Origin: Celeribacter marinus
GTDB taxonomy: Bacteria; Pseudomonadota; Alphaproteobacteria; Rhodobacterales; Rhodobacteraceae
Direction: 5' to 3'
DNA: 64,000 bases
NCBI RefSeq assembly: GCF_001308265.1
Contig: NZ_CP012023.1
Location: forward strand, 1-64,000
Shown: positions 1 to 64,000 of the stretch, piece by piece
How the letters are laid out: each line of letters begins with the position of its first letter
Position numbering within the stretch: position 1 is the first letter of the stretch
Notes under the pieces: generated by a model
What the model was told of the DNA's origin: nothing
Database searches by the model: none
What the model saw: the letters and a program-made list of their open reading frames with translations, nothing else
Position numbers and translations under genes: made by a program

Positions 1-327
1 GCCGGTGGCCCTGCGATTGCGTTGAGCACGCCCATCACGATTGATAACGCCCAAGGCTATATCGGCGGCGGTGTGGCGGGGGCAGCTCGGGTCTGGCCTG
101 TGGCGGGGGCGGTGCGGGCGGCGGGCTTGGCGGCGGATTAAGCTACGTCTCCAACCTTGTGCCAGCGGCGGTAACGGCCCCCAGCGCCACCGCCGCCGGG
201 TCAGCCTGGATCCCAAAACCTGACCCAAGACCCCAACCATCTGGCGTTCAACGTGCATTACGCACAGCACACAGGCGCAGGGGGCGCCGGCGGCAATGTG
301 GCGGCGAGCAAAGGCTTTAGCATCTAA
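1..327 (+). pseudogene. Glycine-rich phage tail-type protein, 3' part, frameshifted
   Basis: The window opens inside a glycine-rich reading frame containing NAQGYIGGG, a style seen in phage tail and fibre proteins. Frame 1 is open from base 1 but stops at 139-141. A Gly-rich continuation (GGGGAGGGLGGG then SYVSNLVPAA) lies in frame 3 from about base 72. A plausible C-terminus (LTQDPNHLAFNVHYAQ, GAGGAGGNVAASKGFSI) lies back in frame 1 and ends with TAA at 325-327. At least two frame changes are needed to join these pieces. Decay or sequence error in a G-rich tract are both possible. The 5' part lies outside the window. The tail-protein role is inferred from composition and context only. Confidence 0.45.
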
Positions 328-498
328 ACGTCCCGCAGGTCCAGATCGCCCTGCGGTCTCTGTCTGGCAGGGAAGATCGCAGGACGGTACAGGTCGGGCA
401 GTCACGCGGCGCAGGCGTGATCCCTCAAACATCCGCCCGCGCGGCGTTGAGCCGCAACAGTCAAATCCACACTCACATTTACATAGGAGGTCCAGTCC

Positions 499-1002
499 AT
501 GGGCAGCGGCGGCGGTGGTACACCCACCTATACATCAGCAGTCTCAGGCCAAACGGGAGGGCGGGTTATGCCCGGTGTCTCGCGTATGGGAACGGGGGCA
601 GGTCTTTTGGACATGGTCACGGGCGATGTCACGGCTGCGGCCAATGCAACCCCGTTATACATCGACAGGCGCTATCACACGCAAGCGCTTGCATTGAACG
701 AACACTTTGGGGGCTGGGGCGGCGGTCCTGGTGAGGCCGGAGCAAACGGCGGGGGCTACACCACGCTGAGTGCGCAATCCCAGGATCTGATCCGCATCTA
801 CCAAACCACATCTGATCCTGCGGGCGGCTACCACGATGTAGAATCCCCCGGTGGGGGCGGATGGGGTGCCAAGGGCGGCGACACCCTTGAGGACGCCGTG
901 ATCACCGCCACGGGTGGGGCTGGCGGCAAGGCCATTCAAACGGGTGGGCACGCGGTGACATGGTTGTCAGGATCACACCGCGCATATGGAGCCGTCGGAT
1001 GA
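499..1002 (+). CDS. Hypothetical glycine-rich phage-like protein
   Basis: A 167-residue protein with a good ribosome-binding site (GGAGG at about 486-490, nine bases before the ATG). It is rich in Gly and Ala, with Gly runs at the N-terminus and in the middle (about residues 70-87 and 115-125), and has no signal peptide or membrane segment. It follows the broken Gly-rich gene and shares a 4-base ATGA overlap with the next gene, so the two are probably translated together. I do not recognise the family. Position and composition suggest a late structural or accessory protein of a phage or phage-derived region. Confidence 0.6.
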   Translation: MGSGGGGTPTYTSAVSGQTGGRVMPGVSRMGTGAGLLDMVTGDVTAAANATPLYIDRRYHTQALALNEHFGGWGGGPGEAGANGGGYTTLSAQSQDLIRIYQTTSDPAGGYHDVESPGGGGWGAKGGDTLEDAVITATGGAGGKAIQTGGHAVTWLSGSHRAYGAVG

Positions 1003-1670
1003 AAACCTCCCTACAGTTCTTTAAAGACATGGGCGTCTGCGACGGTGCCTACGCTGTGCTTGCGCGGGTGTTTGGGCAGGCCGGCGTGGACGTGTTTGAT
1101 TACGCGCAGGGGTATCAGGTGATGCTGGGCATGATGGATCAGCTTGAGATCGAGGCGGCTCAAAGCGGTGAACCCGGCCATGACACAGCTCAGGGCTGGC
1201 TGGAGTGGTGCTACGAGCTGCGCAACCGGCCTGAGGCCATCATGTATTTTGGGGATCAGATCGAAGAAGACCTATTCCGCACGGCAGACGGGCATTTGCA
1301 TGAAACGCTGGACGCAGCGCGCAATCATGATCGGCGCCGCTACGCCGAATTGCGCAAGGACCATGCCGCGGCGCGCGTGATCAACGGGGTGCGGTTTGGC
1401 GAGGGCGGTGCTGAGACCTGGGAGGTAGTGGATCCAGCACAGGGTGAGCTCGCGGGCTTTGACGCCTTTGTCTGGCATGACAGTACCACCGGGCTGAACC
1501 ATCGTACCGACAGCGCGGCTGAGGCTGTCACGTTCAACGCCGCGCAGGCGAAAACCCTTGATGCGATCGATGCCGCAGAGCGAGCAGCGAGGATTGAGCG
1601 CAGGGTCACAGACGAAAGTGGCGCGTTCAGCGTTTGGATAGGAATAGAGGAAGGGCGAAAGGGGGGCTGA
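999..1670 (+). CDS. Hypothetical phage-like protein, coupled to the preceding gene
   Basis: A 223-residue acidic protein beginning with ATG at 999 inside the stop of the previous gene (ATGA overlap). An in-frame start exists at 960 but would overlap 43 bases, so 999 is preferred. The central part is charged and probably helical (around residues 95-120). No signal peptide, membrane segment or known motif is visible. It is the last gene of the left-hand phage-like block. After its stop there are about 80 bases of AT-richer DNA, then the convergent 3' end of manB, so the block boundary probably lies at 1671-1751. Function unknown. Confidence 0.6.
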   Translation: MKTSLQFFKDMGVCDGAYAVLARVFGQAGVDVFDYAQGYQVMLGMMDQLEIEAAQSGEPGHDTAQGWLEWCYELRNRPEAIMYFGDQIEEDLFRTADGHLHETLDAARNHDRRRYAELRKDHAAARVINGVRFGEGGAETWEVVDPAQGELAGFDAFVWHDSTTGLNHRTDSAAEAVTFNAAQAKTLDAIDAAERAARIERRVTDESGAFSVWIGIEEGRKGG

Positions 1671-1751
1671 GGTTGAGAAAGAGACAGCGATGTATTGAAG
1701 TGCAAGTATGTTCACTAAATGTTCTAAAATCGTGATGAATTTACTTCGATG

Positions 1752-3116
1752 TCACCCGAGTAAAACCCGTTTCACGCGCTCCACACCCCGCGCAACGAGT
1801 GCAGCGTCACCACGCGCCTCGACGTTTAGCCGCACAACCGGTTCGGTGTTCGAACTGCGCAGATTGAAGCGCCATTCGCCCATGTTGAAGCCTAAGCCGT
1901 CCATTTCGTCGATGGATATGGCTTCGGGTTGAAATTCTGCGCGAACCCTTGCGATCGCGTCCCTGGGATCTTCCAACGTGAAATTGATCTCCCCTGAGGA
2001 GGGGAATGACGCTCTTCGGTCTGCGACGAGATCCGCAAGTGGACCGTGCCGGCTGACAAGTTCAGCGACGAGCAGCCAGGGGATCATGCCACTATCACAG
2101 TAGACGAAGTCGCGGAAATAGTGATGCGCTGACATCTCACCGCCATAGACGGCATTCTCGTCGCGCATGGCTTGTTTGACAAACGCGTGACCGGTGCGCG
2201 TTTGGACCGCGCGACCACCGGCTTTTGTAACAAGGTCCTGCGTATTCCAAATGATCCGCGGATCGTGGATGATGGTTGCTCCGGGCTCTTTGGCCAGGAA
2301 TGCTTCCGCAAGAAGGCCGACCACGTATTCGCCGTCGATGAATGCGCCTGTGTGATCGAAGAAGAAGCAACGGTCAAAATCGCCGTCCCAGGCAACCCCG
2401 AAATCAGCATCTGAAGCGCGAACGGCGTATGCAGTCGCGGGTCGGTTTTCCGGCAACAGTGGGTTCGGAATGCCTTGGGGGAATGTGCCGTCCGGTTCGT
2501 GGAATAGACGTTTGAAAACTAGCGGAGCGCCAAGCTCTGAAAGCCTTTCAACAATGGCATCAAAAGTCGGTCCAGCAGTTCCATGGCCTGCATTCACAAG
2601 TATTTTCAGCGGTTTCAACGCAGCGATATCAACAAACTGACAAATACGCTCGACATACGCCGCGCGCGCCTCTTCGGCGGTGTTGCGCACCTTGCCAAGA
2701 GTAGCGCTTTTCTCGAACGCATTTTCTTCGGCCAGCTCTTTGATGCGCGCCAGTCCAGTGCCTGCATCAAGTGGTGCCGAACCAGCCCGCACCATCTTCA
2801 TGCCGTTGTAATCCATCGGGTTATGGGAGGCGGTGACGCAGATCCCGCCATCGGCACCGAAATGGGTGGTCGCGAAATACATTTCCTCGGTCCCAGAGAG
2901 CCCAAGATCAAGGACATCGCATCCTTGGTCGATCAGCCCCTGCGCAACGCTGTTTGCGAGCTCCTCCGAAGATGCTCGGACATCACGTCCCAGAACGACC
3001 GTTTTAGCCTCAAGTGTCACCGCAAAGGCTGCGCCGATGCGGTAGGCGATGTTTTCATCCAGATCACTACCGAGGCGGCCGCGGATGTCGTAGGCTTTGA
3101 AGCAGGTGAGTGCCAA
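1752..3116 (-). CDS. manB: Phosphomannomutase (ManB/CpsG type)
   Basis: Converts mannose-6-phosphate to mannose-1-phosphate for GDP-mannose synthesis in the cytoplasm. The protein is about 454 residues, close to E. coli CpsG (456). Visible motifs are the phosphoserine loop TASHNP near residue 100, the metal loop DGDFDR, the sugar loop GGEMSAHH and the C-terminal phosphate-binding RSSNTEP. The start is chosen at TTG 3116, which gives MALTCFKAYDIRG and aligns with the CpsG N-terminus (MKKLTCFKAYDIRG). It has GGAG upstream and lies just after the ugd stop. A TTG at 3131 would overlap ugd. It is the last gene of the minus-strand EPS operon, after gmd, fcl, manC and ugd. Confidence 0.93.
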   Translation of the reverse strand: MALTCFKAYDIRGRLGSDLDENIAYRIGAAFAVTLEAKTVVLGRDVRASSEELANSVAQGLIDQGCDVLDLGLSGTEEMYFATTHFGADGGICVTASHNPMDYNGMKMVRAGSAPLDAGTGLARIKELAEENAFEKSATLGKVRNTAEEARAAYVERICQFVDIAALKPLKILVNAGHGTAGPTFDAIVERLSELGAPLVFKRLFHEPDGTFPQGIPNPLLPENRPATAYAVRASDADFGVAWDGDFDRCFFFDHTGAFIDGEYVVGLLAEAFLAKEPGATIIHDPRIIWNTQDLVTKAGGRAVQTRTGHAFVKQAMRDENAVYGGEMSAHHYFRDFVYCDSGMIPWLLVAELVSRHGPLADLVADRRASFPSSGEINFTLEDPRDAIARVRAEFQPEAISIDEMDGLGFNMGEWRFNLRSSNTEPVVRLNVEARGDAALVARGVERVKRVLLG

Positions 3117-3117
3117 T

Positions 3118-4302
3118 TCAATCCGCTCCAAATAGATCCCGAGTGAAAACTTTCGCGTGCACGTCGTGTAGCTCGCCAGACAGGCGGTTTGCTACGATCA
3201 CATCCGCTTCGTCTTTGAAGGCGCTAAGGTCAGTGACTACACGGGAACCGAAAAACGTTTCTTCATTCAGCGCCGGTTCGTACACGATCACTTCAATGCC
3301 CTTAGATTTTATGCGCTTCATGATCCCTTGAATCGACGATTGTCGAAAGTTGTCAGACCCAGCCTTCATCACCAAGCGATGGATGCCGACTACTTTCGGG
3401 CTTCTCGATAGTATTTGTTCTGCCAAGAAATCTTTTCGCGTGCGGTTGGCGTCAACAATTGCCGTTATGAGATTTTGGGGAACCAAAGCGTAGTTTGCGA
3501 GGAGCTGCTTGGTGTCCTTAGGCAGGCAGTATCCGCCGTAACCAAATGAGGGATTGTTGTAGTGGCTTCCAATCCGCGGATCCAAGCCAACCCCATCGAT
3601 AATTTGGCGTGCATCCAACCCGTGAGCGATTGAATAGCTATCCAATTCGTTAAAAAAGGCCACGCGCATCGCGAGATAGGTATTGGCAAATAGCTTGATA
3701 GCTTCAGCCTCAGAGGGGCCAGTGAACAGTACTGGTATGTCGGGCTTCTCGGCACCTTGTACGAGCAATTGTGCAAATGCTCGTGCACGTTCTGAGGTGT
3801 CTCCCACTATGATCCGGCTAGGATTCAAATTGTCATACAAAGCCCGTCCTTCACGCAAGAATTCGGGGCTGAAGATTATATTGGGGTTGTCAGTCAGCTT
3901 TCGCAGTTGCTCAACACATCCAACGGGAATCGTCGATTTTATGACAATCGTCGCATCTGGGGCATGCTGCGAAGCGATCACTGCAATTTTCTCTACAGAC
4001 GAGATATCGAAAAAGTTGGTATTGGCATCGTAGTCTGTGGGTGTGGCAATCAGGACAATGTCAGCGCCGACCAGCGCAGCCATTAGGTCTGTTGTGGCGT
4101 CAATGTTCAGAGTGCGCGTTGAAAGGAACTCTTCTAGTTCGGCGTCGATGATAGGACACTTTCGCGCATTAACCATATCAACGCGTTCAGACGACAGGTC
4201 AATGGCAGTGACGTCGTTGTGCTGCGCGAGCAAGACTGCGTTAGAGAGACCGACGTAACCGATACCTACGACAACAATCTTCTTGGGACGCAGATCCGTC
4301 AT
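3118..4302 (-). CDS. ugd: UDP-glucose 6-dehydrogenase
   Basis: NAD-dependent oxidation of UDP-glucose to UDP-glucuronate, a precursor for acidic polysaccharides. The protein has 394 residues and reads very close to E. coli Ugd along its whole length. It has the Rossmann start GIGYVGLSN, the conserved IKSTIPVG and SPEFLREG segments, [14 protein letters not shown], and the catalytic Cys259 in [11 protein letters not shown]. It ends TRDLFGAD, again like E. coli. The ATG overlaps the manC stop by 4 bases, and the stop is 1 base before the chosen manB start, so it sits in a tight operon. Such similarity to an enterobacterial enzyme is notable here and may reflect horizontal transfer of the cassette. 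Confidence 0.95.
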
Positions 4303-5744
4303 CCTCTCGCACCTTGCCCCCGAGCATAAACGTCCTCGTATCGGATGATGTCGTCCTCGCCCAAATAGCTTCCAGTCTGCACTTCGATTAATGTTAGTAG
4401 CACCTTTCCAGGGTTTTCCATGCGGTGGACTGCACCGAGAGGAATAAAGACCGACTGGTTTTCCGCAATGAGTTTGACTTCGCTATCGACGGTCACCTTG
4501 GCTGTACCCTCGACGACGATCCAATGTTCCGCGCGGTGGTGGTGGCTTTGTAAGGAAAGCGCTGCACCTGGATGCACTACGATGCGTTTCACTTGAAACC
4601 GCGGGCCGACGACAAGGCTTTCATACCATCCCCAGGGTCGGTAGTCCCGTGGTAGTGTCTCGGCTTGCGGGGCGGCTTTGGCTTTAAGCGCGGCGACGGC
4701 CTGTTTGACCTCTTGCGCGCGGTCTTTGTGGGCGACCAGCACAGCGTCGGGCATTGCCACGGCGATGATATCTTTCAGGCCGATGCCGACAAGCTGCTGC
4801 ACCTCACTCGTCGCCTGAAGGAGCGTATCTTGACAGTCGAGTGCGGTTGCCGGGCCTGCCATGACGGTGCCGGTGGTGTCGCTCTCGGCCTCGCGCCAGA
4901 CGGCCTGCCAGTCGCCAAGATCGGACCACGCGCCTGCGTAGGGCACGACGGTCAGGTTCGGCGCGCGCTCCATCACCGCGTAGTCGATCGAGATGTCGGG
5001 GAGCTCGGACCACGGCGACGGGGCGAGGCGGGTGAAGCCGAGGTCCTTTTCGGCCGCGTCAACGGCGGCGCGTGAGGCTGCCAGAACCTCGGGTGCGAGG
5101 GTGGCAAAGGCCTTGAGGATTGCGGTTGTTGAGAAGAGGAAGATCCCTGCGTTCCAAAGGTGCATCCCGCCAGCCAGAAGCGCTTCGGCTTTTGCGAGGT
5201 CGGGCTTTTCGACAAAGCTGCGGAGGGGCTGCGGAACGGGCCCGAAGTCTGGCGTTGGAGTGGAGAGTTCAAGCCAGCCATAGCCGGTCTCGGGGCGGTC
5301 GGGGCGGATGCCGAAGGTGACAAGCTGCCCGGCGGAAGCGGCAGGAGCGGCAGCTTGAACCGCCTCGCGAAAACGGGCGTCATCGGGGATGACATGGTCC
5401 GAAGGCGCCACCAGCATCAAGGCACCCGGCGCGCGGGCCTCGAGTGCCATTGCGGCTGCGCAGATCGCGGCGGCGGTGTTCTTGGCGGAAGGCTCGATCA
5501 GGATGTCGGCGGGGGCAATTTCAAGTGCGGCAAGCTGTTCGATCACGATGAAGCGGAAATCGGCGGCGGTGACAATTGTGGGCGCAGAAAACCCCGGGCC
5601 AGACAAGCGCTGCGCCGAGGCCTGATAGAGACTTTCCTCGCCGGTCAGCTTGACGAACTGCTTTGGGTATGACTTTCGCGAAAGGGGCCAAAGCCGCGTG
5701 CCGGAGCCACCACAGAGGAGAACGGGGTGAATTAGATTTGTCAT
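4299..5744 (-). CDS. manC: Mannose-1-phosphate guanylyltransferase / mannose-6-phosphate isomerase
   Basis: Bifunctional enzyme of GDP-mannose synthesis, 481 residues, the usual length for the CpsB/ManC family. The N-terminal nucleotidyltransferase domain starts with [15 protein letters not shown] and includes KSYPKQF. FVEKPD, typical of the sugar-binding region, lies near residue 175. The C-terminal cupin-type isomerase domain (about 365-475) has PWGWYESL, the metal-ligand segment [10 protein letters not shown] and a terminal [14 protein letters not shown]-like tail. The stop overlaps the ugd start by 4 bases. The upstream fcl gene ends 9 bases before the start. GDP-mannose made here feeds Gmd and Fcl in the same operon. 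Confidence 0.95.
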
Positions 5745-5753
5745 AATAAACTC

Positions 5754-6713
5754 TTAACGCCTGAAGGACTCGGAATTGGCCAGAAACCATTGGTAGGTTT
5801 CCGCAAGCCCTTGATCCAATCCGATCTGTGCCGACCAGCCCATCTGGGTCAGCCGCGAAACATCCATCAGCTTGCGTAATGTGCCGTCGGGTTTGCTCGG
5901 GTCCGTCACGATGCGGCCCTTGTAACCCGTGACAGCCGCGACCTTCCCTGCTAGTTCAAGGATTGAAATATCGGTGCCGGAGCCAACGTTGATATGGCTG
6001 AGCATCGGCTGGGTATTCGCCTCATAGTCGGCCTTCGGCAAATGAAGTACGAAAAGCGAAGCGGCGGCCATGTCATCAACATGCAAGAACTCTCGTCGCG
6101 GCGTGCCGCTGCCCCAGATCATGACCTCTTCGGCGCCTGATTGTGAGGCCTCGTGAAAGCGGCGGATCAGGGCGGGGAGGACGTGGCTATTCTCGGGGTG
6201 GAAGTTGTCGCCGGGGCCATAGAGGTTGGTCGGCATGACCGAGCGATAGTCGGTGCCATGCTGGCGGTTGTAGCTCTCGCAAAGCTTGATTCCCGCGATC
6301 TTGGCAATGGCATAGGGCTCGTTCGTAGGTTCCAGCACGCCGGTCAAGAGTGCGTCCTCGCGCATCGGCTGAGGCACAGCGCGGGGGTAGATGCAGGATG
6401 AGCCAAGCTGCAAAAGCCGCGTGACGCCAGCGGCATAGGCCTGATGGATGACATTCGCCTCGATCATCAGGTTTTCATAGATAAAGTCGGCGGGGTAGCT
6501 GTTGTTCGCCAGAATGCCGCCCACTTTGGCGGCAGCAAGGATCACCACATCGGGGCGCTCGACCTGCATAAACGCCCGCACAGCAGCCTGATCGGTCAGG
6601 TCCAGCTCGGCATGGGAGCGTGTTACGATGTTGGTTTCGCCGCGTACACGCAACTGCCGTAGGATTGCCCCCCCAACCATGCCACGGTGACCTGCGAGGT
6701 ATATCTTGCGCAT
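5754..6713 (-). CDS. fcl: GDP-L-fucose synthase
   Basis: Epimerase-reductase that turns GDP-4-keto-6-deoxymannose into GDP-L-fucose using NADPH. The protein has 319 residues, as usual for WcaG/Fcl. The start is ATG 6713, giving [16 protein letters not shown] with the nucleotide-binding glycine motif. A longer open frame to 6920 only overlaps gmd and is not used. The SDR catalytic YxxxK is visible as YAIAK, and [20 protein letters not shown] is conserved in the family. The gene begins 4 bases after the gmd stop, so both enzymes of GDP-fucose synthesis are made together. Confidence 0.95.
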
Positions 6714-6717
6714 TGCC

Positions 6718-7839
6718 TTAGCCCTCGATCGAAATGGGCAGGTCCAGCCCATGTTCGCGCAAAAGACGTGTGCGACGCGCGTTTTGCAGGTCGTGAGCGA
6801 CCATTTCGGCGCACATCTCTTGCACGGTAATCTCGGGCGTCCAGCCAAGTTTTGCCTTGGCCTTGGAAGGATCACCGAGCAGCGTCTCGACCTCGGCAGG
6901 GCGGAAATAGCGCGGGTCAATGCGCACGATCACATCACCAACCGAAAGCGAGGGCGCCGCGTCGCCCTCGATTGCCGCAACGATGCCGATCTCGTCTGAA
7001 CCTTTGCCCTCAAAACGCAGTGTGATGCCCAGCTCGGCGGCCGACCATTCAATGAACTGGCGCACCGAATATTGCACGCCGGTGGCGATGACAAAATCCT
7101 CGGGTGTGTCTTGTTGCAGCATCATCCACTGCATGCGTACATAGTCCTTGGCGTGGCCCCAGTCGCGCAGCGCGTCGATATTGCCCATGTAGAGGCAGGG
7201 CTCCAAACCTTGCGCGATATTGGCCAGACCACGGGTGATTTTGCGGGTCACAAAGGTCTCACCCCGGCGTGGGCTCTCGTGGTTAAAGAGGATGCCGTTG
7301 CAGGCATACATGCCGTAGGCCTCGCGGTAGTTCACCGTGATCCAGTAGGCATACATCTTGGCGACCGCATAGGGGCTACGGGGGTGGAAGGGCGTCGTCT
7401 CGGTCTGCGGGATTTCCTGCACGAGGCCATAAAGTTCCGAAGTAGAGGCCTGATAGAAGCGGGTCTTCTTCTCCAGCCCGAGAAAGCGGATCGCTTCAAG
7501 AAGGCGCAGCGTACCGGTGGCGTCGACATCGGCAGTGTATTCAGGGGCTTCGAAGCTGACCGCTACATGGCTCTGGGCGCCCAGATTATAGACCTCGTCC
7601 GGCTGCACCTCTGACAGAAGCCGCGTCAGGTTCGAGCTGTCCGTCAGATCGCCGTAGTGGAGTCTTAACCTGGCATGATCAACATGCGGATCTTGGTAAA
7701 CATGGTCAATCCGCTGGGTATTGAACAGGGAGGCACGGCGTTTGATTCCATGAACTTCATAGCCCTTTTCGAGCAAGAATTCAGCGAGGTAGGATCCGTC
7801 CTGACCAGTGATTCCCGTAATTAGTGCGCGTTTGGTCAT
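6718..7839 (-). CDS. gmd: GDP-mannose 4,6-dehydratase
   Basis: First committed step from GDP-mannose to GDP-fucose. The protein has 373 residues. It has the Rossmann motif [10 protein letters not shown], the family-specific [15 protein letters not shown] segment, the catalytic STSELYG and YAVAK (YxxxK), and [16 protein letters not shown]. All are hallmarks of bacterial Gmd. It is directly followed by fcl. Upstream is a 39-base gap to the end of a family-2 glycosyltransferase, so a separate promoter just ahead of gmd is possible, though none is clear. Confidence 0.96.
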
Positions 7840-7878
7840 GCTGTTGTTTGTTCCCTTGAATTGTGATTTGAATTTATT

Positions 7879-8814
7879 CTACGGCGCTTTAGCAAAGACG
7901 CGCTTGGTGTCAGCGCATTGTCCACGAAGATCGATGCCGAGCACTTTGTGGATCGCTGACACTGCATCCAGATTGTCACCCTTCATCGCCGCCTTTACTT
8001 CATACAACTTCATGTCGACCAGATAGCGGTACCAAAAGCCCTGCAGCACGTGAAAGCCTGTACCCGCGGTTCCATCGAGGCAGCCCAACCGCAAAACATA
8101 GCGGTAAAAAAAGTATCCAAAGGCTCTTAAGCCGCCTGGCATCTGCGCATAGACCTTTTCCTTGATCCAGCGCTTGACCCCGGCCTGTCCATCGGGGGCG
8201 TCGTGTCGGTCGCGGTTCAGGAAACCGAATTCGACATCGAGAATTTCCACCACTTCACGGCTGGCATAAGCGTTATGCTTGTCAATCCACCAGCCAAGTG
8301 GATTGAGGTTGTCGTCCAGCAATTCGCCATCCAAATGTGCTGCCTCGCCGTCCAGCAGGATATGCTCGTCCATCCAGCGATCTTCGGAGCGGCCCCGGTC
8401 ATAGCGCAGCACGCGGGTGATCCGCACAGGGAAGACGCCGCCCCAACGAATCGGGCGCCGTAGAAATGAAATCCTGCGCGCAACGCTGGCTCCTGCAACT
8501 GTTGCGGGCAGCCCCGGCAGGGTCCGTTCCAGCGATCGCGCCAGCTCGGGTGATACGATCTCGTCGGCATCGAGGCGGAAGATCCAGTCGGTATCCTCCG
8601 GAAGTTGGTCCAGAGCCCAGTTGAATTGCTTGGCCTGCGTAACGAAAGGGTGGACAAGCACATCGGCCCCGTGGGCGTGGGCAATGGCCACTGTGTCGTC
8701 GGTCGACCCGCTGTCGACCACAAGGATGCGATCCGCGACCTGTTTCACGGACCGGATGGCCCGCGCGATGTGAAGCGCCTCGTTCCGAGTCAGGATGATG
8801 ACGGTCAGTGCCAT
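7879..8814 (-). CDS. Family 2 glycosyltransferase (WaaE-like)
   Basis: Cytoplasmic-face glycosyltransferase that adds one sugar to the lipid-linked repeat; acceptor and donor are unknown. The GT-A fold is shown by LTVIILTRNEALHI at the start, VDSGSTDDT and FRLDADEIV (DxD). The middle (WGGVFPVRITRVLRY, DEHILLDG) resembles WaaE/KdtX-type transferases. The start MALTV at 8814 lies 4 bases past the nitroreductase stop. The frame is open to 8850, so a start 12 codons earlier is possible; neither has a strong ribosome-binding site. Length about 311 residues. Confidence 0.85.
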   Translation of the reverse strand: MALTVIILTRNEALHIARAIRSVKQVADRILVVDSGSTDDTVAIAHAHGADVLVHPFVTQAKQFNWALDQLPEDTDWIFRLDADEIVSPELARSLERTLPGLPATVAGASVARRISFLRRPIRWGGVFPVRITRVLRYDRGRSEDRWMDEHILLDGEAAHLDGELLDDNLNPLGWWIDKHNAYASREVVEILDVEFGFLNRDRHDAPDGQAGVKRWIKEKVYAQMPGGLRAFGYFFYRYVLRLGCLDGTAGTGFHVLQGFWYRYLVDMKLYEVKAAMKGDNLDAVSAIHKVLGIDLRGQCADTKRVFAKAP

Positions 8815-8818
8815 AGGT

Positions 8819-9778
8819 TCAGTCGTGGATCCGGCAGATATCACCGGCATCCCAGCGCGGCGAATTGGCCGCGCGTATCGGGTGATCCGGCTGGGTTCCG
8901 GCGGCGATCATTACCACCAGTCGTTCGCGCGTCGGGATCGCTCCCGCCTGCTTAATGGCCCTCTCCGTCCGGTTGCCGATCGCAAGGTTGAGCGGACAAT
9001 TCAGAAAGCCCTTTGCGTCCAATGCCAGCATCATCATCATCGCGTAAAGACCACCGTCCATATAGGGTTGGTTGCGCTGCTGCGGACCGCCCCAGGCGGT
9101 GATTTCCGAGGTTACGATGAACAAGGTCGGCACGGCTTCGGAAAAACCGCGGGCACCGCCCTGCAGCTCCAGCAAGGCACTGATTTTCGCGGGATCGCGA
9201 TATACATGCAGACGCGACGATTGCCGATTGCATTGCGATGGTGCCCGCTGCGCCAGGGCCACGACCTGGGCCAGTTCTTCGTCGGTCAGCGGGCGATCCC
9301 CGAAATCACGCGCGGCAAAACGGCTTTCGAGGAACCGGACTGCTTCGGGATTTTCGGCAGGATGGTTAAGACCATGCCGCACACCTCCTGTCGCTTGAGC
9401 GGCGTCATGTGCTTCGACAAAGGTCCGGACCCGTCCGGCCAGCGCGGCGTCGGGGGCAGGCACATCGGTAAAACTGGTCTGATAATCGCGCAAGGCCCCC
9501 ACCAGCATCGAGCGTGACAGCTCTTGTTCCTGAGGCGTCCAGTTCGCATTCATGTTTAGCAGCGCCTCAATCTTGTCGCGGCCGAAGTGCGGCTTTGGAT
9601 GCGGCAGGCTAAGGCCCTTTTCAATAGTGTGGGCCTCTATGATTGTCTTGTAAGACAGGCGCCGTTCGCGGGCTTCCAGCGGTGAATGTCCGTTATAGCG
9701 CAAGAACAGCCACAAATCCTGAGCATATTCGGAAAAGAAGCCAAGAATCTTGGCGATGCGGGTCAATTTCGAACTCAC
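8819..9778 (-). CDS. Nitroreductase-family protein in the EPS operon
   Basis: A 319-residue protein whose C-terminal two thirds reads as a nitroreductase fold: SRFAARDFGDRPL at the FMN-phosphate site, RAPSQCNRQS, and a later AMMMMLALDAKGFLNCPLN segment. The N-terminal 130 residues are a helical extension with no motif I recognise. It starts within an ATGA overlap of the preceding acetyltransferase and sits beside a polysaccharide pyruvyltransferase. The substrate is unknown; an FMN-dependent redox modification of a precursor or side group is possible. The family call is fairly firm and the role is not. Confidence 0.75.
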   Translation of the reverse strand: MSSKLTRIAKILGFFSEYAQDLWLFLRYNGHSPLEARERRLSYKTIIEAHTIEKGLSLPHPKPHFGRDKIEALLNMNANWTPQEQELSRSMLVGALRDYQTSFTDVPAPDAALAGRVRTFVEAHDAAQATGGVRHGLNHPAENPEAVRFLESRFAARDFGDRPLTDEELAQVVALAQRAPSQCNRQSSRLHVYRDPAKISALLELQGGARGFSEAVPTLFIVTSEITAWGGPQQRNQPYMDGGLYAMMMMLALDAKGFLNCPLNLAIGNRTERAIKQAGAIPTRERLVVMIAAGTQPDHPIRAANSPRWDAGDICRIHD

Positions 9779-10350
9779 GGGGTCTCCTCGGGGGGCTTGT
9801 TTGCATCAGTGGTGGCCAGTTTCCGCGTGCCCACCTGGCAGGCCGGATTTCCGGCATGAATTGTCCAGGGCGCCGCATCACCCCGGAACACGGCGCGGCC
9901 TGCGATCACCGCACCTTCGCCAATCTGTGCGCCAGGAAAGAGCATTGCCTCCGCCGCGATCCATGCATGGTTCTCTATGCGGATCGGCGCATGGGTCAAT
10001 GGTCGTGCAAGATCGGTGATGTCATGACTGGCGGTGCACAGAAAGGCCCGCTGGCTGATCGCCACCTTGGACCCGATGGTGATCGGCGCGACGCAATAGA
10101 TGTCGGCCCCTTCTCCAATGGCCACGTAATCCCCGAGACGGAGGTTCGCTGGCATCCAAATGCGGGCGGACGGATCAATCCTGCACCCGGTGCCAACCTG
10201 TGCCCCGAACGCGCGCAGCAGGCCGCGTCGCCAGCCATGCAGCGCCCAGCGGGGCGTCGGGCGAAACAGCAGTCCGTAGACCGTGCCCCAAAGCAGGCGG
10301 CTCATCTTGTTCCGGGCACCAAGCCGGTTGACGTAACGCAGTTCCTTCAC
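9775..10350 (-). CDS. WcaF-like hexapeptide-repeat acetyltransferase
   Basis: A 191-residue left-handed beta-helix acyltransferase that probably O-acetylates a sugar of the repeat from acetyl-CoA. Hexapeptide rungs are visible from GAQVGTGCRIDPSARIW through IGEGADIYCVAPITIGSKV, with catalytic-type SHDI. This resembles the colanic-acid WcaF group. The start chosen is GTG 10350, which forms a GTGA overlap with the stop of the pyruvyltransferase. The longer frame up to 10713 merely shadows that gene. The stop overlaps the nitroreductase start by 4 bases. Confidence 0.85.
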   Translation of the reverse strand: MKELRYVNRLGARNKMSRLLWGTVYGLLFRPTPRWALHGWRRGLLRAFGAQVGTGCRIDPSARIWMPANLRLGDYVAIGEGADIYCVAPITIGSKVAISQRAFLCTASHDITDLARPLTHAPIRIENHAWIAAEAMLFPGAQIGEGAVIAGRAVFRGDAAPWTIHAGNPACQVGTRKLATTDANKPPEETP

Positions 10351-11501
10351 AATGGATGCTCGTGCGCGATGGCGAGATGCCCATCCAGATAGGCTTCGGC
10401 GTTGCGGCGCACCGCGTCCAGTCGGGCGTTGACCGTCGCCCAATCGATGGGCTTTTCGGTCAGCTGTCGGACCTTGGCCGGGTCGGCATCGGTCAACAAG
10501 CGATGTTCGAGCCCAACGATAGCCAGCAGGTTTTCCACCCGTGCATTCATCTGCGCCCGTTTGCCCGGCAATCCGACCGCGATGAAGGGACGGTTGAGCA
10601 CCACGCTCAGCGCCACACCGTGGAAAGAATTGGAAACGACCACCCGCGCCGCGGCTAGCGTTTGCAACCATTCCACCGGGCCCGGCACGATGCCTTCGCC
10701 TATGTCGCTCCAACGTTGGTGAGTGGTGCGCGGTGCCCGCAACATTCCGCCGGTGATCCGGGCGGTTTCCAGCGCCACGTCACGTATCACCTCGTCGCTG
10801 CGCAACGCGTAGCAAAACACACTGTCGTCAGGGGCGATGCCATCCCCCAGAAGAGAATCGAAACGGCCCAGAAGGATGGTCGGGTCCGGCACCACGCAGG
10901 CTTGGCCGCGTGCGATCCCGACACGTTCCAGCACGTCGAGTCCCGTCGCCTCGCGTACCGATATTCCGTCCAGACGGGAAACGAGCGAACTGAGCTGGGA
11001 ATTGTAGCGGCCTTCAATTGTACCCCGTCCGAAGCTGGGCGCATAGGCCACTTTATAGGTGTGATCACTCCCAGGGATATCCAGGAAATAGACTGGGTCG
11101 AGGCCCTTTTGGATAGACGGGTTCCAAATTTGGTCCGAGCCGCAGAACAGTATGTCCATGCCGGCCACGGCGGGGGCCAGGTCCTCGGCCCGCCTGATCC
11201 GCGGCCCAGTCACGCCAAGCACGTCTCGGCGGAAGCTTTCAAAGCGCGCGCGCTGGACCTTGTCGCCGAACAGCTTGCGCCGCATATGCGCCTGCCACAT
11301 GTAGGCGATGGTTGCATTCTTGCCCCACAGCGACGGTTTCCACGGGCGATCGAGCGGGCCACCCTCTTCCACATAGGTTGGATGATAGTTGACGAACTCG
11401 GCATAGATGCCGCGGCCCCGAAGCCATTCGCGCAGTCCGTAGGCTTGGTAGAGCGCGCCGTAATTATCGCTGAAATGATAGGTGAAAAGGCCGGCTTTCA
11501 T
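10347..11501 (-). CDS. Polysaccharide pyruvyl transferase (WcaK-like)
   Basis: Transfers pyruvate from phosphoenolpyruvate to form a ketal on a sugar, adding negative charge to the polymer. The protein has about 384 residues. PF04230-type features are FSDNYGALYQAYGL at the start, FCGSDQIWNP, YAPSFGRG, SVREATG and the late VVSNSFHGVALSVVLNRPF, where the conserved SFHG is typical of the family. The start at ATG 11501 is 4 bases beyond the stop of the preceding acetyltransferase; an in-frame start at 11558 would overlap it. It is flanked by two acetyltransferases, matching a decoration sub-cluster. Confidence 0.9.
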   Translation of the reverse strand: MKAGLFTYHFSDNYGALYQAYGLREWLRGRGIYAEFVNYHPTYVEEGGPLDRPWKPSLWGKNATIAYMWQAHMRRKLFGDKVQRARFESFRRDVLGVTGPRIRRAEDLAPAVAGMDILFCGSDQIWNPSIQKGLDPVYFLDIPGSDHTYKVAYAPSFGRGTIEGRYNSQLSSLVSRLDGISVREATGLDVLERVGIARGQACVVPDPTILLGRFDSLLGDGIAPDDSVFCYALRSDEVIRDVALETARITGGMLRAPRTTHQRWSDIGEGIVPGPVEWLQTLAAARVVVSNSFHGVALSVVLNRPFIAVGLPGKRAQMNARVENLLAIVGLEHRLLTDADPAKVRQLTEKPIDWATVNARLDAVRRNAEAYLDGHLAIAHEHPL

Positions 11502-11505
11502 GGGA

Positions 11506-12036
11506 TTAAACCTGCTCGCAATAATGGCCCTCGTGGGGTGGTAGGGCAAGATAGGCATCGTGCTGTTTCCGAGCAGCCTCGTCGAACCGCTCGCGGATCA
11601 TCCGGGCCGGAACCCCGCCCATGATTGTGTAGGGCGGCACGTCCCGCGTGACCACGGCCCCCGCAGCGATCACCGCGCCACGCCCAATCCGTACCCCCTT
11701 GAGCACGGTCACGCGCGCCCCGATCCAGACGTCGTTCTCGATCACGCAGTTTTCGGGCTCTGGGCGGCCGGAAAAGATCACCGCCACGCCCGGTTCGTCG
11801 AACCGATGGTCGGCGCCGGTGATCAGCAGTTCGGGGCCAATCATCACGTAGTTGCCCATCGTGACCCCCGAAGGCACCACAGCGCGCGGCCCGACATACC
11901 CATAGGCTCCCATCAGCAGCGACGGATGGATGGCGCAATTCTTTCCCAGGTAGCTGGTGGGATGTACGTTCCGGGTGCGATAGCGGAGCCGCCGTAAGGC
12001 CATCCGGATCCGGCGTAGGGTCTTGCGTAGTGCCAT
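11506..12036 (-). CDS. Hexapeptide-repeat acetyltransferase
   Basis: A second left-handed beta-helix acyltransferase, about 176 residues. Rungs run from [20 protein letters not shown] to [20 protein letters not shown], and the end [12 protein letters not shown] is classic for O-acetyltransferases. TGADHRF near residue 75 supplies the catalytic His type. The start at ATG 12036 overlaps the glycosyltransferase stop as TGATG. A GTG three codons upstream is an alternative. The N-terminus is very basic ([17 protein letters not shown]), possibly for membrane contact. Probable role: O-acetylation of the EPS repeat unit. Confidence 0.85.
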
Positions 12037-13157
12037 CAGACGCACCTCTTGATCACGCTATCCAATGCTGCCGTGATATAGGCGACTTGGGCTTCGGGTG
12101 TATAACTCTCTTCAAGCCGCGCTATACCGGCCGCGCGGCAGCGCAGGCGGTCTTCTTCGGTGCAGCCCAAGGACAAGGTCATCTTGCGCGCGAGATCGTC
12201 CTTGTCGCCATACCGGAAGAAGGCCCCAGTCACGCCCGGCTCTATCGCCTCGACCTCGGGCATCTGGCGATCAAGATCGTCATGGGTGATGACCGTCGCG
12301 CCATAAGCCAGCGCATGCATCGCCAGCAGCCCCACCTTGCCGGGCGAGACCACGCCTCTGGTGTTCAGGAAGAGCTTTGCAAGCTCGGATTCGTCATAAA
12401 TCGCCCCAACAAACTGGACATTGACTCCGAGATTTGTTGCGAGGCGCTCGAGCCGGTCTTTATCGGGGCCGGCGCCAACCACCACAAGAGCGGCCGGTTC
12501 GCTCACCCGTGCCAAAGCTTCGATCGCTTGATCGAGCCTCACTTCGGGGACGAGCCTGGAAACGACGAGAAAATATGGCGTCTTGCCAGAGTCAGGGATG
12601 AGGGGCGAGCCGATATCCCGCTCCCGAAGCACAGCCTCGCGGGCTTTGCGCTGTGCATCGTAGTCAAGGGAATTGTAAACCACGTGGATTCTTTCGCGCG
12701 GATACCCTTCCATTGCTCCGAGCTTGCGCGCCCGTTCGCCGTAAACCAGCAAGCCGGAGGCGAGCCTGAAGAAGGCTAACTTGATCAACCGTTTCGGCCA
12801 GGAATCGCGTCGCAGCCAGCCATGCGTCCAAAAATAGACGGGCTTCCCGCGCAGTCGCGCCAGAGCTGCGGCAACCCAGGTGGACAGGATGTGCGGGTTG
12901 CCGAGAAAGATGTATCCGTCGGCCGGGTTGGTGAGGACATGAGTAACTGCTTGCGACTGCCACAGGAACCCACGCCACTGGCGAACGGGCATGGCGTGGT
13001 GGTTGTCCAAGAATGCCCCGCTTTTGATTGTGGAGCTAACACCCCCTAAATCGTAATAGAAATCGAAGGTCAAGTTCTCGCTGGCAGACAGGGCAGCGAA
13101 GACCGCAGTTCGGTAGTGCGGAAAATGGGTGTAAATGATGGCGATCCTGCTGGTCAT
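12036..13157 (-). CDS. Family 1/4 glycosyltransferase
   Basis: A GT-B-fold glycosyltransferase of 373 residues that probably adds a sugar to the lipid-linked repeat. The C-terminal half has the usual nucleotide-sugar region: [33 protein letters not shown], then [21 protein letters not shown] with the conserved Pro-Gly and Ala segments, and EPGVTGAFF. The N-terminal acceptor domain starts with [12 protein letters not shown]. The ATG overlaps the preceding small frame by 4 bases and the stop overlaps the acetyltransferase start. Donor sugar unknown. Confidence 0.88.
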
Positions 13158-13453
13158 GGATGCTCTCGACCGTCAGCCAGGGAGATGATTACAAGCTGCC
13201 CATAGGATCGGGCGGAAATCACCTGGCAACTGTTTGTCCGAATGTGGGCGATGGTGGGTTGCCATTGAATCGCCCCGAACCAGCTGCGAAATGGCCCGAC
13301 AGCGACGGCCCACTCGGCGCTGACACGGCGCGTCAGTTCGCCCAGTGAACCGGGACTAGAAGATACTCTTGTCCCTTGGCCAAACGTTTCGTGAAGCCGA
13401 AGGAAAAAGGCCATTCGATCCTTTGGCAATGCGGGTTGAACGAAATATGTCAA
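13154..13453 (-). pseudogene. Short ORF, possible N-terminal remnant of a glycosyltransferase
   Basis: A 99-residue frame with 4-base ATGA overlaps at both ends, to the Wzy-like gene before it and the GT4 gene after it. From memory, its first 65 residues (YFVQPALPKDRMAFFLRLHE, then SLGELTRR and QWQP) resemble the N-termini of glycosyltransferases in Rhodobacteraceae EPS loci. After residue 68 the resemblance is lost and the protein ends far too early. An internal deletion that kept both gene junctions would explain this. It could instead be a genuine small protein. No catalytic motif is present. Confidence 0.4.
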
Positions 13454-14715
13454 TGGGTCATCCTTTTGGCTCGCCTAGGGCGATATGCGTGCGCTTCGAG
13501 CCGGGCCTCCCTTGCAGTTGTGGTGCTGTAAATCGAAATCGCTGCCAAAAGCGCTGCAATCGCCCACATGGTATTCACAAGATAGAGGCTGGAAGAGAAT
13601 TGCCCGGCGACGAAATGTTGCACATAGAGAGCTGAAAAAGCGGCATATTCACTATTTTTTGTGGCAAGAGTGAAGGCTCGGAACAGAACGCTCAGCAGGA
13701 AGCCGAGGAGGAAGGCGGTACCAATGAATCCCGTCGCCATGAGCGCTTCGAGGACAATGTTGTGCGGGTATATTCTGAAGGCCGGGTCCTCAAGGGTTGC
13801 ACCTAGAACCGGATGGTCGAGGAACATACGCCACGCGCTTGCGTATTGTGCGTTACGTCCGAGCGCGGACGGGTCCGTAAGCTGGATCGCAGCGTCGAGC
13901 CTGTCAAAGAGGTTGATGCCGAAGAACTTGTCCAGTGCCGTCAGATCGACGGAGAGCGATAGCAGGGGCACTAACAAAATTGTGGCTTTCCAGATAATCG
14001 CGCGGCCGCCTTTGGAAGCCTCGATGAAAAGGACCGATGCGAGTGCGGCGATGAAGGGACCACGCGACCCGGACATACCGATCCCGACCAATCCGAAACC
14101 GGCGGTAGCGAGATAAGCTAACGTTGTGACGAGCGAAACGCGGTCATGTCGCAGCTTCCAGTATGCGATCAGAAACACTGTTGCACCGACATGTCCAAGG
14201 GAAATCGGATTGAGTGACTCTAGGGAAAGGCGGCCTGTGTCAAAGCTGGCTCCGTTGGAGCTGATCATACTGGCCTGTCCGAAGACTAAGCCGAGCAACA
14301 GGGCCGCGACGGATGTCCATAGGGTCCAGCGCACCAGCCCTCGTGGCTTCGGAAGGCTGCGGGTGAGGAGCAAGGCGCTGGCCGGAAGGAAACTAGTCCC
14401 GACACCAAAAAGCCAATAGTCGAGCGCGGGCCGCCCCAGCTCGCCGGTTCCCAATATCGTGTCATACGCCATGCGGACGAGGTAAATGGTCCAGAAAAGA
14501 AAAAACAAAAGTATGGGCCAAGACGGTCGGAGCGCCGACGTTGAACCGGGGCGCAGCAACACCAGCACCGTGAGTAACAGCACCACCGCGCGCATGAGGA
14601 CCGACGCCATGCGATTGTCGAGCCCCAACACGGTGGTTATGCCGGCGGTTAATGGATAGCCGGAAACGCTCAAAACTAGGATTGCCGTGGTAAAGCCAGC
14701 GTAGGTCAAGCGCAT
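13450..14715 (-). CDS. Wzy/O-antigen-ligase-like polysaccharide polymerase
   Basis: An integral membrane protein of 421 residues with roughly ten to twelve hydrophobic segments. The first (AILVLSVSGYPLTAGI) is at the N-terminus. GMSGSRGPFIAAL lies near residue 215 before another helix, and a large hydrophilic loop (about 265-325) contains LDHPVLGATLEDPAFRIYPHN. The Arg-rich loops and the HN pair before a helix (YPHNIVLEALMATG) are typical of the Wzy/WaaL superfamily. The likely job is periplasmic polymerisation of repeat units flipped by the neighbouring Wzx-like protein. Ligase and polymerase cannot be separated from sequence alone; the EPS context favours polymerase. Confidence 0.8.
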   Translation of the reverse strand: MRLTYAGFTTAILVLSVSGYPLTAGITTVLGLDNRMASVLMRAVVLLLTVLVLLRPGSTSALRPSWPILLFFLFWTIYLVRMAYDTILGTGELGRPALDYWLFGVGTSFLPASALLLTRSLPKPRGLVRWTLWTSVAALLLGLVFGQASMISSNGASFDTGRLSLESLNPISLGHVGATVFLIAYWKLRHDRVSLVTTLAYLATAGFGLVGIGMSGSRGPFIAALASVLFIEASKGGRAIIWKATILLVPLLSLSVDLTALDKFFGINLFDRLDAAIQLTDPSALGRNAQYASAWRMFLDHPVLGATLEDPAFRIYPHNIVLEALMATGFIGTAFLLGFLLSVLFRAFTLATKNSEYAAFSALYVQHFVAGQFSSSLYLVNTMWAIAALLAAISIYSTTTAREARLEAHAYRPRRAKRMTH

Positions 14716-14884
14716 CGTCGTGGTGCCATACTTACGATTGGATGCTCACTCGGTCGCGTGATCCACGGCTTCGTTTGCACGCCAGAGAGAAATGGGGTTA
14801 GACGCTGGACACGAGCGGAGGGATTGGTCGGGCGCATTCCCCATGTTGGCTGGCCGAGTGCGAAGTTGATGAGTTCCATCTGTG

Positions 14885-16303
14885 TCACCAGTTCCCCATC
14901 ATCACCACCGCCCCCGCCGCCAGCGCGGCGATCGCCACGAAACCCGCCAATGCTGCCAGCGAGGTGATCGCTTGTTTCCCAGTTCCAAATGGTGTGAGCG
15001 TCAGCATTCGGGTCTCTCCAGCGAAGGCAACCATGTGCCCGGTTGCGATGGCGATGGCCACGGCGATGGCGACGTAAATGAATTCGTAGCTCCTGGTTGC
15101 GAGATAGACCAAAGCGGCGCCGAGCATGAGGAGCAACCATTGTCCGGCAATGCTCCAGCGCAGCGCTCCCGCAGCCCGAGCGAAAAGCTGGGTTGCCAGC
15201 CCGACGCTGGCGACTCCCCAGCCAAGCGAGAGCACGGCGACCGAAAAGAAGAATTCGGCAGAGACTTGCGACAAAAAGAACAGGCTGAACGCCGGCGTAG
15301 CTAGGATCAGCACGGTGTAGGCGATGGCTACGGTTCGAATGGCGCGGGCGCTGACCATGGCGTGATGGGCTCGGGCCGCCGCTTTGTCTGTGCTCCAGAG
15401 GCGGGCAAATTCCGGCAAAAACGGGTTCATGCCCGCTTGCAAGAGGGTCCGGACATTTCCCGCGAGCTTGTAGCTGAGGTCGTAAATCCCAAGAGCTTCG
15501 AGCCCGATCCAGCGGCCGAGAACTACCCGGGTGAGTGGATCAAACAGCGACATTGGGATTGACGATGCCTGTAACCTAAAGCCGTAATGAAGGGCTTGGC
15601 CTGCCGCCTTGCGCGAAAACCGCGACGGAACCAGCCGCAGCGAGGGCAGCCGCCGGGTGAGCACTACCCGGGAAGCAACAAGAAGCAGGGCATATTGGGC
15701 GATCTGGGCGTAGGCCAGGCCGAGAATTCCTTGCGAGGACACAAGAATCGCGGCGAGGAGGCCGTAGAGCACGAAACCGGCGATATTGAGCATCGAGCGA
15801 ATGTCTGCTCGCCCGAGCCCATCGATTGCGCTAAGTTGGGCCATCCCGGCCACATTGAGCGGCAGCGAAATCATTGCCCAGACCAGCAGTGCATGGGCAA
15901 TGATCTCGGTGCCGGGGGCGACCGACCCCGCCATGGCATAACGCAACGGCAAATAGGCGATCATCGACAGCACAGCGTAGAGCGCGACGATGAAGGCGGT
16001 GACCGTGTCGACATATTCGCTTCGGAGTCGCTCGTTGTCCGGGTTTAACGCCACCATCCGTGCCAACCCGCCAGCCCCGGTCAAGTCCATCACCCGAATG
16101 AACGCGACAAACCCCATGGTGAGCGACCAGAGCCCGACCCCTCCGAGCCCAGCAACCGCCAAGACATAGCGCATCACAAGGAAGTAAGTGCCGATTCCGA
16201 CAACGCTTTGCATCAGTGAAAGAAGTCGGTTGCGGGCCACACGCTGCTCGTCCGAGCGCGCAAGCTGGCGCAGCTTTTCGGTCAGGCGAATCATCTTAGT
16301 CAT
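14885..16303 (-). CDS. Wzx-like polysaccharide flippase
   Basis: A multi-spanning membrane protein of about 472 residues with some twelve to fourteen predicted helices, including a hydrophobic C-terminus (AALAGFVAIAALAAGAVV). It reads as a MOP-superfamily polysaccharide exporter that flips lipid-linked repeats across the inner membrane. Two stretches fit the family: FDPLTRVVLGRWIGLEALGI and GMNPFLPEFARLW. The start at ATG 16303 lies 1 base after the stop of the upstream glycosyltransferase. An upstream in-frame ATG at 16330 would overlap it. It is separated from the Wzy-like gene by 169 bases without a convincing gene. Confidence 0.85.
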   Translation of the reverse strand: MTKMIRLTEKLRQLARSDEQRVARNRLLSLMQSVVGIGTYFLVMRYVLAVAGLGGVGLWSLTMGFVAFIRVMDLTGAGGLARMVALNPDNERLRSEYVDTVTAFIVALYAVLSMIAYLPLRYAMAGSVAPGTEIIAHALLVWAMISLPLNVAGMAQLSAIDGLGRADIRSMLNIAGFVLYGLLAAILVSSQGILGLAYAQIAQYALLLVASRVVLTRRLPSLRLVPSRFSRKAAGQALHYGFRLQASSIPMSLFDPLTRVVLGRWIGLEALGIYDLSYKLAGNVRTLLQAGMNPFLPEFARLWSTDKAAARAHHAMVSARAIRTVAIAYTVLILATPAFSLFFLSQVSAEFFFSVAVLSLGWGVASVGLATQLFARAAGALRWSIAGQWLLLMLGAALVYLATRSYEFIYVAIAVAIAIATGHMVAFAGETRMLTLTPFGTGKQAITSLAALAGFVAIAALAAGAVVMMGNW

Positions 16304-16304
16304 G

Positions 16305-17123
16305 TCATACAAAGATGTCTTTTTCCGCATCGGGACGCTTGTATTTCGCCAGATCGAAACCCTGCGGCCAGAAAGCGTGACTCTGGCCTAGGTATTGGCC
16401 CCAAAGCGAAAACGTGGAGCGCGAACCGATCAGGACCTTGGCCTGCGACATCAGCAGGATCGACGTAAGGGCGTTCCCCTGGGGTTCCGGAACGAAGCCT
16501 TCCAGGCCGAGCTTCCCGATCACCGCCTCGGGAGCTTCATCTGAGAATAGGATGCCACGCTGAACGCCGCCGCCAAGCAGTTCCAGTGCTGCGCCAAGCG
16601 CCTCGCTATACCATTCAAGAGGCACTTGGGTGTTCTGCTGCGTTGCGGAAGCGTCCGGTGGGGCGAAATCGCCCAGCCGAACGTGAATGGCGATATCGTA
16701 CCTGTGGACCGGAACCGGCATGCGTGACGCATCCCAGAGAAACTGCCGCAAAAAGTCCGAGTCGGGCGACAGATCGTGAAATTGTCGCCCCATGCCTACG
16801 TAGCGAACTACCTGCGCGTGGAGGTCTGCATCAATTTCTAGTCGCTTGCGCCGCATTGTTGCGCTGAACCAGTCTGTAACTTCCGCCAGAGTTCGCGGCC
16901 TGAAGATCTCCCCATAGGTTCGCTTGTCTTTCTCGCGCCTGAGATAGGTTCCGATCTTGATCTGTCGCATGGTCGGGAAGACCATGATACCGCCAGTTTG
17001 CCTCTGCGCCTGCAATGCGCGCGCAATCGGAAACAATAGATTGCCCAAGCCTGGCCCTGGTCCGCGAAATAACCCACAGTCAGGACGGCTCAATTCCGGG
17101 AAATGGTATATGGTTGAAGTCAT
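16305..17123 (-). CDS. GT11-like glycosyltransferase, possible fucosyltransferase
   Basis: A 272-residue protein with features of the GT11 alpha-1,2-fucosyltransferase type. There is a Gly-rich N-terminal GPGPGLGNLLFPIARAL, the central IAIHVRLGDF (like HxRRGDY), and the late SRSTFSLWGQYLGQS (like SSFSWWGAWL) preceded by LLMSQAKVLIG. GT11 enzymes use GDP-fucose, which gmd and fcl of this locus would supply, so a fucosyl donor is a reasonable inference but untested. It heads the tightly spaced run down to the GT2 gene. The 375 bases upstream of it may hold a promoter. Confidence 0.7.
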   Translation of the reverse strand: MTSTIYHFPELSRPDCGLFRGPGPGLGNLLFPIARALQAQRQTGGIMVFPTMRQIKIGTYLRREKDKRTYGEIFRPRTLAEVTDWFSATMRRKRLEIDADLHAQVVRYVGMGRQFHDLSPDSDFLRQFLWDASRMPVPVHRYDIAIHVRLGDFAPPDASATQQNTQVPLEWYSEALGAALELLGGGVQRGILFSDEAPEAVIGKLGLEGFVPEPQGNALTSILLMSQAKVLIGSRSTFSLWGQYLGQSHAFWPQGFDLAKYKRPDAEKDIFV

Positions 17124-17498
17124 TCTTTCTCATCCTCATGAATGAGCCGCGAGCGTTGGGTTGGACAAACCACTCTCACTGTCCACGAACGCTGTAACCG
17201 CTGCTCATGGACGGGCATCTGTTACCGAATTATGAAAGCCCAAACTGCCGCCCACGCCCCCTACGTGGTGCTGAACGACAGCTCCGTGACGCGGGTGCCA
17301 AAATTCGAAGCCCGTCAAATAGGCTCCTGCCACTGCATGGCGCCCCTAAAGAACAGAATTAACGCCAAATTCAATGCCTTGGTAAGCAGAACGGACTTGC
17401 CGATCCTTTGGCGCTGGTGCCTGGGTTGGAGCACAACGTGCCGGTGTGTCGCATCCGATTTGAAAACGTGCCGAAGGTCGTGCCGATGAAAACAGGAG
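17124..17498. other. Intergenic region, no gene seen
   Basis: The 375 bases between the acyltransferase and the GT11-like gene hold no convincing coding frame. The short frames present lack ribosome-binding sites and family resemblance. The part near 17124-17200 is the natural place for a promoter of the minus-strand run that starts with the GT11-like gene, but I could not pick out boxes with confidence. Confidence 0.5.
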
Positions 17499-18629
17499 TT
17501 AATCAACTGGGCTCCTTTTTCCAGTATTCGGTAAATGCAAGACACCATACAACCAGTTGCGAACTATCTCGGTTCTAGCTTCGAATAGCTGGTAGGCCAA
17601 ATAACACGCGATCAAGAGGCTGAATAAAATCAACATAAATACGGAAAAAGAGCTCCAAGTAACAGCTGTGACACGTTGATGATTTGTAAAGTGTACAAAA
17701 AGGTGCAGAAGGGGATAGTGAAAAAGATAAGTCGAATACGAGAACCCGGCGAGCGGCATACCAAAGTTGTACAACTTCGCGAACACGCCGTATTGTGGGA
17801 CCGGCAACGAGGTAATGAAACCAAGAAGTAACGCGAATCCAAATGCAAAGATAATTAGGCCAATTTCAGCAGAGTTCTCACCCAACTGGACAACCTTAAG
17901 CGTTCCTTGTGTTCCAAGCTGCGACATCGCTAGGCCGGTTACCGTCAAAATAATGCCATAAATCGCGAAGGTAACTTTTCTCCGCGCGCAGTCGAGCCGA
18001 ACGGGGTAGATCAGCGCCCCGAATAACCAGGTAAAAATGTAGTATGCGTTGAGTTGCGCAAAGACGATTGCCGTTAGAGACACCACCACAAGTGCTCCTG
18101 TCCAGTTCTTTGCCACAACAAGTGGAAGCGTGACCGCGATCACATAGAACCATACCTCGTAGGTCAGGGACCAAAGCGGGCCATTGGATGGAGGAACCGA
18201 AAAAAATGTTCCCTGCAATGATATGAAGGACCCGAATGACGACGCTGCAACATCTGAATGGCCAAGCACAATACCTGCAGTCGCAGTGAGTACGATCGCC
18301 GGGAGTAGAGGTGTGTAAATCCTTGAGCTCCTGTCAGCAATATACCTCTTCATATTGAAAGTGCCGGCAAAAACCCGGTTAATCATACGCCCGCCTACGA
18401 GGTATCCGCTGAGTACAAAGAACGTGATTACAGCTTCATTACCGAGGCGTGTCGCGGAAAAAAACAAAAAGGTGAAAGCGGTTCTGCTCGCATCCTCCAA
18501 AGCCGACCACTCGGAAAAAAACTGTCCCCGCAAATGGGCAAGAAGCACCAAAAAAGCTGCGAGGAAGCGCATCCAGTCAAGCCATGGTATATGGTTGGTG
18601 GAGGAAGTTGGGGCGGTGTTGGTGCTCAT
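17499..18629 (-). CDS. Membrane acyltransferase (acyltransferase 3 family)
   Basis: A 376-residue inner-membrane O-acyltransferase of the OafA type with about ten helices. It begins with IPWLDWMRFLAAFLVLLAHLRG; the family normally has RxLA(x)xVxxxH here and the His is present. FFVLSGYLVGGRMINR follows, then YIADRSSRIYTPLLPA and GPLWSLTYEVWFYV, all conserved family segments. It probably acetylates an EPS sugar on the periplasmic side. Codon use is more AT-rich than in the neighbouring sugar-nucleotide genes, which hints at separate acquisition. A frame at 18626-18934 overlaps its start by 4 bases but is not convincing. Confidence 0.88.
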   Translation of the reverse strand: MSTNTAPTSSTNHIPWLDWMRFLAAFLVLLAHLRGQFFSEWSALEDASRTAFTFLFFSATRLGNEAVITFFVLSGYLVGGRMINRVFAGTFNMKRYIADRSSRIYTPLLPAIVLTATAGIVLGHSDVAASSFGSFISLQGTFFSVPPSNGPLWSLTYEVWFYVIAVTLPLVVAKNWTGALVVVSLTAIVFAQLNAYYIFTWLFGALIYPVRLDCARRKVTFAIYGIILTVTGLAMSQLGTQGTLKVVQLGENSAEIGLIIFAFGFALLLGFITSLPVPQYGVFAKLYNFGMPLAGFSYSTYLFHYPLLHLFVHFTNHQRVTAVTWSSFSVFMLILFSLLIACYLAYQLFEARTEIVRNWLYGVLHLPNTGKRSPVD

Positions 18630-19145
18630 TCGGATGTCCCATCAGAAAAACGCAGAGATGTGCAATCGAATAACTCGGTTATCCAAATTGGTGCAGTCAT
18701 GCTGTTAATAGCGGCGACGTTTAGTTTCGATCTGACGAGAACCTCCTGATCTGCCACAGTGCAATGCCACAATGGTTGGCATCCTGGTTTGCTGAAGCGG
18801 TCCGCTGTGTTTCGATGGAGGAAGCAAAGAAGTGACCATAAACTCTCAGAGGAGACACAAGCCCGAGAAATCCGCCGTCGAAACGCTGAAATCTCACCTT
18901 CCGCCTCCGAATGCCCGACAATGCAGACTTTCAACCGCCCCCCCTGAAAAATCTCTGAAACCAGTTATCTGCCGATAGTCCTGAATTGCAACAAGCCCCC
19001 TCGCGCGCCCGTCCTCTTGCCTCCCTTGCCTCACATTCAGCGGCACACCTTCCCACAGACACAATACTGGACTCACGAGACAAACCCCTCACAGGATTTG
19101 TGCGACAGAGCCCCCTCACTGGAAGAAGTTGCTGACGTTTGCTTC
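18630..19145. other. Intergenic region upstream of the acyltransferase
   Basis: About 515 bases with no recognisable gene. A minus-strand frame at 18626-18934 (102 residues) has no family resemblance and odd composition, so it is not annotated. The 18930-19120 part is C-rich on the plus strand. Any promoter for the acyltransferase should be here; no clear boxes or terminator were found. Confidence 0.45.
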
Positions 19146-19511
19146 TCAGCGCACTTTTGGCAGGGCTACACGATTGTCATCTATTTCTGCCTGTAGAGCA
19201 TCAATCTCTGCCTTGAGGGCCACGTATTCTTCCATCTTCCTAGCTAGAAACCGACGCGTGATGGCCGCCTTTTCCGAAATGCCCTTTGCTGTCAGGACAT
19301 ATGCATACCTGCGCTTGTCTTCTGCTGCGGTGAAGTTCCCCAATTTGACGAGGCCTTTGTCGATCAGCGCGCTCAACACGTAGTGGATCCCGCCTACGCT
19401 GACACCTACAGCCTCAGCCAAGTCTCGCTGTGACATTTCTGGGTTCTCTTGTAGAAGGCGAAGCACGCGAAAATGCGTGTCCTCCTGCAGCTTGGTGCGC
19501 TTGCTAGTCAT
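19146..19511 (-). CDS. MarR-type EPS-associated transcriptional regulator
   Basis: A 121-residue winged-helix protein of the EPS-associated MarR group. The DNA-binding part covers about residues 10-75: FRVLRLLQENPEMSQRDLA, VSVGGIHYVLSALIDKG and a wing with DKRRYAYVLT. A coiled-coil-like tail follows (ARKMEEYVALKAEIDALQAE). It is the first gene of the minus-strand EPS locus and probably controls it. The stretch just upstream holds a perfect 7-base inverted repeat (19597-19616) that could be its operator. In related loci such genes often sit beside an RfaH/NusG-like gene; here that gene is 4 kb away, with the recombinase operon in between. Confidence 0.88.
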   Translation of the reverse strand: MTSKRTKLQEDTHFRVLRLLQENPEMSQRDLAEAVGVSVGGIHYVLSALIDKGLVKLGNFTAAEDKRRYAYVLTAKGISEKAAITRRFLARKMEEYVALKAEIDALQAEIDDNRVALPKVR

Positions 19512-19596
19512 TTTGTGATTTTCTCAGGCTACCGCACAAGGGCTGCCCGCTGGGCGCCTTGTTAGATGCAGAGGTGATGATAAGAATAGGTTCCAC

Positions 19597-19616
19597 ATCG
19601 CTCATAACCGAGCGAT
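19597..19616. promoter_or_regulatory. Inverted repeat upstream of the MarR-type regulator
   Basis: ATCGCTC and GAGCGAT flank a 6-base spacer, about 85 bases upstream of the regulator start. The half-site GAGCGATA also occurs at 23672 and 23749, ahead of the RfaH-like gene. It may be an autoregulatory operator or the stem of an RNA hairpin. The same 8-mer also occurs inside coding DNA (about 6241 and 22464), which weakens the case. Confidence 0.35.
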
Positions 19617-19951
19617 AGCGGATGCTGCGCGCGCAAACAAGAGGAAATCCAGAGATTCACGAGGTATTCGTCAAAAAAATCGCAGTTGTCGATCTGCGAG
19701 CTCAGACGCAAGCGAAGCCTTGCACCAGTGGGAGGCTGCGGCTGGAACTCATGCCCACTACCGCGTTCCAGCCGTTCAACAGAACAGGTTCATAAGTGAA
19801 CGACCCTTTCAGCACAAGGCCGCATAATGATCTTGGCTGGTCTTCGATCCCGCGCTGGGCATGGCGATAGCTCCTCGACACACGGGAATATGTCGCTTTG
19901 AAGTTAGTCACGGCATCAAAGATTTCGCAAGCTCATCCTGAGCCGAGCTCT
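19617..19951. other. Intergenic region between EPS regulator and RepB-like gene
   Basis: No convincing gene. A GTG-initiated 69-residue minus-strand frame (19702-19911) has no recognisable motif. Because the upstream operon ends at 19952 and may be mobile, one boundary of such an element would be expected here. No clear terminal repeat is visible. Confidence 0.4.
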
Positions 19952-21049
19952 TCATTCGAGTTGTCCGTCCATGCCTGGGGCCGACACTGCATCGTCGCCA
20001 TCCTGCGTCGGAGAGGCCTGCGCCGCTGACTCATTCCCGCCTGGCCCTTCCTCTCTCTCAGCCCGTTCCACGGCCTCCTCCATACTGACCGTATTCAGCA
20101 CCAGGTCGAACTGCTCGAGGATCTCGGACGCATGCCGTGCCACGTAGGACCGGACGGCCTCGTTCTCCATGAGCTTTTTCAGGTAGCCCTTGGCGACAAC
20201 CAGGTTCAGCAGCTCAGAGCCGTAGTTCTCCTCGGCATGTTTGTACTTTTCCTGCACCTGGCTCATCTCGCGCTCGAGCTTGACGATTTGTTCCAGCGGA
20301 TCGCCTTTAGGCTGTTCCGGCAGCGGCGGCTTGTAATCGGTGCGCTGTTCCGGCGGTGTTGCTTTCAGGAGGGCATCTGCATGGGCGGCGGTGATCGTAT
20401 TGGCAGCGATCATCAGTTCGACCGCTTCGACCTGCCGCGTGGCCTTCATCTTGCGCAGATGTCGGGTCACATCCGGCGTGAACTGATGATCCTGCAGCAG
20501 TTCTACTGCCTTGGGGCAGATGCCATGCAGAAGGTTAATCCGGCTGTTGATGGTCGAGAGATTCACATTGAACGCCCGTGCGAGGCGTTCCTTGCTGACG
20601 CCTTTGTCGATGGCGCGGCGCAGCATGTAATGCTCTTGCACCGTCGAAAGCCGGTTGATCCGGTGGTTGTAGGTGTAGGTCTCAAAATCCTTGGCGATGA
20701 GGCACGGCGCTGTGTCCTGGCCCAATTCTTTCAACGCCAGCACCCGCAAGTTGCCATCCAGCAGCAGAAACCCTGCCGCATCCGGGTCCGGCTTGATCAC
20801 CGATAGCGGTTCGATCAATCCGATTTCCCGGATCGAGGACACGATCTGCTTGAACTTGCGCGTGGTCATGACGCCGTCAGGCACCTTTTTCGAAGGCATC
20901 AGCTCTTCCAGTGGGATCTGGAAGGTTTCGAGATCAAACCCGAGGGTCAGGTTCAACGGGGCCTTGGGATAGGGCGCGTCGCTGTCGTCGGTGTCGGTCT
21001 GGGGAAAGGCCCCTGGGTAAAGTGGCTTCACGGTGCTGAGGTCATTCAT
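19952..21049 (-). CDS. ParB/RepB-like protein with RepB-type C-terminus
   Basis: A 365-residue protein, last gene of the recombinase operon. The N-terminal ParB/sulfiredoxin-like domain (about 40-120) includes TTRKFKQIVSSIREIGLIEPLSV and LLDGNLRVLALKELG, where classical ParB has GERRxxA. A helix-turn-helix follows (ISKERLARAFNV-like segment, about 150-170). The middle and C-terminal part (ICPKAVELLQDHQFTPDVTRHLRKM, then a coiled coil near 245-275) resembles the RepB partition C-terminal domain. No ParA/RepA gene lies nearby, so it is not an ordinary plasmid partition locus. Ribosome site AAGGAA precedes the ATG. Exact role unknown. Confidence 0.75.
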   Translation of the reverse strand: MNDLSTVKPLYPGAFPQTDTDDSDAPYPKAPLNLTLGFDLETFQIPLEELMPSKKVPDGVMTTRKFKQIVSSIREIGLIEPLSVIKPDPDAAGFLLLDGNLRVLALKELGQDTAPCLIAKDFETYTYNHRINRLSTVQEHYMLRRAIDKGVSKERLARAFNVNLSTINSRINLLHGICPKAVELLQDHQFTPDVTRHLRKMKATRQVEAVELMIAANTITAAHADALLKATPPEQRTDYKPPLPEQPKGDPLEQIVKLEREMSQVQEKYKHAEENYGSELLNLVVAKGYLKKLMENEAVRSYVARHASEILEQFDLVLNTVSMEEAVERAEREEGPGGNESAAQASPTQDGDDAVSAPGMDGQLE

Positions 21050-21069
21050 GGGATGTTCCTTTTCGGCTT

Positions 21070-21951
21070 TCAGGCGGTTTCAATGCGGTCGGCGAGGTAT
21101 TTCGGCAGGCTGTCGAGACCTTCGGCGCGCAGCAGCGTCACGAAATGCTCATCGGCAAAGAGGCGTTTCAACCCCTGGACCACCAAGAGCAGCTGCTGGT
21201 GCGCGTGATCGGCCTTCAGCATCAGTTTGTGCTGGCGTGCGACCTCGCGTTGGTAGGTCTTCACCAGCGAATGCGCCGAGTTCGGCAGCTTCGGGCGATC
21301 GCCACCGGTCTTTGGACCCTTTTCGCGGCGCTTTTCGATCAGCCGCTTGGCATCCGTGATCTGGTGACCCTTGAGCTGGCCGGTCTTGTAGGCCTCTTCC
21401 AACATGTCACCGAGGTTTTCATCGTCGTGCTTGGCGCGGGCGATCTCGAGGGCGGTGGTCAGCGGGATGGTTCCGTTTTGCACCGCTTCAATCAGGCGCT
21501 CTTCTCCCTTTTCCAGCAAGAACACGATGTCCCGGACGTATTTCTCGGAAAGCCCGGTGCGCGTGATGATGTCGTCGATTGTGTAATCCCGCGCGAGCAG
21601 GAGCTCGATGTCGGCCAGGATCTCCAGAGGCCTGTGGCCCCGCCGAGCGATGTTTTCGGCAAGCGACATGATGAAGGCGTCCTCATCGGTCACATTGACC
21701 ACCAGCGCCGGGATATGGCTTTCGCCAAGAAGGCGGAAGGCATTCAGTCGCCCTTCGCCGCAGACCAGCAAATAGGCGGGCGCCCCATCGGCGCCCTCGC
21801 GCTCTGTGACGGTGATCGGCTTTTTCAGGCCAATGGAGCGGATGTTTTCGACGATCTCCTCAAAGACCTTCATGTTCCGGTCCCTGGAATTCAGGACCTC
21901 GATCCGGTCTATGGGGACGAGCGTGACGCTCTCGGGTGTGTCAGTCATCAT
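21070..21951 (-). CDS. ParB-like nuclease-fold protein
   Basis: A 293-residue ParB-family protein. The N-terminal domain (about 10-100) shows VPIDRIEVLNSRDRN, EIVENIRSIGLKKPITV, then LVCGEGRLNAFRLLGE (the ParB GExR-like box) and SLAENIARRGHRPLE, which matches the ENxxR signature. The helix-turn-helix that follows is DDIITRTGLSEKYVRDIVFLL. The C-terminal part is basic. It lies 20 bases upstream of the RepB-like gene and 70 bases downstream of the serine recombinase. Two different ParB-fold proteins in one operon suggests they work together, perhaps as a heteromer, but this is inference. Confidence 0.8.
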   Translation of the reverse strand: MMTDTPESVTLVPIDRIEVLNSRDRNMKVFEEIVENIRSIGLKKPITVTEREGADGAPAYLLVCGEGRLNAFRLLGESHIPALVVNVTDEDAFIMSLAENIARRGHRPLEILADIELLLARDYTIDDIITRTGLSEKYVRDIVFLLEKGEERLIEAVQNGTIPLTTALEIARAKHDDENLGDMLEEAYKTGQLKGHQITDAKRLIEKRREKGPKTGGDRPKLPNSAHSLVKTYQREVARQHKLMLKADHAHQQLLLVVQGLKRLFADEHFVTLLRAEGLDSLPKYLADRIETA

Positions 21952-22021
21952 GGGATTGGCTTCCTCTTCTGGTGTAATTGTTCATGTTTTGTACTGCCGC
22001 CAATTTGCATCGTTCCGACCC

Positions 22022-23572
22022 TCATCCCCATTTGCGGCGAATGCCGACCCGCTCGGCCATGCCGTAGAAGAAGCCGAGGTCCTCGAACCGGAAAGCCTCG
22101 AAGGCGATGCTGGTGCGGTTGCAAAGCCGGATTTCTTGCCGGGGCAGGTCGAGCCAAGGCAGGAGGTAGTAATCGAGCTCGTCACGGTTCTCGGGATCGA
22201 GCCGCACCGCCAGCGTGACGTCGGCCTGGTAGCGCATTGGATCAAACCGGATGCGCCAGCGCAGCCGTCCATCGCCCTGCGGCTGGCAACGCGCGAGGAC
22301 GAGGCTGACGACCATCTCATCGTTGATGGTCAGTAGGTCGGTCTTGGGATCACGTGCTACCGTGCCGCCCACCTCGGCAATCGCCGCCTCGGTCCGCGCA
22401 ATGATTTCCGGGTGCATCCCACGCAGGCGCTTGTTGAGCGCGATCCGCTCTTGGTCCCGGTCCGAGCGATAGCCAATCATCTCATAGGCCCGAGCGAGCG
22501 ACCCGAACCGGTTCCGATAGGCCGAGGAGGACGGCATGTCCGGCGTCTGGTCGATCAGCACCCCGGAAAGCTGGCCCGCGTCGGCGTAGAGCCGTTTCAG
22601 GTGATCCAGCAGCTCTTCGTCTGACAGGCGGGCAGATCGCGCGGTGATGATCTCCTGCGCGGTCAGGAAAAACTCCAGCGGCACAATCCCCTCAAAGGCG
22701 CCTTCCTTGCGCACCCACATGTCGGGCGGGTTTTCCACATGCAGTTTCTTCAGCTTGAAGGAGGAGCGGTTGTAGACGTTGTTGCCGATGTATTTCTCGT
22801 TGGTCAGAACCGTGCGCACTGTGCCGGAATTCCATGGCCGGTCCAGATCGGTGGTCACGCCTTCTTCGTTCAGGCGGTCAGCGATCTCGCGGAAGGACAG
22901 ATCCTCCTCGATCAGCCAGCGATACATCTTGTTGACCCAGGCCACTTCTTCGTCGGGCCCTGGCATCAGAATGACACGGTCCGTCTGCAGCGATTTGTGC
23001 TCACCCCGTTTCAGCTCGCCCTTGATCTCGCCGCGCTCGTTCACAAGAACCCGGCGCAAGCCAAACCCGGCCGCGCCGCCCTGGCGAAACCCCAGCTCGA
23101 TCAGGCGGCATTGGCCCGCGAAGACCTTGACCGAAAGCTCGCGGCTGTATTCCCCGGCCATGGCGCGTTTGACGCCCTTGACGATTGTCGAGACGGGCGA
23201 GCCATCATTCTCGAACTGCTCGGCGCAATAGGCGACGTTGATGCCAGCACGCTTGCAGATGTATTCGTAATAGGCGCTCTCGTCCGCGTCCTGGAAGCGG
23301 CCCCAGCGGCTGACGTCATAGACCAAGATCACGTTGAAGTCGGCGGCCCCGGATTCCACATCCGCAATCAGCTGCTGCAGGGCGGCGCGCCCGCCGATGG
23401 AAAGGCCGCTTTTGCCGTCATCGGCGTAGGTCTTGATGATCTCGATGCCACGCTTGTCGGCATATTCGCGGATCTTGTCGGACTGGTTGTGCGTCGAATA
23501 CTGCTGGTGCTCCGTCGACATGCGCACATATTGCGCCGCCCGAAACTCGGTAATCTCGCCACTCCCGTCCAA
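22022..23572 (-). CDS. Large serine recombinase with atypical C-terminus
   Basis: A 516-residue large serine recombinase. The resolvase catalytic domain (about 12-155) has the nucleophile motif YVRMS (Ser19), DDGKSGLSIGGRAALQQL, and VYDVSRWGR, where Arg residues fit the active site. The recombinase domain (about 165-290) includes GEYSRELSVKVFAG and ISFREIADRLNEEG-like sequence. The region from 300 to 400, where most large serine recombinases carry a four-Cys zinc ribbon, has no Cys. The C-terminal 130 residues form a different conserved-looking domain (RWRIRFDP, LAVRLDPENRDELDYYLLPW). The start is TTG 23572 with GGAGG just ahead, as no ATG precedes it in frame. First gene of the three-gene operon. 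Confidence 0.85.
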   Translation of the reverse strand: MDGSGEITEFRAAQYVRMSTEHQQYSTHNQSDKIREYADKRGIEIIKTYADDGKSGLSIGGRAALQQLIADVESGAADFNVILVYDVSRWGRFQDADESAYYEYICKRAGINVAYCAEQFENDGSPVSTIVKGVKRAMAGEYSRELSVKVFAGQCRLIELGFRQGGAAGFGLRRVLVNERGEIKGELKRGEHKSLQTDRVILMPGPDEEVAWVNKMYRWLIEEDLSFREIADRLNEEGVTTDLDRPWNSGTVRTVLTNEKYIGNNVYNRSSFKLKKLHVENPPDMWVRKEGAFEGIVPLEFFLTAQEIITARSARLSDEELLDHLKRLYADAGQLSGVLIDQTPDMPSSSAYRNRFGSLARAYEMIGYRSDRDQERIALNKRLRGMHPEIIARTEAAIAEVGGTVARDPKTDLLTINDEMVVSLVLARCQPQGDGRLRWRIRFDPMRYQADVTLAVRLDPENRDELDYYLLPWLDLPRQEIRLCNRTSIAFEAFRFEDLGFFYGMAERVGIRRKWG

Positions 23573-23789
23573 CTCAGCCTCCGAACCACGTTTCTGTCGG
23601 TCGGACGTTTGCGTGGGTGGGAAAAGGTATCAAGCTGATAGTGCTGGATTATCCCATTATATCAATACTCTGAGCGATACTCGCTCCGCCATCTTCATCA
23701 AAATGTCACGTTGCTTCCGGAAAAGCGCACTTGCATCTGTTCAAGTTCGAGCGATATGTGGGGCGAGAGGGTTTTAATGAGGGTGCAAA
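23573..23789. promoter_or_regulatory. Divergent promoter region of recombinase operon and RfaH-like gene
   Basis: The 217 bases between the divergent recombinase and RfaH-like genes must hold both promoters. A perfect 6-base inverted repeat, GAGCGA and TCGCTC around TAC, lies at 23672-23686. A further GAGCGATA is at 23749. Both match the half-site upstream of the MarR-type regulator. AT-rich stretches (ATTATATCAATA near 23657) are candidates for a promoter core. Confidence 0.4.
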
Positions 23790-24302
23790 ATGACATTTCA
23801 CGATCGCGGAACAAGTTGGTTTCTGGCGCAGCTGAAGCCAAACTGCGCCAACATCGCAGACAAGAACCTCAAGCGCCAGGGCTTCCAGACATTCCTGCCT
23901 ATGGAAGAGGAGACGCGCCAGCGGAACGGCAAGTTCGTAACTGCCATGCGGCCACTGTTCCCTGGTTACATCTTCGTGGCGTTCGATGCGGCCCGCGGGT
24001 TTTGGCGCACTGTGAACTCGACCTATGGCATCACCCGGCTGGTGAGCTTCGGCAAAGAGCCGACGGCCGTGCCGCTGGATCTGGTCTCGCAGCTGATGCT
24101 GCGCTGTGATGCGAAGGGCAAGTTGCTGCCGCCAAAGCTCCTGAAACCCGGGGATCAGGTGACGCTAACCAAGGGACCGTTTGCCAATTTTGTGGCAGAG
24201 GTGGAGAAGATCGCTCCGGATCGGCGCGTCTGGGTCCTGATGGAGCTCATGGGCGGACAGACCCGCGTTGCCGTCGGGGCCGACCAACTTCGGTCCATTT
24301 GA
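23790..24302 (+). CDS. RfaH/NusG-like transcription antiterminator
   Basis: A 170-residue NusG paralogue. The NGN domain (about 8-105) begins WFLAQLKPNCANIADKNL and contains GFQTFLPMEEE, RPLFPGYIFVAFD and STYGITRLVSFG. The KOW domain follows (LKPGDQVTLTKGPFANFVAEVE, about 118-140). Such specialised NusG proteins (RfaH type) bind RNA polymerase at the start of long polysaccharide operons and prevent early termination. Immediate placement before galE and near the EPS cluster supports this role. I did not find a convincing ops-like recruitment element in the window. Confidence 0.88.
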   Translation: MTFHDRGTSWFLAQLKPNCANIADKNLKRQGFQTFLPMEEETRQRNGKFVTAMRPLFPGYIFVAFDAARGFWRTVNSTYGITRLVSFGKEPTAVPLDLVSQLMLRCDAKGKLLPPKLLKPGDQVTLTKGPFANFVAEVEKIAPDRRVWVLMELMGGQTRVAVGADQLRSI

Positions 24303-24344
24303 AACCAGCCGCTGATACAAACGGGCATTTGAAGGGCAGATCCA

Positions 24345-25328
24345 ATGAAACATGTGTTGGTCACGGGCGGCGCGGGCTATATCGGCTCTCATGCCTGCAA
24401 ACTGCTGGCGCGGCAGGGCTATATCCCTGTGACTTTCGACAGCCTGGTCACAGGCTGGGCCAGTGCCGTGAAGTTTGGCCCTTTCGTACAGGGTGATCTG
24501 TTGCATCGTGACGCGCTGGATGCGGTGTTTGCCAAATACGAGCCCGTCGCGGTGATGCATTTTGCTGCTCTGAGCCAAGTGGGCGAGGCGACACGCGAGC
24601 CAGGGCGTTACTGGCGCAATAACGTGCTGGGGTCTCTCAACCTGGTCGAGGCTATGGTGGCGGCGGGCTGCAAGCACATGGTGTTTTCTTCGACCTGCGC
24701 CACCTATGGTGACCAAGACGGCGTCGTGCTTGATGAACAGAGCGCCCAGATGCCGCTCAATGCGTACGGCGCCTCAAAACGCGCCGTCGAAGAGATCTTG
24801 CGCGACTTCGGCGCGAGTCACGGCATTGAGGCGGTGGTGTTTCGGTATTTCAACGTAGCGGGCGCCGACGTTGAAGCGGAAGTCGGCGAGTGGCACCAGC
24901 CAGAAACCCACCTAATCCCGGTGATGATCGAGGCCGCTGCCGGCAAACGGGACGCCCTGACCATCTATGGCACGGATTATCCGACGCCCGACGGCACCTG
25001 CGTGCGTGACTATGTCCATGTGATGGATCTGGTCGATGCCCACATCAAGGGTCTCGAATGGCTGCTTGGTGGCAAAGGCAGCCGGGTGTTTAACTTAGGA
25101 ACAGGCACCGGCTTCTCGGTCAAAGAGGTGATTGCCGAATGTAAAGCAGCGACAGGCCATGACGTCCCACACAGCTTTGGCCCGCGCCGAGCGGGGGATG
25201 CGGCGGCGCTGGTTTCCGGCAGCCGGCGCGCGGCCGAAGAATTGGGCTGGGCGCCGGAGCGCTCGACGCTGCAGCACATGATTGCCGATGCCTGGCGCTG
25301 GTATCAAACCGGCGGTTATTCTGGGTAG
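24345..25328 (+). CDS. galE: UDP-glucose 4-epimerase
   Basis: Interconverts UDP-glucose and UDP-galactose with bound NAD. The protein has 327 residues, as usual. The Rossmann motif is TGGAGYIGSHACK, followed by FDSLVTGW and VMHFAALSQVGEA. The catalytic set is SSTCATYG with YGASK (YxxxK). Further family segments are FRYFNVAGAD, HLIPVMIEAA, DYVHVMDL and FNLGTGTGFSV. It lies 42 bases after the RfaH-like gene and is probably co-transcribed. It supplies galactose for the EPS. Confidence 0.95.
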   Translation: MKHVLVTGGAGYIGSHACKLLARQGYIPVTFDSLVTGWASAVKFGPFVQGDLLHRDALDAVFAKYEPVAVMHFAALSQVGEATREPGRYWRNNVLGSLNLVEAMVAAGCKHMVFSSTCATYGDQDGVVLDEQSAQMPLNAYGASKRAVEEILRDFGASHGIEAVVFRYFNVAGADVEAEVGEWHQPETHLIPVMIEAAAGKRDALTIYGTDYPTPDGTCVRDYVHVMDLVDAHIKGLEWLLGGKGSRVFNLGTGTGFSVKEVIAECKAATGHDVPHSFGPRRAGDAAALVSGSRRAAEELGWAPERSTLQHMIADAWRWYQTGGYSG

Positions 25329-25408
25329 CCCAGGTTTCCGGCATAACTCAACAAAACCACCAATCCTGCATTTTCAAAAAAAGACGACGTTCAGAAAGTC
25401 TACCGAAT

Positions 25409-26233
25409 ATGAAACCCGTTCGCAAAGCTGTATTTCCCGTAGCCGGTTTCGGCACCCGTTTCTTGCCGGCCACCAAGGCCATGCCGAAAGAGCTGCTGCC
25501 GATCGTCGACAAGCCGCTGATCCAATATGCGGCAGAAGAAGCCATCGCGGCGGGGATCGACACGCTGATCTTCGTGACCGGGCGCAACAAGCGGGCCATT
25601 GAGGATCACTTCGACAGCAACCAAGAGCTTGAGGCCGCGTTGAGGGCCAAAGGCAAGATCGAACAGGCTGACATGGTGCACAGTATCCTGCCACAGGGCG
25701 TCGAATGCATCTTCGTGCGCCAACCGGAACAGTTGGGCCTCGGTCATGCGGTCCTCTGCGCAGAACGCGCCGTGGGCGACGAACCATTCGCCGTTCTGCT
25801 TGCAGACGACTTCCTAACCTACGAGGGGGCGGGCGTGACCGCCGATCTCGTCAAGAGCTATCAAGCCTTAGGCCGGACGCAGCTGTCGGTCATGGAGGTC
25901 AACGGACCCGACATCTCGAAATACGGTGTGGTGGAGCCCGGCGCCGCCGCTGGCAGCGTTGCGGGCCTGGTCGAGAAGCCCGCCTTCGAGCAGGCGCCGT
26001 CAAGCTTGGCTTCAATCGGTCGTTATGTCCTGACGCCTGACATCTTCGAGATTCTGCGTGGCCAAGCGCCCGGCGCGGGCGGCGAAATTCAACTCGCGGA
26101 TGCCATTAACACCCAAGCCGCCGCTGGTCAGGTGGAAGCCGTCACACTGAATGGCCAGAGGTTCGACTGCGGGTCCGTGAAAGGGTTTCTGCAGGCCATC
26201 ATGCATGTGGCACAGCGGGATGGGTTGGTTTGA
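25409..26233 (+). CDS. galU: UTP-glucose-1-phosphate uridylyltransferase
   Basis: Makes UDP-glucose from UTP and glucose-1-phosphate, the feed for GalE and Ugd. The protein has 274 residues, slightly short for GalU (about 290-300) but complete at both ends. The nucleotide-binding start is AVFPVAGFGTRFLPATKAM followed by PKELLPIVDKP. FVRQPEQLGLGHAVLCA, FAVLLADDFL and GRYVLTPDIFEIL are conserved, and FDCGSVKGFLQA sits at the end. It lies 80 bases after galE on the same strand and ends 3 bases from the convergent YdcF-like gene. Confidence 0.94.
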   Translation: MKPVRKAVFPVAGFGTRFLPATKAMPKELLPIVDKPLIQYAAEEAIAAGIDTLIFVTGRNKRAIEDHFDSNQELEAALRAKGKIEQADMVHSILPQGVECIFVRQPEQLGLGHAVLCAERAVGDEPFAVLLADDFLTYEGAGVTADLVKSYQALGRTQLSVMEVNGPDISKYGVVEPGAAAGSVAGLVEKPAFEQAPSSLASIGRYVLTPDIFEILRGQAPGAGGEIQLADAINTQAAAGQVEAVTLNGQRFDCGSVKGFLQAIMHVAQRDGLV

Positions 26234-26236
26234 AAG

Positions 26237-27019
26237 TCAACGACCTAACAGCCGATAGGCCAATCGACCGACCCATTCCTTGATGGCAATGTTCAGAATC
26301 TCGAGATTGCCAGAAAGGTTCCAGCCTATCCCGTCACTGAAACTGCCCGTGCGATAGTCAACGGGGTGAGGGATTATGTCGTCCCACCCCGCCGCCTCAA
26401 AACTCGCAAGCGCGCGGCCCATGTGAAACGCGCTGGTGACAAGGACCCAGGTTTCGCCAGATGCGGGCGTCGCGACCTCGTAAGAAAACCGTGCGTTTTC
26501 TGCTGTGTTGCGCGATTGATCTTCCCATGTGATCCGACCGGGGTCGATGCCCAGAGACACGAAAAAGTCCACCGCAACGCTTGGGATCTCTGGCTGGCCC
26601 AGCACGGTGTTGCGCAGGCGGCCACTGCCACCAGAAAACACCAAGCGCGCCTCCGGGTGCGCAATGGCGAGCGCCGCCGCCGCTGTCAGACGCTCGGCGG
26701 CTTCATTCAGCTGCGGCTCGCCCCAAACCGCGGTCGCCTTTTGGTCTTCAACGCCGCCCAGCACGACAATGCCGTCGATGTGTGCGGGCGCTGCACGAGG
26801 CAGAAACTCCGCCTCCAGCGGGCGCAGCAAAATCTCGCCAATAGGGAAGATGCCAACAGCTAAGAGCGCGGCCAGCGTTGTACCACCACTCCAACGCGCC
26901 AAACGCGGGCACGCAAAACGTCCAGCGATCAGGCTCACGACCATGCCAATCACAAGCCAGGTCTCGATCTGCAGGGCCAGCCCGATAAGCTTGGAAAGGA
27001 TGAAGAAGGCCGTGTCCAT
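26237..27019 (-). CDS. YdcF/ElyC-like DUF218 protein
   Basis: A 260-residue inner-membrane protein with two N-terminal hydrophobic segments (about 5-30 and 45-65) and a DUF218 domain. The domain is marked by IDGIVVLGGV, VFSGGSGRL, the signature WEDQSRNTAENARFS and LVTSAFHMGRA. DUF218 proteins such as ElyC and SanA act in envelope polysaccharide metabolism, though the chemistry is unclear. It follows the GT2 gene by 11 bases on the minus strand, so they likely form an operon within this EPS neighbourhood. Confidence 0.82.
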   Translation of the reverse strand: MDTAFFILSKLIGLALQIETWLVIGMVVSLIAGRFACPRLARWSGGTTLAALLAVGIFPIGEILLRPLEAEFLPRAAPAHIDGIVVLGGVEDQKATAVWGEPQLNEAAERLTAAAALAIAHPEARLVFSGGSGRLRNTVLGQPEIPSVAVDFFVSLGIDPGRITWEDQSRNTAENARFSYEVATPASGETWVLVTSAFHMGRALASFEAAGWDDIIPHPVDYRTGSFSDGIGWNLSGNLEILNIAIKEWVGRLAYRLLGR

Positions 27020-27030
27020 CGCGACGCAGA

Positions 27031-27789
27031 TCAGCTGCGCTGCGGGCGCACCAGAAACTGGCCGACCTTCGAGAGGTTCTTCAACGCCAGCGTGTGAAGG
27101 CCGCCCACGCGGTTGCGCCGGATCGCCAGCATGTCTTCTTCCATCTTCTGGCGGATCTTTGGCCAGTTGCGATTACTGACACCGCCAACCCGCATTTTAT
27201 AGAGCACCTCGGGGATATAAACCGACTTGCCTGTCGCCTGCGAAAAGTAACGCAGGATGAAATCGTAATCGGCTGCGATGCGCATGCTCTTGTCATAGCT
27301 CCCGAACCGCTCGTAGACCTCGCGACGCAGGTACAGTGTGGGGTGGGCTGGCATCCAGCCGTACTTCAGGCGCCGCGGGTGGAAGGCCCCAGTAGACCAG
27401 TGCCGAATGACCCGCGAGGTGTCGGCCTGCGAGACATAGACCAGATCGCTGAACACCGCCTCGACCGCAGGATCTTCAAATGCTGAGGCAATTCGGGCCA
27501 GCACCCCGTCATTGGCAAGAAAGTCGTCGCTGTGGATGAAGCCGACCACGTCACCAGTGGCGTTGCGAACGCCCTTGTTCAGGGCGTCGTAGATCCCGTC
27601 GTCTGGCTCGCTGATCAGCCGCATCCGGTCGTGACCTGCGCGCTCGATGGCCTCGAGCGTGCCGTCGTCTGACTTGCCTTCAACAACAAGGTGTTCGACA
27701 TCCGGGTATGTTTGTGCAGCGACGCTGGCAATGGCCTCGCCGACGGTCGCTTCAGAATTGTAAGCAGCAGTAATGACAGAGATTTTCAA
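27031..27789 (-). CDS. Family 2 glycosyltransferase (WcaA-like)
   Basis: A 252-residue GT-A glycosyltransferase. It has the usual start ISVITAAYNSEATVGEAI, then VVEGKSDDGT, the donor-region SEPDDGIYDALNKG and the metal DxD-type FIHSDDFL. Later GWMPAHPTLYLRREVY and AADYDFILRY are typical of the WcaA/WbbD-type group seen in colanic-acid loci. It transfers one sugar to the lipid-linked repeat; donor unknown. A segment corresponding to 27381-27434 has a diverged partial copy at 28857-28910, evidence that a related second gene once existed nearby. Confidence 0.87.
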   Translation of the reverse strand: MKISVITAAYNSEATVGEAIASVAAQTYPDVEHLVVEGKSDDGTLEAIERAGHDRMRLISEPDDGIYDALNKGVRNATGDVVGFIHSDDFLANDGVLARIASAFEDPAVEAVFSDLVYVSQADTSRVIRHWSTGAFHPRRLKYGWMPAHPTLYLRREVYERFGSYDKSMRIAADYDFILRYFSQATGKSVYIPEVLYKMRVGGVSNRNWPKIRQKMEEDMLAIRRNRVGGLHTLALKNLSKVGQFLVRPQRS

Positions 27790-27950
27790 CGGCGAGGTCT
27801 CAACAATAGAATGATTACCACGTCTCTACATCAAACCGTACTCGGGCGAAATGCGAAGATGCAGTCGCAGCAAGGAAAATTCTTGGGGTTTGGCGTGCAA
27901 AGTGCCTCAGAAAACGCTATGCGAGGCATCGAGAGGATGGAGACGCACCC

Positions 27951-28391
27951 ATGTCCGAGATAGCCCCGCCGAGGAACCTAACGCCCGGCCTATGCAAAAC
28001 GATCGAGGCCGAAATGCTTAAGGCCTGTACAGAAGTTGCCGCAAAGCACGGTCTGGTGGCTGAAGGGCTGGGGATGCAGGCCATGGACCTGCGCTGGAAC
28101 TTCGAGTTCGGCGTGCGCGTCTCTATCCCGCTGCCGGATGGATCAACCCTCGACCCAGAACGGATGTTGTTCGAGACTTTGGCAGAAGAGTTTGGCCTGT
28201 CGCCCGGTGACTTCGGTCGGGAATTTTCCACAGGGCGGGAGAGGTTTCGCGTTGCAGGCATCGACCCGCGCCGGCCCAAGTATCCCATCTCGGCAACGCG
28301 CATCCCGGACGGGAAGGGCTACAAGTTCACCGCCGAGAACGTGGCACTGCTCCTGAAGGCGGCGAGGAAGGACGTGTCGCCGAAGAGATAA
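27951..28391 (+). CDS. Hypothetical protein
   Basis: A 146-residue protein with ATG at 27951 (MSEIAPPRNL). It has no signal peptide or membrane segment. The sequence is an even mix of helix-forming and loop segments, with the patches LTPGLCKTIEAEMLKAC and FRVAGIDPRRPKYPI and a basic tail. I do not recognise the family. Coding potential is supported by length, by regular codon use and by its being the longest frame here. It lies between EPS genes and a decayed region, so it may belong to either. Confidence 0.5.
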   Translation: MSEIAPPRNLTPGLCKTIEAEMLKACTEVAAKHGLVAEGLGMQAMDLRWNFEFGVRVSIPLPDGSTLDPERMLFETLAEEFGLSPGDFGREFSTGRERFRVAGIDPRRPKYPISATRIPDGKGYKFTAENVALLLKAARKDVSPKR

Positions 28392-28463
28392 CGCGGTGAG
28401 AAACTGCTATTCGGGCCGTGTCGGGTCGGGTCGTGGTATGACGTCAATGTCGGAGGACACGTT

Positions 28464-28625
28464 ATGAATAAAGAAAAAAAGCTAGAAATTCAAAAAGCAC
28501 TGCAAGCCTACACCAAGAAAACCACGAAATCCTCTTCCAAGGCGAAGAAGGCATTGGTTGATGAGGGCATATACCTGAAGGATGGTAAGCTTGCACCTGA
28601 GTACAAGGAACCCGCAGCAGCTTAA
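28464..28625 (+). CDS. Small basic protein, antitoxin-like partner
   Basis: A 53-residue protein with strong ribosome site CGGAGG at 28451-28456. It is Lys-rich (NKEKKLEIQKALQAYTKK), followed by KKALVDEGIYLKDGKLAPEY. From memory, such short proteins precede a gene whose product contains YDWLGxGIYFWE, in a conserved two-gene pair of unknown function that looks like a toxin-antitoxin layout. Here the stop overlaps the next start as TAATG, which fits translational coupling. The partner gene is broken, so this gene may be an orphan. Confidence 0.55.
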   Translation: MNKEKKLEIQKALQAYTKKTTKSSSKAKKALVDEGIYLKDGKLAPEYKEPAAA

Positions 28626-28860
28626 TGGCTCGGCTTCAGACGTCATTCGTATTGGGCATCATGGTTGCACGCTGAGGTCGGAGAGGCGATACTGAGCGGC
28701 GCTCCCATGGATGGCAGTGACCGAGAATATGACTGGCTTGGTCTCGGCGTGTATTTCTGGGAATCTGACCCAGTGAGGGCTTGGGAATGGGCTTGCTGGA
28801 AGGTTCAAAGAGGCGATTTTACTGACCCATTTGTCGTCGGCGCAGCGATAGACTTAGGAA
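28625..28860 (+). pseudogene. Broken YDWLG/YFWE-family gene (toxin-like)
   Basis: The ATG at 28625 gives MARLQTSFVLG and then runs to an early TGA. A second frame from about 28665 continues EVGEAILSG, YDWLGLGVYFWESDP, AWEWACWK and PFVVGAAIDLG. The HGC codons between them lie in a third frame, so one missing base on each side of about 28658-28670 would restore a continuous protein. The family-like motif is YHGC, then YDWLGxGxYFWE, reminiscent of ADP-ribosyltransferase-type folds but without proof. Homology stops at about 28860, where a glycosyltransferase-derived segment begins, so the C-terminus is lost as well. Confidence 0.55.
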
Positions 28861-28920
28861 GGCCCCAACAGACCAGTGCCGAATGACACGCAACGTGTCA
28901 ACCTGGGCGAAACGCGAAGT
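28857..28920 (-). pseudogene. Fragment of a second WcaA-like glycosyltransferase gene
   Basis: On the minus strand this stretch reads FAQVDTLRVIRHWSVGAF, matching SQADTSRVIRHWSTGAF of the intact GT2 gene at 27031-27789. At DNA level about 45 of 54 bases agree between 28857-28910 and 27381-27434, including near identity over 31 bases. It is therefore a relic of a diverged paralogue, not a chance match. It abuts the truncated toxin-like gene, marking a recombination or deletion junction. Confidence 0.65.
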
Positions 28921-29060
28921 TATCGCTTGGTATTTGTTGTGTGAACTTGAAGACGATATTCGGCATGCAGCCGATCTGCCTCAGCTTGAACAGCCGCTCG
29001 GCGTTCCGGCTTGAGCGCGTCCAGCTGATCTTTCAGGGTTCGTGGTGTGGATGTCCGCAT
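28920..29060 (-). pseudogene. N-terminal fragment of an XRE-type antitoxin gene
   Basis: A 46-residue frame starting ATG 29060, reading TLKDQLDALKPERRAAVQAE and ending shortly after HAEYRLQV. This helical N-terminus precedes the DNA-binding domain in many HigA-like antitoxins, but here the helix-turn-helix is missing and a stop follows. It starts 10 bases beyond the stop of the intact XRE gene. Likely a truncated remnant. Confidence 0.4.
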
Positions 29061-29070
29061 GTTGGGCACG

Positions 29071-29427
29071 TCACTGGTCCTGGGCATCAAACAGGTCGTC
29101 CATGTCAACCTTCAGCGCGGTGGCCAGCTTCTTCAGGGTGGCGGCAGAACCGGTTTTACGCCCCGCTTCGATGTCGATGATCTGGATGCGGTTGACACCT
29201 GACTGGCACGCCAGTTCAGCTTGAGACAACCCGCGGTGTTCGCGCCAAACGGTCAGGGGCGCATCACCGGCCAGTAAGCGATCGACGACAGGGGAGGGGA
29301 TCAGCTCCTCGGTTCCAGCTTTGATCCGGGCCAAGACGTCGGCTGCACTATTCAGATCAGCCATATCCTCTTCAATCGCCTTGAGGCGGAGGTATTCGTC
29401 TTTGGGGATGGTCAACATTTCATTCAT
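29071..29427 (-). CDS. XRE-family antitoxin-like regulator
   Basis: A 118-residue protein. The N-terminal half (IPKDEYLRLKAIEEDMADL, then ADVLARIKAGTEELIPSPVV) is typical of antitoxins paired with RelE-type toxins. The C-terminal half is an XRE helix-turn-helix: VWREHRGLSQAELACQSGVNR, followed by IDIEAGRKTGSAATLKKLA. The start at ATG 29427 is supported by AAGGAG upstream; the frame is open to 29523 without support. No intact toxin gene adjoins it. It sits between a VapC-like remnant and an antitoxin fragment, so it is probably a survivor of a decayed module. Confidence 0.75.
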   Translation of the reverse strand: MNEMLTIPKDEYLRLKAIEEDMADLNSAADVLARIKAGTEELIPSPVVDRLLAGDAPLTVWREHRGLSQAELACQSGVNRIQIIDIEAGRKTGSAATLKKLATALKVDMDDLFDAQDQ

Positions 29428-29501
29428 TTCGCTCACTCCTTGTAAGCTATGCCGCGCAACTTCATGTCTGAGGAAAAAGTGCAAGCCTTGGCGATCCGAG
29501 C

Positions 29502-29741
29502 TTATGCAATGACATCCTGCCATGGGTTTACTAAGAGTGCGCCTGTCGCTGTTAAATCTGCCAGGTTGGGAGTGACTGCCGTCAGACCATGTTCCAACGC
29601 TGTTGCGGCAATCAACGCGTCCCTCTCAGATTTTGGGTCGGGAGGCCGCCTCGATGACCTGTTGCCGTGGAAATTCATGCCGTCGAGATGGGCTGACTGT
29701 GCTATCCAGCGACCGCTTGCCTTGCTACGGCATCGTGCGCC
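29502..29741 (-). pseudogene. C-terminal remnant of a PIN-domain (VapC-like) toxin gene
   Basis: An open minus-strand segment that ends at 29502 and reads ERDALIAATALEHGLTAVT, then NLADLTATGALLVNPW. This is the typical C-terminal third of VapC ribonucleases, including the third acidic residue (D in ERDALIAATA). There is no start codon with a ribosome site, and the catalytic N-terminal part is absent (stop at 29742-29744). A non-functional relic beside the XRE gene. Confidence 0.6.
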
Positions 29742-29805
29742 TCATCCGTGTCATTTATAAGGTAAGTGGGGCGCAAAATTCTTTTGCAGCTTACTTCCTT
29801 GCTCG

Positions 29806-30276
29806 TTAGCCAAGCGTCTCGAACAATTGACGAGCCTCTTGTTCCTTTTCGGTCATTAGACGTAGGCCAACAACTGCATCGATCCCGAATTTCTCGACAC
29901 GCCCAAGGAAGTAGTCCCAAGCCTCCAGGTCGGTCGCGAAATCAATCGAACAGGTCCAGTCCCGTGCGTTGTGGCAGATCGTTCCGAGTTTCCAGATGCG
30001 CGCCCCTGTTTCACGGGAAATGATGACGTTAACGGCAATCGACTCCCATATGAACAGGCCCGAATTCTTCGAGATCTCGACGTCGGGCGTTACGCCGTTC
30101 AGGCAGTTTCTGAGTTTGGTTGTAGGTCCTGTCCCTTTGCCGCCCGGTCGATTGGTTGGTTCTGGCTGCTTTCCCCGTGCCGCGCCAGCCCGTGCAACAC
30201 TGAAGATAATCCAGGCCCCAGAGGCGACAAGGAGGCCAAAAAAAGTCAACGCGAGGAGTTGGTTCTGGGTAAACAT
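29806..30276 (-). CDS. Hypothetical membrane-anchored protein
   Basis: A 156-residue protein with one N-terminal hydrophobic helix (LLALTFFGLLVASGAWIIFSV, about 7-27). A Gly/Pro-rich linker and a soluble C-terminal domain (about 55-155) with ISKNSGLFIWESIAVNV and FATDLEAWDYFLGRVEKFG follow. The ATG has an AGAGGG ribosome site. The single helix suggests an inner-membrane anchor with the domain on one side of the membrane. I do not recognise the family. It stands between decayed toxin-antitoxin genes and a phage-gene remnant. Confidence 0.55.
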   Translation of the reverse strand: MFTQNQLLALTFFGLLVASGAWIIFSVARAGAARGKQPEPTNRPGGKGTGPTTKLRNCLNGVTPDVEISKNSGLFIWESIAVNVIISRETGARIWKLGTICHNARDWTCSIDFATDLEAWDYFLGRVEKFGIDAVVGLRLMTEKEQEARQLFETLG

Positions 30277-30352
30277 GCTGCCCTCTTTTCCGGGGATCGT
30301 TGTGTTTCGTCAAGCGCGAACCAAATGCCTAAAACGTCGATCTCTTCTGTGA

Positions 30353-30547
30353 TTTGATACCACAGGTGGAGTTTTGCTGCAAGGTGTGGACTACGCGTTG
30401 GCAGTTGCTACGCAGCTCGCTGTGTTTCCGGCCTTTGGGTTGTGCGTCGGCGTGGCTGAGAACTTCGGCCTTGGGCTGATCTTCGCAGCCGTCTCATTGA
30501 TCCGTGACTACGCTTTACGTCGCCTATTCAACCGCTGGATTCTATGA
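30353..30547 (+). pseudogene. Truncated DUF7220-type phage membrane gene
   Basis: Frame open from 30353 to TGA 30545-30547, reading DYALAVATQLAVFPAFGL, then GLIFAAVSLIRDYALRRLF. This matches the membrane protein encoded at 59432-59692 in the prophage (YILAVVTQIVVFPLFGI, then LAFVGVSLARGYLLRRLF). The N-terminal part and any start codon are missing. It shows that phage-related DNA once lay at this site. The adjoining 30277-30352 and 30548-30703 hold no other gene that I can see. Confidence 0.65.
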
Positions 30548-30703
30548 CAAGGCGCCAACGGTAGGTGGCACTTTGATGTGTTGCAAAAACGTAACGTGGG
30601 GGGAGAAGCACCTTGCTACTTTTCGGTGTTTGCGATGTTGTGCCCATGCTCTAGTTGTGTCATTTAGATACTTGTGTCATTTAAATTTTTTAATAACATA
30701 AAA

Positions 30704-31813
30704 ATGTTTGAATTGGAGCCGCCCTTGGTTCACGAAGCCACGTTGTATTTCGAGTGGCACGAGTTCGTTTTGGCTGCGCTTGCGTTTGGCCTTTGCGTAT
30801 TGATTGTGCTTTTACGCTTTCGGTTCCCGCGGCTCAGCGGGCGCACTTTGGACTTGCGGGCGGTTCAATCCATGCACACGCGGCTCACTCCTCGTGTTGG
30901 GGGCATTGCGATCTTTTGTGCACTGGGGCTGAGCGTGATCTTTGCTCCCGTTTCAATCTCTGGACCCTATGCCAATTTCGTTTTTGCCACGTCGCTCCTC
31001 TTTCTCGTGGGTCTGGCCGAGGACCTAGGGTTCGAAATGTCACCACGCAGGCGCATGTTGGCTGCCATGGGCGCGAGTTTGTTGGCGATCTGGCTTTTGG
31101 GGGTCTGGCTACCGCGAACTGGTATTCCCGGACTGGATTTGCTGGTAGCGCACTGGGCGATCGGCGTTCCGCTTACCCTTCTGGTGACGGCATGTATCGC
31201 AAACGGCTTCAACCTGATAGATGGGGTGAACGGCCTCGCATCAATGACGGCTATCGCTGCAGCTATTGCCCTGAGCCATATCGCGGAGCTGGCAGGTTAC
31301 ACCACGATGGTCCATCTCGCGATGATGATTGCCGCTGGGATATTCGGATTTTTCCTCCTCAACTATCCCTTTGGCCTGATCTTCCTCGGCGATGCCGGCG
31401 CCTACATCATCGGATTTGTGCTGAGTTGGTTTGGGATTTCTGTTCTGCTCAATTCGCCCGATGTCTCGCCTTGGGCCATTTTGCTAACGATGTATTGGCC
31501 CGTGGCCGATACATTGCTAGCGATCTATCGACGCTCTCGTAGGGATGCTGACGTCTCCGCACCAGATCGGTTGCACGTGCACCAAATGGTGATGCGCGCT
31601 CTGGAAATCTGCATCCTCGGCCGAAACCGCCGCCATATTGCTAACCCACTCACCACACTGGTGTTGTCCCCCTTTGTCATCGCACCGCCGATTGCGGGTG
31701 TGCTGCTGTGGAACCAAAATCAGAATGCGTTTCTGGCCGTCGTGATCTTTGGGGTGCTGTTCTTTGCGAGTTATGCGGCAGCGCCCGGTCTGATCCGTCG
31801 TTTCCGCCGATAA
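30704..31813 (+). CDS. Undecaprenyl-phosphate sugar-1-phosphate transferase (WecA/MraY family)
   Basis: A 369-residue membrane enzyme with about ten helices. It moves a sugar-1-phosphate, usually GlcNAc-1-P, from its UDP-sugar to undecaprenyl phosphate and so starts lipid-linked glycan synthesis. Family motifs are LTPRVGGIAIF, VGLAEDLGFEMSP (the DDxxxD-like site, here ED), NGFNLIDGVNGLAS, FLGDAGAYIIGF and the His-rich RLHVHQ. The start is ATG 30704; a GTG at 30674 in the same frame is less likely. No strong ribosome site is seen. It may initiate the EPS repeat made by the locus to the left, which lacks another obvious initiating enzyme in this window. Confidence 0.85.
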   Translation: MFELEPPLVHEATLYFEWHEFVLAALAFGLCVLIVLLRFRFPRLSGRTLDLRAVQSMHTRLTPRVGGIAIFCALGLSVIFAPVSISGPYANFVFATSLLFLVGLAEDLGFEMSPRRRMLAAMGASLLAIWLLGVWLPRTGIPGLDLLVAHWAIGVPLTLLVTACIANGFNLIDGVNGLASMTAIAAAIALSHIAELAGYTTMVHLAMMIAAGIFGFFLLNYPFGLIFLGDAGAYIIGFVLSWFGISVLLNSPDVSPWAILLTMYWPVADTLLAIYRRSRRDADVSAPDRLHVHQMVMRALEICILGRNRRHIANPLTTLVLSPFVIAPPIAGVLLWNQNQNAFLAVVIFGVLFFASYAAAPGLIRRFRR

Positions 31814-32451
31814 TAACGGGACTGCCTGACGTTTGAACCCCGTTGGCGTAACATTACACTTGGGCCCCAAAACGCCTGAGCGGTGACACGCCGGAGGAAG
31901 TCGCAGCCAACCTGGGCGCTCCATTGTTTAACGGGTTCGCTTCCAGAGCCGATTGACTCGATGTTCACTAGAATCCAGCCTCGCATCAATGATTACAATA
32001 ACTTAGTAGGTAGAGAGGGTTCGCCACCAGACCCATCCCTTCCGCCACTTACACTTGCCGAAACCGATGATGGGCCCTTATGGGGCCCTTTTTTCTTTTG
32101 GTTTCAAAGGGGTTTAGCCGTTGCGACCGCCCTTCGGAGACTGGCTAAATAGCCAAAATCTGTCTCTGAACCCGCTTTGTCTCTAACCGACCGCCCTTGG
32201 CCTTCAGAAGGGCGCATTCAAAAAGTATAGTATTTTCAATGTTTTGGTGTTTTTGAGGGAGCGCCCTTTTCGAAGTCTCAAGCGGTATCGAAATACGATG
32301 CAAACCGCGGGACGGGTCTTAGGGCGGTCGTTTTTGGCGGGAACCGGACTTTCGCTGCGCTTTGGATAGAGGTCCGCAGAGCGGACAAAGCTGCCATTCG
32401 CTGCACCGACCCTGAGGTCCGCTATTGGCAAATTCAGCTGTGCTTTTCTGG
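31814..32451. other. Intergenic region between WecA-like and sensor kinase genes
   Basis: The 638 bases have no convincing gene. They hold a strong plus-strand terminator (32072-32094). A weaker large hairpin, GGGCGC pairing with GCGCCC before TTTT, spans about 32211-32271. The 32280-32450 part contains TTCGCTGCGC and GCCATTCGCTGC words like those seen in dispersed intergenic sequences of roseobacters. Confidence 0.5.
32072..32094 (+). terminator. Rho-independent terminator
   Basis: GGGCCC, a 5-base TTATG loop and GGGCCC, followed by TTTTTT. It lies about 260 bases after the WecA-like gene on the same strand, so it may end that transcript or an unannotated one. Confidence 0.7.
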
Positions 32452-34953
32452 TCAAAGAGCTTGAGCAAGCGTGTTGCTTGTGACCGGCTTTTCGATGAAG
32501 GCTGTATGTTCAGGCACCCCCTTTTTCGCAGATGATTTGCCCGACATTATAATCGTCTTCACGTGGTGCGGCCCCCACCCAGCTGCCTCGACGAGATCAA
32601 GACCATCGATAGTCCCGCCAAGATCAAGGTCGCTGATCAGCAGATCAAACTGGTTGTGTTTTAGCAGCATCATCGCCTCGTGCCCCGTATCGCTAGTTGT
32701 GACATCAAATCCGAGTTCAACGAGAAGCTTCTCGACAGACGCGCGCGTTTTGGGATCGTCCTCGACAAGCAAGCACGCGTTTGCAGAAGGAAGGTGTTTG
32801 TGCACTTGATCAGCAACTGCAAGCGGCAACAGAACTTCTATTTGCGTGCCATGTCCTGCTGCGCTTTCGATATTAAAGTGCCCGCCAGTTTGCCGGATAA
32901 AGCCGTAGACAATTGACAGGCCAAGCCCGGTTCCGCCTTCGCCTTCGCGTGTTGTGAAGAAGGGCTCGATGGCGCGATCAAGAACATCTAACGGCATCCC
33001 GTGTCCGTCGTCTTCGATCAAAATGCGGGCTTGGTCGGTTCCGAGCTGATCAAGGGTGACTTTGATATGCCCCACATCTTCGATGGCGTTGTTTGCGTTC
33101 AACAACAGGTTCAATAGCGCAGATTCCAATTGGCCCGGATCTACACGGACTTGCAGTGGCATCATAGGCAATGCGATATCCAACGTCACATTTGGCTTAA
33201 GACCAATCTCGACCAGATCAGCCATCCCTTCAATTAGGGCGCTTAGATCTACCACCTCAGGTGTCAGGTTTTGTTTGCGGGCAAATGCCAATAGGCGATC
33301 CGTCAAGGATGCACCAAAATCGACAGCATTTCCAATAGCGTCAAGGCTTTCGCTTGCGTCGCCATGACCGCGTGTTTCAAGCAGATGCGCATGGGTTCGT
33401 ATGGTTGACAGGATGTTCGCAAAATCATGGGCGGTGTCACCCGCAACTTTGCCAAGCGTTTCGATGCGATCAATTTGTTGCAGCCGATCTGACATCTTAC
33501 GACGCTCTGTGACGTCGGCCAAAAGCCAGACACGACCATCATCGGGTAACTTGCTTGCCCGTATGTCTAACACCTGCCCATCTGACGACACCAATTCACA
33601 ATGACCGCGATGATCATGCCTGAGATCAATGCCTTGTGCAGCCTCGGCAAAACGTCCTTGGTGTAGCCAATCGACAAGCGATGCGGCCTCGGCCGAGTCG
33701 TCTGATAGCTTCAAAATTTTTAGAAAGGCGGGGTTGCGTGCTGTCACCCGACCTGTTGCGTCTGCAATGGCGATGCCGTCAGAAATATTCGTGAATACTT
33801 TTTCAAAAAGCGCGTTGCGCTGATCTAATTGGCGGTTCGACCGATCCAGTCGCAGGGCGTTTGCCCGGAAACTGCGAAAGGACCGAAAGAGGTCTCCGAT
33901 TTCGTCCTTTCCACCAAGACGTCGCGGTAGCGCGCTGGCGCGATCTCCATTTGCAAGCCGAACCATCGCGGCTGAGACCCGCGTGATGTTGAACGTCACA
34001 TATTGCGACACGTAAATGGCCGCGGTCATCGCCAATGCAAGGCTTACCGCGCTAATCGCCGCAACGGACATGCGCGCGCCCCAGATTGTACGCGATGAGG
34101 CAACCCTTTCACCGGCCAGAAATGCCTCTGCTTGGCCCGCGTATTCGCCGGCAAGCTCGTTAATCCGGTTCGCATCGTGGCGAATGCGAAACAGCGCGTT
34201 TTGGGCCTCAAGATTGCTCGAAAGCTCAAGGCGTCTCAGTTCAAAAATGCCCGTCACACCCCAGACAGCGCCCTCAAGTTGCTGAAGAAAGACCTCCTGT
34301 TGGGCATTTAGGGGAAACTCATTAAGCGCCTCACGCTGCCGCAAATAATGCCGTTGTTCTTCACCAACACCGATCAGATTCCCAGCGTAAGCTGCATTCA
34401 ATGAATCGGAGTTCATGCTTTGGAGGGACCACCAGATTAGGCGTGCCGCGTCATCGCCATCCGGCGACGCCGTCGCAGTTGTTGCTGTATTCCTGAGGAC
34501 ACCAAGAACCACAGTGCGTTCGCGCAATTGCGCCTGCAGTGTATCAAGACTGCGCGACGCGGCCACAAGGTCGGAAACGCCCGCAGTCATACTGTCCAGT
34601 ATATCGGAAACAGGTGTTTGAGGGTCTTGTGCGCTATCAAAACGGGTCTCTGGCCAATCGGTGCGGACACGGTCCAAGACGGTCAGGAGTTTTGCACCCT
34701 CTTGTTCGATCAGGAAATTCGAACGTTGGTTCAAAAGATAAGGGGCAGTTGTCGCAAGATCAGACGACCTTTTTGACAGATCGATCGCTTGAGCGACCTG
34801 ACTAAGCGTTTCTTGGTGCAAATCCTGCAATCGCGCATCAACACGTTGCAATGCAACCCACGTCACAGCACTGGCCGACAACACAGCAACCGACAATAGC
34901 GTTAGCGCCGCCCAAAGCCTGCCGCGCACAGTCCGTAGGCTGAAAAAACTCAC
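32452..34953 (-). CDS. Hybrid sensor histidine kinase
   Basis: An 833-residue membrane kinase. The N-terminal helix (about 12-32) and a second near 292-312 enclose a large helical periplasmic sensor domain. A HAMP linker follows (NITRVSAAMVRLANGD), then a PAS domain (about 385-470: NISDGIAIADATGRVTARN). The HisKA H-box is AGDTAHDFANILSTI. The ATPase domain has NLLLNANNAIED, IEDDGHGMP and GGTGLGLSIVYG. The C-terminal receiver domain (LLVEDDPKTRAS, LLISDLDLGG, MSGKSS) makes it a hybrid. It overlaps the response regulator start region by 4 bases and is divergent from the transporter genes, which it probably controls. The ligand is unknown. Confidence 0.9.
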   Translation of the reverse strand: MSFFSLRTVRGRLWAALTLLSVAVLSASAVTWVALQRVDARLQDLHQETLSQVAQAIDLSKRSSDLATTAPYLLNQRSNFLIEQEGAKLLTVLDRVRTDWPETRFDSAQDPQTPVSDILDSMTAGVSDLVAASRSLDTLQAQLRERTVVLGVLRNTATTATASPDGDDAARLIWWSLQSMNSDSLNAAYAGNLIGVGEEQRHYLRQREALNEFPLNAQQEVFLQQLEGAVWGVTGIFELRRLELSSNLEAQNALFRIRHDANRINELAGEYAGQAEAFLAGERVASSRTIWGARMSVAAISAVSLALAMTAAIYVSQYVTFNITRVSAAMVRLANGDRASALPRRLGGKDEIGDLFRSFRSFRANALRLDRSNRQLDQRNALFEKVFTNISDGIAIADATGRVTARNPAFLKILKLSDDSAEAASLVDWLHQGRFAEAAQGIDLRHDHRGHCELVSSDGQVLDIRASKLPDDGRVWLLADVTERRKMSDRLQQIDRIETLGKVAGDTAHDFANILSTIRTHAHLLETRGHGDASESLDAIGNAVDFGASLTDRLLAFARKQNLTPEVVDLSALIEGMADLVEIGLKPNVTLDIALPMMPLQVRVDPGQLESALLNLLLNANNAIEDVGHIKVTLDQLGTDQARILIEDDGHGMPLDVLDRAIEPFFTTREGEGGTGLGLSIVYGFIRQTGGHFNIESAAGHGTQIEVLLPLAVADQVHKHLPSANACLLVEDDPKTRASVEKLLVELGFDVTTSDTGHEAMMLLKHNQFDLLISDLDLGGTIDGLDLVEAAGWGPHHVKTIIMSGKSSAKKGVPEHTAFIEKPVTSNTLAQAL

Positions 34954-35678
34954 TGGTTTGGATCCGAGTTCTCGGTGACAAAGATATAACCTTGGCCTCG
35001 CCGTGTCTGAAGGTGAACCGGCTTAGACGGGTTCTCTTCGATCTTGCGACGAAGCCGCAGGATCAATACGTCAATCGTGCGATCCATGTAACGGTTCAGA
35101 TCGCTGCCAATTTCTGCAAGCAGATCAACACGCGGAATGATTTTGTTGGGCCGATCAAGAAAGAAATCAAGCAACCGATATTCGGCGTTGGTCAAAGGCA
35201 CTTCACCACCATCCTGCGCGGTGACAATCTTGTTGGTGCGATCAACGGCCAGCTTCCCCAATGCGAAATTTTGGTCGCTTCCATTCCGCACGATTGGCGC
35301 GCTGACCCCTTTTCCGTACCTGCGCAACACAGCACGAATGCGCGCAATCAATTCGCGCGGATTGAAGGGTTTAAGCAAATAATCATCCGCGCCGACCTCT
35401 AGCCCAATTATCTTGTCGGTTTCATCGCCTCGGCCCGTAAGCATCACAATCGGCAGATCGCCCATGCGGCGAATGTCCATGGCCAACGCAAGACCGCTTT
35501 CGCCTTTCAGCTGCAAATCAATTAAGATCAGATCAAGGTCAACAGTTTCGCGGATCCCCAAAAAATCAGCACTGCTTTCCATCGGGATCGGCTCAAAATG
35601 GTTTTCGGTCAGCAATGCAACAAGCGCGTCGCGCATCCCCGCTTCGTCGTCCACAATCCCAATTTTTGCTCGATGCAT
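34950..35678 (-). CDS. OmpR-family response regulator
   Basis: A 242-residue two-domain regulator. The receiver domain (about 4-120) has IGIVDDEAG, the phosphorylation-site LILIDLQLKG, MLTGRGDE and LLKPFNP. The winged-helix output domain (about 145-235) has LTNAEYRLLDFFLDRP and IDVLILRLRRKIEENPS, and ends RRGQGYIF. The start is ATG 35678 (MHRAKIGIVDDE); the frame is open to 36272 but that part shadows the divergent gene. The stop overlaps the kinase start by 4 bases. It is 238 bases from the divergent transporter, where two inverted repeats could be its binding sites. Confidence 0.92.
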   Translation of the reverse strand: MHRAKIGIVDDEAGMRDALVALLTENHFEPIPMESSADFLGIRETVDLDLILIDLQLKGESGLALAMDIRRMGDLPIVMLTGRGDETDKIIGLEVGADDYLLKPFNPRELIARIRAVLRRYGKGVSAPIVRNGSDQNFALGKLAVDRTNKIVTAQDGGEVPLTNAEYRLLDFFLDRPNKIIPRVDLLAEIGSDLNRYMDRTIDVLILRLRRKIEENPSKPVHLQTRRGQGYIFVTENSDPNQ

Positions 35679-35755
35679 TCGCCAGCTTTCTCTCGATCTG
35701 ATTTTGAACCTACTTGCAATCTGTTCGTCCGTCTCAGGTTTATTCGTTTCAATTA

Positions 35756-35779
35756 TTACAAACGGGCAGCGCTTTGTAA
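35756..35779. promoter_or_regulatory. Inverted repeat in the regulator/transporter divergent promoter
   Basis: TTACAAA and TTTGTAA flank a 10-base spacer, a perfect 7-base dyad spaced about 1.6 helical turns apart. It sits 79 bases upstream of the regulator start and 138 bases before the transporter start. A good candidate operator for the neighbouring OmpR-type regulator or for another dimeric protein. Confidence 0.45.
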
Positions 35780-35809
35780 TTTTGTTAACCAGAAACCCGC
35801 GGACCTGTA

Positions 35810-35822
35810 GCATTGTTAATGC
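35810..35822. promoter_or_regulatory. Second inverted repeat in the same promoter region
   Basis: GCATT and AATGC around GTT, 95 bases ahead of the binding-protein gene. It may overlap the transporter promoter. Short, so possibly fortuitous. Confidence 0.3.
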
Positions 35823-35916
35823 ACGCAGGGTCTGCGTTTTTGCGATTGCCTCGTAAGCTGTCCAAGCCGGTCGGAGACACATCCGTGGCGGCAAGAAACA
35901 CTTCTGGGAGGAAGAC

Positions 35917-36942
35917 ATGAAGAAATTTGGTTTGGTCTCATCAGCCGTCTTGATGATGGCAGGTGCAACTGCTGCATCTGCGGACGAAATTAGCGTTGTC
36001 TGTAGCGCAGAGCAAGATTGGTGTGATCTGATGGTCGCAGCTTTCGAAGCTGAAAATACTGACACCGACGTGCTGATGGTGCGCAAATCCACGGGCGAGA
36101 CATTGGCACAGATCCGCGCCGAGGCGGGCAATCCAAAGATTGACGTTTGGTGGGGTGGGACGGGCGATCCGCATTTAATCGCAGCGGAAGAAGGGCTGAC
36201 CCAAGCGTCCGGCGTTGACACGTCCGACTTGCTTGGTTGGGCGCAAAACATGGCGACAATTTCGGAAGGCAAGGCAATTGGTATTTATGCCGGTGCTTTG
36301 GCCATGGCTTACAACTCTGAAATTTTGGATGAAAAAGACATCGCGCCGCCAGCATGCTGGGCCGATCTTGAAGACCCGCGGTTTGTGGGCGAAATTCAGG
36401 TTGCCAACCCGAACAGTTCAGGCACGGCCTATACAGAGCTTGCAACATTTGTGCAGTTGTTTGGCGAAGATGAAGCATACACAAAACTTGCCGCTATCGG
36501 CCAGAACGTGAACTCATACACCAAGTCAGGCTCTGCCCCATCCAAGGCCGCCGCGCGTGGCGAAACGGGCGTCTCCATCGGGTTTATGCATGACATGGTC
36601 AATCTGGCCGCGCAGGGCTTTCCACTTGTTGCGGTCGCACCATGCGAAGGCACCGGCTATGAGGTTGGCGCAGTCAGCGTCATTGAGGGTGCGCGTAACT
36701 TTGAAGGTGCCAAGGCTTGGGTTGAATTCGCCCTCCGCGCGGACATTCAGTCACGTGCGCCGGAAACAGGTTCGTACCAAGTCCCATCAAATTCCAATGC
36801 AGAAGTTGCACCGGAATCGCCCGATCTCGCGTCGATCAAACTGATCGACTACGACTTCGCGACGTATGGGTCGAGCGAGACACGAGCACGTCTTTTGGCT
36901 CGTTGGGACTCTGATGTGGGTGATCCCAATCCTCAGCAATAA
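35917..36942 (+). CDS. AfuA/FbpA-type periplasmic substrate-binding protein
   Basis: A 341-residue secreted binding protein with a clear signal peptide (MKKFGLVSSAVLMMAG, cleavage after TAASA). The mature protein reads as an extracellular solute-binding family 1 protein of the ferric/AfuA type: VCSAEQDWCDLMVAAFEAE, RAEAGNPKIDVWWGG, LAMAYNSEIL and PNSSGTAYTELATF. Family members were first called iron-binding, but AfuA is known to bind sugar phosphates. The linked HAD phosphatase favours a phosphorylated ligand here. GAGGA precedes the ATG. It is the first gene of a four-gene plus-strand unit. Confidence 0.88.
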   Translation: MKKFGLVSSAVLMMAGATAASADEISVVCSAEQDWCDLMVAAFEAENTDTDVLMVRKSTGETLAQIRAEAGNPKIDVWWGGTGDPHLIAAEEGLTQASGVDTSDLLGWAQNMATISEGKAIGIYAGALAMAYNSEILDEKDIAPPACWADLEDPRFVGEIQVANPNSSGTAYTELATFVQLFGEDEAYTKLAAIGQNVNSYTKSGSAPSKAAARGETGVSIGFMHDMVNLAAQGFPLVAVAPCEGTGYEVGAVSVIEGARNFEGAKAWVEFALRADIQSRAPETGSYQVPSNSNAEVAPESPDLASIKLIDYDFATYGSSETRARLLARWDSDVGDPNPQQ

Positions 36943-36984
36943 ACCTCCCTGTTGGCGTTCAAATCAATCGTAGCGCCGGCCATT

Positions 36985-37010
36985 GGGTGCCCCTTGTTTT
37001 AGGGGCACCC
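36985..37010 (+). promoter_or_regulatory. Hairpin between binding-protein and permease genes
   Basis: GGGTGCCCC and GGGGCACCC form a perfect 9-base stem with an 8-base loop and no following T-run. In ABC operons such a structure commonly protects the binding-protein message and lowers expression of the downstream permease. It is not a good intrinsic terminator. Confidence 0.6.
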
Positions 37011-37036
37011 TCTCTCTCACTTCACTGGACTTGAAT

Positions 37037-39199
37037 ATGAAACGAACGGTTTTGTTCTGGCTCTTGATCGGGCTTTTCGGCTATGCAGTGCTGCCTTGGC
37101 ATATGACGGACGCTGGCTTTTTCTCATTGGAATGGCTGGCGGGCGGGGCCTCTTCAAGCGGGCTTTGGCTTGCGATGTCGGGCCATTGGTGGCTGGCACT
37201 GATCGGAGTGGTATTTTTTGCCGCGATCGCCGTCGTCCTTGCGATGAAAAGCCCAGTGCAACGTGCCAAAACAACGTTATGGCTTGCCGCCTTTGGCCTC
37301 TTTTGGACGGCCATACAGGGTCTCATCATTGTGCGCGCAGGTCCGCGTATGTTCGAAGGCATGTTGACCGGCGAAACCATCGCGGCAGGCCAACCGGGCA
37401 TGGGTGCGGGTGCCGCCGTTTGCATTGCGGGCCTTTTGTTTGCGCTGACGGTTTCCATGTCACAAACCGGCAAAGGGCGCGGCGACGCTTTTGTTGTCAG
37501 CATGATCGGCCTGATCATCGCGCTTGTCGGTGTTTTTGTGTTCTTCCCCGTCATGCACATTCTGGTCCGCGCGTTTGAAGTCGACGGCGGTTACAGTCTG
37601 ACCAGCTTTTTCCCGCGCTTCTTTAGCAGCGACATTTGGGGGCTTCGCTGCCTTGTCACTGACAGGTCCTGCGGTGTGGCCATAAATTCAGTGTTCCTTG
37701 CCACCCTGACGGGCCTTGGTACGACGATGCTTGGCCTTTCGTTTGCACTGATCTTCACCCGTACAGATTTCCGCGCCAAAAAGCTGTTGCGGATCCTCAC
37801 GGTTATTCCGATCATCACGCCGCCTTTCGTAATCGGCCTTGCCTTGATCCTTCTTTTCGGGCGCAACGGTTCCGTCACCGCTTTTGCCGCTGACCTGTTC
37901 GGCCTGGAAAAAACGCGCTGGCTTTATGGGTTTTGGGGCGTGTACATCGCGCAACTTTTGTCCTTCACACCGATTGCATTCCTTGTCTTGATCGGTGTCG
38001 TGCAGGGTGTCAGCCCGTCGATGGAGGAAGCGTCCCAAACGCTTGACGCCGACCGTTGGCAAACCTTCCGCTATGTATCGCTGCCCCTGATGCGCCCTGG
38101 ACTGGCAAATGCGTTCCTGCTTGGCTTCATCGAAAGCCTTGCCGACTTTGGCAATCCATTGGTGTTGGGAAGTGGCTACTCGGTCCTGTCGACTGACATA
38201 TTCTTCGCCATTGTCGGCTCTGTCGCTGACCCTGCCAAGGCGGCGGTCCTTGCGATTGCATTGCTCACATTGACGCTGTCCGCATTCTTGTTGCAACGCA
38301 TGTGGTTGGGCCAAAAATCCTATGCAACGATCACGGGCAAGGCAGATTCCGGACAGAACGCATCGCTTAGCCCAATGGTCAAAAGCCTGTGTTACGCCAC
38401 CGCATTGCCATGGGCAGCCCTGACAGCCGTGGTCTACTCGATGATCTTGTTTGGCAGTTTCGTGAAACTGTGGGGCTATGATCATAGCTTTACCTTCGCG
38501 CATTACATCCGTGCCTTCGGGATTGATTTTACAACAGGGCGCTTGTCAGGCGTGGCGTGGGATAGCTATTTTACGACCTTAACAATCTCGTCGATTGCGG
38601 CCCCTTTGACAGCGATTGTTGGGCTTGCGACGGCCTACCTTCTGGTGCGTCAAAAGTTTGTAGGTAAGGACCTGTTCGAGTTCTCGACCATGCTCAGCTT
38701 TGCCATTCCCGGCACGGTCATCGGCGTCAGCTACATCATGGCGTTCAACTTCCCCCCGATTGAGCTGACGGGCACAAGCATCATCCTCATTATCGTATTT
38801 GTGTTCCGCAATATGCCGGTTGGTGTGCGCGGCGGTATCGCGGCAATGTCGCAGCTAGACAAAAGCCTTGATGAGGCTTCGATCACCTTAGGTGCCAACA
38901 GCTTTACCACAGTGCGGCGTGTGATCCTGCCTTTGATGGGGCCCGCCATTCTTGCGGCACTCACCTACAGTTTTGTACGTGCGATCACGTCTGTCAGTGC
39001 TGTCATTTTCTTGGTCAGCGCCAAGCACAACATGGCGACTTCGTTCATCGTAGGGCGGGTTGAGAACGGCGAATTTGGCCTCGCGATTGCCTATTCAGCC
39101 GTGCTGATCGTCACCATGCTGGCGGTGATCTTATTGCTTCAACTTCTTGTCGGATCGCGACGCCTACGCCGCACCGACCGCGTCCAATCAGCGGCTTGA
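37037..39199 (+). CDS. ABC transporter permease, two fused membrane domains
   Basis: A 720-residue inner-membrane permease with about fourteen or more helices. Two BPD-type permease domains are fused in one chain, as in FbpB and AfuB. Each half carries an EAA-type loop for ATPase contact: MEEASQTLDADRWQTFRYVSLP near residue 345, and LDEASITLGANSFTTVRRVILP near residue 620. The start is ATG 37037 (MKRTVLFWLLIGLFGYAVLP); the frame is open upstream to 36983 but that covers the hairpin. The first 180 residues are an extra hydrophobic region seen in some family members. Partner of the binding protein before it and the ATPase after it. Confidence 0.9.
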   Translation: MKRTVLFWLLIGLFGYAVLPWHMTDAGFFSLEWLAGGASSSGLWLAMSGHWWLALIGVVFFAAIAVVLAMKSPVQRAKTTLWLAAFGLFWTAIQGLIIVRAGPRMFEGMLTGETIAAGQPGMGAGAAVCIAGLLFALTVSMSQTGKGRGDAFVVSMIGLIIALVGVFVFFPVMHILVRAFEVDGGYSLTSFFPRFFSSDIWGLRCLVTDRSCGVAINSVFLATLTGLGTTMLGLSFALIFTRTDFRAKKLLRILTVIPIITPPFVIGLALILLFGRNGSVTAFAADLFGLEKTRWLYGFWGVYIAQLLSFTPIAFLVLIGVVQGVSPSMEEASQTLDADRWQTFRYVSLPLMRPGLANAFLLGFIESLADFGNPLVLGSGYSVLSTDIFFAIVGSVADPAKAAVLAIALLTLTLSAFLLQRMWLGQKSYATITGKADSGQNASLSPMVKSLCYATALPWAALTAVVYSMILFGSFVKLWGYDHSFTFAHYIRAFGIDFTTGRLSGVAWDSYFTTLTISSIAAPLTAIVGLATAYLLVRQKFVGKDLFEFSTMLSFAIPGTVIGVSYIMAFNFPPIELTGTSIILIIVFVFRNMPVGVRGGIAAMSQLDKSLDEASITLGANSFTTVRRVILPLMGPAILAALTYSFVRAITSVSAVIFLVSAKHNMATSFIVGRVENGEFGLAIAYSAVLIVTMLAVILLLQLLVGSRRLRRTDRVQSAA

Positions 39200-39225
39200 A
39201 ACCAGGCCCAACCCCGGAGAAACCT

Positions 39226-40287
39226 ATGACAAAATACACCCCTGGTTCCGTGCGCTTCGAGAGCGTCGTCAAGAAATTTGGCGAAGTCACTGCCCTCAAA
39301 AGCCTCGATCTGACCATTGACCCGGGCAAGCTTGTTACCCTGCTTGGCCCATCGGGATGCGGAAAAACCACTACGCTGCGACTGATTGCGGGGCTTGAGA
39401 TGGCCAGCGCCGGTAAAATCCACATCGGCGGTGAAGACGTCACACATCTGACGGCCACTTACCGCAAAGTATCGATGGTGTTCCAATCCTACGCTTTGTT
39501 CCCGCATATGACGGTCCGCCAGAACGTCGCCTATGGCCTTACCGTCAAATCCATGCCCAAGGCCGAAGCGGCACAAAAAGCAGAACATGGATTGGAACTG
39601 GTTGGTCTTGCAGGCTTTGGTGATCGTTTGCCAAGCGAGCTTTCAGGCGGGCAACAGCAGCGCGTTGCAGTGGCGCGCGCTATCGTGCTGGAGCCTGAAG
39701 TTCTGCTGTTGGACGAACCTCTTTCAAACCTCGACGCGAAGCTACGCCGCCACGTCCGGGAAGAAATTCGCCAAATCCAGCAACGTCTCGGTCTCACGGC
39801 GGTCTACGTCACCCATGACCAAGAAGAGGCAATGGCCGTCTCTGACAGGATCATCGTAATGAAAAACGCAGAGATCGCACAAGAAGGATCACCCAGCGAT
39901 CTTTACGAGGCCCCAAAATCGGCTTTCATCGCTGACTTCATCGGGGACGCCAATCTTGCAGATTGCGGAGTTGAAAGCGTGACGAACGGTATAGCGAATG
40001 TGGTCTTGGACGACCTAAACTACAAAGTCCGCGATGGGGGATTGCAAAAGGGGCCAGCCAAAATGGTGCTTCGCCCGCATAATCTGCATCTTGCCGCTCC
40101 TGACCAAGCAGGGATCAAAGGCGAGGTCAGCTATGCGGCCTACCTCGGCAAAGAAATCCAATACACGGTCGAAAGTGCGATTGGGTCGCTCTTTGTAATC
40201 AGTGGGGTGACAGACAAACCTTTTGCACAAGGCGACAGCGTGTCCATTCAATTTGACGCGGATCTTGCGCGTCTTGTGGCGGCATAA
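39226..40287 (+). CDS. ABC transporter ATPase (AfuC/FbpC-type)
   Basis: A 353-residue ATPase with an N-terminal nucleotide-binding domain and a C-terminal TOBE-type regulatory domain. Walker A is GPSGCGKTTT, the Q-loop region FQSYALFPHMTV, the signature LSGGQQQRVAVARA, Walker B VLLLDEPLSNLD and the H-loop YVTHDQEEAM. The start is ATG 39226 with CGGAGAA upstream; an in-frame start at 39196 overlaps the permease stop. TOBE segments (GPAKMVLRPHNLHL) lie near residue 280. It powers uptake with the two preceding genes. Confidence 0.93.
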   Translation: MTKYTPGSVRFESVVKKFGEVTALKSLDLTIDPGKLVTLLGPSGCGKTTTLRLIAGLEMASAGKIHIGGEDVTHLTATYRKVSMVFQSYALFPHMTVRQNVAYGLTVKSMPKAEAAQKAEHGLELVGLAGFGDRLPSELSGGQQQRVAVARAIVLEPEVLLLDEPLSNLDAKLRRHVREEIRQIQQRLGLTAVYVTHDQEEAMAVSDRIIVMKNAEIAQEGSPSDLYEAPKSAFIADFIGDANLADCGVESVTNGIANVVLDDLNYKVRDGGLQKGPAKMVLRPHNLHLAAPDQAGIKGEVSYAAYLGKEIQYTVESAIGSLFVISGVTDKPFAQGDSVSIQFDADLARLVAA

Positions 40288-40307
40288 AATGGGACTAAGT
40301 GTGCCAA

Positions 40308-40943
40308 ATGGATAGCATCCTATATTCGGGAGGCAGTCAAAGGCATGTCTCACCTCAGGACTGGCATTCTGAAATCATTGCTGGCGGTTATCGCGCAATC
40401 ATATTCGACTGTGACGGTACGCTGGTTGACAGCAGCGAAGCCCACTTCCAGTCGTTTCGAACCGCGGTGCGAGCACAGGGGCATGATTTAGATCGCGGCT
40501 GGTATGCCCAGCGGACAGGTCTTGATCGCAAGTCTCTCTTGGCGGCCTTATCGCAGGAACTGTCGGGGGCTTTGGATATCGCCTTGGCAACCCAACAAAG
40601 CATAGACGCGTTTATCAACGCTGCGGCTGGGGTATTGCCAATCGACGAAACGAAAAAACTGGTTCGTACCTTGGGCCTAACCCATCCAATGGCAGTTGGA
40701 ACGAACGCAGAAATTGACGTCGCAACTGCCTCGTTGCAAGCCGTGGGCCTATTAGACTACTTCACCACTATTGCCTCAATCTCCGACTGCCTCCGACCAA
40801 AACCTGCCCCCGACATTTTTGCGCATGCAATCCAGCGGCTGGGCTTTCCAGCGGCCATGACATTGGTCTTTGAAGATTCCGCAGAAGGTGTGGCCGCTGC
40901 CATCGCTGCTGGATCGAACGTCGTTCGAATTGTTCATAGCTGA
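40308..40943 (+). CDS. HAD-superfamily phosphatase/mutase
   Basis: A 211-residue cytoplasmic HAD hydrolase, 20 bases after the ATPase gene. Motif I is IIFDCDGTLVDSSEAH (nucleophile Asp and DxD), the cap domain covers about 40-110, motif III gives RPKPAPDIF and motif IV gives LVFEDSAEGVAAA. It is closest in style to beta-phosphoglucomutase-like phosphatases that act on sugar phosphates. Its place at the end of the transporter operon suggests it dephosphorylates the imported compound. The start could be ATG 40308 or GTG 40299. Confidence 0.82.
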   Translation: MDSILYSGGSQRHVSPQDWHSEIIAGGYRAIIFDCDGTLVDSSEAHFQSFRTAVRAQGHDLDRGWYAQRTGLDRKSLLAALSQELSGALDIALATQQSIDAFINAAAGVLPIDETKKLVRTLGLTHPMAVGTNAEIDVATASLQAVGLLDYFTTIASISDCLRPKPAPDIFAHAIQRLGFPAAMTLVFEDSAEGVAAAIAAGSNVVRIVHS

Positions 40944-41113
40944 CCTTCGCCGCGCTGCGGAAACAAGTCACTTCGGGCTCAGGGACGAAGCCGCTCGCGC
41001 GGCACTGGCGCTTGTGGCAAGCGTATTGAAGCATCCCACATGTTGGCGGATTTTGCGATCTGGCTGATCTGTTTGACGATTGAGGTTTCTCAATCGACAG
41101 ACAGGAGGATTTC
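40944..41113. other. Region between HAD gene and the IS91-type element
   Basis: No gene. The left end of the IS91-type element probably lies within it, perhaps near 41040 where the sequence becomes typical of the element's leader, with a ribosome site GGAGGA close to 41103. The exact IS end cannot be fixed without comparison to other copies. Confidence 0.4.
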
Positions 41114-42001
41114 ATGGTCAGCGAGAGAACAACACCGCTTCGGGAGCGGATGATCGAAGACATGCGCATTCGGGGTCTGGGGCACCAATCCCAGCGATCT
41201 CATATCCGGGCAGTCAAGGATTTTGCTGCGTTTCTGGGGCATTCACCGGATACGGCTACGCGTGAGGAGCTGCGCGCGTATCAACTTCATATGACGGATA
41301 CCGAGGTCACGCCCTCGGTTTACAACGCGCGGATCACTGCTCTGCGTTTCTTTTTCTCGATGACCTGCGGGCGTGATGAGATGAAGAAGTACATGCAATT
41401 CCGCACCGAGCCGCGCAAGCTGCCCGCTGTGCTCAGCGTTGAGGAAGTCTCAGAACTTCTGGCCGTAGCACCTGGTCCCGGGCTCAAGTATCGCGCGGCG
41501 CTCAGTATCTCTTATGGTGCGGGTCTGCGCGCCTCTGAGGTTTGCAATCTGACGACCGGCGACATCGACAGTGACCGGATGTTGATCCACGTCGTGCAGG
41601 GCAAGGGGCGGAAGGATCGTAAGGTAATGCTGTCGCCGGGATTGCTCGATCTGTTGCGTGACTATTGGTGCGAGGCACGGCCTGAAGGGTGGATGTTCCC
41701 GGGTAAACCCAAGATCAATCCGATCTCGCCACGTCAACTCAACCGGGCCTTTACATCGGCCAAACGCATGGCCGGGATCAACAGGCCCGCAACGCTGCAC
41801 ACCCTGCGGCACAGCTTTGCCACCCATCTGCTGGAAGCGGGCACGGATGTACGGGTTATCCAAGTGCTACTTGGTCACGCCAAACTGACAACCACCGCGC
41901 AGTACACTAAGGTCGCCACCAAGATGATCCGGGATACGACCAGCCCGTTCGAGGCCCTCAAGCAGTTGAACCTACAGACACGCAAGACGCGACCGCGGTG
42001 A
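41114..42001 (+). CDS. Tyrosine recombinase of IS91-type element
   Basis: A 295-residue integrase-family protein. The N-terminal SAM-like domain covers about 8-95. The catalytic domain has Arg in GAGLRASEVCNL, Lys in VQGKGRKDRKVML, HTLRHSFATHLLEAG (HxxR), GHAKLTTT, and the nucleophile Tyr in TAQYTKVATKM. All five catalytic positions appear intact. A strong ribosome site precedes the ATG. In this IS91 subgroup an integrase gene regularly precedes the transposase and may assist resolution or target joining; its exact job is uncertain. Confidence 0.9.
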   Translation: MVSERTTPLRERMIEDMRIRGLGHQSQRSHIRAVKDFAAFLGHSPDTATREELRAYQLHMTDTEVTPSVYNARITALRFFFSMTCGRDEMKKYMQFRTEPRKLPAVLSVEEVSELLAVAPGPGLKYRAALSISYGAGLRASEVCNLTTGDIDSDRMLIHVVQGKGRKDRKVMLSPGLLDLLRDYWCEARPEGWMFPGKPKINPISPRQLNRAFTSAKRMAGINRPATLHTLRHSFATHLLEAGTDVRVIQVLLGHAKLTTTAQYTKVATKMIRDTTSPFEALKQLNLQTRKTRPR

Positions 42002-42011
42002 CGGGCGGGGA

Positions 42012-43205
42012 GTGCCCCGCCCCAGACTGGAGGTTGCTGACATATTCCGCAAACATGGTCCCGCGTGGCGGCGGGCCAATGCCGGGCATATCAGCCTGAG
42101 CCAGCTTAAGGTGATGTCAGCGATAGAAGCCTGCCGAACAGAGGCGCTCGGCGGGCATGTGGCGGCTTGCACCAAATGCAGCCATCAGCACATCGCATAC
42201 AACAGTTGCAAAAACCGGCACTGTCCAAAGTGTCAGGGACCCGCTGCGCGCGACTGGATGGCGGCACGGGCCGAAGACTTGCTGCCCGTCGAGTATTTCC
42301 ATGTCGTCTTCACGCTACCAGCCGAGATTGCCAGGATCGCCCTCTGGAACAAGCGCGCCATTTACGGCCTGCTGTTCCGGGCGTCCGCCGAGACCGTGAC
42401 GACCATCGCCGCTGATCCCAAGCGCATGGGTGCTCGCGTTGGCATGACCAGCGTGTTGCACACATGGGGGTCTGCGCTCACCCATCACCCACACATCCAC
42501 ATGATCGTCCCCGGCGGTGGCTTGTCGCGCGACGGCAACCAATGGGTGGCGTGCAAGCCGGGGTTCTTCCTGCATGTGCGGGTGCTGTCACGGCTGTTCC
42601 GCCGCCTGTTCATCGAAGGACTGATGGCGTTGCATCGCTCGGGTGATCTGGCGTTTTATAGTGACCTAAAAGGGCTGGCTGAGACCGGTGCATTTGCAAA
42701 CTGGTTGGCCCCGTTCCGTAAAATCGAATGGGTGGTCTATGCCAAACCACCGTTCGGCGGACCCGAGGCAGTTCTAGCCTACCTCAGTCGTTACACGCAC
42801 CGTGTCGCGATCTCGAACCAGCGCCTCTTCAGCGCCGATGCAAACACCGTCGCGTTCCGATGGAAGGACTATCGCATCAAGAGTGGTGACCGGCAAAAGG
42901 TGATGCGCCTGACAACGGACGAGTTCATCCGCCGTTTCCTGATGCATGTTCTCCCCGACGGGTTCCACCGGATCCGGCACTATGGCCTGCTGGCGTCCGC
43001 GCAACGTAAAACCAACATTGCAAAGGTCCGAGCCCTGATTGGGGCGAGCCCGCCAGAGCAAGAACCACCATCCGAGGATGATCCCACACCATTTACATTG
43101 CGGGAACCGTGCCCCTGTTGCGGCGGCACAATGCTGATCATCGAAACGTTCAAGCGCGGCCAGGTTCCCCGATCCCGCGCTCCACCAAGGAAACAGGCCG
43201 CATGA
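42012..43205 (+). CDS. IS91-family transposase
   Basis: A 397-residue rolling-circle transposase. The N-terminal zinc-binding region has CTKCSHQHIAYNSCKNRHCPKC. The HUH metal motif is HPHIHMIVPGG near residue 160, and catalytic tyrosine candidates are in LAYLSRYTHRVAIS near residue 260. The C-terminal CPCCGGTM may bind zinc. It starts with GTG 42012, 10 bases after the integrase. It appears full length and potentially active. Confidence 0.93.
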   Translation: MPRPRLEVADIFRKHGPAWRRANAGHISLSQLKVMSAIEACRTEALGGHVAACTKCSHQHIAYNSCKNRHCPKCQGPAARDWMAARAEDLLPVEYFHVVFTLPAEIARIALWNKRAIYGLLFRASAETVTTIAADPKRMGARVGMTSVLHTWGSALTHHPHIHMIVPGGGLSRDGNQWVACKPGFFLHVRVLSRLFRRLFIEGLMALHRSGDLAFYSDLKGLAETGAFANWLAPFRKIEWVVYAKPPFGGPEAVLAYLSRYTHRVAISNQRLFSADANTVAFRWKDYRIKSGDRQKVMRLTTDEFIRRFLMHVLPDGFHRIRHYGLLASAQRKTNIAKVRALIGASPPEQEPPSEDDPTPFTLREPCPCCGGTMLIIETFKRGQVPRSRAPPRKQAA

Positions 43206-43598
43206 CTGATTGCCCGTTTATCCCGCCCAATGCGATCCGGTTGTTTCTGCAACACCGGCCAAAATCACTTGTGCGCAGCGATCCAGCAAATCACGTTAAA
43301 GGTGCAAACCGGCAGCGACCCAGCTCAAATCTTAGGCAAGCGAGCGGGCAAAACGTACGAACCGCCGTCTTCAATCTGACCAAAAACGTATCCGCAGCAG
43401 TCACAAGCCCGATAGACAGCGCTCTTTCCCCATAGACACCGCCAAGCCCCCGCGGCTTCCTCCCTGAGAGATTTTCCAACGCGGGCCACAGTCGAGCCAA
43501 GCCGAAAGATTGCACCCTGGCCCGCATCAGAAAATCTTCATCAGACCCGAACTTAGCTGCGCGACCCACCAAGGTCCGGTTTGGGCCGTTCGTTTTCT
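43206..43598. other. Non-coding stretch after the transposase
   Basis: The 393 bases contain no supported gene and probably include the right end of the IS91-type element, up to about 43570. The rest is the 3' flank of the phage integration module on the minus strand. Whether the element interrupts a prophage attachment site cannot be told from this window. Confidence 0.45.
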
Positions 43599-44003
43599 TC
43601 AGGCGTCACCCTGTTCTGCATTATCAAAGGCGACCTTCTCCTGCTCGGCCCACGGCAGTGCTGCACAATTACTGAGGTTGATTTCGGTTACGGCGACGGC
43701 GTCACGCTTGTAGACTAGCCGTTTTAGCACCTCCGGTGCCAGATAAGCCAACCGTAACTGCCTGCTGACATGGCGCTCCGCGAGGTTCACGGCGATTGCG
43801 AGATCGCGCACCGTCCCGAACTCACTGGCCTCCATACGCCGCCGCCAGCTCCAGGCGCGACCGATGGCGCGTAGGATATGCGGGTCTTGGGTCTGGTCCT
43901 CACTGGGCAGGTAGTCCGCGGGCGGCAGGATCTTCGGCCGCCCGTTTTTCTTGCGCACCTTGAGGGGCGCGAAGACCTGGATGGTGTCGGGTGCGCCTAT
44001 CAC
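43599..44003 (-). CDS. Recombinase-associated HTH protein
   Basis: A 134-residue basic protein whose ATG overlaps the recombinase stop by 4 bases. The N-terminal GRPKILPP is followed by a helical part, RAIGRAWSWRRRMEASEFGTV, and a helix-turn-helix, VRDLAIAVNLAERHVSRQLRLA, then YLAPEVLKRL. Proteins of this kind follow serine recombinases in many alphaproteobacterial prophages. It may act as a recombination directionality factor or DNA-binding accessory protein; that is inference. Confidence 0.65.
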   Translation of the reverse strand: MIGAPDTIQVFAPLKVRKKNGRPKILPPADYLPSEDQTQDPHILRAIGRAWSWRRRMEASEFGTVRDLAIAVNLAERHVSRQLRLAYLAPEVLKRLVYKRDAVAVTEINLSNCAALPWAEQEKVAFDNAEQGDA

Positions 44004-45322
44004 TCTGCCGCCTCGAGTTGGCGCGGCGTCATCAGATCTCGCATAACACCGGCGATGCCATCCGTGCGCAGGTCGATGACCAGGCCCTCAGCGGTCACGG
44101 TGACGCGGCGCACCAGCAGCTGAATGATGCGCGCCTGTTCGCCTGGAAACAGCTGCGCCCAGAGTTCCGGAAATTGCTGCAAGGCGGCGATGGCGTCAGC
44201 CTCTGGAATGTCATCCCTGTCCAATTTGGCGATAACCTGTGCTGTGGTTTCAGGGGTGCGCAGAACGCGGCGGATCTCGGTAATGACGGCACCCTCGGCT
44301 GTGTCGGCTGGCAAGCGCCGCGGGATGCCGTCGTCGGGCGTCTCACGGTTCTTTAGAAGGTCCATCGACACGTAGTATCTATACCGGCGCGTGCCTTTCT
44401 TCGTGCTGGAAGGCGTCATGGCGGCACCGGTTGCTGTGAACAGCAGTCCTTTCAGCAGCGCCGGCGTCTGCGTGCGGCTATTGTTGGCGCGCTTTCGGGG
44501 GCTTTCCCCCAAGATGTCATGCACCTGATCCCAAAGCCGCGCGTCGATGATGGCGTCATGCTCGCCTGGATATGCGGTGCCTTTGTGCACGGCTTCGCCG
44601 CGGTACACGCGGTTGTTGAGCAGGCGGTAGAGGTAGCCTTTGTCAATCAAGGTGCCCTTTTTGCTGCGCAACCGTTCGGAGCGCAGTTCGCGCGCCAGAA
44701 CGGTGGCAGACCCAACCTCTATAAAGCGGGTAAAGATGTCCACGACGGTGTTGGCTTCCTCGGCATTCACCACCAGCTTACGGTCGCGCACGTCATACCC
44801 GAGGGGTATGTTGCCGCCCATCCATATCCCCTTCATGCGCGACGCTTTCACCTTGTCACGGATACGCTCGGCTGTGACCTCACGCTCGAACTGGGCAAAG
44901 GACAGCAGAATGTTCAGCGTCAGCCGTCCCATGGATGTGGTCGTGTTGAATGACTGGGTGACGGAGACAAAGGTGACGCCGTTCCGATCGAACACCTCGA
45001 CCAGCTTGGAAAAGTCCATCAGTGACCGCGACAGGCGGTCGATCTTGTAGACAACAACCACGTCGACCAAGCCGTCCTCTATATCGGCAAGCAGTTGTTG
45101 CAGGGCAGGGCGTTCCAGGGTGCCGCCAGATATGCCGCCATCATCATACTGATCGCGTACCAGCGCCCAGCCTTCTGACTTCTGGCTGGCGATAAAGGCC
45201 TCGCAGGCCTCGCGCTGCGCATGCAGACTGTTGAACTCCTGCTCGAGGCCTTCCTCGCTCGACTTGCGGGTATAGATGGCGCAGCGCAGGCGGCGGGCGG
45301 GTTTTGTGGACACGTCCTTCAT
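44000..45322 (-). CDS. Large serine recombinase (phage integrase)
   Basis: A 440-residue serine recombinase. The catalytic domain (about 12-155) has AIYTRKSSEEG (nucleophile Ser21), GGISGGTLERPALQQLL and VYKIDRLSRSLMDF with active-site Arg. The recombinase domain follows (GIWMGGNIPLGYDV, LYRLLNNRVYRGEAVHKG). No four-Cys zinc ribbon is apparent in the C-terminal region. It is the likely integrase of this prophage. It shares 4-base overlaps with DUF2924 upstream and the HTH gene downstream. Confidence 0.9.
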   Translation of the reverse strand: MKDVSTKPARRLRCAIYTRKSSEEGLEQEFNSLHAQREACEAFIASQKSEGWALVRDQYDDGGISGGTLERPALQQLLADIEDGLVDVVVVYKIDRLSRSLMDFSKLVEVFDRNGVTFVSVTQSFNTTTSMGRLTLNILLSFAQFEREVTAERIRDKVKASRMKGIWMGGNIPLGYDVRDRKLVVNAEEANTVVDIFTRFIEVGSATVLARELRSERLRSKKGTLIDKGYLYRLLNNRVYRGEAVHKGTAYPGEHDAIIDARLWDQVHDILGESPRKRANNSRTQTPALLKGLLFTATGAAMTPSSTKKGTRRYRYYVSMDLLKNRETPDDGIPRRLPADTAEGAVITEIRRVLRTPETTAQVIAKLDRDDIPEADAIAALQQFPELWAQLFPGEQARIIQLLVRRVTVTAEGLVIDLRTDGIAGVMRDLMTPRQLEAAE

Positions 45323-45774
45323 GCCTCGCCCCGCTTCCGCTCACGAAGTCCAAAGAAACGATAGCCATTCCACCGCGTTCCAGTAATGGCCCGCGCTACC
45401 GCGGACAGTGACTTGTAGCGTCGGCCGCCCCATTCAAAGCCGTCTTTCAATACCGTTACAGTATGAGCGACGCCGTCCCATTCGCGGATAAGCTTCGTGC
45501 CGACCACAGGGTTGCGGGGATCCGCAATCTGCGCCTTGCGCGTCAGGGTGCCATCGACTTCGTCCGCGAGCAGATCGAGCATGCGCCGCGTCTGCTTGTC
45601 AGGGCCGCCGTAGGTCAGTTCCTGAATGCGGTAAGCCAAGCGGCCTTCAAGAAAACCGCGGCTGTTGTTGGGGGCAGGGGCGTTAAACAGTACCTGCCAC
45701 TCTGCCTTCAGGTCTTTCACTGACATCGCCTTGAGTGCGCTCAGGCGGGCTAGGATGGGTTCGTGTGTGGTCAT
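45319..45774 (-). CDS. DUF2924 protein of the integration module
   Basis: A 151-residue DUF2924-type protein, recognised by LKAEWQVLFNAPAPNNSRGFLEGRL-style sequence (two short parts: LKAEWQVLFN and RGFLEGRLAYRIQEL), GTKLIREWDGV and TVTVLKDGFEWGGRRYKSLS, with ARAITGTRWNGYRFFGL near the end. The last resembles a DNA-interaction motif found in DUF2924. It is regularly found upstream of serine recombinases in alphaproteobacterial phages. Both ends overlap neighbours by 4 bases. Molecular role not established. Confidence 0.8.
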   Translation of the reverse strand: MTTHEPILARLSALKAMSVKDLKAEWQVLFNAPAPNNSRGFLEGRLAYRIQELTYGGPDKQTRRMLDLLADEVDGTLTRKAQIADPRNPVVGTKLIREWDGVAHTVTVLKDGFEWGGRRYKSLSAVARAITGTRWNGYRFFGLRERKRGEA

Positions 45775-45998
45775 GGAGATCTCCTCTGAGTTGGAGTTGC
45801 AGTACCGCTCTGTTCACAACGGAAGTGTAGCGAACAGTCTCCAGTATTCTGGGATAGATAGTCGCGATCGAGATCTACGAGGCGAACGACGGCCTTAGCT
45901 AGCAAGCCGTAGAGCTCAGTGCGGCGTTCGTGCGCCGTCATGCGGTCAGGGTGCAGGGGGTTGGGCCCCGCGCCACAGTTTTTGGATGAATTGTTCAT
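45771..45998 (-). CDS. Small hypothetical protein of the integration module
   Basis: A 75-residue protein, first of the four-gene minus-strand operon. The start is ATG 45998 with AGAGG ahead; an in-frame start at 46034 is less likely. MTAHERRTELYGLLAKAVVRL in the middle is a pattern I associate with small proteins preceding DUF2924. No known domain. The stop overlaps the DUF2924 start by 4 bases. Confidence 0.6.
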   Translation of the reverse strand: MNNSSKNCGAGPNPLHPDRMTAHERRTELYGLLAKAVVRLVDLDRDYLSQNTGDCSLHFRCEQSGTATPTQRRSP

Positions 45999-46111
45999 AA
46001 TAGACCTCTTTGGCTTGGGCCGAAAAGGATGCATTCAGTAAATATTAACAAGTAAAAACAGCATGTTGTCGGCTGGTGTCGGTTTGTGGCGTCCTCTGAC
46101 GTGAACGCGTT

Positions 46112-46786
46112 TTAGACCACCCGGCCGTACCACCTAATCCTGCCCACGATGTTGACCTCGTCGAGTAGGCATTCATAAGGCGAGTAATTGGGGTTGTCAG
46201 AGGTGACGCTAATGCGCGGTGGCTCACTGGACGGAATATGTTCGATCCGCTTGGCCATCAGCCCCATGCCGTCGTGCAACACGAATAGGCCTGGCGGATA
46301 GGGTGACTTGCGTCCCATATCGACAAGGATCGTATCGCCATCATTCAGCGTGGGCATCATACTGTCACCGGTGACGCGCAGGATCCTGAGGTTCTTTGGG
46401 TTTGCGTCAAGCTCATCTTCGATCCAAGACTGCCGGAAATGATACATCTTACCGGCTTGCTCGTCCTCGGCGTGCACGATCGTGCCTCCACCAGCCGAGG
46501 CCTTCGCCTTCACGCCCGAAATGCCAACAAAGGTCGTGTCGGGTGAGTAGATCTTGGGCTCCTCACCCTCTAGGGTTCCATCACCGTCGATCAGCCAAGC
46601 AACATCAACCCTCAAGACATCTGCAACCTTCTGAAGTTTAGACCGGGTCGGGCGCACAGATTTGCCGCGGATGATGTCATAGATGAAGGAACGGTTAAGG
46701 CCCGAGGCCTCTGCAACGGCCGCGGGGGTCATGTCGAGTTGGAAAGCACGTGCCTTTAATCTCTGTGCAATGTTAGTGACGATCAT
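46112..46786 (-). CDS. CI/LexA-like phage repressor with S24 peptidase domain
   Basis: A 224-residue lysogeny repressor. The N-terminal helix-turn-helix (about 5-65) reads MTPAAVAEASGLNRSFIYDI. The C-terminal S24 domain has the catalytic Ser142 in TGDSMMPTL and Lys179 in LMAKRIEH, so it is probably cleaved on SOS induction. It is divergent from the early operon, and the 64 bases between them should hold the operators. Confidence 0.9.
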   Translation of the reverse strand: MIVTNIAQRLKARAFQLDMTPAAVAEASGLNRSFIYDIIRGKSVRPTRSKLQKVADVLRVDVAWLIDGDGTLEGEEPKIYSPDTTFVGISGVKAKASAGGGTIVHAEDEQAGKMYHFRQSWIEDELDANPKNLRILRVTGDSMMPTLNDGDTILVDMGRKSPYPPGLFVLHDGMGLMAKRIEHIPSSEPPRISVTSDNPNYSPYECLLDEVNIVGRIRWYGRVV

Positions 46787-46850
46787 GGTTATCCCCAGGT
46801 GGGTTGTGGACTAAATAGGATATGTATTCGGTTGAAATCGGATAGTCAAA
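46787..46850. promoter_or_regulatory. Divergent promoter/operator of the prophage switch
   Basis: AT-richer DNA between the repressor and the first rightward gene, with GGATATGTATTCGG and AAATCGGATAG words. GATA-type half-sites recur (AGGATA, GGATAG, TGATAG), but no perfect dyad is clear. Expected site of repressor binding. Confidence 0.45.
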
Positions 46851-47561
46851 TTGATAGGAACATTACAGGAACATAGAGGGGTGCTGCTAGTGTTGATTCC
46901 ACGAGAATATTTCACCCTGAATGAGGTTCTGGCAGACTGGGGGATCTCCGAGTCAGAGTTGGGCTATGTTGTGGAAATGGGCCAGCTTACTTTATCGGTG
47001 CGTATATATGGATCCTTTACGGTGGCTTACGGGAGGGCGAGATCTGTTCAACCCATTCCTGACTTTGAGGGGGTGGTCGATCTTGAGCGGCGTGACGCAA
47101 TGCGTGTGTTGCGCAAGCAAGCGTGTTCGGTGACGGCCTTCGTTCAAAAAGGCGGAATGATGTCGACGTCGGGTGATGGCGAGGATTGGGTGGTCTATCG
47201 GGATACCTTGCTTGTGCGGGCCGACGAGCGGGCGCATTTTGAAGCAACATCCATGTCCGTTGGTGCGCCACATGCCAATGATTATGATAGGTTTTTGTCG
47301 TTTGAGCTTTTTGGAGAGCACTATTTGTTCACGGACATGCAGGCGCGTGCGTTGAACTATTTGTTCATCTGCGCCGTTACGGGGGATCCTGAGCAGCGTG
47401 GCGTGCAGATCCTGGTTGCGGCGGGATCTGCCTCCTTGAAACTCAGTTATCTGTTTTCCAGTCGCAAGGGGTGGCGGGACATTGTTCATCCTGTCTCGGG
47501 GCGAAGGGGGTATTACATGCTGGATCCCGCCTTGGTGGTGACGATGCGCGTCGGCTCCTGA
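46851..47561 (+). CDS. Hypothetical early phage protein
   Basis: A protein of up to 236 residues, first rightward gene. The longest frame starts with TTG 46851. A GTG at 46890, spaced about 10 bases from AGAGGGG, is a better-supported start and would remove 13 residues. The N-terminal YFTLNEVLADWGISESELGYVVEMGQL resembles a DNA-binding or excisionase-like helical module. The C-terminal half (KLSYLFSSRKGWRDIVHP) is of unknown fold. A strong terminator follows, so it may be expressed separately from the early operon. Confidence 0.6.
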   Translation: MIGTLQEHRGVLLVLIPREYFTLNEVLADWGISESELGYVVEMGQLTLSVRIYGSFTVAYGRARSVQPIPDFEGVVDLERRDAMRVLRKQACSVTAFVQKGGMMSTSGDGEDWVVYRDTLLVRADERAHFEATSMSVGAPHANDYDRFLSFELFGEHYLFTDMQARALNYLFICAVTGDPEQRGVQILVAAGSASLKLSYLFSSRKGWRDIVHPVSGRRGYYMLDPALVVTMRVGS

Positions 47562-47584
47562 CATCTAACCTCCGTGCTAAACAG

Positions 47585-47607
47585 GCCCGCTGCGAGCGGG
47601 CTTTTTT
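47585..47607 (+). terminator. Rho-independent terminator
   Basis: GCCCGCT, GCG loop, AGCGGGC, then six T residues, 24 bases after the stop of the hypothetical early gene. A perfect 7-base GC-rich stem. Confidence 0.9.
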
Positions 47608-47661
47608 GTGTCTGATGCGATCGAGATTCGGTTTTGGTGACGGGCGCTCAGTCCCATTCGG

Positions 47662-47694
47662 TCGGTGATTGGTCGGAGATTGGTCGGTGTAGGG
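47662..47694 (+). repeat. Three tandem 11-base repeats
   Basis: Units TCGGTGATTGG, TCGGAGATTGG and TCGGTGTAGGG, exactly one helical turn apart. A reverse-oriented relative (ACCACCGACCA) lies near 47763. They sit between the terminator and the HTH gene at 47839 and could bind a phage regulator to the same DNA face. Confidence 0.55.
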
Positions 47695-47838
47695 TGGGCG
47701 TTGGGTTGGAGCTCCGACCGAAACTTTTTGGAGCATTGATTTTCCTACAAAAATTAATTTTGACCACCGACCATTCATGCCACGACCTCCAACCCAAGGG
47801 TTTGGCAAGGTGTTCTCATCAACGTGATGAGGACCGCT

Positions 47839-48063
47839 ATGAACCAAGAATATTCTCTATTGAGCACGAAGCTCTTATCTCGGCGCTGGAACATTGCGCC
47901 GCGCACTTTGGAGCGTTGGCGCGCGGAGGGCCGTGGGCCGCAGTTCGTCCGGATCGGTCGGCACGTGCGCTATCGCCTGACAGATATCATCGACTTTGAA
48001 GTCAAGAATACACAAGCCAGCAGCGCTAATCGTCATCTGAGTGTCGTTCGGTGCGCCGCATGA
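47839..48063 (+). CDS. Excisionase-like HTH protein
   Basis: A 74-residue MerR/excisionase-type DNA-binding protein: LLSTKLLSRRWNIAPRTLERWR, then GPQFVRIGRHVRYRLTDIIDFE, the classic two-part winged helix. The start is ATG 47839 with GAGGA seven bases ahead; GTG/ATG at 47824/47827 are alternatives. The stop overlaps the next gene as ATGA. It could control excision or early transcription. Confidence 0.8.
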   Translation: MNQEYSLLSTKLLSRRWNIAPRTLERWRAEGRGPQFVRIGRHVRYRLTDIIDFEVKNTQASSANRHLSVVRCAA

Positions 48064-48389
48064 TTTCTCGTTTCTTCGTGAATGCGCCCAATGTTTCGGA
48101 ATTCAAGCTGATGGCCTGGGTGGATACCGCGGCGCCTGGTGCACGGCTGGTTTATCATGACGGCTTTCTGGCGGTTGATACGACCTCGAGCGTTTCCACT
48201 CTGAGGAAACCCGCTCTCGAAGACCTCCGCGCGACTGCCAATGCAGCATTTCGGCTTTGTGAGCTTGGACGCATCCACCTTGTCCAAGAACGCCTTGGCC
48301 CGGACCGATTTGCCTATGTCGCCATCGTCCGGCCGCACAACTGCGCCGTCCCCTCTGCCGCTGTGAAGCAACTGGCCGCAGCCGCCTGA
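48060..48389 (+). CDS. Hypothetical early phage protein
   Basis: A 109-residue protein starting with ATG 48060 inside the stop of the HTH gene. It contains FKLMAWVDTAAPGARLVYHDGFLA and a C-terminal helical part with LRATANAAFRLCELGRIHLVQ, which could form a small winged-helix domain. No family name is recognised. Conserved position at the head of the early operon. Confidence 0.6.
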   Translation: MISRFFVNAPNVSEFKLMAWVDTAAPGARLVYHDGFLAVDTTSSVSTLRKPALEDLRATANAAFRLCELGRIHLVQERLGPDRFAYVAIVRPHNCAVPSAAVKQLAAAA

Positions 48390-48413
48390 TTTTTTAACCC
48401 CAAAGGAGTCCCT

Positions 48414-48905
48414 ATGACCTATCCTGTAAACATCCCAAGCATGAACGACATGCTTAATCTGCCCGCGGGCGAACTGTCTCAGATGCCGGTAGACCTGCTG
48501 GTCGCGCTGCAAGGTGAACTTGATCACGCCAGCAAGCAGCTGAAAGCAGCAAATACGCGGTTCGGCACCGCTCTCGAAGTACGTTATGCCACCCGTGCTG
48601 AGGAGGCCCGGCGGGCCTGCGGTAAGGATACCGGCACTGTTCGGCTGGTCGATGGCGATTACACAGTGGTAGCCGATCTGCCCAAGCGCGTGGACTGGAA
48701 CCAAGAGAAGCTTGCACAGATTGCCCAAAACATTGCCGACAGCGGCGAGGATCCGGCCGAGTTCATCGACACGAAGTTCAGCGTCTCTGAGCGCAAGTTT
48801 GGTGCGTTGCCGGAGTCCTGGCGCAAAGGGTTCGAGCCCGCACGGACCGTGAAGATGGGTGCGCTAAGGCTTAGGCTGGTTTCAGGCAGGGAGGAGGTAC
48901 GCTGA
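48414..48905 (+). CDS. Hypothetical phage protein upstream of Sak4-like ATPase
   Basis: A 163-residue protein with a strong ribosome site (AAAGGAG). The N-terminal third is helical (LPAGELSQMPVDLLVALQGEL) and the centre has RLVDGDYTVVADLPKRVDWNQE. No membrane or signal segment and no recognised domain. The stop overlaps the ATPase start as TGATG. Its placement in the recombination block suggests a role with those genes. Confidence 0.6.
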   Translation: MTYPVNIPSMNDMLNLPAGELSQMPVDLLVALQGELDHASKQLKAANTRFGTALEVRYATRAEEARRACGKDTGTVRLVDGDYTVVADLPKRVDWNQEKLAQIAQNIADSGEDPAEFIDTKFSVSERKFGALPESWRKGFEPARTVKMGALRLRLVSGREEVR

Positions 48906-49651
48906 TGGCCATTTCCCTCGCATCTCTGCGCAAAAAATCGGTGCTCCAGCCGCCGCGCATTCTGATCCACGGCGTTGCTGGTGTCGGTAAATCAACCTTC
49001 GCGGCTGACGCTGACAGGCCTGTGTTCGTTATGACTGAGGATGGCCTCGGCAAATTGCAGGTTCCGCATTTTCCTCTTGCAACCAGTTATGCCGAAGTGG
49101 CGGAAGCGCTCGACGCGCTCCTAAATGAGGATCACGACTATGGCACGGTCATCGTTGACAGTGTCGATTGGTTGGAGCCGTTGATCTGGGCGGAAGCCTG
49201 CAAGCGCAACGGCTGGCAGTCGATCGAAACCCCAGGCTTTGGCAAGGGCTACGCTGAGGCGCTGATTATCTGGCGTGAATATCTCGATAAGCTAAACGCA
49301 CTGCGGGACCGCAAAGGCATGGTCGCCATCCAGATTGCACATACCGATATCAAGCGCTTCGACAGCCCCGAGCACGAACCCTACGATCGGTATGTGATCA
49401 AATTGCAGGCCCGCGCCTCGGCGCTGCTGCAAGAGCATTCCGATGTGGTGCTCTTTGCGAACTACAGGATCTCAGTCGCCAAATCCGATGTCGGATTCAA
49501 CAAAAAGGTTACCCGTGCGCTTGGGTCCGGTGCGCGCGTCATGCACGCCGAAGAGCGTCCCGCCTTCCTCGCCAAGAACCGTTACGGCCTGCCGGACACT
49601 CTGCCGCTCGCGTGGTCAGAGTTCCTCGCAGCCATGCCTCAACCTGAATAA
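48905..49651 (+). CDS. RecA-like ATPase (AAA_24 / Sak4 type)
   Basis: A 248-residue single-domain RecA-fold ATPase. Walker A is ILIHGVAGVGKSTFA, Walker B is YGTVIVDSVDW, and later IAHTDIKRFDSPEHEPYDRY fits the AAA_24 group. Phage Sak4 proteins of this group work with a single-strand binding protein to anneal DNA. The DUF669 gene next to it and the nuclease downstream complete a likely recombination module. GAGGAGG precedes the ATG. Confidence 0.82.
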   Translation: MAISLASLRKKSVLQPPRILIHGVAGVGKSTFAADADRPVFVMTEDGLGKLQVPHFPLATSYAEVAEALDALLNEDHDYGTVIVDSVDWLEPLIWAEACKRNGWQSIETPGFGKGYAEALIIWREYLDKLNALRDRKGMVAIQIAHTDIKRFDSPEHEPYDRYVIKLQARASALLQEHSDVVLFANYRISVAKSDVGFNKKVTRALGSGARVMHAEERPAFLAKNRYGLPDTLPLAWSEFLAAMPQPE

Positions 49652-49673
49652 TAAAACCTAAAAGGATATCATT

Positions 49674-50189
49674 ATGGCACGTTTTGACACGTCCTTCGAC
49701 GCCACTAGCGTTGAGCCCACCACCGCCCACGAGTTATTGCCTGCTGGCAAATACAGCGCTCAGATCGTTGAGAGCGAGATGCGCGTTACCAAGAATGGCA
49801 TGGGTCAGTTTCTCTGGCTGATGCTGGATATTATGGATGGCCCACACACGGGCCGTAAGATCTTCGACCAGCTAAACTTGGTGAACCCGAACCCTACCAC
49901 GGTCGAGATTGCCCAGCGAGCGCTGTCGGCCATCTGCCATGCGACGGGCCGGATGCATGTGAGTGACAGCGAGGAGCTGCACCTTACCCCTATGAGGATC
50001 CAGGTGAAGATCAAGCCGCCGAAGAACGGATACGGCGAGAGCAATGCCATTGCTTATCTGCCGCCTGAAGGTGGGGGCGCTACGACCACTGCTGCAAAGC
50101 CTGCTGCAACCCCATCAGTACCGCCAGCAACGCAGGTCGCTTCTGCCCCGCCCAAGATGGCCTCTGCGCCCTGGAACAAGAAGGGCTGA
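49674..50189 (+). CDS. DUF669 protein, probable ssDNA-binding partner
   Basis: A 171-residue protein matching the DUF669 pattern: LLPAGKYSAQIVESEM, FLWLMLDIMDGPHTGRKIFDQL-like sequence (LWLMLDIMDG then TGRKIFDQLN), and VQVKIKP-like VKIKPPKNGYGESN. It ends in a Pro/Ala-rich flexible tail (about 130-170), as in single-strand binding proteins whose tails recruit partners. It follows the Sak4-like gene by 22 bases. Confidence 0.78.
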   Translation: MARFDTSFDATSVEPTTAHELLPAGKYSAQIVESEMRVTKNGMGQFLWLMLDIMDGPHTGRKIFDQLNLVNPNPTTVEIAQRALSAICHATGRMHVSDSEELHLTPMRIQVKIKPPKNGYGESNAIAYLPPEGGGATTTAAKPAATPSVPPATQVASAPPKMASAPWNKKG

Positions 50190-50252
50190 TCATCTGCGCT
50201 GCTCCGCATCCCTTCGTCGGAGCAGCGCCCAAACCCATCTAAGGATATTCCA

Positions 50253-50615
50253 ATGACTGACCTACATAACGCAGGCCCTTTGGCTGCGATCAGCCCCGGC
50301 TTGCCTGAAGACCAGCGCCGGTTGATCGAACTCGACGACGACATCGCCAAGATCCGCACGCAGATCGCAACCGCCGATCTGGCGCGGCAGCGGGGGCAAA
50401 AATCCATCGACCCTGACTGGTTCCACCGGGCAAGAACCGCGCTGCGCCACCTGTGCCGCGAACGGTCCGAACTGCTCGCCAAAGGCACCGGCCGCCGTCG
50501 CCGCGAAAAGCTCAAGGATGCGCTGATCGGCGTGCTCCGTGAGCGGCACGATCCCGCGACCTGGGACGGCATTCTGGCTGAGGCCCAAATCCGCAGCGAA
50601 CGGGAGGGATTGTGA
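50253..50615 (+). CDS. Hypothetical coiled-coil phage protein
   Basis: A 120-residue, highly charged helical protein (LPEDQRRLIELDDDIAKIRTQ, then RHLCRERSELLAKGTGRRRREKL). No catalytic motif. The stop overlaps the nuclease start as TGATG. It may be a scaffolding or DNA-binding accessory to the recombination proteins; function unknown. Confidence 0.6.
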   Translation: MTDLHNAGPLAAISPGLPEDQRRLIELDDDIAKIRTQIATADLARQRGQKSIDPDWFHRARTALRHLCRERSELLAKGTGRRRREKLKDALIGVLRERHDPATWDGILAEAQIRSEREGL

Positions 50616-51559
50616 TGGCTGATCTTCCCGCACCACCCACGCCAACACTCACGGCCATCTATGCGTCCTATGAGGCACGCCAGGGCGACGGCTTTCGTGA
50701 TCACCTTGGCGCGTCGATCATCGGCAAATCCTGCGCCCGGGCGCTCTGGTATGATTTTCGCTGGGTGACGCCCTCGCGCCATTCCGGGCGCCTGCTGCGC
50801 CTTTTTGAGACCGGGCAGCTAGAAGAGGACCGCATGGTCCGCAACCTGCGCGCCACCGGGGCCACTGTTTTGGAGTTGGATCCGGAAACAGGGCGTCAAA
50901 TCCGAGTGGAGGCCCATGGCGGTCATTTTGGTGGCTCGCTCGATGGCGTCGCACTCGGTCTGCTTGAGGCCCCGAAAACCTGGCATGTGCTGGAATTCAA
51001 AACGCATGGGGTTAAGAGCTTTGCCGACCTGAGCGCGAAGGGCGTGGTGCTGTCAAAGCCACAGCACGCTGCGCAGATGCAGATCTACATGCACCTGACT
51101 GGCATCACCCGCGCGCTTTACATGGCGGTCTGCAAGAACACCGACACGCTTCATATCGAACGGGTTGAGGCTGATCCTGGCATGGCCGAACGCCTTCTGG
51201 AGAAGGCTGGCCGGGTCATCTTCGCCCAACACCCGCCTGCGCGGATCAGCGAAGATCCGGCTTGGTTTGAATGCCGTTTTTGCGATCACCATGCTGCCTG
51301 CCATGAGGGTGGCGGGGCTGCTGTGACCTGTCGGTCCTGTCTGCATTCTACGGCCGTCGATGGCGGATGGCACTGCGCACGCCATGACAGAATGCTGGCG
51401 CCGGCTGAGCAGCGGGCCGCTTGCGTCAAACATCTCTTCATCCCCGATCTCGTGCCGGGGGAGGTCATCGATGCGGGGGACGACATTGTCACCTACCGCA
51501 TGATTGATGGCTCCACTTGGTCAAATGATGCTCGCAACACGGAGGCCGCGCCATGCTGA
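50615..51559 (+). CDS. PD-(D/E)XK phage exonuclease (Cas4/AddB-like fold)
   Basis: A 314-residue nuclease. RLLRLFETGQLEEDRMVRNL, the SLDGVALGL acidic residue, HVLEFKTHGVKSF (the E-x-K active site) and HAAQMQIYMHLTGI fit the PD-(D/E)XK fold. The C-terminal Cys cluster (CRFCDHHAACHEG and CRSC) may bind zinc or an iron-sulfur cluster, as in Cas4-like enzymes. The start is ATG 50615; GTG 50612 is in frame. It would supply end-resection for the Sak4-like annealing system. Confidence 0.78.
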   Translation: MADLPAPPTPTLTAIYASYEARQGDGFRDHLGASIIGKSCARALWYDFRWVTPSRHSGRLLRLFETGQLEEDRMVRNLRATGATVLELDPETGRQIRVEAHGGHFGGSLDGVALGLLEAPKTWHVLEFKTHGVKSFADLSAKGVVLSKPQHAAQMQIYMHLTGITRALYMAVCKNTDTLHIERVEADPGMAERLLEKAGRVIFAQHPPARISEDPAWFECRFCDHHAACHEGGGAAVTCRSCLHSTAVDGGWHCARHDRMLAPAEQRAACVKHLFIPDLVPGEVIDAGDDIVTYRMIDGSTWSNDARNTEAAPC

Positions 51560-53292
51560 CCCTGAGACCATATCAAGAGACTGCTATTGCTTCCATCTAC
51601 AAGTACTACGAGAAAAATTCTGGCAACTGTTGTGTTGTCATCCCGACCGCCGGGGGCAAGTCGCTCGTCATGGCGTCCTTCATCGAAGGCGTGCTGAAAG
51701 CCTGGCCCGATCAGCGTATTCTGATCGTGACCCATGTGCGCGAGTTGATTGCGCAGAACCATGCCGAAATGATCGGCCTTTGGCCCGATGCCCCGGCAGG
51801 CATCTATTCGGCAGGCTTGGGCAAACGCGATGCGAAAGCGCGAATTCTTTTTGCCGGCATCCAGTCGATCCACCGCCGTGCCGCTGAGATCGGCCACACC
51901 GATCTGGTGCTGATTGATGAGGCCCATCTGATCCCGGGCAACTCTAGCACCATGTACCGGCGTTTCCTTGATGCGCTAAAGTGTATCAACCCGGCGCTGA
52001 AGGTGATCGGTCTTACCGCAACACCGTTCCGCACAGGCAGTGGCATGCTGCATGAGGGCAAGGACGCACTCTTCACCGACATTGCCTATGAGGCGCCGGT
52101 GCGCGATCTGATTGACGCAGGGTATCTGAGCCCTCTGGTTTCCAAGCAGCCCGCCACCCGGCTGGATGTTTCAAAGGTTGGCACCCGTGCGGGGGACTTC
52201 ATTGCCCGCGATCTCGCCGTCGCGGTCGACCATGAGGCCACAACTCGGGCCGCTGTCAACGAGATCATCGACTACGGTAAAGATCGCAAGTCATGGCTGG
52301 CTTTCTGTTCGGGCGTCGAACACTCCCACCACGTTGCGCAGGAGTTCGATCGTCAGGGGATCACCTGCCGCACCATCTTTGGCGATACGCCAAAGGACGA
52401 GCGCGATGCTATTATCGCGGCCTTCAAGCGCGGCGAAATACGGGCGTTGGCATCGATGGGCGTGTTGACCACGGGCTTCAACGCGCCCGGCGTCGATCTG
52501 ATTGCATTGTTACGCCCCACCAAATCTGCAGGGCTATACGTCCAGATGGTTGGTCGCGGTACGCGCCTGGCACCGGGCAAGGAGAACTGCCTCGTTCTGG
52601 ACTTTGCCGGAAATGTACGCCGCCATGGGCCGATTGATCTGGTGCGACCCAAACGCCCCGGCGAAGGTGGCGGGGGCGACGCACCAACGAAGCTCTGTCC
52701 GGAATGCGAGAGCATCATCGCGCTCTCGGCCACTGAATGCCCGGATTGCGGATACGAGTTTCCCGCCCGTGAAGTGAAGATCGCACCGACCGCCGCTGCG
52801 CTGCCAATCCTATCGCCAAAAACGCCGCAATGGCTGCAGGTAAGTGGTGTTTCATACAGCCGACACCGCAAGCCGGGCGGGCGGCCCTCGCTGAAGGTCA
52901 TCTATCACTGCGGGCTCACGAGCTACAGCGAATGGGTCTGCATTGAGCATCAGGGCTACGCTCGCCAGAAGGCAGCGGACTGGTGGCGTAAGTGTGCGCC
53001 GGGCACAAAAGTCCCGCTCAGCGTTGATGAAGCGATTGCGCAGGCAAGCCGTCTCGCGATCCCAAGCGACATCTCGGTCCGCCCATCGGGCCGCTATTTT
53101 GAAATCTCCGGTTACAGGTTCGATCCATGCCCCAACTCCACCCCGGCCTCTGCACCGTCTGCCACAGGGAACCTCGCGGCTTTGGCTGGTTCAACCCGAT
53201 ATTCACCGTCTCGGACAAGCGACGGGACAAAAGCCGCAAACACCTCTGCTCCCGCACCTGCCAGAACATCTGCCACAGGAGGACAGGTATGA
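51553..53292 (+). CDS. DEAD/DEAH-box superfamily 2 helicase
   Basis: A 579-residue helicase. Motif I is IPTAGGKSLV, motif II VLIDEAHLIP, motif III GLTATPFRTGSG, and the second RecA domain has WLAFCSGVEHSH, GVLTTGFNAPGVDL and QMVGRGTRLAPGK. A zinc ribbon follows (LCPECESII, then CPDCGYEF, near residue 380). The C-terminal 55 residues are Ser/Ala/Pro-rich and overlap another reading frame (53127-53513). Probable role: phage DNA replication or recombination. Confidence 0.92.
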   Translation: MLTLRPYQETAIASIYKYYEKNSGNCCVVIPTAGGKSLVMASFIEGVLKAWPDQRILIVTHVRELIAQNHAEMIGLWPDAPAGIYSAGLGKRDAKARILFAGIQSIHRRAAEIGHTDLVLIDEAHLIPGNSSTMYRRFLDALKCINPALKVIGLTATPFRTGSGMLHEGKDALFTDIAYEAPVRDLIDAGYLSPLVSKQPATRLDVSKVGTRAGDFIARDLAVAVDHEATTRAAVNEIIDYGKDRKSWLAFCSGVEHSHHVAQEFDRQGITCRTIFGDTPKDERDAIIAAFKRGEIRALASMGVLTTGFNAPGVDLIALLRPTKSAGLYVQMVGRGTRLAPGKENCLVLDFAGNVRRHGPIDLVRPKRPGEGGGGDAPTKLCPECESIIALSATECPDCGYEFPAREVKIAPTAAALPILSPKTPQWLQVSGVSYSRHRKPGGRPSLKVIYHCGLTSYSEWVCIEHQGYARQKAADWWRKCAPGTKVPLSVDEAIAQASRLAIPSDISVRPSGRYFEISGYRFDPCPNSTPASAPSATGNLAALAGSTRYSPSRTSDGTKAANTSAPAPARTSATGGQV

Positions 53293-53513
53293 TCGATCCC
53301 ACCCCGAATGAAATGCAGGCAATGAGCGTTGGCGGTCAACATGGTGGCGAGTTCCTCGAGAGCATCGGCAAATCAGATCTCGCCAATCTGACGGTGACCG
53401 AATGGGACCGCTTCCTTGATGCGGTCATCACCGGATATTGCGACCAACTGCGCGCGCTGGCGGGACAAGACCGCACACGGCTCGACGCCATGACCCCGGA
53501 GGTGCCTTTCTGA
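53127..53513 (+). CDS. DUF6511-type zinc-ribbon protein overlapping the helicase gene
   Basis: A 128-residue protein. The N-terminal zinc-ribbon-like part has C9 and C12 in LCTVCHREPRGFGWF and C41, C45, C49 in KHLCSRTCQNIC. From residue 55 MIDPTPNEMQAMSVGGQHGG, LESIGKSDLANLTVTEWDRF and VITGYCDQL follow. From memory, DUF6511 proteins join exactly these two parts, so the start is put at ATG 53127, 166 bases inside the helicase gene in another frame. A shorter start (ATG 53289, ATGA overlap) would lose the Cys motifs. The stop overlaps the primase start as TGATG. Confidence 0.7.
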   Translation: MPQLHPGLCTVCHREPRGFGWFNPIFTVSDKRRDKSRKHLCSRTCQNICHRRTGMIDPTPNEMQAMSVGGQHGGEFLESIGKSDLANLTVTEWDRFLDAVITGYCDQLRALAGQDRTRLDAMTPEVPF

Positions 53514-55783
53514 TGAATGATTTATCCTACATGGCGCGCTTTGGCGCGCGGCTCGTCACCAACGGCTACGGCATCTTGCCAATTGGCCCAGGCACCAAAA
53601 AGCCGGGACAGTTCAAGCGTGGCGCTTGGGTTGATTACCCGGAATGGAACCGGCATGCAGAGCGCCCAACCACAGATGTCGAGATTGCGACTTGGTCGGC
53701 ATGGCCCGATTGCGGCGTTGGGATTGTTGGCGGTGCAGTTGCTGCAGTCGATATCGATATCGTGGACAGTCCCGATCTCGCGCTCCGCATCGAGCAACTC
53801 GCATGCGACCGGCTGGGCGACACCCAAGCCCTACGGATCGGAAAGGCACCGAAGCGCATGCTGATCTACCGCGCGACGGCACCGTTCCGGGGCATCAAGC
53901 GCCACCCATTGGAAGTACTGTGCCTTGGCCAGCAGTTCCTGGCGTATGCAACCCATCCCGACACTGGCGCACCCTATGTCTGGCCCGAGGAAGGGTTGGC
54001 TGATCTCGATATCACGGAGCTGCCTGAAATCACTGCTGAGGACGCCAGTGCCTTCCTTGATGAAGCCTACACATTGTTGCCGGAGGGCCTGCGCCAACGT
54101 GGCCTGACAACTGCGTCCTCGACAGCCGAGCATTTGCGTAGCCACAGTCAGATTGGGACTTTGCCCGCCATTGAGGCAGCGCTCGCATGGCTGCCCAATG
54201 CCGAGCTGGATTATGACAGCTGGATGCGCGTCGGTATGGCGCTCAAAGGCGCGCTTGCTGACGCTGGGGCCGATCTCTTCGCTGACTGGTCGGCACAAGC
54301 AGCAAAGGATGTACCCGCGACCACGGCCAAGGCCTGGGCCAGCTTCAAACCCGACCGGATCGGCGCAGGCACGATCTACCATCTCGCCATGGAGCGCGGC
54401 TGGCAGCCTGATCCCGGTTTGCGCCTGGATGGTAGCGTTGATCCTGAGGTGGCACATCCAGCGGCCGGGCTGTTATCGAGGTTAAGTAGCCACTCTGTCG
54501 AAACGGATGACACCCCAATCAACCCGCCGTTTACGCTGGCGATGCCGGACGGTCTGGTAGGCGATCTGACCAATTACATGCTGAACACTGCACGGCGTCC
54601 GCAACCGCTTTTGTCTCTTGGGGCCAGCCTATGTGCCATCGGCGCGCTAATGGGACGGCAATACAGAACTGAGAGTAATTTGCGCTCAAACCTTTATGTA
54701 GTTGGCATCGCTGATAGTGGCTCCGGCAAGAACCACGCCCGCGAAATCATCAACGAGACCTTCTTTGAGGCGGGATTGTCCCATTACCTTGGTGGCAACA
54801 AGATCGCTTCTGGCGCGGGGCTTCTGACCGCGCTGCACCGCCAGCCTGCGATCCTGTTCCAGATCGACGAGTTTGGCATGTTTTTGGCGGCCGCCGCTGA
54901 TCGCAAGCGCAGTCCGCGTCACATAACTGAGATACTGGACAACATGACAGAGCTCTTCACCTCAGCGGGTGGTATATTTCTTGGCGCTGAATATGCCAAC
55001 CGGGATGGCTCGAACGAGCGGCGAGATATTAATCAACCCTGCCTTTGCGTCTACGGTACCACGACGCCATTGCATTTCTGGGGGGCATTGCAGGGTGCAA
55101 ACGTCGTCGATGGCTCGCTTGCGCGTTTCCTGATCCTGCCGAGTGATGAGGATTACCCGGACGAGAACATCGCTGTTGGTATTCGGCAGGCCCCACCGGC
55201 GCTGATCCGGGACCTGCAGTGCGTGGCCGCAGGCGGCTTGCTCCAGAAGGGCAATCTGATAGGCAAGACCGCGGACCAGAACACCACCGTGACGCCGATG
55301 ATCGTGCCGATGACTGAGGAGGCTCGCGCACGGTTCAAGGCGCTCAGTCTCGAGTTGACAGGTGAGTTACGCGCAGCAGCGGGGACGGCATGTACGGCGA
55401 TCCTAGCGCGTATTGGCGAAAACTCATTGAAACTGGCATTGATCGTCGCAGTGGGCCGTGATCCAGCGCGTCCTGAAATCGACCTCACGGCAGCGGATTG
55501 GGCCATTGATTTTGTGCGGTATTTTGCGCAGCGGACCATGGCTGCGGTCGAGCGTCATGTGGCCGATACCGAGGTCGAGGCTCATCTTAAACGGCTCAAG
55601 GAGATCATTCGAAATGCTGGGGCGAAGGGGATCACCAAGTCCGAGATCACCCGCGCATCACAATGGTTGAAATCCCGCGATCGAAATGAGATTCTGGAGA
55701 CACTGATCGAAAGCGGGGATGTCACGACGGGCATGCGCGAGACCGGCGGCCGTAGGGCCATGGTTTACCGAATTGTCAGGTGA
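53513..55783 (+). CDS. Primase-polymerase / DUF3987-type replication protein
   Basis: A 756-residue two-part replication protein. The N-terminal prim-pol domain (about 1-200) has YGILPIGPGTKKP, GVGIVGGAVAAVDIDI (catalytic acidic residues in VDIDIVD) and APKRMLIYRA. A linker domain covers about 225-300 (YDSWMRVGMALKG). The C-terminal helicase-like ATPase has Walker A GIADSGSGKNHA, FQIDEFGMFL as Walker B, and NRDGSNERRD. The start is ATG 53513 with GGAGG upstream. It is the main candidate for phage replication initiation, and the AT-rich repeat array lies directly after it. Confidence 0.85.
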   Translation: MNDLSYMARFGARLVTNGYGILPIGPGTKKPGQFKRGAWVDYPEWNRHAERPTTDVEIATWSAWPDCGVGIVGGAVAAVDIDIVDSPDLALRIEQLACDRLGDTQALRIGKAPKRMLIYRATAPFRGIKRHPLEVLCLGQQFLAYATHPDTGAPYVWPEEGLADLDITELPEITAEDASAFLDEAYTLLPEGLRQRGLTTASSTAEHLRSHSQIGTLPAIEAALAWLPNAELDYDSWMRVGMALKGALADAGADLFADWSAQAAKDVPATTAKAWASFKPDRIGAGTIYHLAMERGWQPDPGLRLDGSVDPEVAHPAAGLLSRLSSHSVETDDTPINPPFTLAMPDGLVGDLTNYMLNTARRPQPLLSLGASLCAIGALMGRQYRTESNLRSNLYVVGIADSGSGKNHAREIINETFFEAGLSHYLGGNKIASGAGLLTALHRQPAILFQIDEFGMFLAAAADRKRSPRHITEILDNMTELFTSAGGIFLGAEYANRDGSNERRDINQPCLCVYGTTTPLHFWGALQGANVVDGSLARFLILPSDEDYPDENIAVGIRQAPPALIRDLQCVAAGGLLQKGNLIGKTADQNTTVTPMIVPMTEEARARFKALSLELTGELRAAAGTACTAILARIGENSLKLALIVAVGRDPARPEIDLTAADWAIDFVRYFAQRTMAAVERHVADTEVEAHLKRLKEIIRNAGAKGITKSEITRASQWLKSRDRNEILETLIESGDVTTGMRETGGRRAMVYRIVR

Positions 55784-56171
55784 CCGACAGGCTTCTTTCA
55801 AAACGGGGCTTTCTTCAATTGAAAGAATTTTGTGTCTAAGTCTCTGTACATAAACGCATTTTTGACTTCCTTCACTTCTTTCAATCTTTCAAGAGGACAC
55901 CAGTATATATGTGTGTGCTCGCGCGCGATGAGAAGTAAGGAAAAGGTACCTATTGAAATATAAGTAATATTGAAAGAAGGTATATTATACATACTGTTCA
56001 ACGCTTTACGGGCTGACTTCTTTCAAATCTGCCCGTTGAAGGAATTGAAAGAAGTGCTGGGCGGCCCGTTCGCCCCGCACCTGACCTGACCACCCTTCGG
56101 GGCTTGGCGAGACCGCAGCCTTCACCGGCCAGTCCTCTCGCCTCGCTCACCAAACCGAAGAGGAGGTCTGC
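55784..56171. repeat. AT-rich array of six alternating 10-mers (candidate origin)
   Basis: A gene-free stretch, much AT-richer than its surroundings. CTTCTTTCAA occurs at 55792, 55875 and 56017; its reverse complement TTGAAAGAAG occurs at 55970 and 56045, with a one-base variant (TTGAAAGAAT) at 55819. Orientations alternate along the array, and a very AT-rich segment (55930-56000) lies inside it. Iteron-like repeats plus an unwinding-type segment just after the primase gene suggest the phage origin. A 67-residue minus-strand frame across it is not considered real. Confidence 0.6.
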
Positions 56172-56660
56172 ATGACCCAAACAAACGAACACCCACGCAC
56201 CATTCTTGCCCTCGATCTGGGTACCACCACTGGCTGGGCTATCCGTGGCTATGACGGCTTGATCACCAGCGGCACTGCCAGCTTCAAGCCCGGCCGCTAT
56301 GACGGTGGTGGCATGCGCTACCTGCGCTTTACGAACTGGCTAACGGAACTCGACCGGCTGTCGGGTCCGATTTCGACGATCTGGTACGAAGAAGTAAGGC
56401 GGCATGCAGGCACCGATGCTGCCCATGTTTACGGCGGCCTCATGGCCTCACTGACCAGCTGGGGTGAACTCAGGGGCGTGCCATATGAGGGCGTCCCAGT
56501 TGGTACCATCAAAAAATACCTAACCGGTCAGGGTAACGCGCCAAAGCAGGCCATGATCGACGCTGCTCGCAAACGCGGCTTCAACCCTGCGGATGACAAC
56601 GAGGCCGATGCCATAGCCATCCTGCTCTGGGCGATCGAGACGAATGGAGGTGTCGCATGA
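56172..56660 (+). CDS. RuvC-like resolvase family protein
   Basis: A 162-residue RNase H-fold protein. The first acidic residue is in LALDLGTTTGWA, the second in IWYEEVRRHAG, and the last pair in ADDNEADAIAILLW. This is the layout of phage RuvC-type Holliday-junction resolvases. YEGVPVGTIKKYLTGQGNA is also conserved in the group. The gene follows the candidate origin and overlaps the next gene by 4 bases. Confidence 0.82.
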   Translation: MTQTNEHPRTILALDLGTTTGWAIRGYDGLITSGTASFKPGRYDGGGMRYLRFTNWLTELDRLSGPISTIWYEEVRRHAGTDAAHVYGGLMASLTSWGELRGVPYEGVPVGTIKKYLTGQGNAPKQAMIDAARKRGFNPADDNEADAIAILLWAIETNGGVA

Positions 56661-57088
56661 TCTGCCATCGTCAAATTGGTCTGGAACAGCGCGATGGTGA
56701 TGATGTCGGCCGTGATCCGCGCGCCATGTCGGCGGACGAGTTGAAGCAACTTGGCCATAACCGCGTCTCGCCTTTGCGGGCCCTGCGCCTCAAATGTCTC
56801 GATTGCTGCAATGAATCAGCTCAGGAAGTGCGGCTCTGTACAGCGGTTGACTGCGCGAGTTGGCCGTTTCGGTTGGCAAAGAACCCGTGGCTGTCACCAT
56901 TGAGTGCTGAGGCGCGTGCACAGAAGGCCGACCTGATGCGCCGCAATCGTGTCTCCGCTTTGACGACACCTGATAAAAATCAGGTGCAAATCGACGCCTC
57001 GGATTTTGATAGGCTAGGGGTGCCCAAGGACACAGCCGTCGATTTGCCCTCATCAAAACTGGGTGTCGCAGAGGGAGGTGCGTCATGA
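56657..57088 (+). CDS. Hypothetical Cys-containing phage protein
   Basis: A 143-residue protein. The middle has LRALRLKCLDCCNESAQEV, then RLCTAVDCASWPFRLAKNPW. The spaced Cys residues (CxxCC and CxxxxxC) suggest metal binding. The C-terminus is polar and probably disordered. Such short zinc-type proteins are frequent beside RuvC-like genes in these phages. Overlaps both neighbours by 4 bases. Confidence 0.65.
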   Translation: MICHRQIGLEQRDGDDVGRDPRAMSADELKQLGHNRVSPLRALRLKCLDCCNESAQEVRLCTAVDCASWPFRLAKNPWLSPLSAEARAQKADLMRRNRVSALTTPDKNQVQIDASDFDRLGVPKDTAVDLPSSKLGVAEGGAS

Positions 57089-57294
57089 ATTGTATGCGGT
57101 TCACTCCAAGAGGCTACGGCGGTCACCGCCGCGACCCCGAGCAGGTCAAGCGCGATGGCTGGCATGAGCAGGGCGTGCTGGCTGTCAGCGTCCATGATGA
57201 CCGTCTGACATGGCCTGAGCGTGCACTGGTTGAGCAGCTAGGCGCGAAACTATACGGGCCACGCCAACAGGTCAGGGAGGTGCGCAATGGGTGA
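57085..57294 (+). CDS. Small hypothetical phage protein
   Basis: A 69-residue protein starting within the previous stop (ATGA). It contains FTPRGYGGHRRDPEQVKRDGWHEQ and WPERALVEQLGAKLYG. Charged, without recognised domain. The stop overlaps the next start by 8 bases. Supported by coupling and uniform codon use. Confidence 0.6.
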   Translation: MNCMRFTPRGYGGHRRDPEQVKRDGWHEQGVLAVSVHDDRLTWPERALVEQLGAKLYGPRQQVREVRNG

Positions 57295-57712
57295 TGAATG
57301 GACCCGTGCTACGGTGGCTGACCGGCTGGACCTCGCAGCGGACGTCATGCGGTCCATGCCGCCTGTGCGCCCCCAGGGTTTCGTCAGCGCCTGGCCTGAC
57401 TACGTCTCCACCTTCGCCGATCAGGTGGGGCAGGAGCCTCGGATGAAACGGCCGCTGCCCTCGCCGCGGATGATCACACAGGCTGACGAGGCAATGCTCT
57501 GGCTGCGATGGCTAGACAAGGACATTGGTCAGATCCTTTGGGCGCGCGCCAACCGCAAGGCCTGGAAGGGTATCAGTTGGCAGCACGGGATCAGTCGTGC
57601 CACGGCGAACCGTCGGTTTGAGTACGGGCTGGCGGTGATTGTCTTGCGGCTCAACGGCAAGGCCGTGCCGCGCAAGCGCTCGATGGCGTTCGTTATTCAG
57701 CGGACCGGATGA
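57287..57712 (+). CDS. DUF6362-type HTH protein
   Basis: A 141-residue protein of the DUF6362 type. It has VADRLDLAADVMRSMPPVRP, SPRMITQADEAMLWLRWLDK, and a helix-turn-helix-like end WKGISWQHGISRATANRRFEYG. Such proteins sit late in the early operon of related phages, where they resemble sigma-like or antitermination regulators (Q-type position), but no function is proved. Good ribosome site AGGGAGG. Confidence 0.75.
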   Translation: MGDEWTRATVADRLDLAADVMRSMPPVRPQGFVSAWPDYVSTFADQVGQEPRMKRPLPSPRMITQADEAMLWLRWLDKDIGQILWARANRKAWKGISWQHGISRATANRRFEYGLAVIVLRLNGKAVPRKRSMAFVIQRTG

Positions 57713-57837
57713 GTGATCGGGGCGGCGGTAAACGCGGCCGCCCTGTCAACCCCTTTCGTTCGCGCGAGACATTTTTTGGTGAGACACCACAAGGTGTGAC
57801 AGATCCCGATCGTGAGGCTATAAGAACGATAAGATGA
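57709..57837 (+). CDS. Very small basic protein with AT-hook-like motif
   Basis: A 42-residue frame whose ATG overlaps the DUF6362 stop (ATGA). It has GGGKRGRPVNPF at the N-terminus, with an AT-hook-like GKRGRP core, then RSRETFFGETPQG. It is too short for most gene finders; the exact coupling supports translation. It could bind DNA. Confidence 0.4.
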   Translation: MSDRGGGKRGRPVNPFRSRETFFGETPQGVTDPDREAIRTIR

Positions 57838-58202
57838 CCGTCGTGTGGCCGAGAGAACGGGTCGGTTTTAACGGGTTTGTTGAGGTGTAAATGGTGACCG
57901 ATTTTGCAGAAAAAACTGTCTCCAGTCAAAATATTGCACCACCTAACCCATTGATATTGAACGGGTCCTTCCTGTTTGTAACCGTATACGGTGGGGCTTG
58001 GCGCCGCGCTTTCCTAGTAACAGCCTCAAAAACACCCATTTCGTTTCGCTTTGAGCAAAACCTCAATGAAACTTGAGCCTGACGGCCAGCTAAACCCCGC
58101 CTGAAACGAAACGGGGGTCTGACCCCATTTCGTTTCGCGGACCTACGGTTCGTTTCACGGCCCGAACCTGTTTCGGTTCGGCGCTTTTCCAAGGAAACAC
58201 TC
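57838..58202. repeat. Gene-free stretch with direct and inverted repeats
   Basis: The 15-mer CCCATTTCGTTTCGC occurs at 58035-58049 and 58124-58138. A 14-base stem (58103-58116 with 58123-58136, one mismatch, 6-base loop) contains an inverted copy of the same core. Further TTCGTTTC and TTTCGG words follow up to 58190. It lies just upstream of the ParB-methyltransferase gene and may be a regulatory site for it or a DNA target of its ParB-like domain. Confidence 0.5.
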
Positions 58203-59435
58203 ATGGACGTTTTCGACCTGCCGCTTGAGCAGATCATTCCCTATGCGCGCAACCCGCGTAACAACACGCAGGCTATCGCCACAGTGGCAGCCTCGATCCA
58301 GGAGTTTGGCTGGCGACAGCCGATCGTTGTGGATGAGGCAATGGTTGTTCTAGCCGGGCACACGCGGCTGGAAGCGGCGCGCAAGCTCTGTTTCAAGACC
58401 GCACCAGTGCATGTGGCCAAAGGTTTAACCGAGGCCCAGGCCCGCGCTTTTCGGATCATGGACAACCGCTCAAGCGAGAACGCGGAGTGGGACAAGGACC
58501 TCTTGAACCTCGAACTGGCGGATTTGTTGGAGGCTGATTTTGATCTGGGCCTGACGGGTTTTACTGATGACGAATTGAACGCGCTTATGAACAGCCTTGA
58601 GGAGGGCGCTGGTTCACGGGAGAGCGAAGATGATATCCCTGAACTTCCTGATGAACAGGTAAGCCGACTGGGCGATCTCTGGATCCTTGGCAATCACCGG
58701 CTCCTTTGTGGTGACAGCACGGTGGCCACCGATGTCGAGCGGGTTCTGAATGGCGTGAAGCCGCTATTGCTCATAAGCGATCCACCGTACGGAGTAGAAT
58801 ACGATCCGGGCTGGCGCAATCAGACAGGGGCGGCAAAGACGAAACGCACCGGCAAGGTGCTGAATGATGATCGGGCTGATTGGCGCGAGGCCTGGGCGCT
58901 GTTTCCAGGCGATGTCGCCTATGTCTGGCATGGCGCGCTGCATGCTGCGACAGTCGCCGAAAGTCTTGAGGCCGCTGGCTTCATGATCCGCTCCCAGATC
59001 ATCTGGGCGAAGGAGCGGCTGGTACTGAGCCGGGGCGATTATCACTGGCAGCATGAGCCGGCATGGTATGCTGTAAAAAAGAGTGGCAAAGGCCATTGGG
59101 CGGGTGATCGCAAGCAGACGACGCTGTGGCAAATCCCGAGTAAGGATCAGGATGCCAAGACTGTCCACGGAACACAGAAGCCTGTGGAATGCATGCGGCG
59201 TCCGATCCTGAACAACTCAAGCCCGGGGCAGGCGGTTTATGAGCCCTTTATGGGATCAGGCACCACACTGATTGCGGCTGAGACCACGGGGCGGGTCTGC
59301 TACGGGATCGAGCTAAACCCCGCTTATGTTGATGTTGCTGTAGAGCGGTGGCAGCAGTTTACGGGGCAACAGGCCATACTTGAGGGAGGCGAGCAGACCT
59401 TCGATGCCCTGAAAGCTGAGCGTGTGGCCGCATGA
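58203..59435 (+). CDS. ParB-domain DNA methyltransferase
   Basis: A 410-residue fusion. The N-terminal ParB-like domain (about 1-110) has LPLEQIIPYARNPRNN, QEFGWRQPIVVDE, VVLAGHTRLEAARKL and RIMDNRSSENAEWD. The C-terminal N6-adenine/N4-cytosine methyltransferase has the catalytic SDPPYGVEY and the AdoMet-binding FMGSGTTLIAAE, then CYGIELNPAYVDVAVERW. Such fusions are common in phages and probably protect phage DNA or regulate it by methylation. Target sequence unknown; no restriction gene adjoins it. Confidence 0.92.
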   Translation: MDVFDLPLEQIIPYARNPRNNTQAIATVAASIQEFGWRQPIVVDEAMVVLAGHTRLEAARKLCFKTAPVHVAKGLTEAQARAFRIMDNRSSENAEWDKDLLNLELADLLEADFDLGLTGFTDDELNALMNSLEEGAGSRESEDDIPELPDEQVSRLGDLWILGNHRLLCGDSTVATDVERVLNGVKPLLLISDPPYGVEYDPGWRNQTGAAKTKRTGKVLNDDRADWREAWALFPGDVAYVWHGALHAATVAESLEAAGFMIRSQIIWAKERLVLSRGDYHWQHEPAWYAVKKSGKGHWAGDRKQTTLWQIPSKDQDAKTVHGTQKPVECMRRPILNNSSPGQAVYEPFMGSGTTLIAAETTGRVCYGIELNPAYVDVAVERWQQFTGQQAILEGGEQTFDALKAERVAA

Positions 59436-59692
59436 AACAGTCTCGCCTCATGTCGCTGATTGAAGCGATTACCAACGTTTTTGTTGGATATATTCTCGCC
59501 GTGGTGACGCAAATCGTCGTGTTCCCATTGTTTGGCATCGACGCCGTCTTGAGTGATCATTTGACGATCGGCTTGGCATTTGTCGGCGTATCTTTGGCTC
59601 GGGGATATCTGCTGCGACGCTTGTTTGAGCTTCTTGGCAAAAGATTGTCAGGGCGCGATACTTCTATGTATGAGTCGTCAACAGGATCTTAA
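59432..59692 (+). CDS. DUF7220-type small membrane protein
   Basis: An 86-residue protein overlapping the methyltransferase stop by 4 bases. Two membrane helices: about 10-32 (NVFVGYILAVVTQIVVFPLF) and 42-60, then LARGYLLRRLFELL, a conserved basic end of the second helix. It matches the DUF7220 pattern known in siphophages. A truncated relative is at 30353-30547. Possible inner-membrane role; function unknown. Confidence 0.75.
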   Translation: MKQSRLMSLIEAITNVFVGYILAVVTQIVVFPLFGIDAVLSDHLTIGLAFVGVSLARGYLLRRLFELLGKRLSGRDTSMYESSTGS

Positions 59693-60023
59693 CACGCACC
59701 GGTCCTCCGATGAAGGCGAGGTGCCAAAAACGGTGCTGCCGCAAAATCTTGCGGCTTCGCTGCAGCATCTACCTGAGCATGACATTATGCGTCTCGCAGA
59801 GGCATTGGCGACCGAGTTGGACAGACGCGGTCTTACTGCGCCCAAGGAGAAAGCCAAGCCGCAAAGCAAAAGCGTGCCAGATCCGATCCTGTCACAGTTG
59901 ACCCAATCACAGATCGGTTTGATCCGGTCGTCTATCCAAGCAGGTGTGAAGCCTGCTGCGTTGTCCCGGCAATTTGGTATTACGCGTGCACAGATCACGG
60001 CAGCTCTCAAAGAGGGCAAATAA
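59670..60023 (+). CDS. Hypothetical phage protein with HTH-like end
   Basis: A 117-residue protein starting at ATG 59670, inside the previous gene by 23 bases. The frame is open upstream but that part shadows the DUF7220 gene. It has LPEHDIMRLAEALATELDRRG, then a C-terminal helix-turn-helix-like LSQLTQSQIGLIRSSIQAG and ALSRQFGITRAQITAALKE. That suggests a small DNA-binding protein, perhaps a late regulator or terminase accessory. Confidence 0.65.
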   Translation: MSRQQDLNTHRSSDEGEVPKTVLPQNLAASLQHLPEHDIMRLAEALATELDRRGLTAPKEKAKPQSKSVPDPILSQLTQSQIGLIRSSIQAGVKPAALSRQFGITRAQITAALKEGK

Positions 60024-60027
60024 AAAA

Positions 60028-60048
60028 GGGCCAGCACAAGGCTGGCCC
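60028..60048 (-). terminator. Intrinsic terminator hairpin
   Basis: GGGCCAGC, ACAAG loop, GCTGGCCC: a perfect 8-base stem. The A-run at 60022-60027 becomes a T-run on the minus strand, so it terminates the leftward genes from 60510. On the plus strand it could still slow transcription at the end of the early operon. Confidence 0.75.
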
Positions 60049-60195
60049 AGTCTGAGGCAGCTTAAAGTGGCGCGGGGGTGCACCACTTTGAGCAGTTGAG
60101 GTTTCATACAGGCGAATCCTCGCCAACAATCATTGGCATGCCGCAGGATTCTACAAGAAAGGGCTGGGCTTAAAGGTAGCTGAGTTACTGAGAAG

Positions 60196-60510
60196 TCACA
60201 CATTAAGTGTTTCGGTACGGCCGAGGACGAGCAGGCCATTGGCATAGGTGTAGTGGGCAGCCCTTGTGGTTTTGAACATTACCTTAGTGTCAGGCAGCCT
60301 GTAGATGCGGCCGCGGATCGCATCGAGTTGTGATGTGATCTTGAGGCCATGCCGTTTTTTAAGCGCACCTGACATTGCACCGCGAACGGTGTGTGCTCGC
60401 CATTGGGTAGCTGCGGCAATCTCGGCAATTGTGGCACCTTCGTCTCTGCGCAGCATATAGATAATTGTCTGTAGCTTGGTTTGTCGGGGGCTTGCAGCGG
60501 TCGTCATCAT
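60196..60510 (-). CDS. DUF3489 protein
   Basis: A 104-residue winged-helix-type protein of the DUF3489 pattern: TKLQTIIYMLRRDEGATIAEI, then TQWRAHTVRGAMSGALKKRHG and a wing-like IRGRIYRLP. Found in many alphaproteobacterial prophages. Encoded on the strand opposite to its neighbours and followed by a terminator. Probably DNA-binding; role unknown. Confidence 0.8.
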   Translation of the reverse strand: MMTTAASPRQTKLQTIIYMLRRDEGATIAEIAAATQWRAHTVRGAMSGALKKRHGLKITSQLDAIRGRIYRLPDTKVMFKTTRAAHYTYANGLLVLGRTETLNV

Positions 60511-60534
60511 GATATCTTTGGATTATGTGGCTGA

Positions 60535-60837
60535 TTACACTGCATGCTCGCCTTCCTTAAAGGCGTTGTCCGTGATGTTTTTAAGCAGGCTGGCATAGTG
60601 CTCGAGAGTGCCGACGTCGCCCCAGTTGATCTCGTCGGGATGGCTGTTGAAATGGTTATCGCTGAGGTGTGCCAAGCGGGCGAGCATCTCGTCGATCTCG
60701 GCCTTTTTGCCGAGGAAGGCGGCCAGCGCTGCGTCGTGGTTGCGTTGCTCCTTTGCGGTGCGGAGCTGATGGCGGTGCGTTTGTTGCGGGTTGAGGTGGG
60801 GCAAATTGGCGGCTCCTAGCTGCGTTGTTTGATGCAA
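60535..60837 (-). CDS. Conserved hypothetical phage protein
   Basis: A 100-residue protein, leftward, 24 bases before the DUF3489 gene. The C-terminal half has MLARLAHLSDNHFNSHPDEIN, WGDVGTLEHYASLLKNITD and AFKEGEHAV, a pattern I have seen in prophage proteins without a named function. The first 25 residues are poorly constrained, so a later start is possible. Confidence 0.6.
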   Translation of the reverse strand: MHQTTQLGAANLPHLNPQQTHRHQLRTAKEQRNHDAALAAFLGKKAEIDEMLARLAHLSDNHFNSHPDEINWGDVGTLEHYASLLKNITDNAFKEGEHAV

Positions 60838-60869
60838 TCAGCTTCGCTCTACTGGGGCGCTCTATCCAC

Positions 60870-60875
60870 TATAAT
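60870..60875 (+). promoter_or_regulatory. Possible -10 box before terminase genes
   Basis: TATAAT lies 44 bases ahead of the small terminase gene, in the short divergent gap at 60838-60918. No good -35 box at the usual spacing was found, so this is tentative. Confidence 0.3.
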
Positions 60876-60918
60876 CGCAGCAATAACATGGCTCATTTCA
60901 AACCTGTAGGATCACTTT

Positions 60919-61515
60919 ATGTCAGCAGCCACCCAATCCATCGGTGTGATCGCAAAGCTGCTTGATCTGTCGGAGCGCAGGGTTCAGCAACTGAGCCGGG
61001 AGGGGGTGATCCCGAAGGCGGAGCGCGGTCAGTATGATCTGATCGGGTCGGTGCGTGGATATGTGCGCTACCTGCGCGATCAGGCGCTGAAGGCGCAGGC
61101 GGGTGCGCCCGACTATGCCGCCGAACGTGTGCGCTTTATCCGGGCCCGCGCCGACCTTGCGGAAATGGAAGCGAAAGAAAAGCGCCGATCTCTGATTGCA
61201 GCCGACCAGGTTGAAGCGGCTTGGATCGCCGTACTGGCGCTTTTGAGAACCCGTCTGTTGGCGCTGCCTGACCGGCTGGCTCCACAGGTATTTGAGCAAT
61301 CCACAGTCGGAGATACCCGTAACCTTATTCGTGCCGCCATTCGCGAGGTGCTTGATGATCTCGCAGAGCCAGACATTGAATTTAAAACCGACCCTGACAT
61401 TGATGGGCTCAGCGATCCTGAAACGGACGGTGGCAAGGGCACTAGCGGTTCTGAAACCACCGCCGGACCTGACGATCAGCGATTGGGCGGACCAGAACCG
61501 GCGGCTGAGTTCTGA
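60919..61515 (+). CDS. Terminase small subunit (Nu1-like)
   Basis: A 198-residue DNA-recognition subunit of the packaging motor. The N-terminal winged helix has IGVIAKLLDLSERRVQQLSREGVIPKAERGQ (in short: LDLSERRVQQLSREG), followed by DLIGSVRGYVRYLRDQ. A coiled region (ARADLAEMEAKEKRRSLIAAD) serves oligomerisation, and an acidic tail follows. This is the lambda Nu1 layout. The large-subunit gene overlaps its 3' end in another frame. Confidence 0.87.
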   Translation: MSAATQSIGVIAKLLDLSERRVQQLSREGVIPKAERGQYDLIGSVRGYVRYLRDQALKAQAGAPDYAAERVRFIRARADLAEMEAKEKRRSLIAADQVEAAWIAVLALLRTRLLALPDRLAPQVFEQSTVGDTRNLIRAAIREVLDDLAEPDIEFKTDPDIDGLSDPETDGGKGTSGSETTAGPDDQRLGGPEPAAEF

Positions 61516-63328
61516 AGCCAGCGCCGAGCCTGGCCAATGGCGAACAAGCCGCGCCGAATACCAGCGCGGGATTATGGACGCGATCTCGGATCCCACAGCG
61601 GAAACTGTTGTGATCATGTCGGGCAGTCAAATTGGTAAGTCGGAATCTATACTCAATATGGTTGGGTTTCACATAGACCATGACCCGGCACCGATCATGG
61701 TGGTGATGCCGACAGAGCGGGACGCTGAAACCTGGTCGAAGGACCGCTTCTCACCAATGGCGCGAGATACGCCTTGTTTACAGGACAAGATTGCCAACCC
61801 CAAATCACGGGATGGGAACAACAAGATCCTGCACAAACGGTTTCCGGGTGGCCACCTAACCATTGTGGGTGCCAACGCACCTTCTGGTCTGGCAAGTCGT
61901 CCGATCCGGTTGCTGCTTTGTGATGAGGTCGATCGCTACCCGTTCAGCGCGGGGGCCGAGGGCGATCCGGTCAACCTTGCAAGAAAGCGCACCGTGACGT
62001 TCTGGAACCGCAAGATCGTGCTGGTCTCAACGCCGACGAACAAGGGCGCGAGCCGGATCGAGACGGCGTTTGAGGAAAGTGATCAGCGCCGTTTCTGGGT
62101 GCCATGTCCCGACTGTGGGTATGATCAAATCCTGATCTGGCCACAGGTCAAATGGGACAAGGGCGAGGATGGCGGCCACAAGCCGGACACTGCACGGTAT
62201 CACTGCGTTGACTGCGATGCAGCTTGGCGCGACGAGGTCCGCTGGGCGGCAGTGTCAAAGGGGCACTGGGTTGCTGAGCAGCCCTTTGCGGGCACAGCCG
62301 GGTTCCATCTGAACGAGCTTTATTCGCCTTGGGTTCGATTGGCTGCGATGGTCAAAACCTACCTGTCGGCGCGGGCTGGCGGTGATGATATGATGAAGAC
62401 CTTCATCAACACATCGCTGGGTGAGACCTGGATGGAAAGTGGTGAGGCACCCGACTGGCAACGCCTGCAGGGGCAGAAGGAAGAGTGGACACCCGGCACT
62501 GTGCCGGCCGATGGGTTGTTTCTGACAGCAGGCGCGGATGTTCAAAAGGACCGGATTGAGGTTGATGTCTGGGCCTGGGGTAGGGGGCTGCAAAGTTGGC
62601 TCATCGATCATGTTGTTATTGAGGGTGGTCCCGGAGCTTCGGCATGCTGGCAGAAACTCTCCGAGCTTTTGGGGCAGACTTGGCAACACGCCAGCGGCCA
62701 GCACCTGAGCATTGCAAAACTGGCGATCGATACAGGCTATGAGACCAGCGCGGTCTACGGCTGGGCGCGGCAGATGGGGTTTGGACAGGTCGCACCGGTC
62801 AAGGGACTTGAGGGGTTCAACCGCGCAAGCCCGGTGACGGGACCAACCTTTGTGGATGCCACGATTGGCGGCAAGCGGCTGCGGCGCGGTGCGCGGCTCT
62901 GGTCGGTGGCAACCTCGACCTTCAAAGCGGAAACCTATCGTTTCCTGCGCCAGGATCGGCCGACGCCAGAGGAAATCACCGCGGGATCTTCGTTTCCAGC
63001 GGGAACAGTGCATCTGCCAAATTGGGCCGACAGTGAATGGCTCAAGCAGCTGACGGCTGAGCAGCTGGTCACCGTTAAGAACAAGCGCGGATTTGCAAAG
63101 CTCGAATGGCAAAAGCTGCGTGAGCGCAATGAGGCGCTGGATTGCCGGGTATATGCGCGCGCAGCTGCTTGGATTGCCGGTGCGGACCGCTGGTCGGAGG
63201 CGCGGTGGGCCGAGTTGGAGCGACAGCTCGCGGTCGAAACTAGCGGGCCAGCGGTAGAGGCAAACGCAAAACCAACGCTGCGGCCATCTGCAAGAAGGCG
63301 GACGATGCGGTCGAGTTATATGGGGTGA
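61403..63328 (+). CDS. Terminase large subunit (GpA family)
   Basis: A packaging motor of about 641 residues. The N-terminal ATPase has ISDWADQNRRLSSEASAEPG, Walker A MSGSQIGKSES, MVVMPTERDAETWS and Walker B LLLCDEVDRYP, then TPTNKGASRIE. Zinc-type Cys pairs (VPCPDCGYDQ and CVDCDAAW) follow. The nuclease half carries AGADVQKDRIEVDVWAWG and IAKLAIDTGYETSAVYGWAR. The start is uncertain: ATG 61403 is the best placed, but it overlaps terS by 113 bases; the frame is open to 61292. Confidence 0.92.
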   Translation: MGSAILKRTVARALAVLKPPPDLTISDWADQNRRLSSEASAEPGQWRTSRAEYQRGIMDAISDPTAETVVIMSGSQIGKSESILNMVGFHIDHDPAPIMVVMPTERDAETWSKDRFSPMARDTPCLQDKIANPKSRDGNNKILHKRFPGGHLTIVGANAPSGLASRPIRLLLCDEVDRYPFSAGAEGDPVNLARKRTVTFWNRKIVLVSTPTNKGASRIETAFEESDQRRFWVPCPDCGYDQILIWPQVKWDKGEDGGHKPDTARYHCVDCDAAWRDEVRWAAVSKGHWVAEQPFAGTAGFHLNELYSPWVRLAAMVKTYLSARAGGDDMMKTFINTSLGETWMESGEAPDWQRLQGQKEEWTPGTVPADGLFLTAGADVQKDRIEVDVWAWGRGLQSWLIDHVVIEGGPGASACWQKLSELLGQTWQHASGQHLSIAKLAIDTGYETSAVYGWARQMGFGQVAPVKGLEGFNRASPVTGPTFVDATIGGKRLRRGARLWSVATSTFKAETYRFLRQDRPTPEEITAGSSFPAGTVHLPNWADSEWLKQLTAEQLVTVKNKRGFAKLEWQKLRERNEALDCRVYARAAAWIAGADRWSEARWAELERQLAVETSGPAVEANAKPTLRPSARRRTMRSSYMG

Positions 63329-63331
63329 TAA

Positions 63332-63547
63332 ATGGCCACAATTTCTGAACTCCGCACCCGCCGGGAGGCGCTCGCAGTCCAACGTTCCTCCGGCGTCGCC
63401 CGCGTTAGCTATGACGGCAAGACTGTGGATTACCGCAGCGCGGCTGAAATCGACCGCGCCATAGAGGCGCTGGATCGCGAAATCGCCAAACTCGAAGGAC
63501 GGCGGATCGTAAGGCAGGTGCGCATTCTCACATCTAAAGGGCTCTAA
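63332..63547 (+). CDS. gpW-like head-tail joining protein
   Basis: A 71-residue protein, 3 bases after the large terminase gene. SELRTRREALAVQRSSGVARVSYDG, then the helical RSAAEIDRAIEALDREIAKLEG, fits the gpW family that sits between terminase and portal in lambda-like phages. It stabilises the portal-tail joint. Confidence 0.82.
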   Translation: MATISELRTRREALAVQRSSGVARVSYDGKTVDYRSAAEIDRAIEALDREIAKLEGRRIVRQVRILTSKGL

Positions 63548-63550
63548 CAC

Positions 63551-64000
63551 ATGGGGTTACTGGACACGTTCCGTCGCCCCAAGCCGGGCGGCCCCAAAGC
63601 GATGCGTGCGCGTCTTGAAGGGGCGATGTCAAAACGCCGGCTGCGGGGCTGGAACCCACCGCTTGAAAACATCAATGCGTTGGTGGCATCGGGTGGGCCA
63701 AAGTTGCTGGCCCGCTCGCGTGAACTGGTGGTGACGAACGGCTATGCGGCGAATGCCTGCGAGGCCTTTGCATCCAACATGGTGGGGGATGGAATTAAGC
63801 CGTCCTCACTGATTGAGGATGCAGCATTACGTGATGAGGTCCAGCGGCTCTGGCTTGCTTGGACCGATGAGGCGGATGCCGACGGGCTGACGGATTTTTA
63901 TGGTCTGCAGGCGATGGTTGCGCGCGAAATGTTTGTTGCGGGTGAATGCTTCGTGCGGATGCGGCCCCGCCGGGCCGAGGACGGCTTGTTGGTGCCGCTG
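63551..64000 (+). CDS. Phage portal protein (lambda family), 5' part
   Basis: The first 150 residues of a lambda-type portal protein, cut by the window end. ARSRELVVTNGYAANACEAFASNMVGDGIKP is the usual N-terminal signature (short form: NGYAANACEAFASNMVG), then LWLAWTDEADADG and QAMVAREMFVAGECFVRMRP. It forms the ring through which DNA enters the capsid. The order terminase, gpW, portal is standard. Confidence 0.9.
   Translation, partial: MGLLDTFRRPKPGGPKAMRARLEGAMSKRRLRGWNPPLENINALVASGGPKLLARSRELVVTNGYAANACEAFASNMVGDGIKPSSLIEDAALRDEVQRLWLAWTDEADADGLTDFYGLQAMVAREMFVAGECFVRMRPRRAEDGLLVPL

Follow-up and report, generated by a model that had tools for sequence, protein, structure and literature searches.

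A serine recombinase and two predicted ParB-fold proteins form a gene trio bound to the RfaH-like and MarR_EPS regulators of EPS loci

Introduction

Large serine integrases and recombinases are represented by phiC31, TndX/TnpX and the CcrAB type. The recombinase considered here (REC) resembles these enzymes in its Resolvase and Recombinase domains and its catalytic serine, and it has a relative on pAt plasmids that is bounded by putative att sites. Unlike them, it is encoded together with two predicted ParB-fold proteins, PB1 and PB2, as operon partners, has a weak HNH_repeat region and comes with no known directionality factor. The partner proteins in turn recall the CTP clamps ParB, Noc and KorB and the RepB of repABC systems in their predicted fold, in the nucleotide boxes of PB1 and in the RepB domain. 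However, the trio differs from ParB/RepB systems in that it lacks ParA/RepA, places two dissimilar ParBs side by side and joins them to a recombinase in one operon.

In trio-free EPS loci regulated by RfaH and MarR_EPS, the genes of the two regulators are adjacent to each other. The loci described here share this pair, but the trio is inserted between the regulators, and the RfaH of the betaproteobacterial loci is N-terminally extended, with an HTH_17 domain in some cases. Among the integration sites of Rhodobacteraceae prophages are tRNA-Ser genes, and rfbABCD has been found inside one such prophage (PMC8224337). In the same manner, tRNA-Ser ends and sugar genes near phage genes are present in our loci; in contrast to the reported tRNA-bound islands, however, a whole EPS cluster, MarR_EPS, RfaH and the trio form a constant block, for which no report was found. 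Likewise, no published description of the REC-PB1-PB2 trio was found in the open-access literature. While the parts are known, we have found no description there of a serine recombinase combined with a dissimilar pair of putative ParB clamps, either as an att-bounded element or as a constant partner of RfaH/MarR_EPS loci.

Results

The window analyzed here is the stretch of 64,000 nucleotides at positions 1 to 64,000 (forward strand) of contig NZ_CP012023.1 of Celeribacter marinus (GCF_001308265.1). The trio and its two constant neighbours are located as follows.

22022..23572, minus strand: REC, large serine recombinase, 516 aa, TTG start (Pfam profiles)
21070..21951, minus strand: PB1, predicted ParB-fold protein, 293 aa (profiles, alignment, structure search)
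19952..21049, minus strand: PB2, predicted RepB-type ParB-fold protein, 365 aa (profiles, alignment, structure search)
19146..19511, minus strand: MarR_EPS regulator (TIGR04176), constant neighbour on the PB2 side
23790..24302, plus strand: RfaH-like antiterminator, constant and divergent neighbour on the REC side

The initial annotation had described a recombinase and two different ParB-fold proteins in one transcription unit, without ParA/RepA or a replication initiator, and had pointed to the same trio in other proteobacteria. All three minus-strand reading frames were found at these positions, with intergenic gaps of 70 and 20 bp and no sigma-70-like promoter within the block. No ParA or replication gene adjoins the unit in the window, and no ParA was present within or next to the unit in the annotated loci examined, so that the ParA/RepA partner which stands beside the ParB gene in a partition system is missing. 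The identical gene order was observed at more than 80 loci and is therefore not a matter of chance. In the 3.10-Mb, one-contig genome of Celeribacter marinus the trio occurs once; the rhodobacteral relatives compared below come from the family of this genome. The MarR_EPS flank scores 146.9 bits on TIGR04176 (cut-off 88) and the RfaH-like flank 118.7 bits on the RfaH model, below its cut-off of 144.5. No invariant runs of at least 15 nt, as hidden DNA sites would leave, were detected inside the trio genes. A function as a defence system was considered and rejected, as PADLOC gave weak domain-level matches only.

REC carries PF00239 (E = 1.8e-22), PF07508 (6.4e-22) and a weak HNH_repeat match (Pfam). 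As expected of a large serine recombinase, it combines a Resolvase catalytic domain containing the active serine (motif YxRMST; Ser19 counted from the annotated start) with PF07508. Since nearly all members of a set of about 75 relatives retain the catalytic serine and an RWGR motif, REC looks active. Among its best named models, CcrB is a weak match (56.6 bits against a cut-off of 900).

PB1 matches ParB_N (2.5e-9) and RepB PF07506 (4.7e-10), while PB2 matches RepB (1.9e-33) and, below the gathering score, ParB_N (3.1e-5); the scores of the trio ParB proteins stay below the cut-offs of the RepB (201.5) and Noc (315) models. Both are predicted to be ParB-fold proteins because their AlphaFold models, of moderate confidence (mean pLDDT 68 and 71), match Noc, ParB and KorB, with best structure-search E-values of 1e-10 and 5e-9, and the profile search likewise reaches these three proteins. 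Between themselves, PB1 and PB2 share a short local match only (37.5% over 56 aa). In PB1, the ParB fold is accompanied by intact nucleotide boxes (GEGRLNA, 65-71, and ENIARR, 99-104), whose core residues are invariant in the relatives sampled, and PB1 is probably a CTP-gated ParB clamp. PB2 has a long C-terminal helix and altered boxes (LDGNLR and NRLSTVQ); across its relatives DG[NH]LR and NRxxxxQ, with invariant residues of their own, replace the canonical boxes, although its predicted fold is nonetheless ParB-like.

The REC-PB1-PB2 order is widespread, occurring on plasmids and chromosomes as well as in a few viral contigs. In most of the plasmid members, REC has directly upstream of it a small, divergently oriented gene of the HTH type, all of a single sequence family, and no match to this gene was found upstream of REC in the EPS-type loci. 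The replicons of S. meliloti hold up to four trio copies, mostly unannotated and partial, such as a mobile element would leave as remnants. In pAtC58 (L033:5940-9843) and pAt1D1460 (L311:4940-8843), an HTH-REC-PB1-PB2 unit of exactly 3,904 bp is shared with 96.9% identity, and the flanks of this unit are unrelated between the two plasmids. Imperfect repeats of ~21 bp (left CGCCTTGAAGGGAGTTGAACC, right CACCTTGAGCGGAATCGAACC) bound the unit, and element-free plasmids have one similar site per junction, CGCCTTGAACGGAATTGAACC or GCCCTGAGCGGAATCGAACC after the AbiEii gene and CGCCTTGATGAAAGTCGAACC before the Fic gene. Given the shared unit, the unrelated flanks, the end repeats and the single empty sites, we read these repeats as the att sites of a compact site-specific mobile element. 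A search for the empty target of the C58 element as one continuous match found none; the flanks occur singly, each with an att-like site. The att-like site of the C58-type element also separates other gene blocks in those plasmids. A tRNA T-arm-like att was considered as a family-wide rule and discarded, since it is present only in the C58-type element.

To define the EPS-type set, a threshold of at least 63% PB1 identity was used, giving 53 loci (L087-L139) across collections, and these were compared with 34 other trios (L032-L039 together with 26 loci, L140-L159 and L161-L166). The RfaH-like gene, MarR_EPS or both stood at the expected places in 48 of the 53 EPS-type loci and in none of the 34 others. 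Three of the five exceptions lie on short contigs, whereas L129 and L133 are real exceptions and possibly the only EPS-type copies outside an EPS-regulator setting. In 248 Rhodobacteraceae genomes, the PB1 matches fell into two clean score groups, and a strong MarR_EPS was located within ~3 kb of all 8 resolvable high-scoring loci compared with 0 of 25 low-scoring ones. Chance co-location of the trio with EPS genes is ruled out by these two comparisons. In the REC tree, the EPS-type sequences from alpha (20) and beta (17) loci form one clade each, with all non-EPS sequences opposite. In alpha loci RfaH is divergent from REC; in beta loci REC is preceded by a longer, N-terminally extended RfaH of the same orientation, and MarR_EPS comes after PB2. 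HTH_17 was above its gathering score in one of four beta extensions tested and near it in another. By sequence and gene order, the trio of the window is assigned to an HTH-less clade that is bound to RfaH/MarR_EPS across alpha- and betaproteobacteria.

We propose, with about as much confidence as doubt, that the EPS-type trio is a recombination module of EPS islands and a branch of the compact HTH-REC-PB1-PB2 mobile elements. REC would cut and join short att-type sites, beside which PB1, as a CTP-gated ParB clamp, and PB2, as a diverged RepB-type clamp, would load and might assist synapsis or set direction as accessory factors. The EPS branch lacks the HTH gene, and its trio is fixed between MarR_EPS and RfaH in an integrated island that carries an EPS cluster and often borders a prophage. 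The most likely role of the trio there would be the transfer or exchange of the EPS cassette or island, controlled by the EPS regulators.

In a codon comparison with Shimia haliotis, PB1 shows 72 synonymous and 0 nonsynonymous differences and REC 142 synonymous and 7 nonsynonymous ones, while MarR_EPS is less constrained than both. These counts point to very strong purifying selection on REC and PB1. As non-EPS trios are also constrained (for example, 76 synonymous and 8 nonsynonymous differences in REC), constraint alone is no proof of an EPS role.

In the trio-free EPS loci L208 and L215, MarR_EPS and RfaH are divergent and 826 and 530 bp apart, respectively. Two features of the window relate to this comparison.

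19760..23628: segment absent from L208; homology ends at 19759 and resumes at 23629-23695
23604..23634, minus strand: REC-proximal motif CTTGATA-N13-ACGCAAACGTC, kept in alpha and variant in beta EPS-type loci

The REC-proximal motif, a candidate site that can also be written CTTGATA..GCAAACGTC, sits at the right junction of the segment missing from L208, and the DNA beyond it is unrelated between loci. We interpret it either as an end of the element, past or present, and thus a candidate att, or as an operator. The latter would suit a trio that was domesticated to control EPS expression, with the ParBs acting at the divergent region between RfaH and REC, and with REC either structural or flipping a local switch (phase variation). 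A motif conserved in this intergenic region, a position fixed between two EPS regulators, the lost HTH gene and the extreme constraint on PB1 would all be explained by such a role. A retained set of catalytic residues in REC would not, and we found neither convincing inverted repeats around the locus nor, elsewhere in the genome, any further copy of the motif that differed at less than three positions, matches with three mismatches being noise. We consider a co-opted regulator unlikely.

Broken copies of the trio are present in alpha loci (L103, L106, L107, L110, and L138), and since trio-free EPS loci exist as well, these sequences indicate that the trio is dispensable. In a weakly resolved RfaH tree L208 and L215 nest among trio-bearing loci, so that loss is as probable for them as a pre-insertion stage. 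Broken copies and trio-free relatives would also be expected of a selfish trio that inserted once into the EPS island lineage and has since travelled along, conserved through its own mobility, in line with non-EPS trios that are mobile and under purifying selection themselves. Those trios, however, have no bond to RfaH/MarR_EPS, whereas the EPS clade keeps both over alpha and beta loci and leaves this setting at most in L129 and L133, which makes mere hitch-hiking rather improbable in our view. The recombination module of EPS islands remains the reading we prefer.

The surroundings of the trio and its regulators in the window are given below.

1752..18629, minus strand: EPS biosynthesis genes on the MarR side (reading frames; matches to EPS genes of beta loci)
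24345..31813: genes that separate RfaH from the island end (galE, galU, glycosyltransferase and PF00953)
31985..32047, plus strand: conserved island-end element of ~60 bp with a tRNA-Ser 3'-end-like core, GAGGGTTCG..TTCCGCCA
44000..45774, minus strand: serine integrase and DUF2924 of a separate neighbouring prophage, not of the trio

The island-end element is followed in the window by a native-tRNA-terminator-like sequence, and about ten alpha loci share this distal ~60-bp element on the outer side of RfaH. The distal copy of the Celeribacter marinus genome is at 32015-32047, with no tRNA-Ser at the left end within the sequence examined. In genome G136, an intact tRNA-Ser (2036405-2036494) and, immediately beyond RfaH, a direct partial copy of it at 2107125 bracket a stretch with prophage genes including a serine integrase, EPS genes, MarR_EPS, the trio and RfaH; in G204, both kinds of tRNA-Ser end are found 29 kb apart. 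A DUF4102-like tyrosine integrase (family read by eye) is located beside the partial copy in G136, and it, rather than REC, may use this tRNA-Ser site. In the beta island G291 and in G300, comparing both ends gave no exact repeats above noise. For the EPS-type trio we saw neither an excised form nor an empty island site, nor any active recombination.

Tail and lysis genes stand directly upstream of RfaH in 11 of the ~16 beta loci with enough sequence, and 7 of 14 alpha loci have late phage genes directed towards the EPS end, with two more partial cases. Prophage late genes were found in 0 of 10 trio-free MarR_EPS control loci, a contrast that is suggestive rather than a measurement, as some of the panel came from trio loci and some of the control stretches were shorter. 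The late modules abutting the block, and the common direction in which the lysis genes, RfaH, the trio, MarR_EPS and the EPS genes run in beta loci, would fit a reading in which the trio serves the adjoining prophages as their integrase module and the EPS cluster is cargo of the phage. This is very improbable because the prophages have an integrase of their own at the opposite end (G291, G292, G300, and the Celeribacter marinus genome), the trio thus not being the sole one, and because the prophages are of different types while the trio clade is one; in about 5 of 14 alpha loci, no prophage was detected.

The suggestion of the initial annotation that the trio was inserted between two EPS regulators agrees with L208 and L215, where MarR_EPS and RfaH are adjacent without it. 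That the ParB pair might govern target choice, synapsis or direction was likewise a suggestion of that annotation. Its picture of a lone insertion without cargo had to be given up, as the trio clade sits inside larger EPS islands, often against a prophage. The fixed att sequences for which it had called were recovered in the plasmid relatives, with direct att-like repeats at both ends in pAtC58 and pAt1D1460 and single empty sites; the EPS branch, in contrast, shows one conserved candidate end, and no distal att was found for the EPS-type trio.

Discussion

Taken further, the recombination-module reading would make a ParB-pair-gated serine recombinase, with one of its clamps CTP-dependent, the dedicated mobility and exchange system for EPS clusters that are carried, in alpha- and betaproteobacteria alike, along with prophages and tRNA islands; the system would be coupled to the RfaH and MarR_EPS of the same cluster. 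We put forward this extended proposal tentatively and regard it as doubtful in its entirety. If true, CTP-gated ParB clamps and serine site-specific recombination, which have been thought of as separate, would become joined in one system. The testable att sites and the small three-gene system would then lend themselves to a recombination assay, and whole surface-polysaccharide clusters would have a concrete route by which to travel or be exchanged between genera together with prophages.

Prophages and repeats around the EPS region

Two prophages lie near the EPS region of Celeribacter marinus. One occupies window 43291-64000 and continues in the rest of the contig to ~71.5 kb; it encodes a serine integrase, DUF2924, a CI-type repressor, a primase and a terminase, as well as a methyltransferase with a ParB-like N-terminus, and its tail module ends short of an apparent cluster of flagellar genes. 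The second extends from contig position 3062010 to 3096705 and runs into window 1-1670. It carries a DUF4102-like tyrosine integrase (family assigned by eye), and its late-gene end abuts the EPS cluster. An IS91-type transposase adjoins a phage-type tyrosine integrase at window 41114-43205. Two copies of a 54-bp direct repeat (27381-27434 and 28857-28910) are 83% identical, one being located within a glycosyltransferase gene.

Variation at trio loci

The RfaH of two betaproteobacterial EPS loci bears an N-terminal helix-turn-helix, HTH_17 (L079:5287-6279, L084:5338-6267). A second RfaH-like start was found immediately 3' of PB2, the second ParB-fold gene, in beta loci L112, L120-L123, L125 and L127, so that RfaH genes seemingly flank the trio on both sides.

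Contig G296:C67 contains two mutually inverted EPS-type trios (13642-15162 and 144969-146486). They are separated by 130 kb, and each is bordered by phage genes at its inner end. In L086 (8001-8507), PB1, the first ParB-fold gene, is truncated after ~120 residues by oppositely directed phage tail genes. In two other loci, the intergenic region between recombinase and RfaH harbors insertions of ~1.4 kb (L089) and ~290 bp (L105). Loci L088 and L090, whose records name Thalassobacter stenotrophicus and Nereida ignava, show identical match statistics; this coincidence is perhaps a record mix-up.

Att-like site of the C58-type element

In plasmids lacking the compact C58-type mobile element of pAtC58, the edges of the AbiEii and Fic blocks also carry its att-like site (L312-L315, junctions of the pAtC58 locus L033). 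It appears as if gene blocks are exchanged at such sites.
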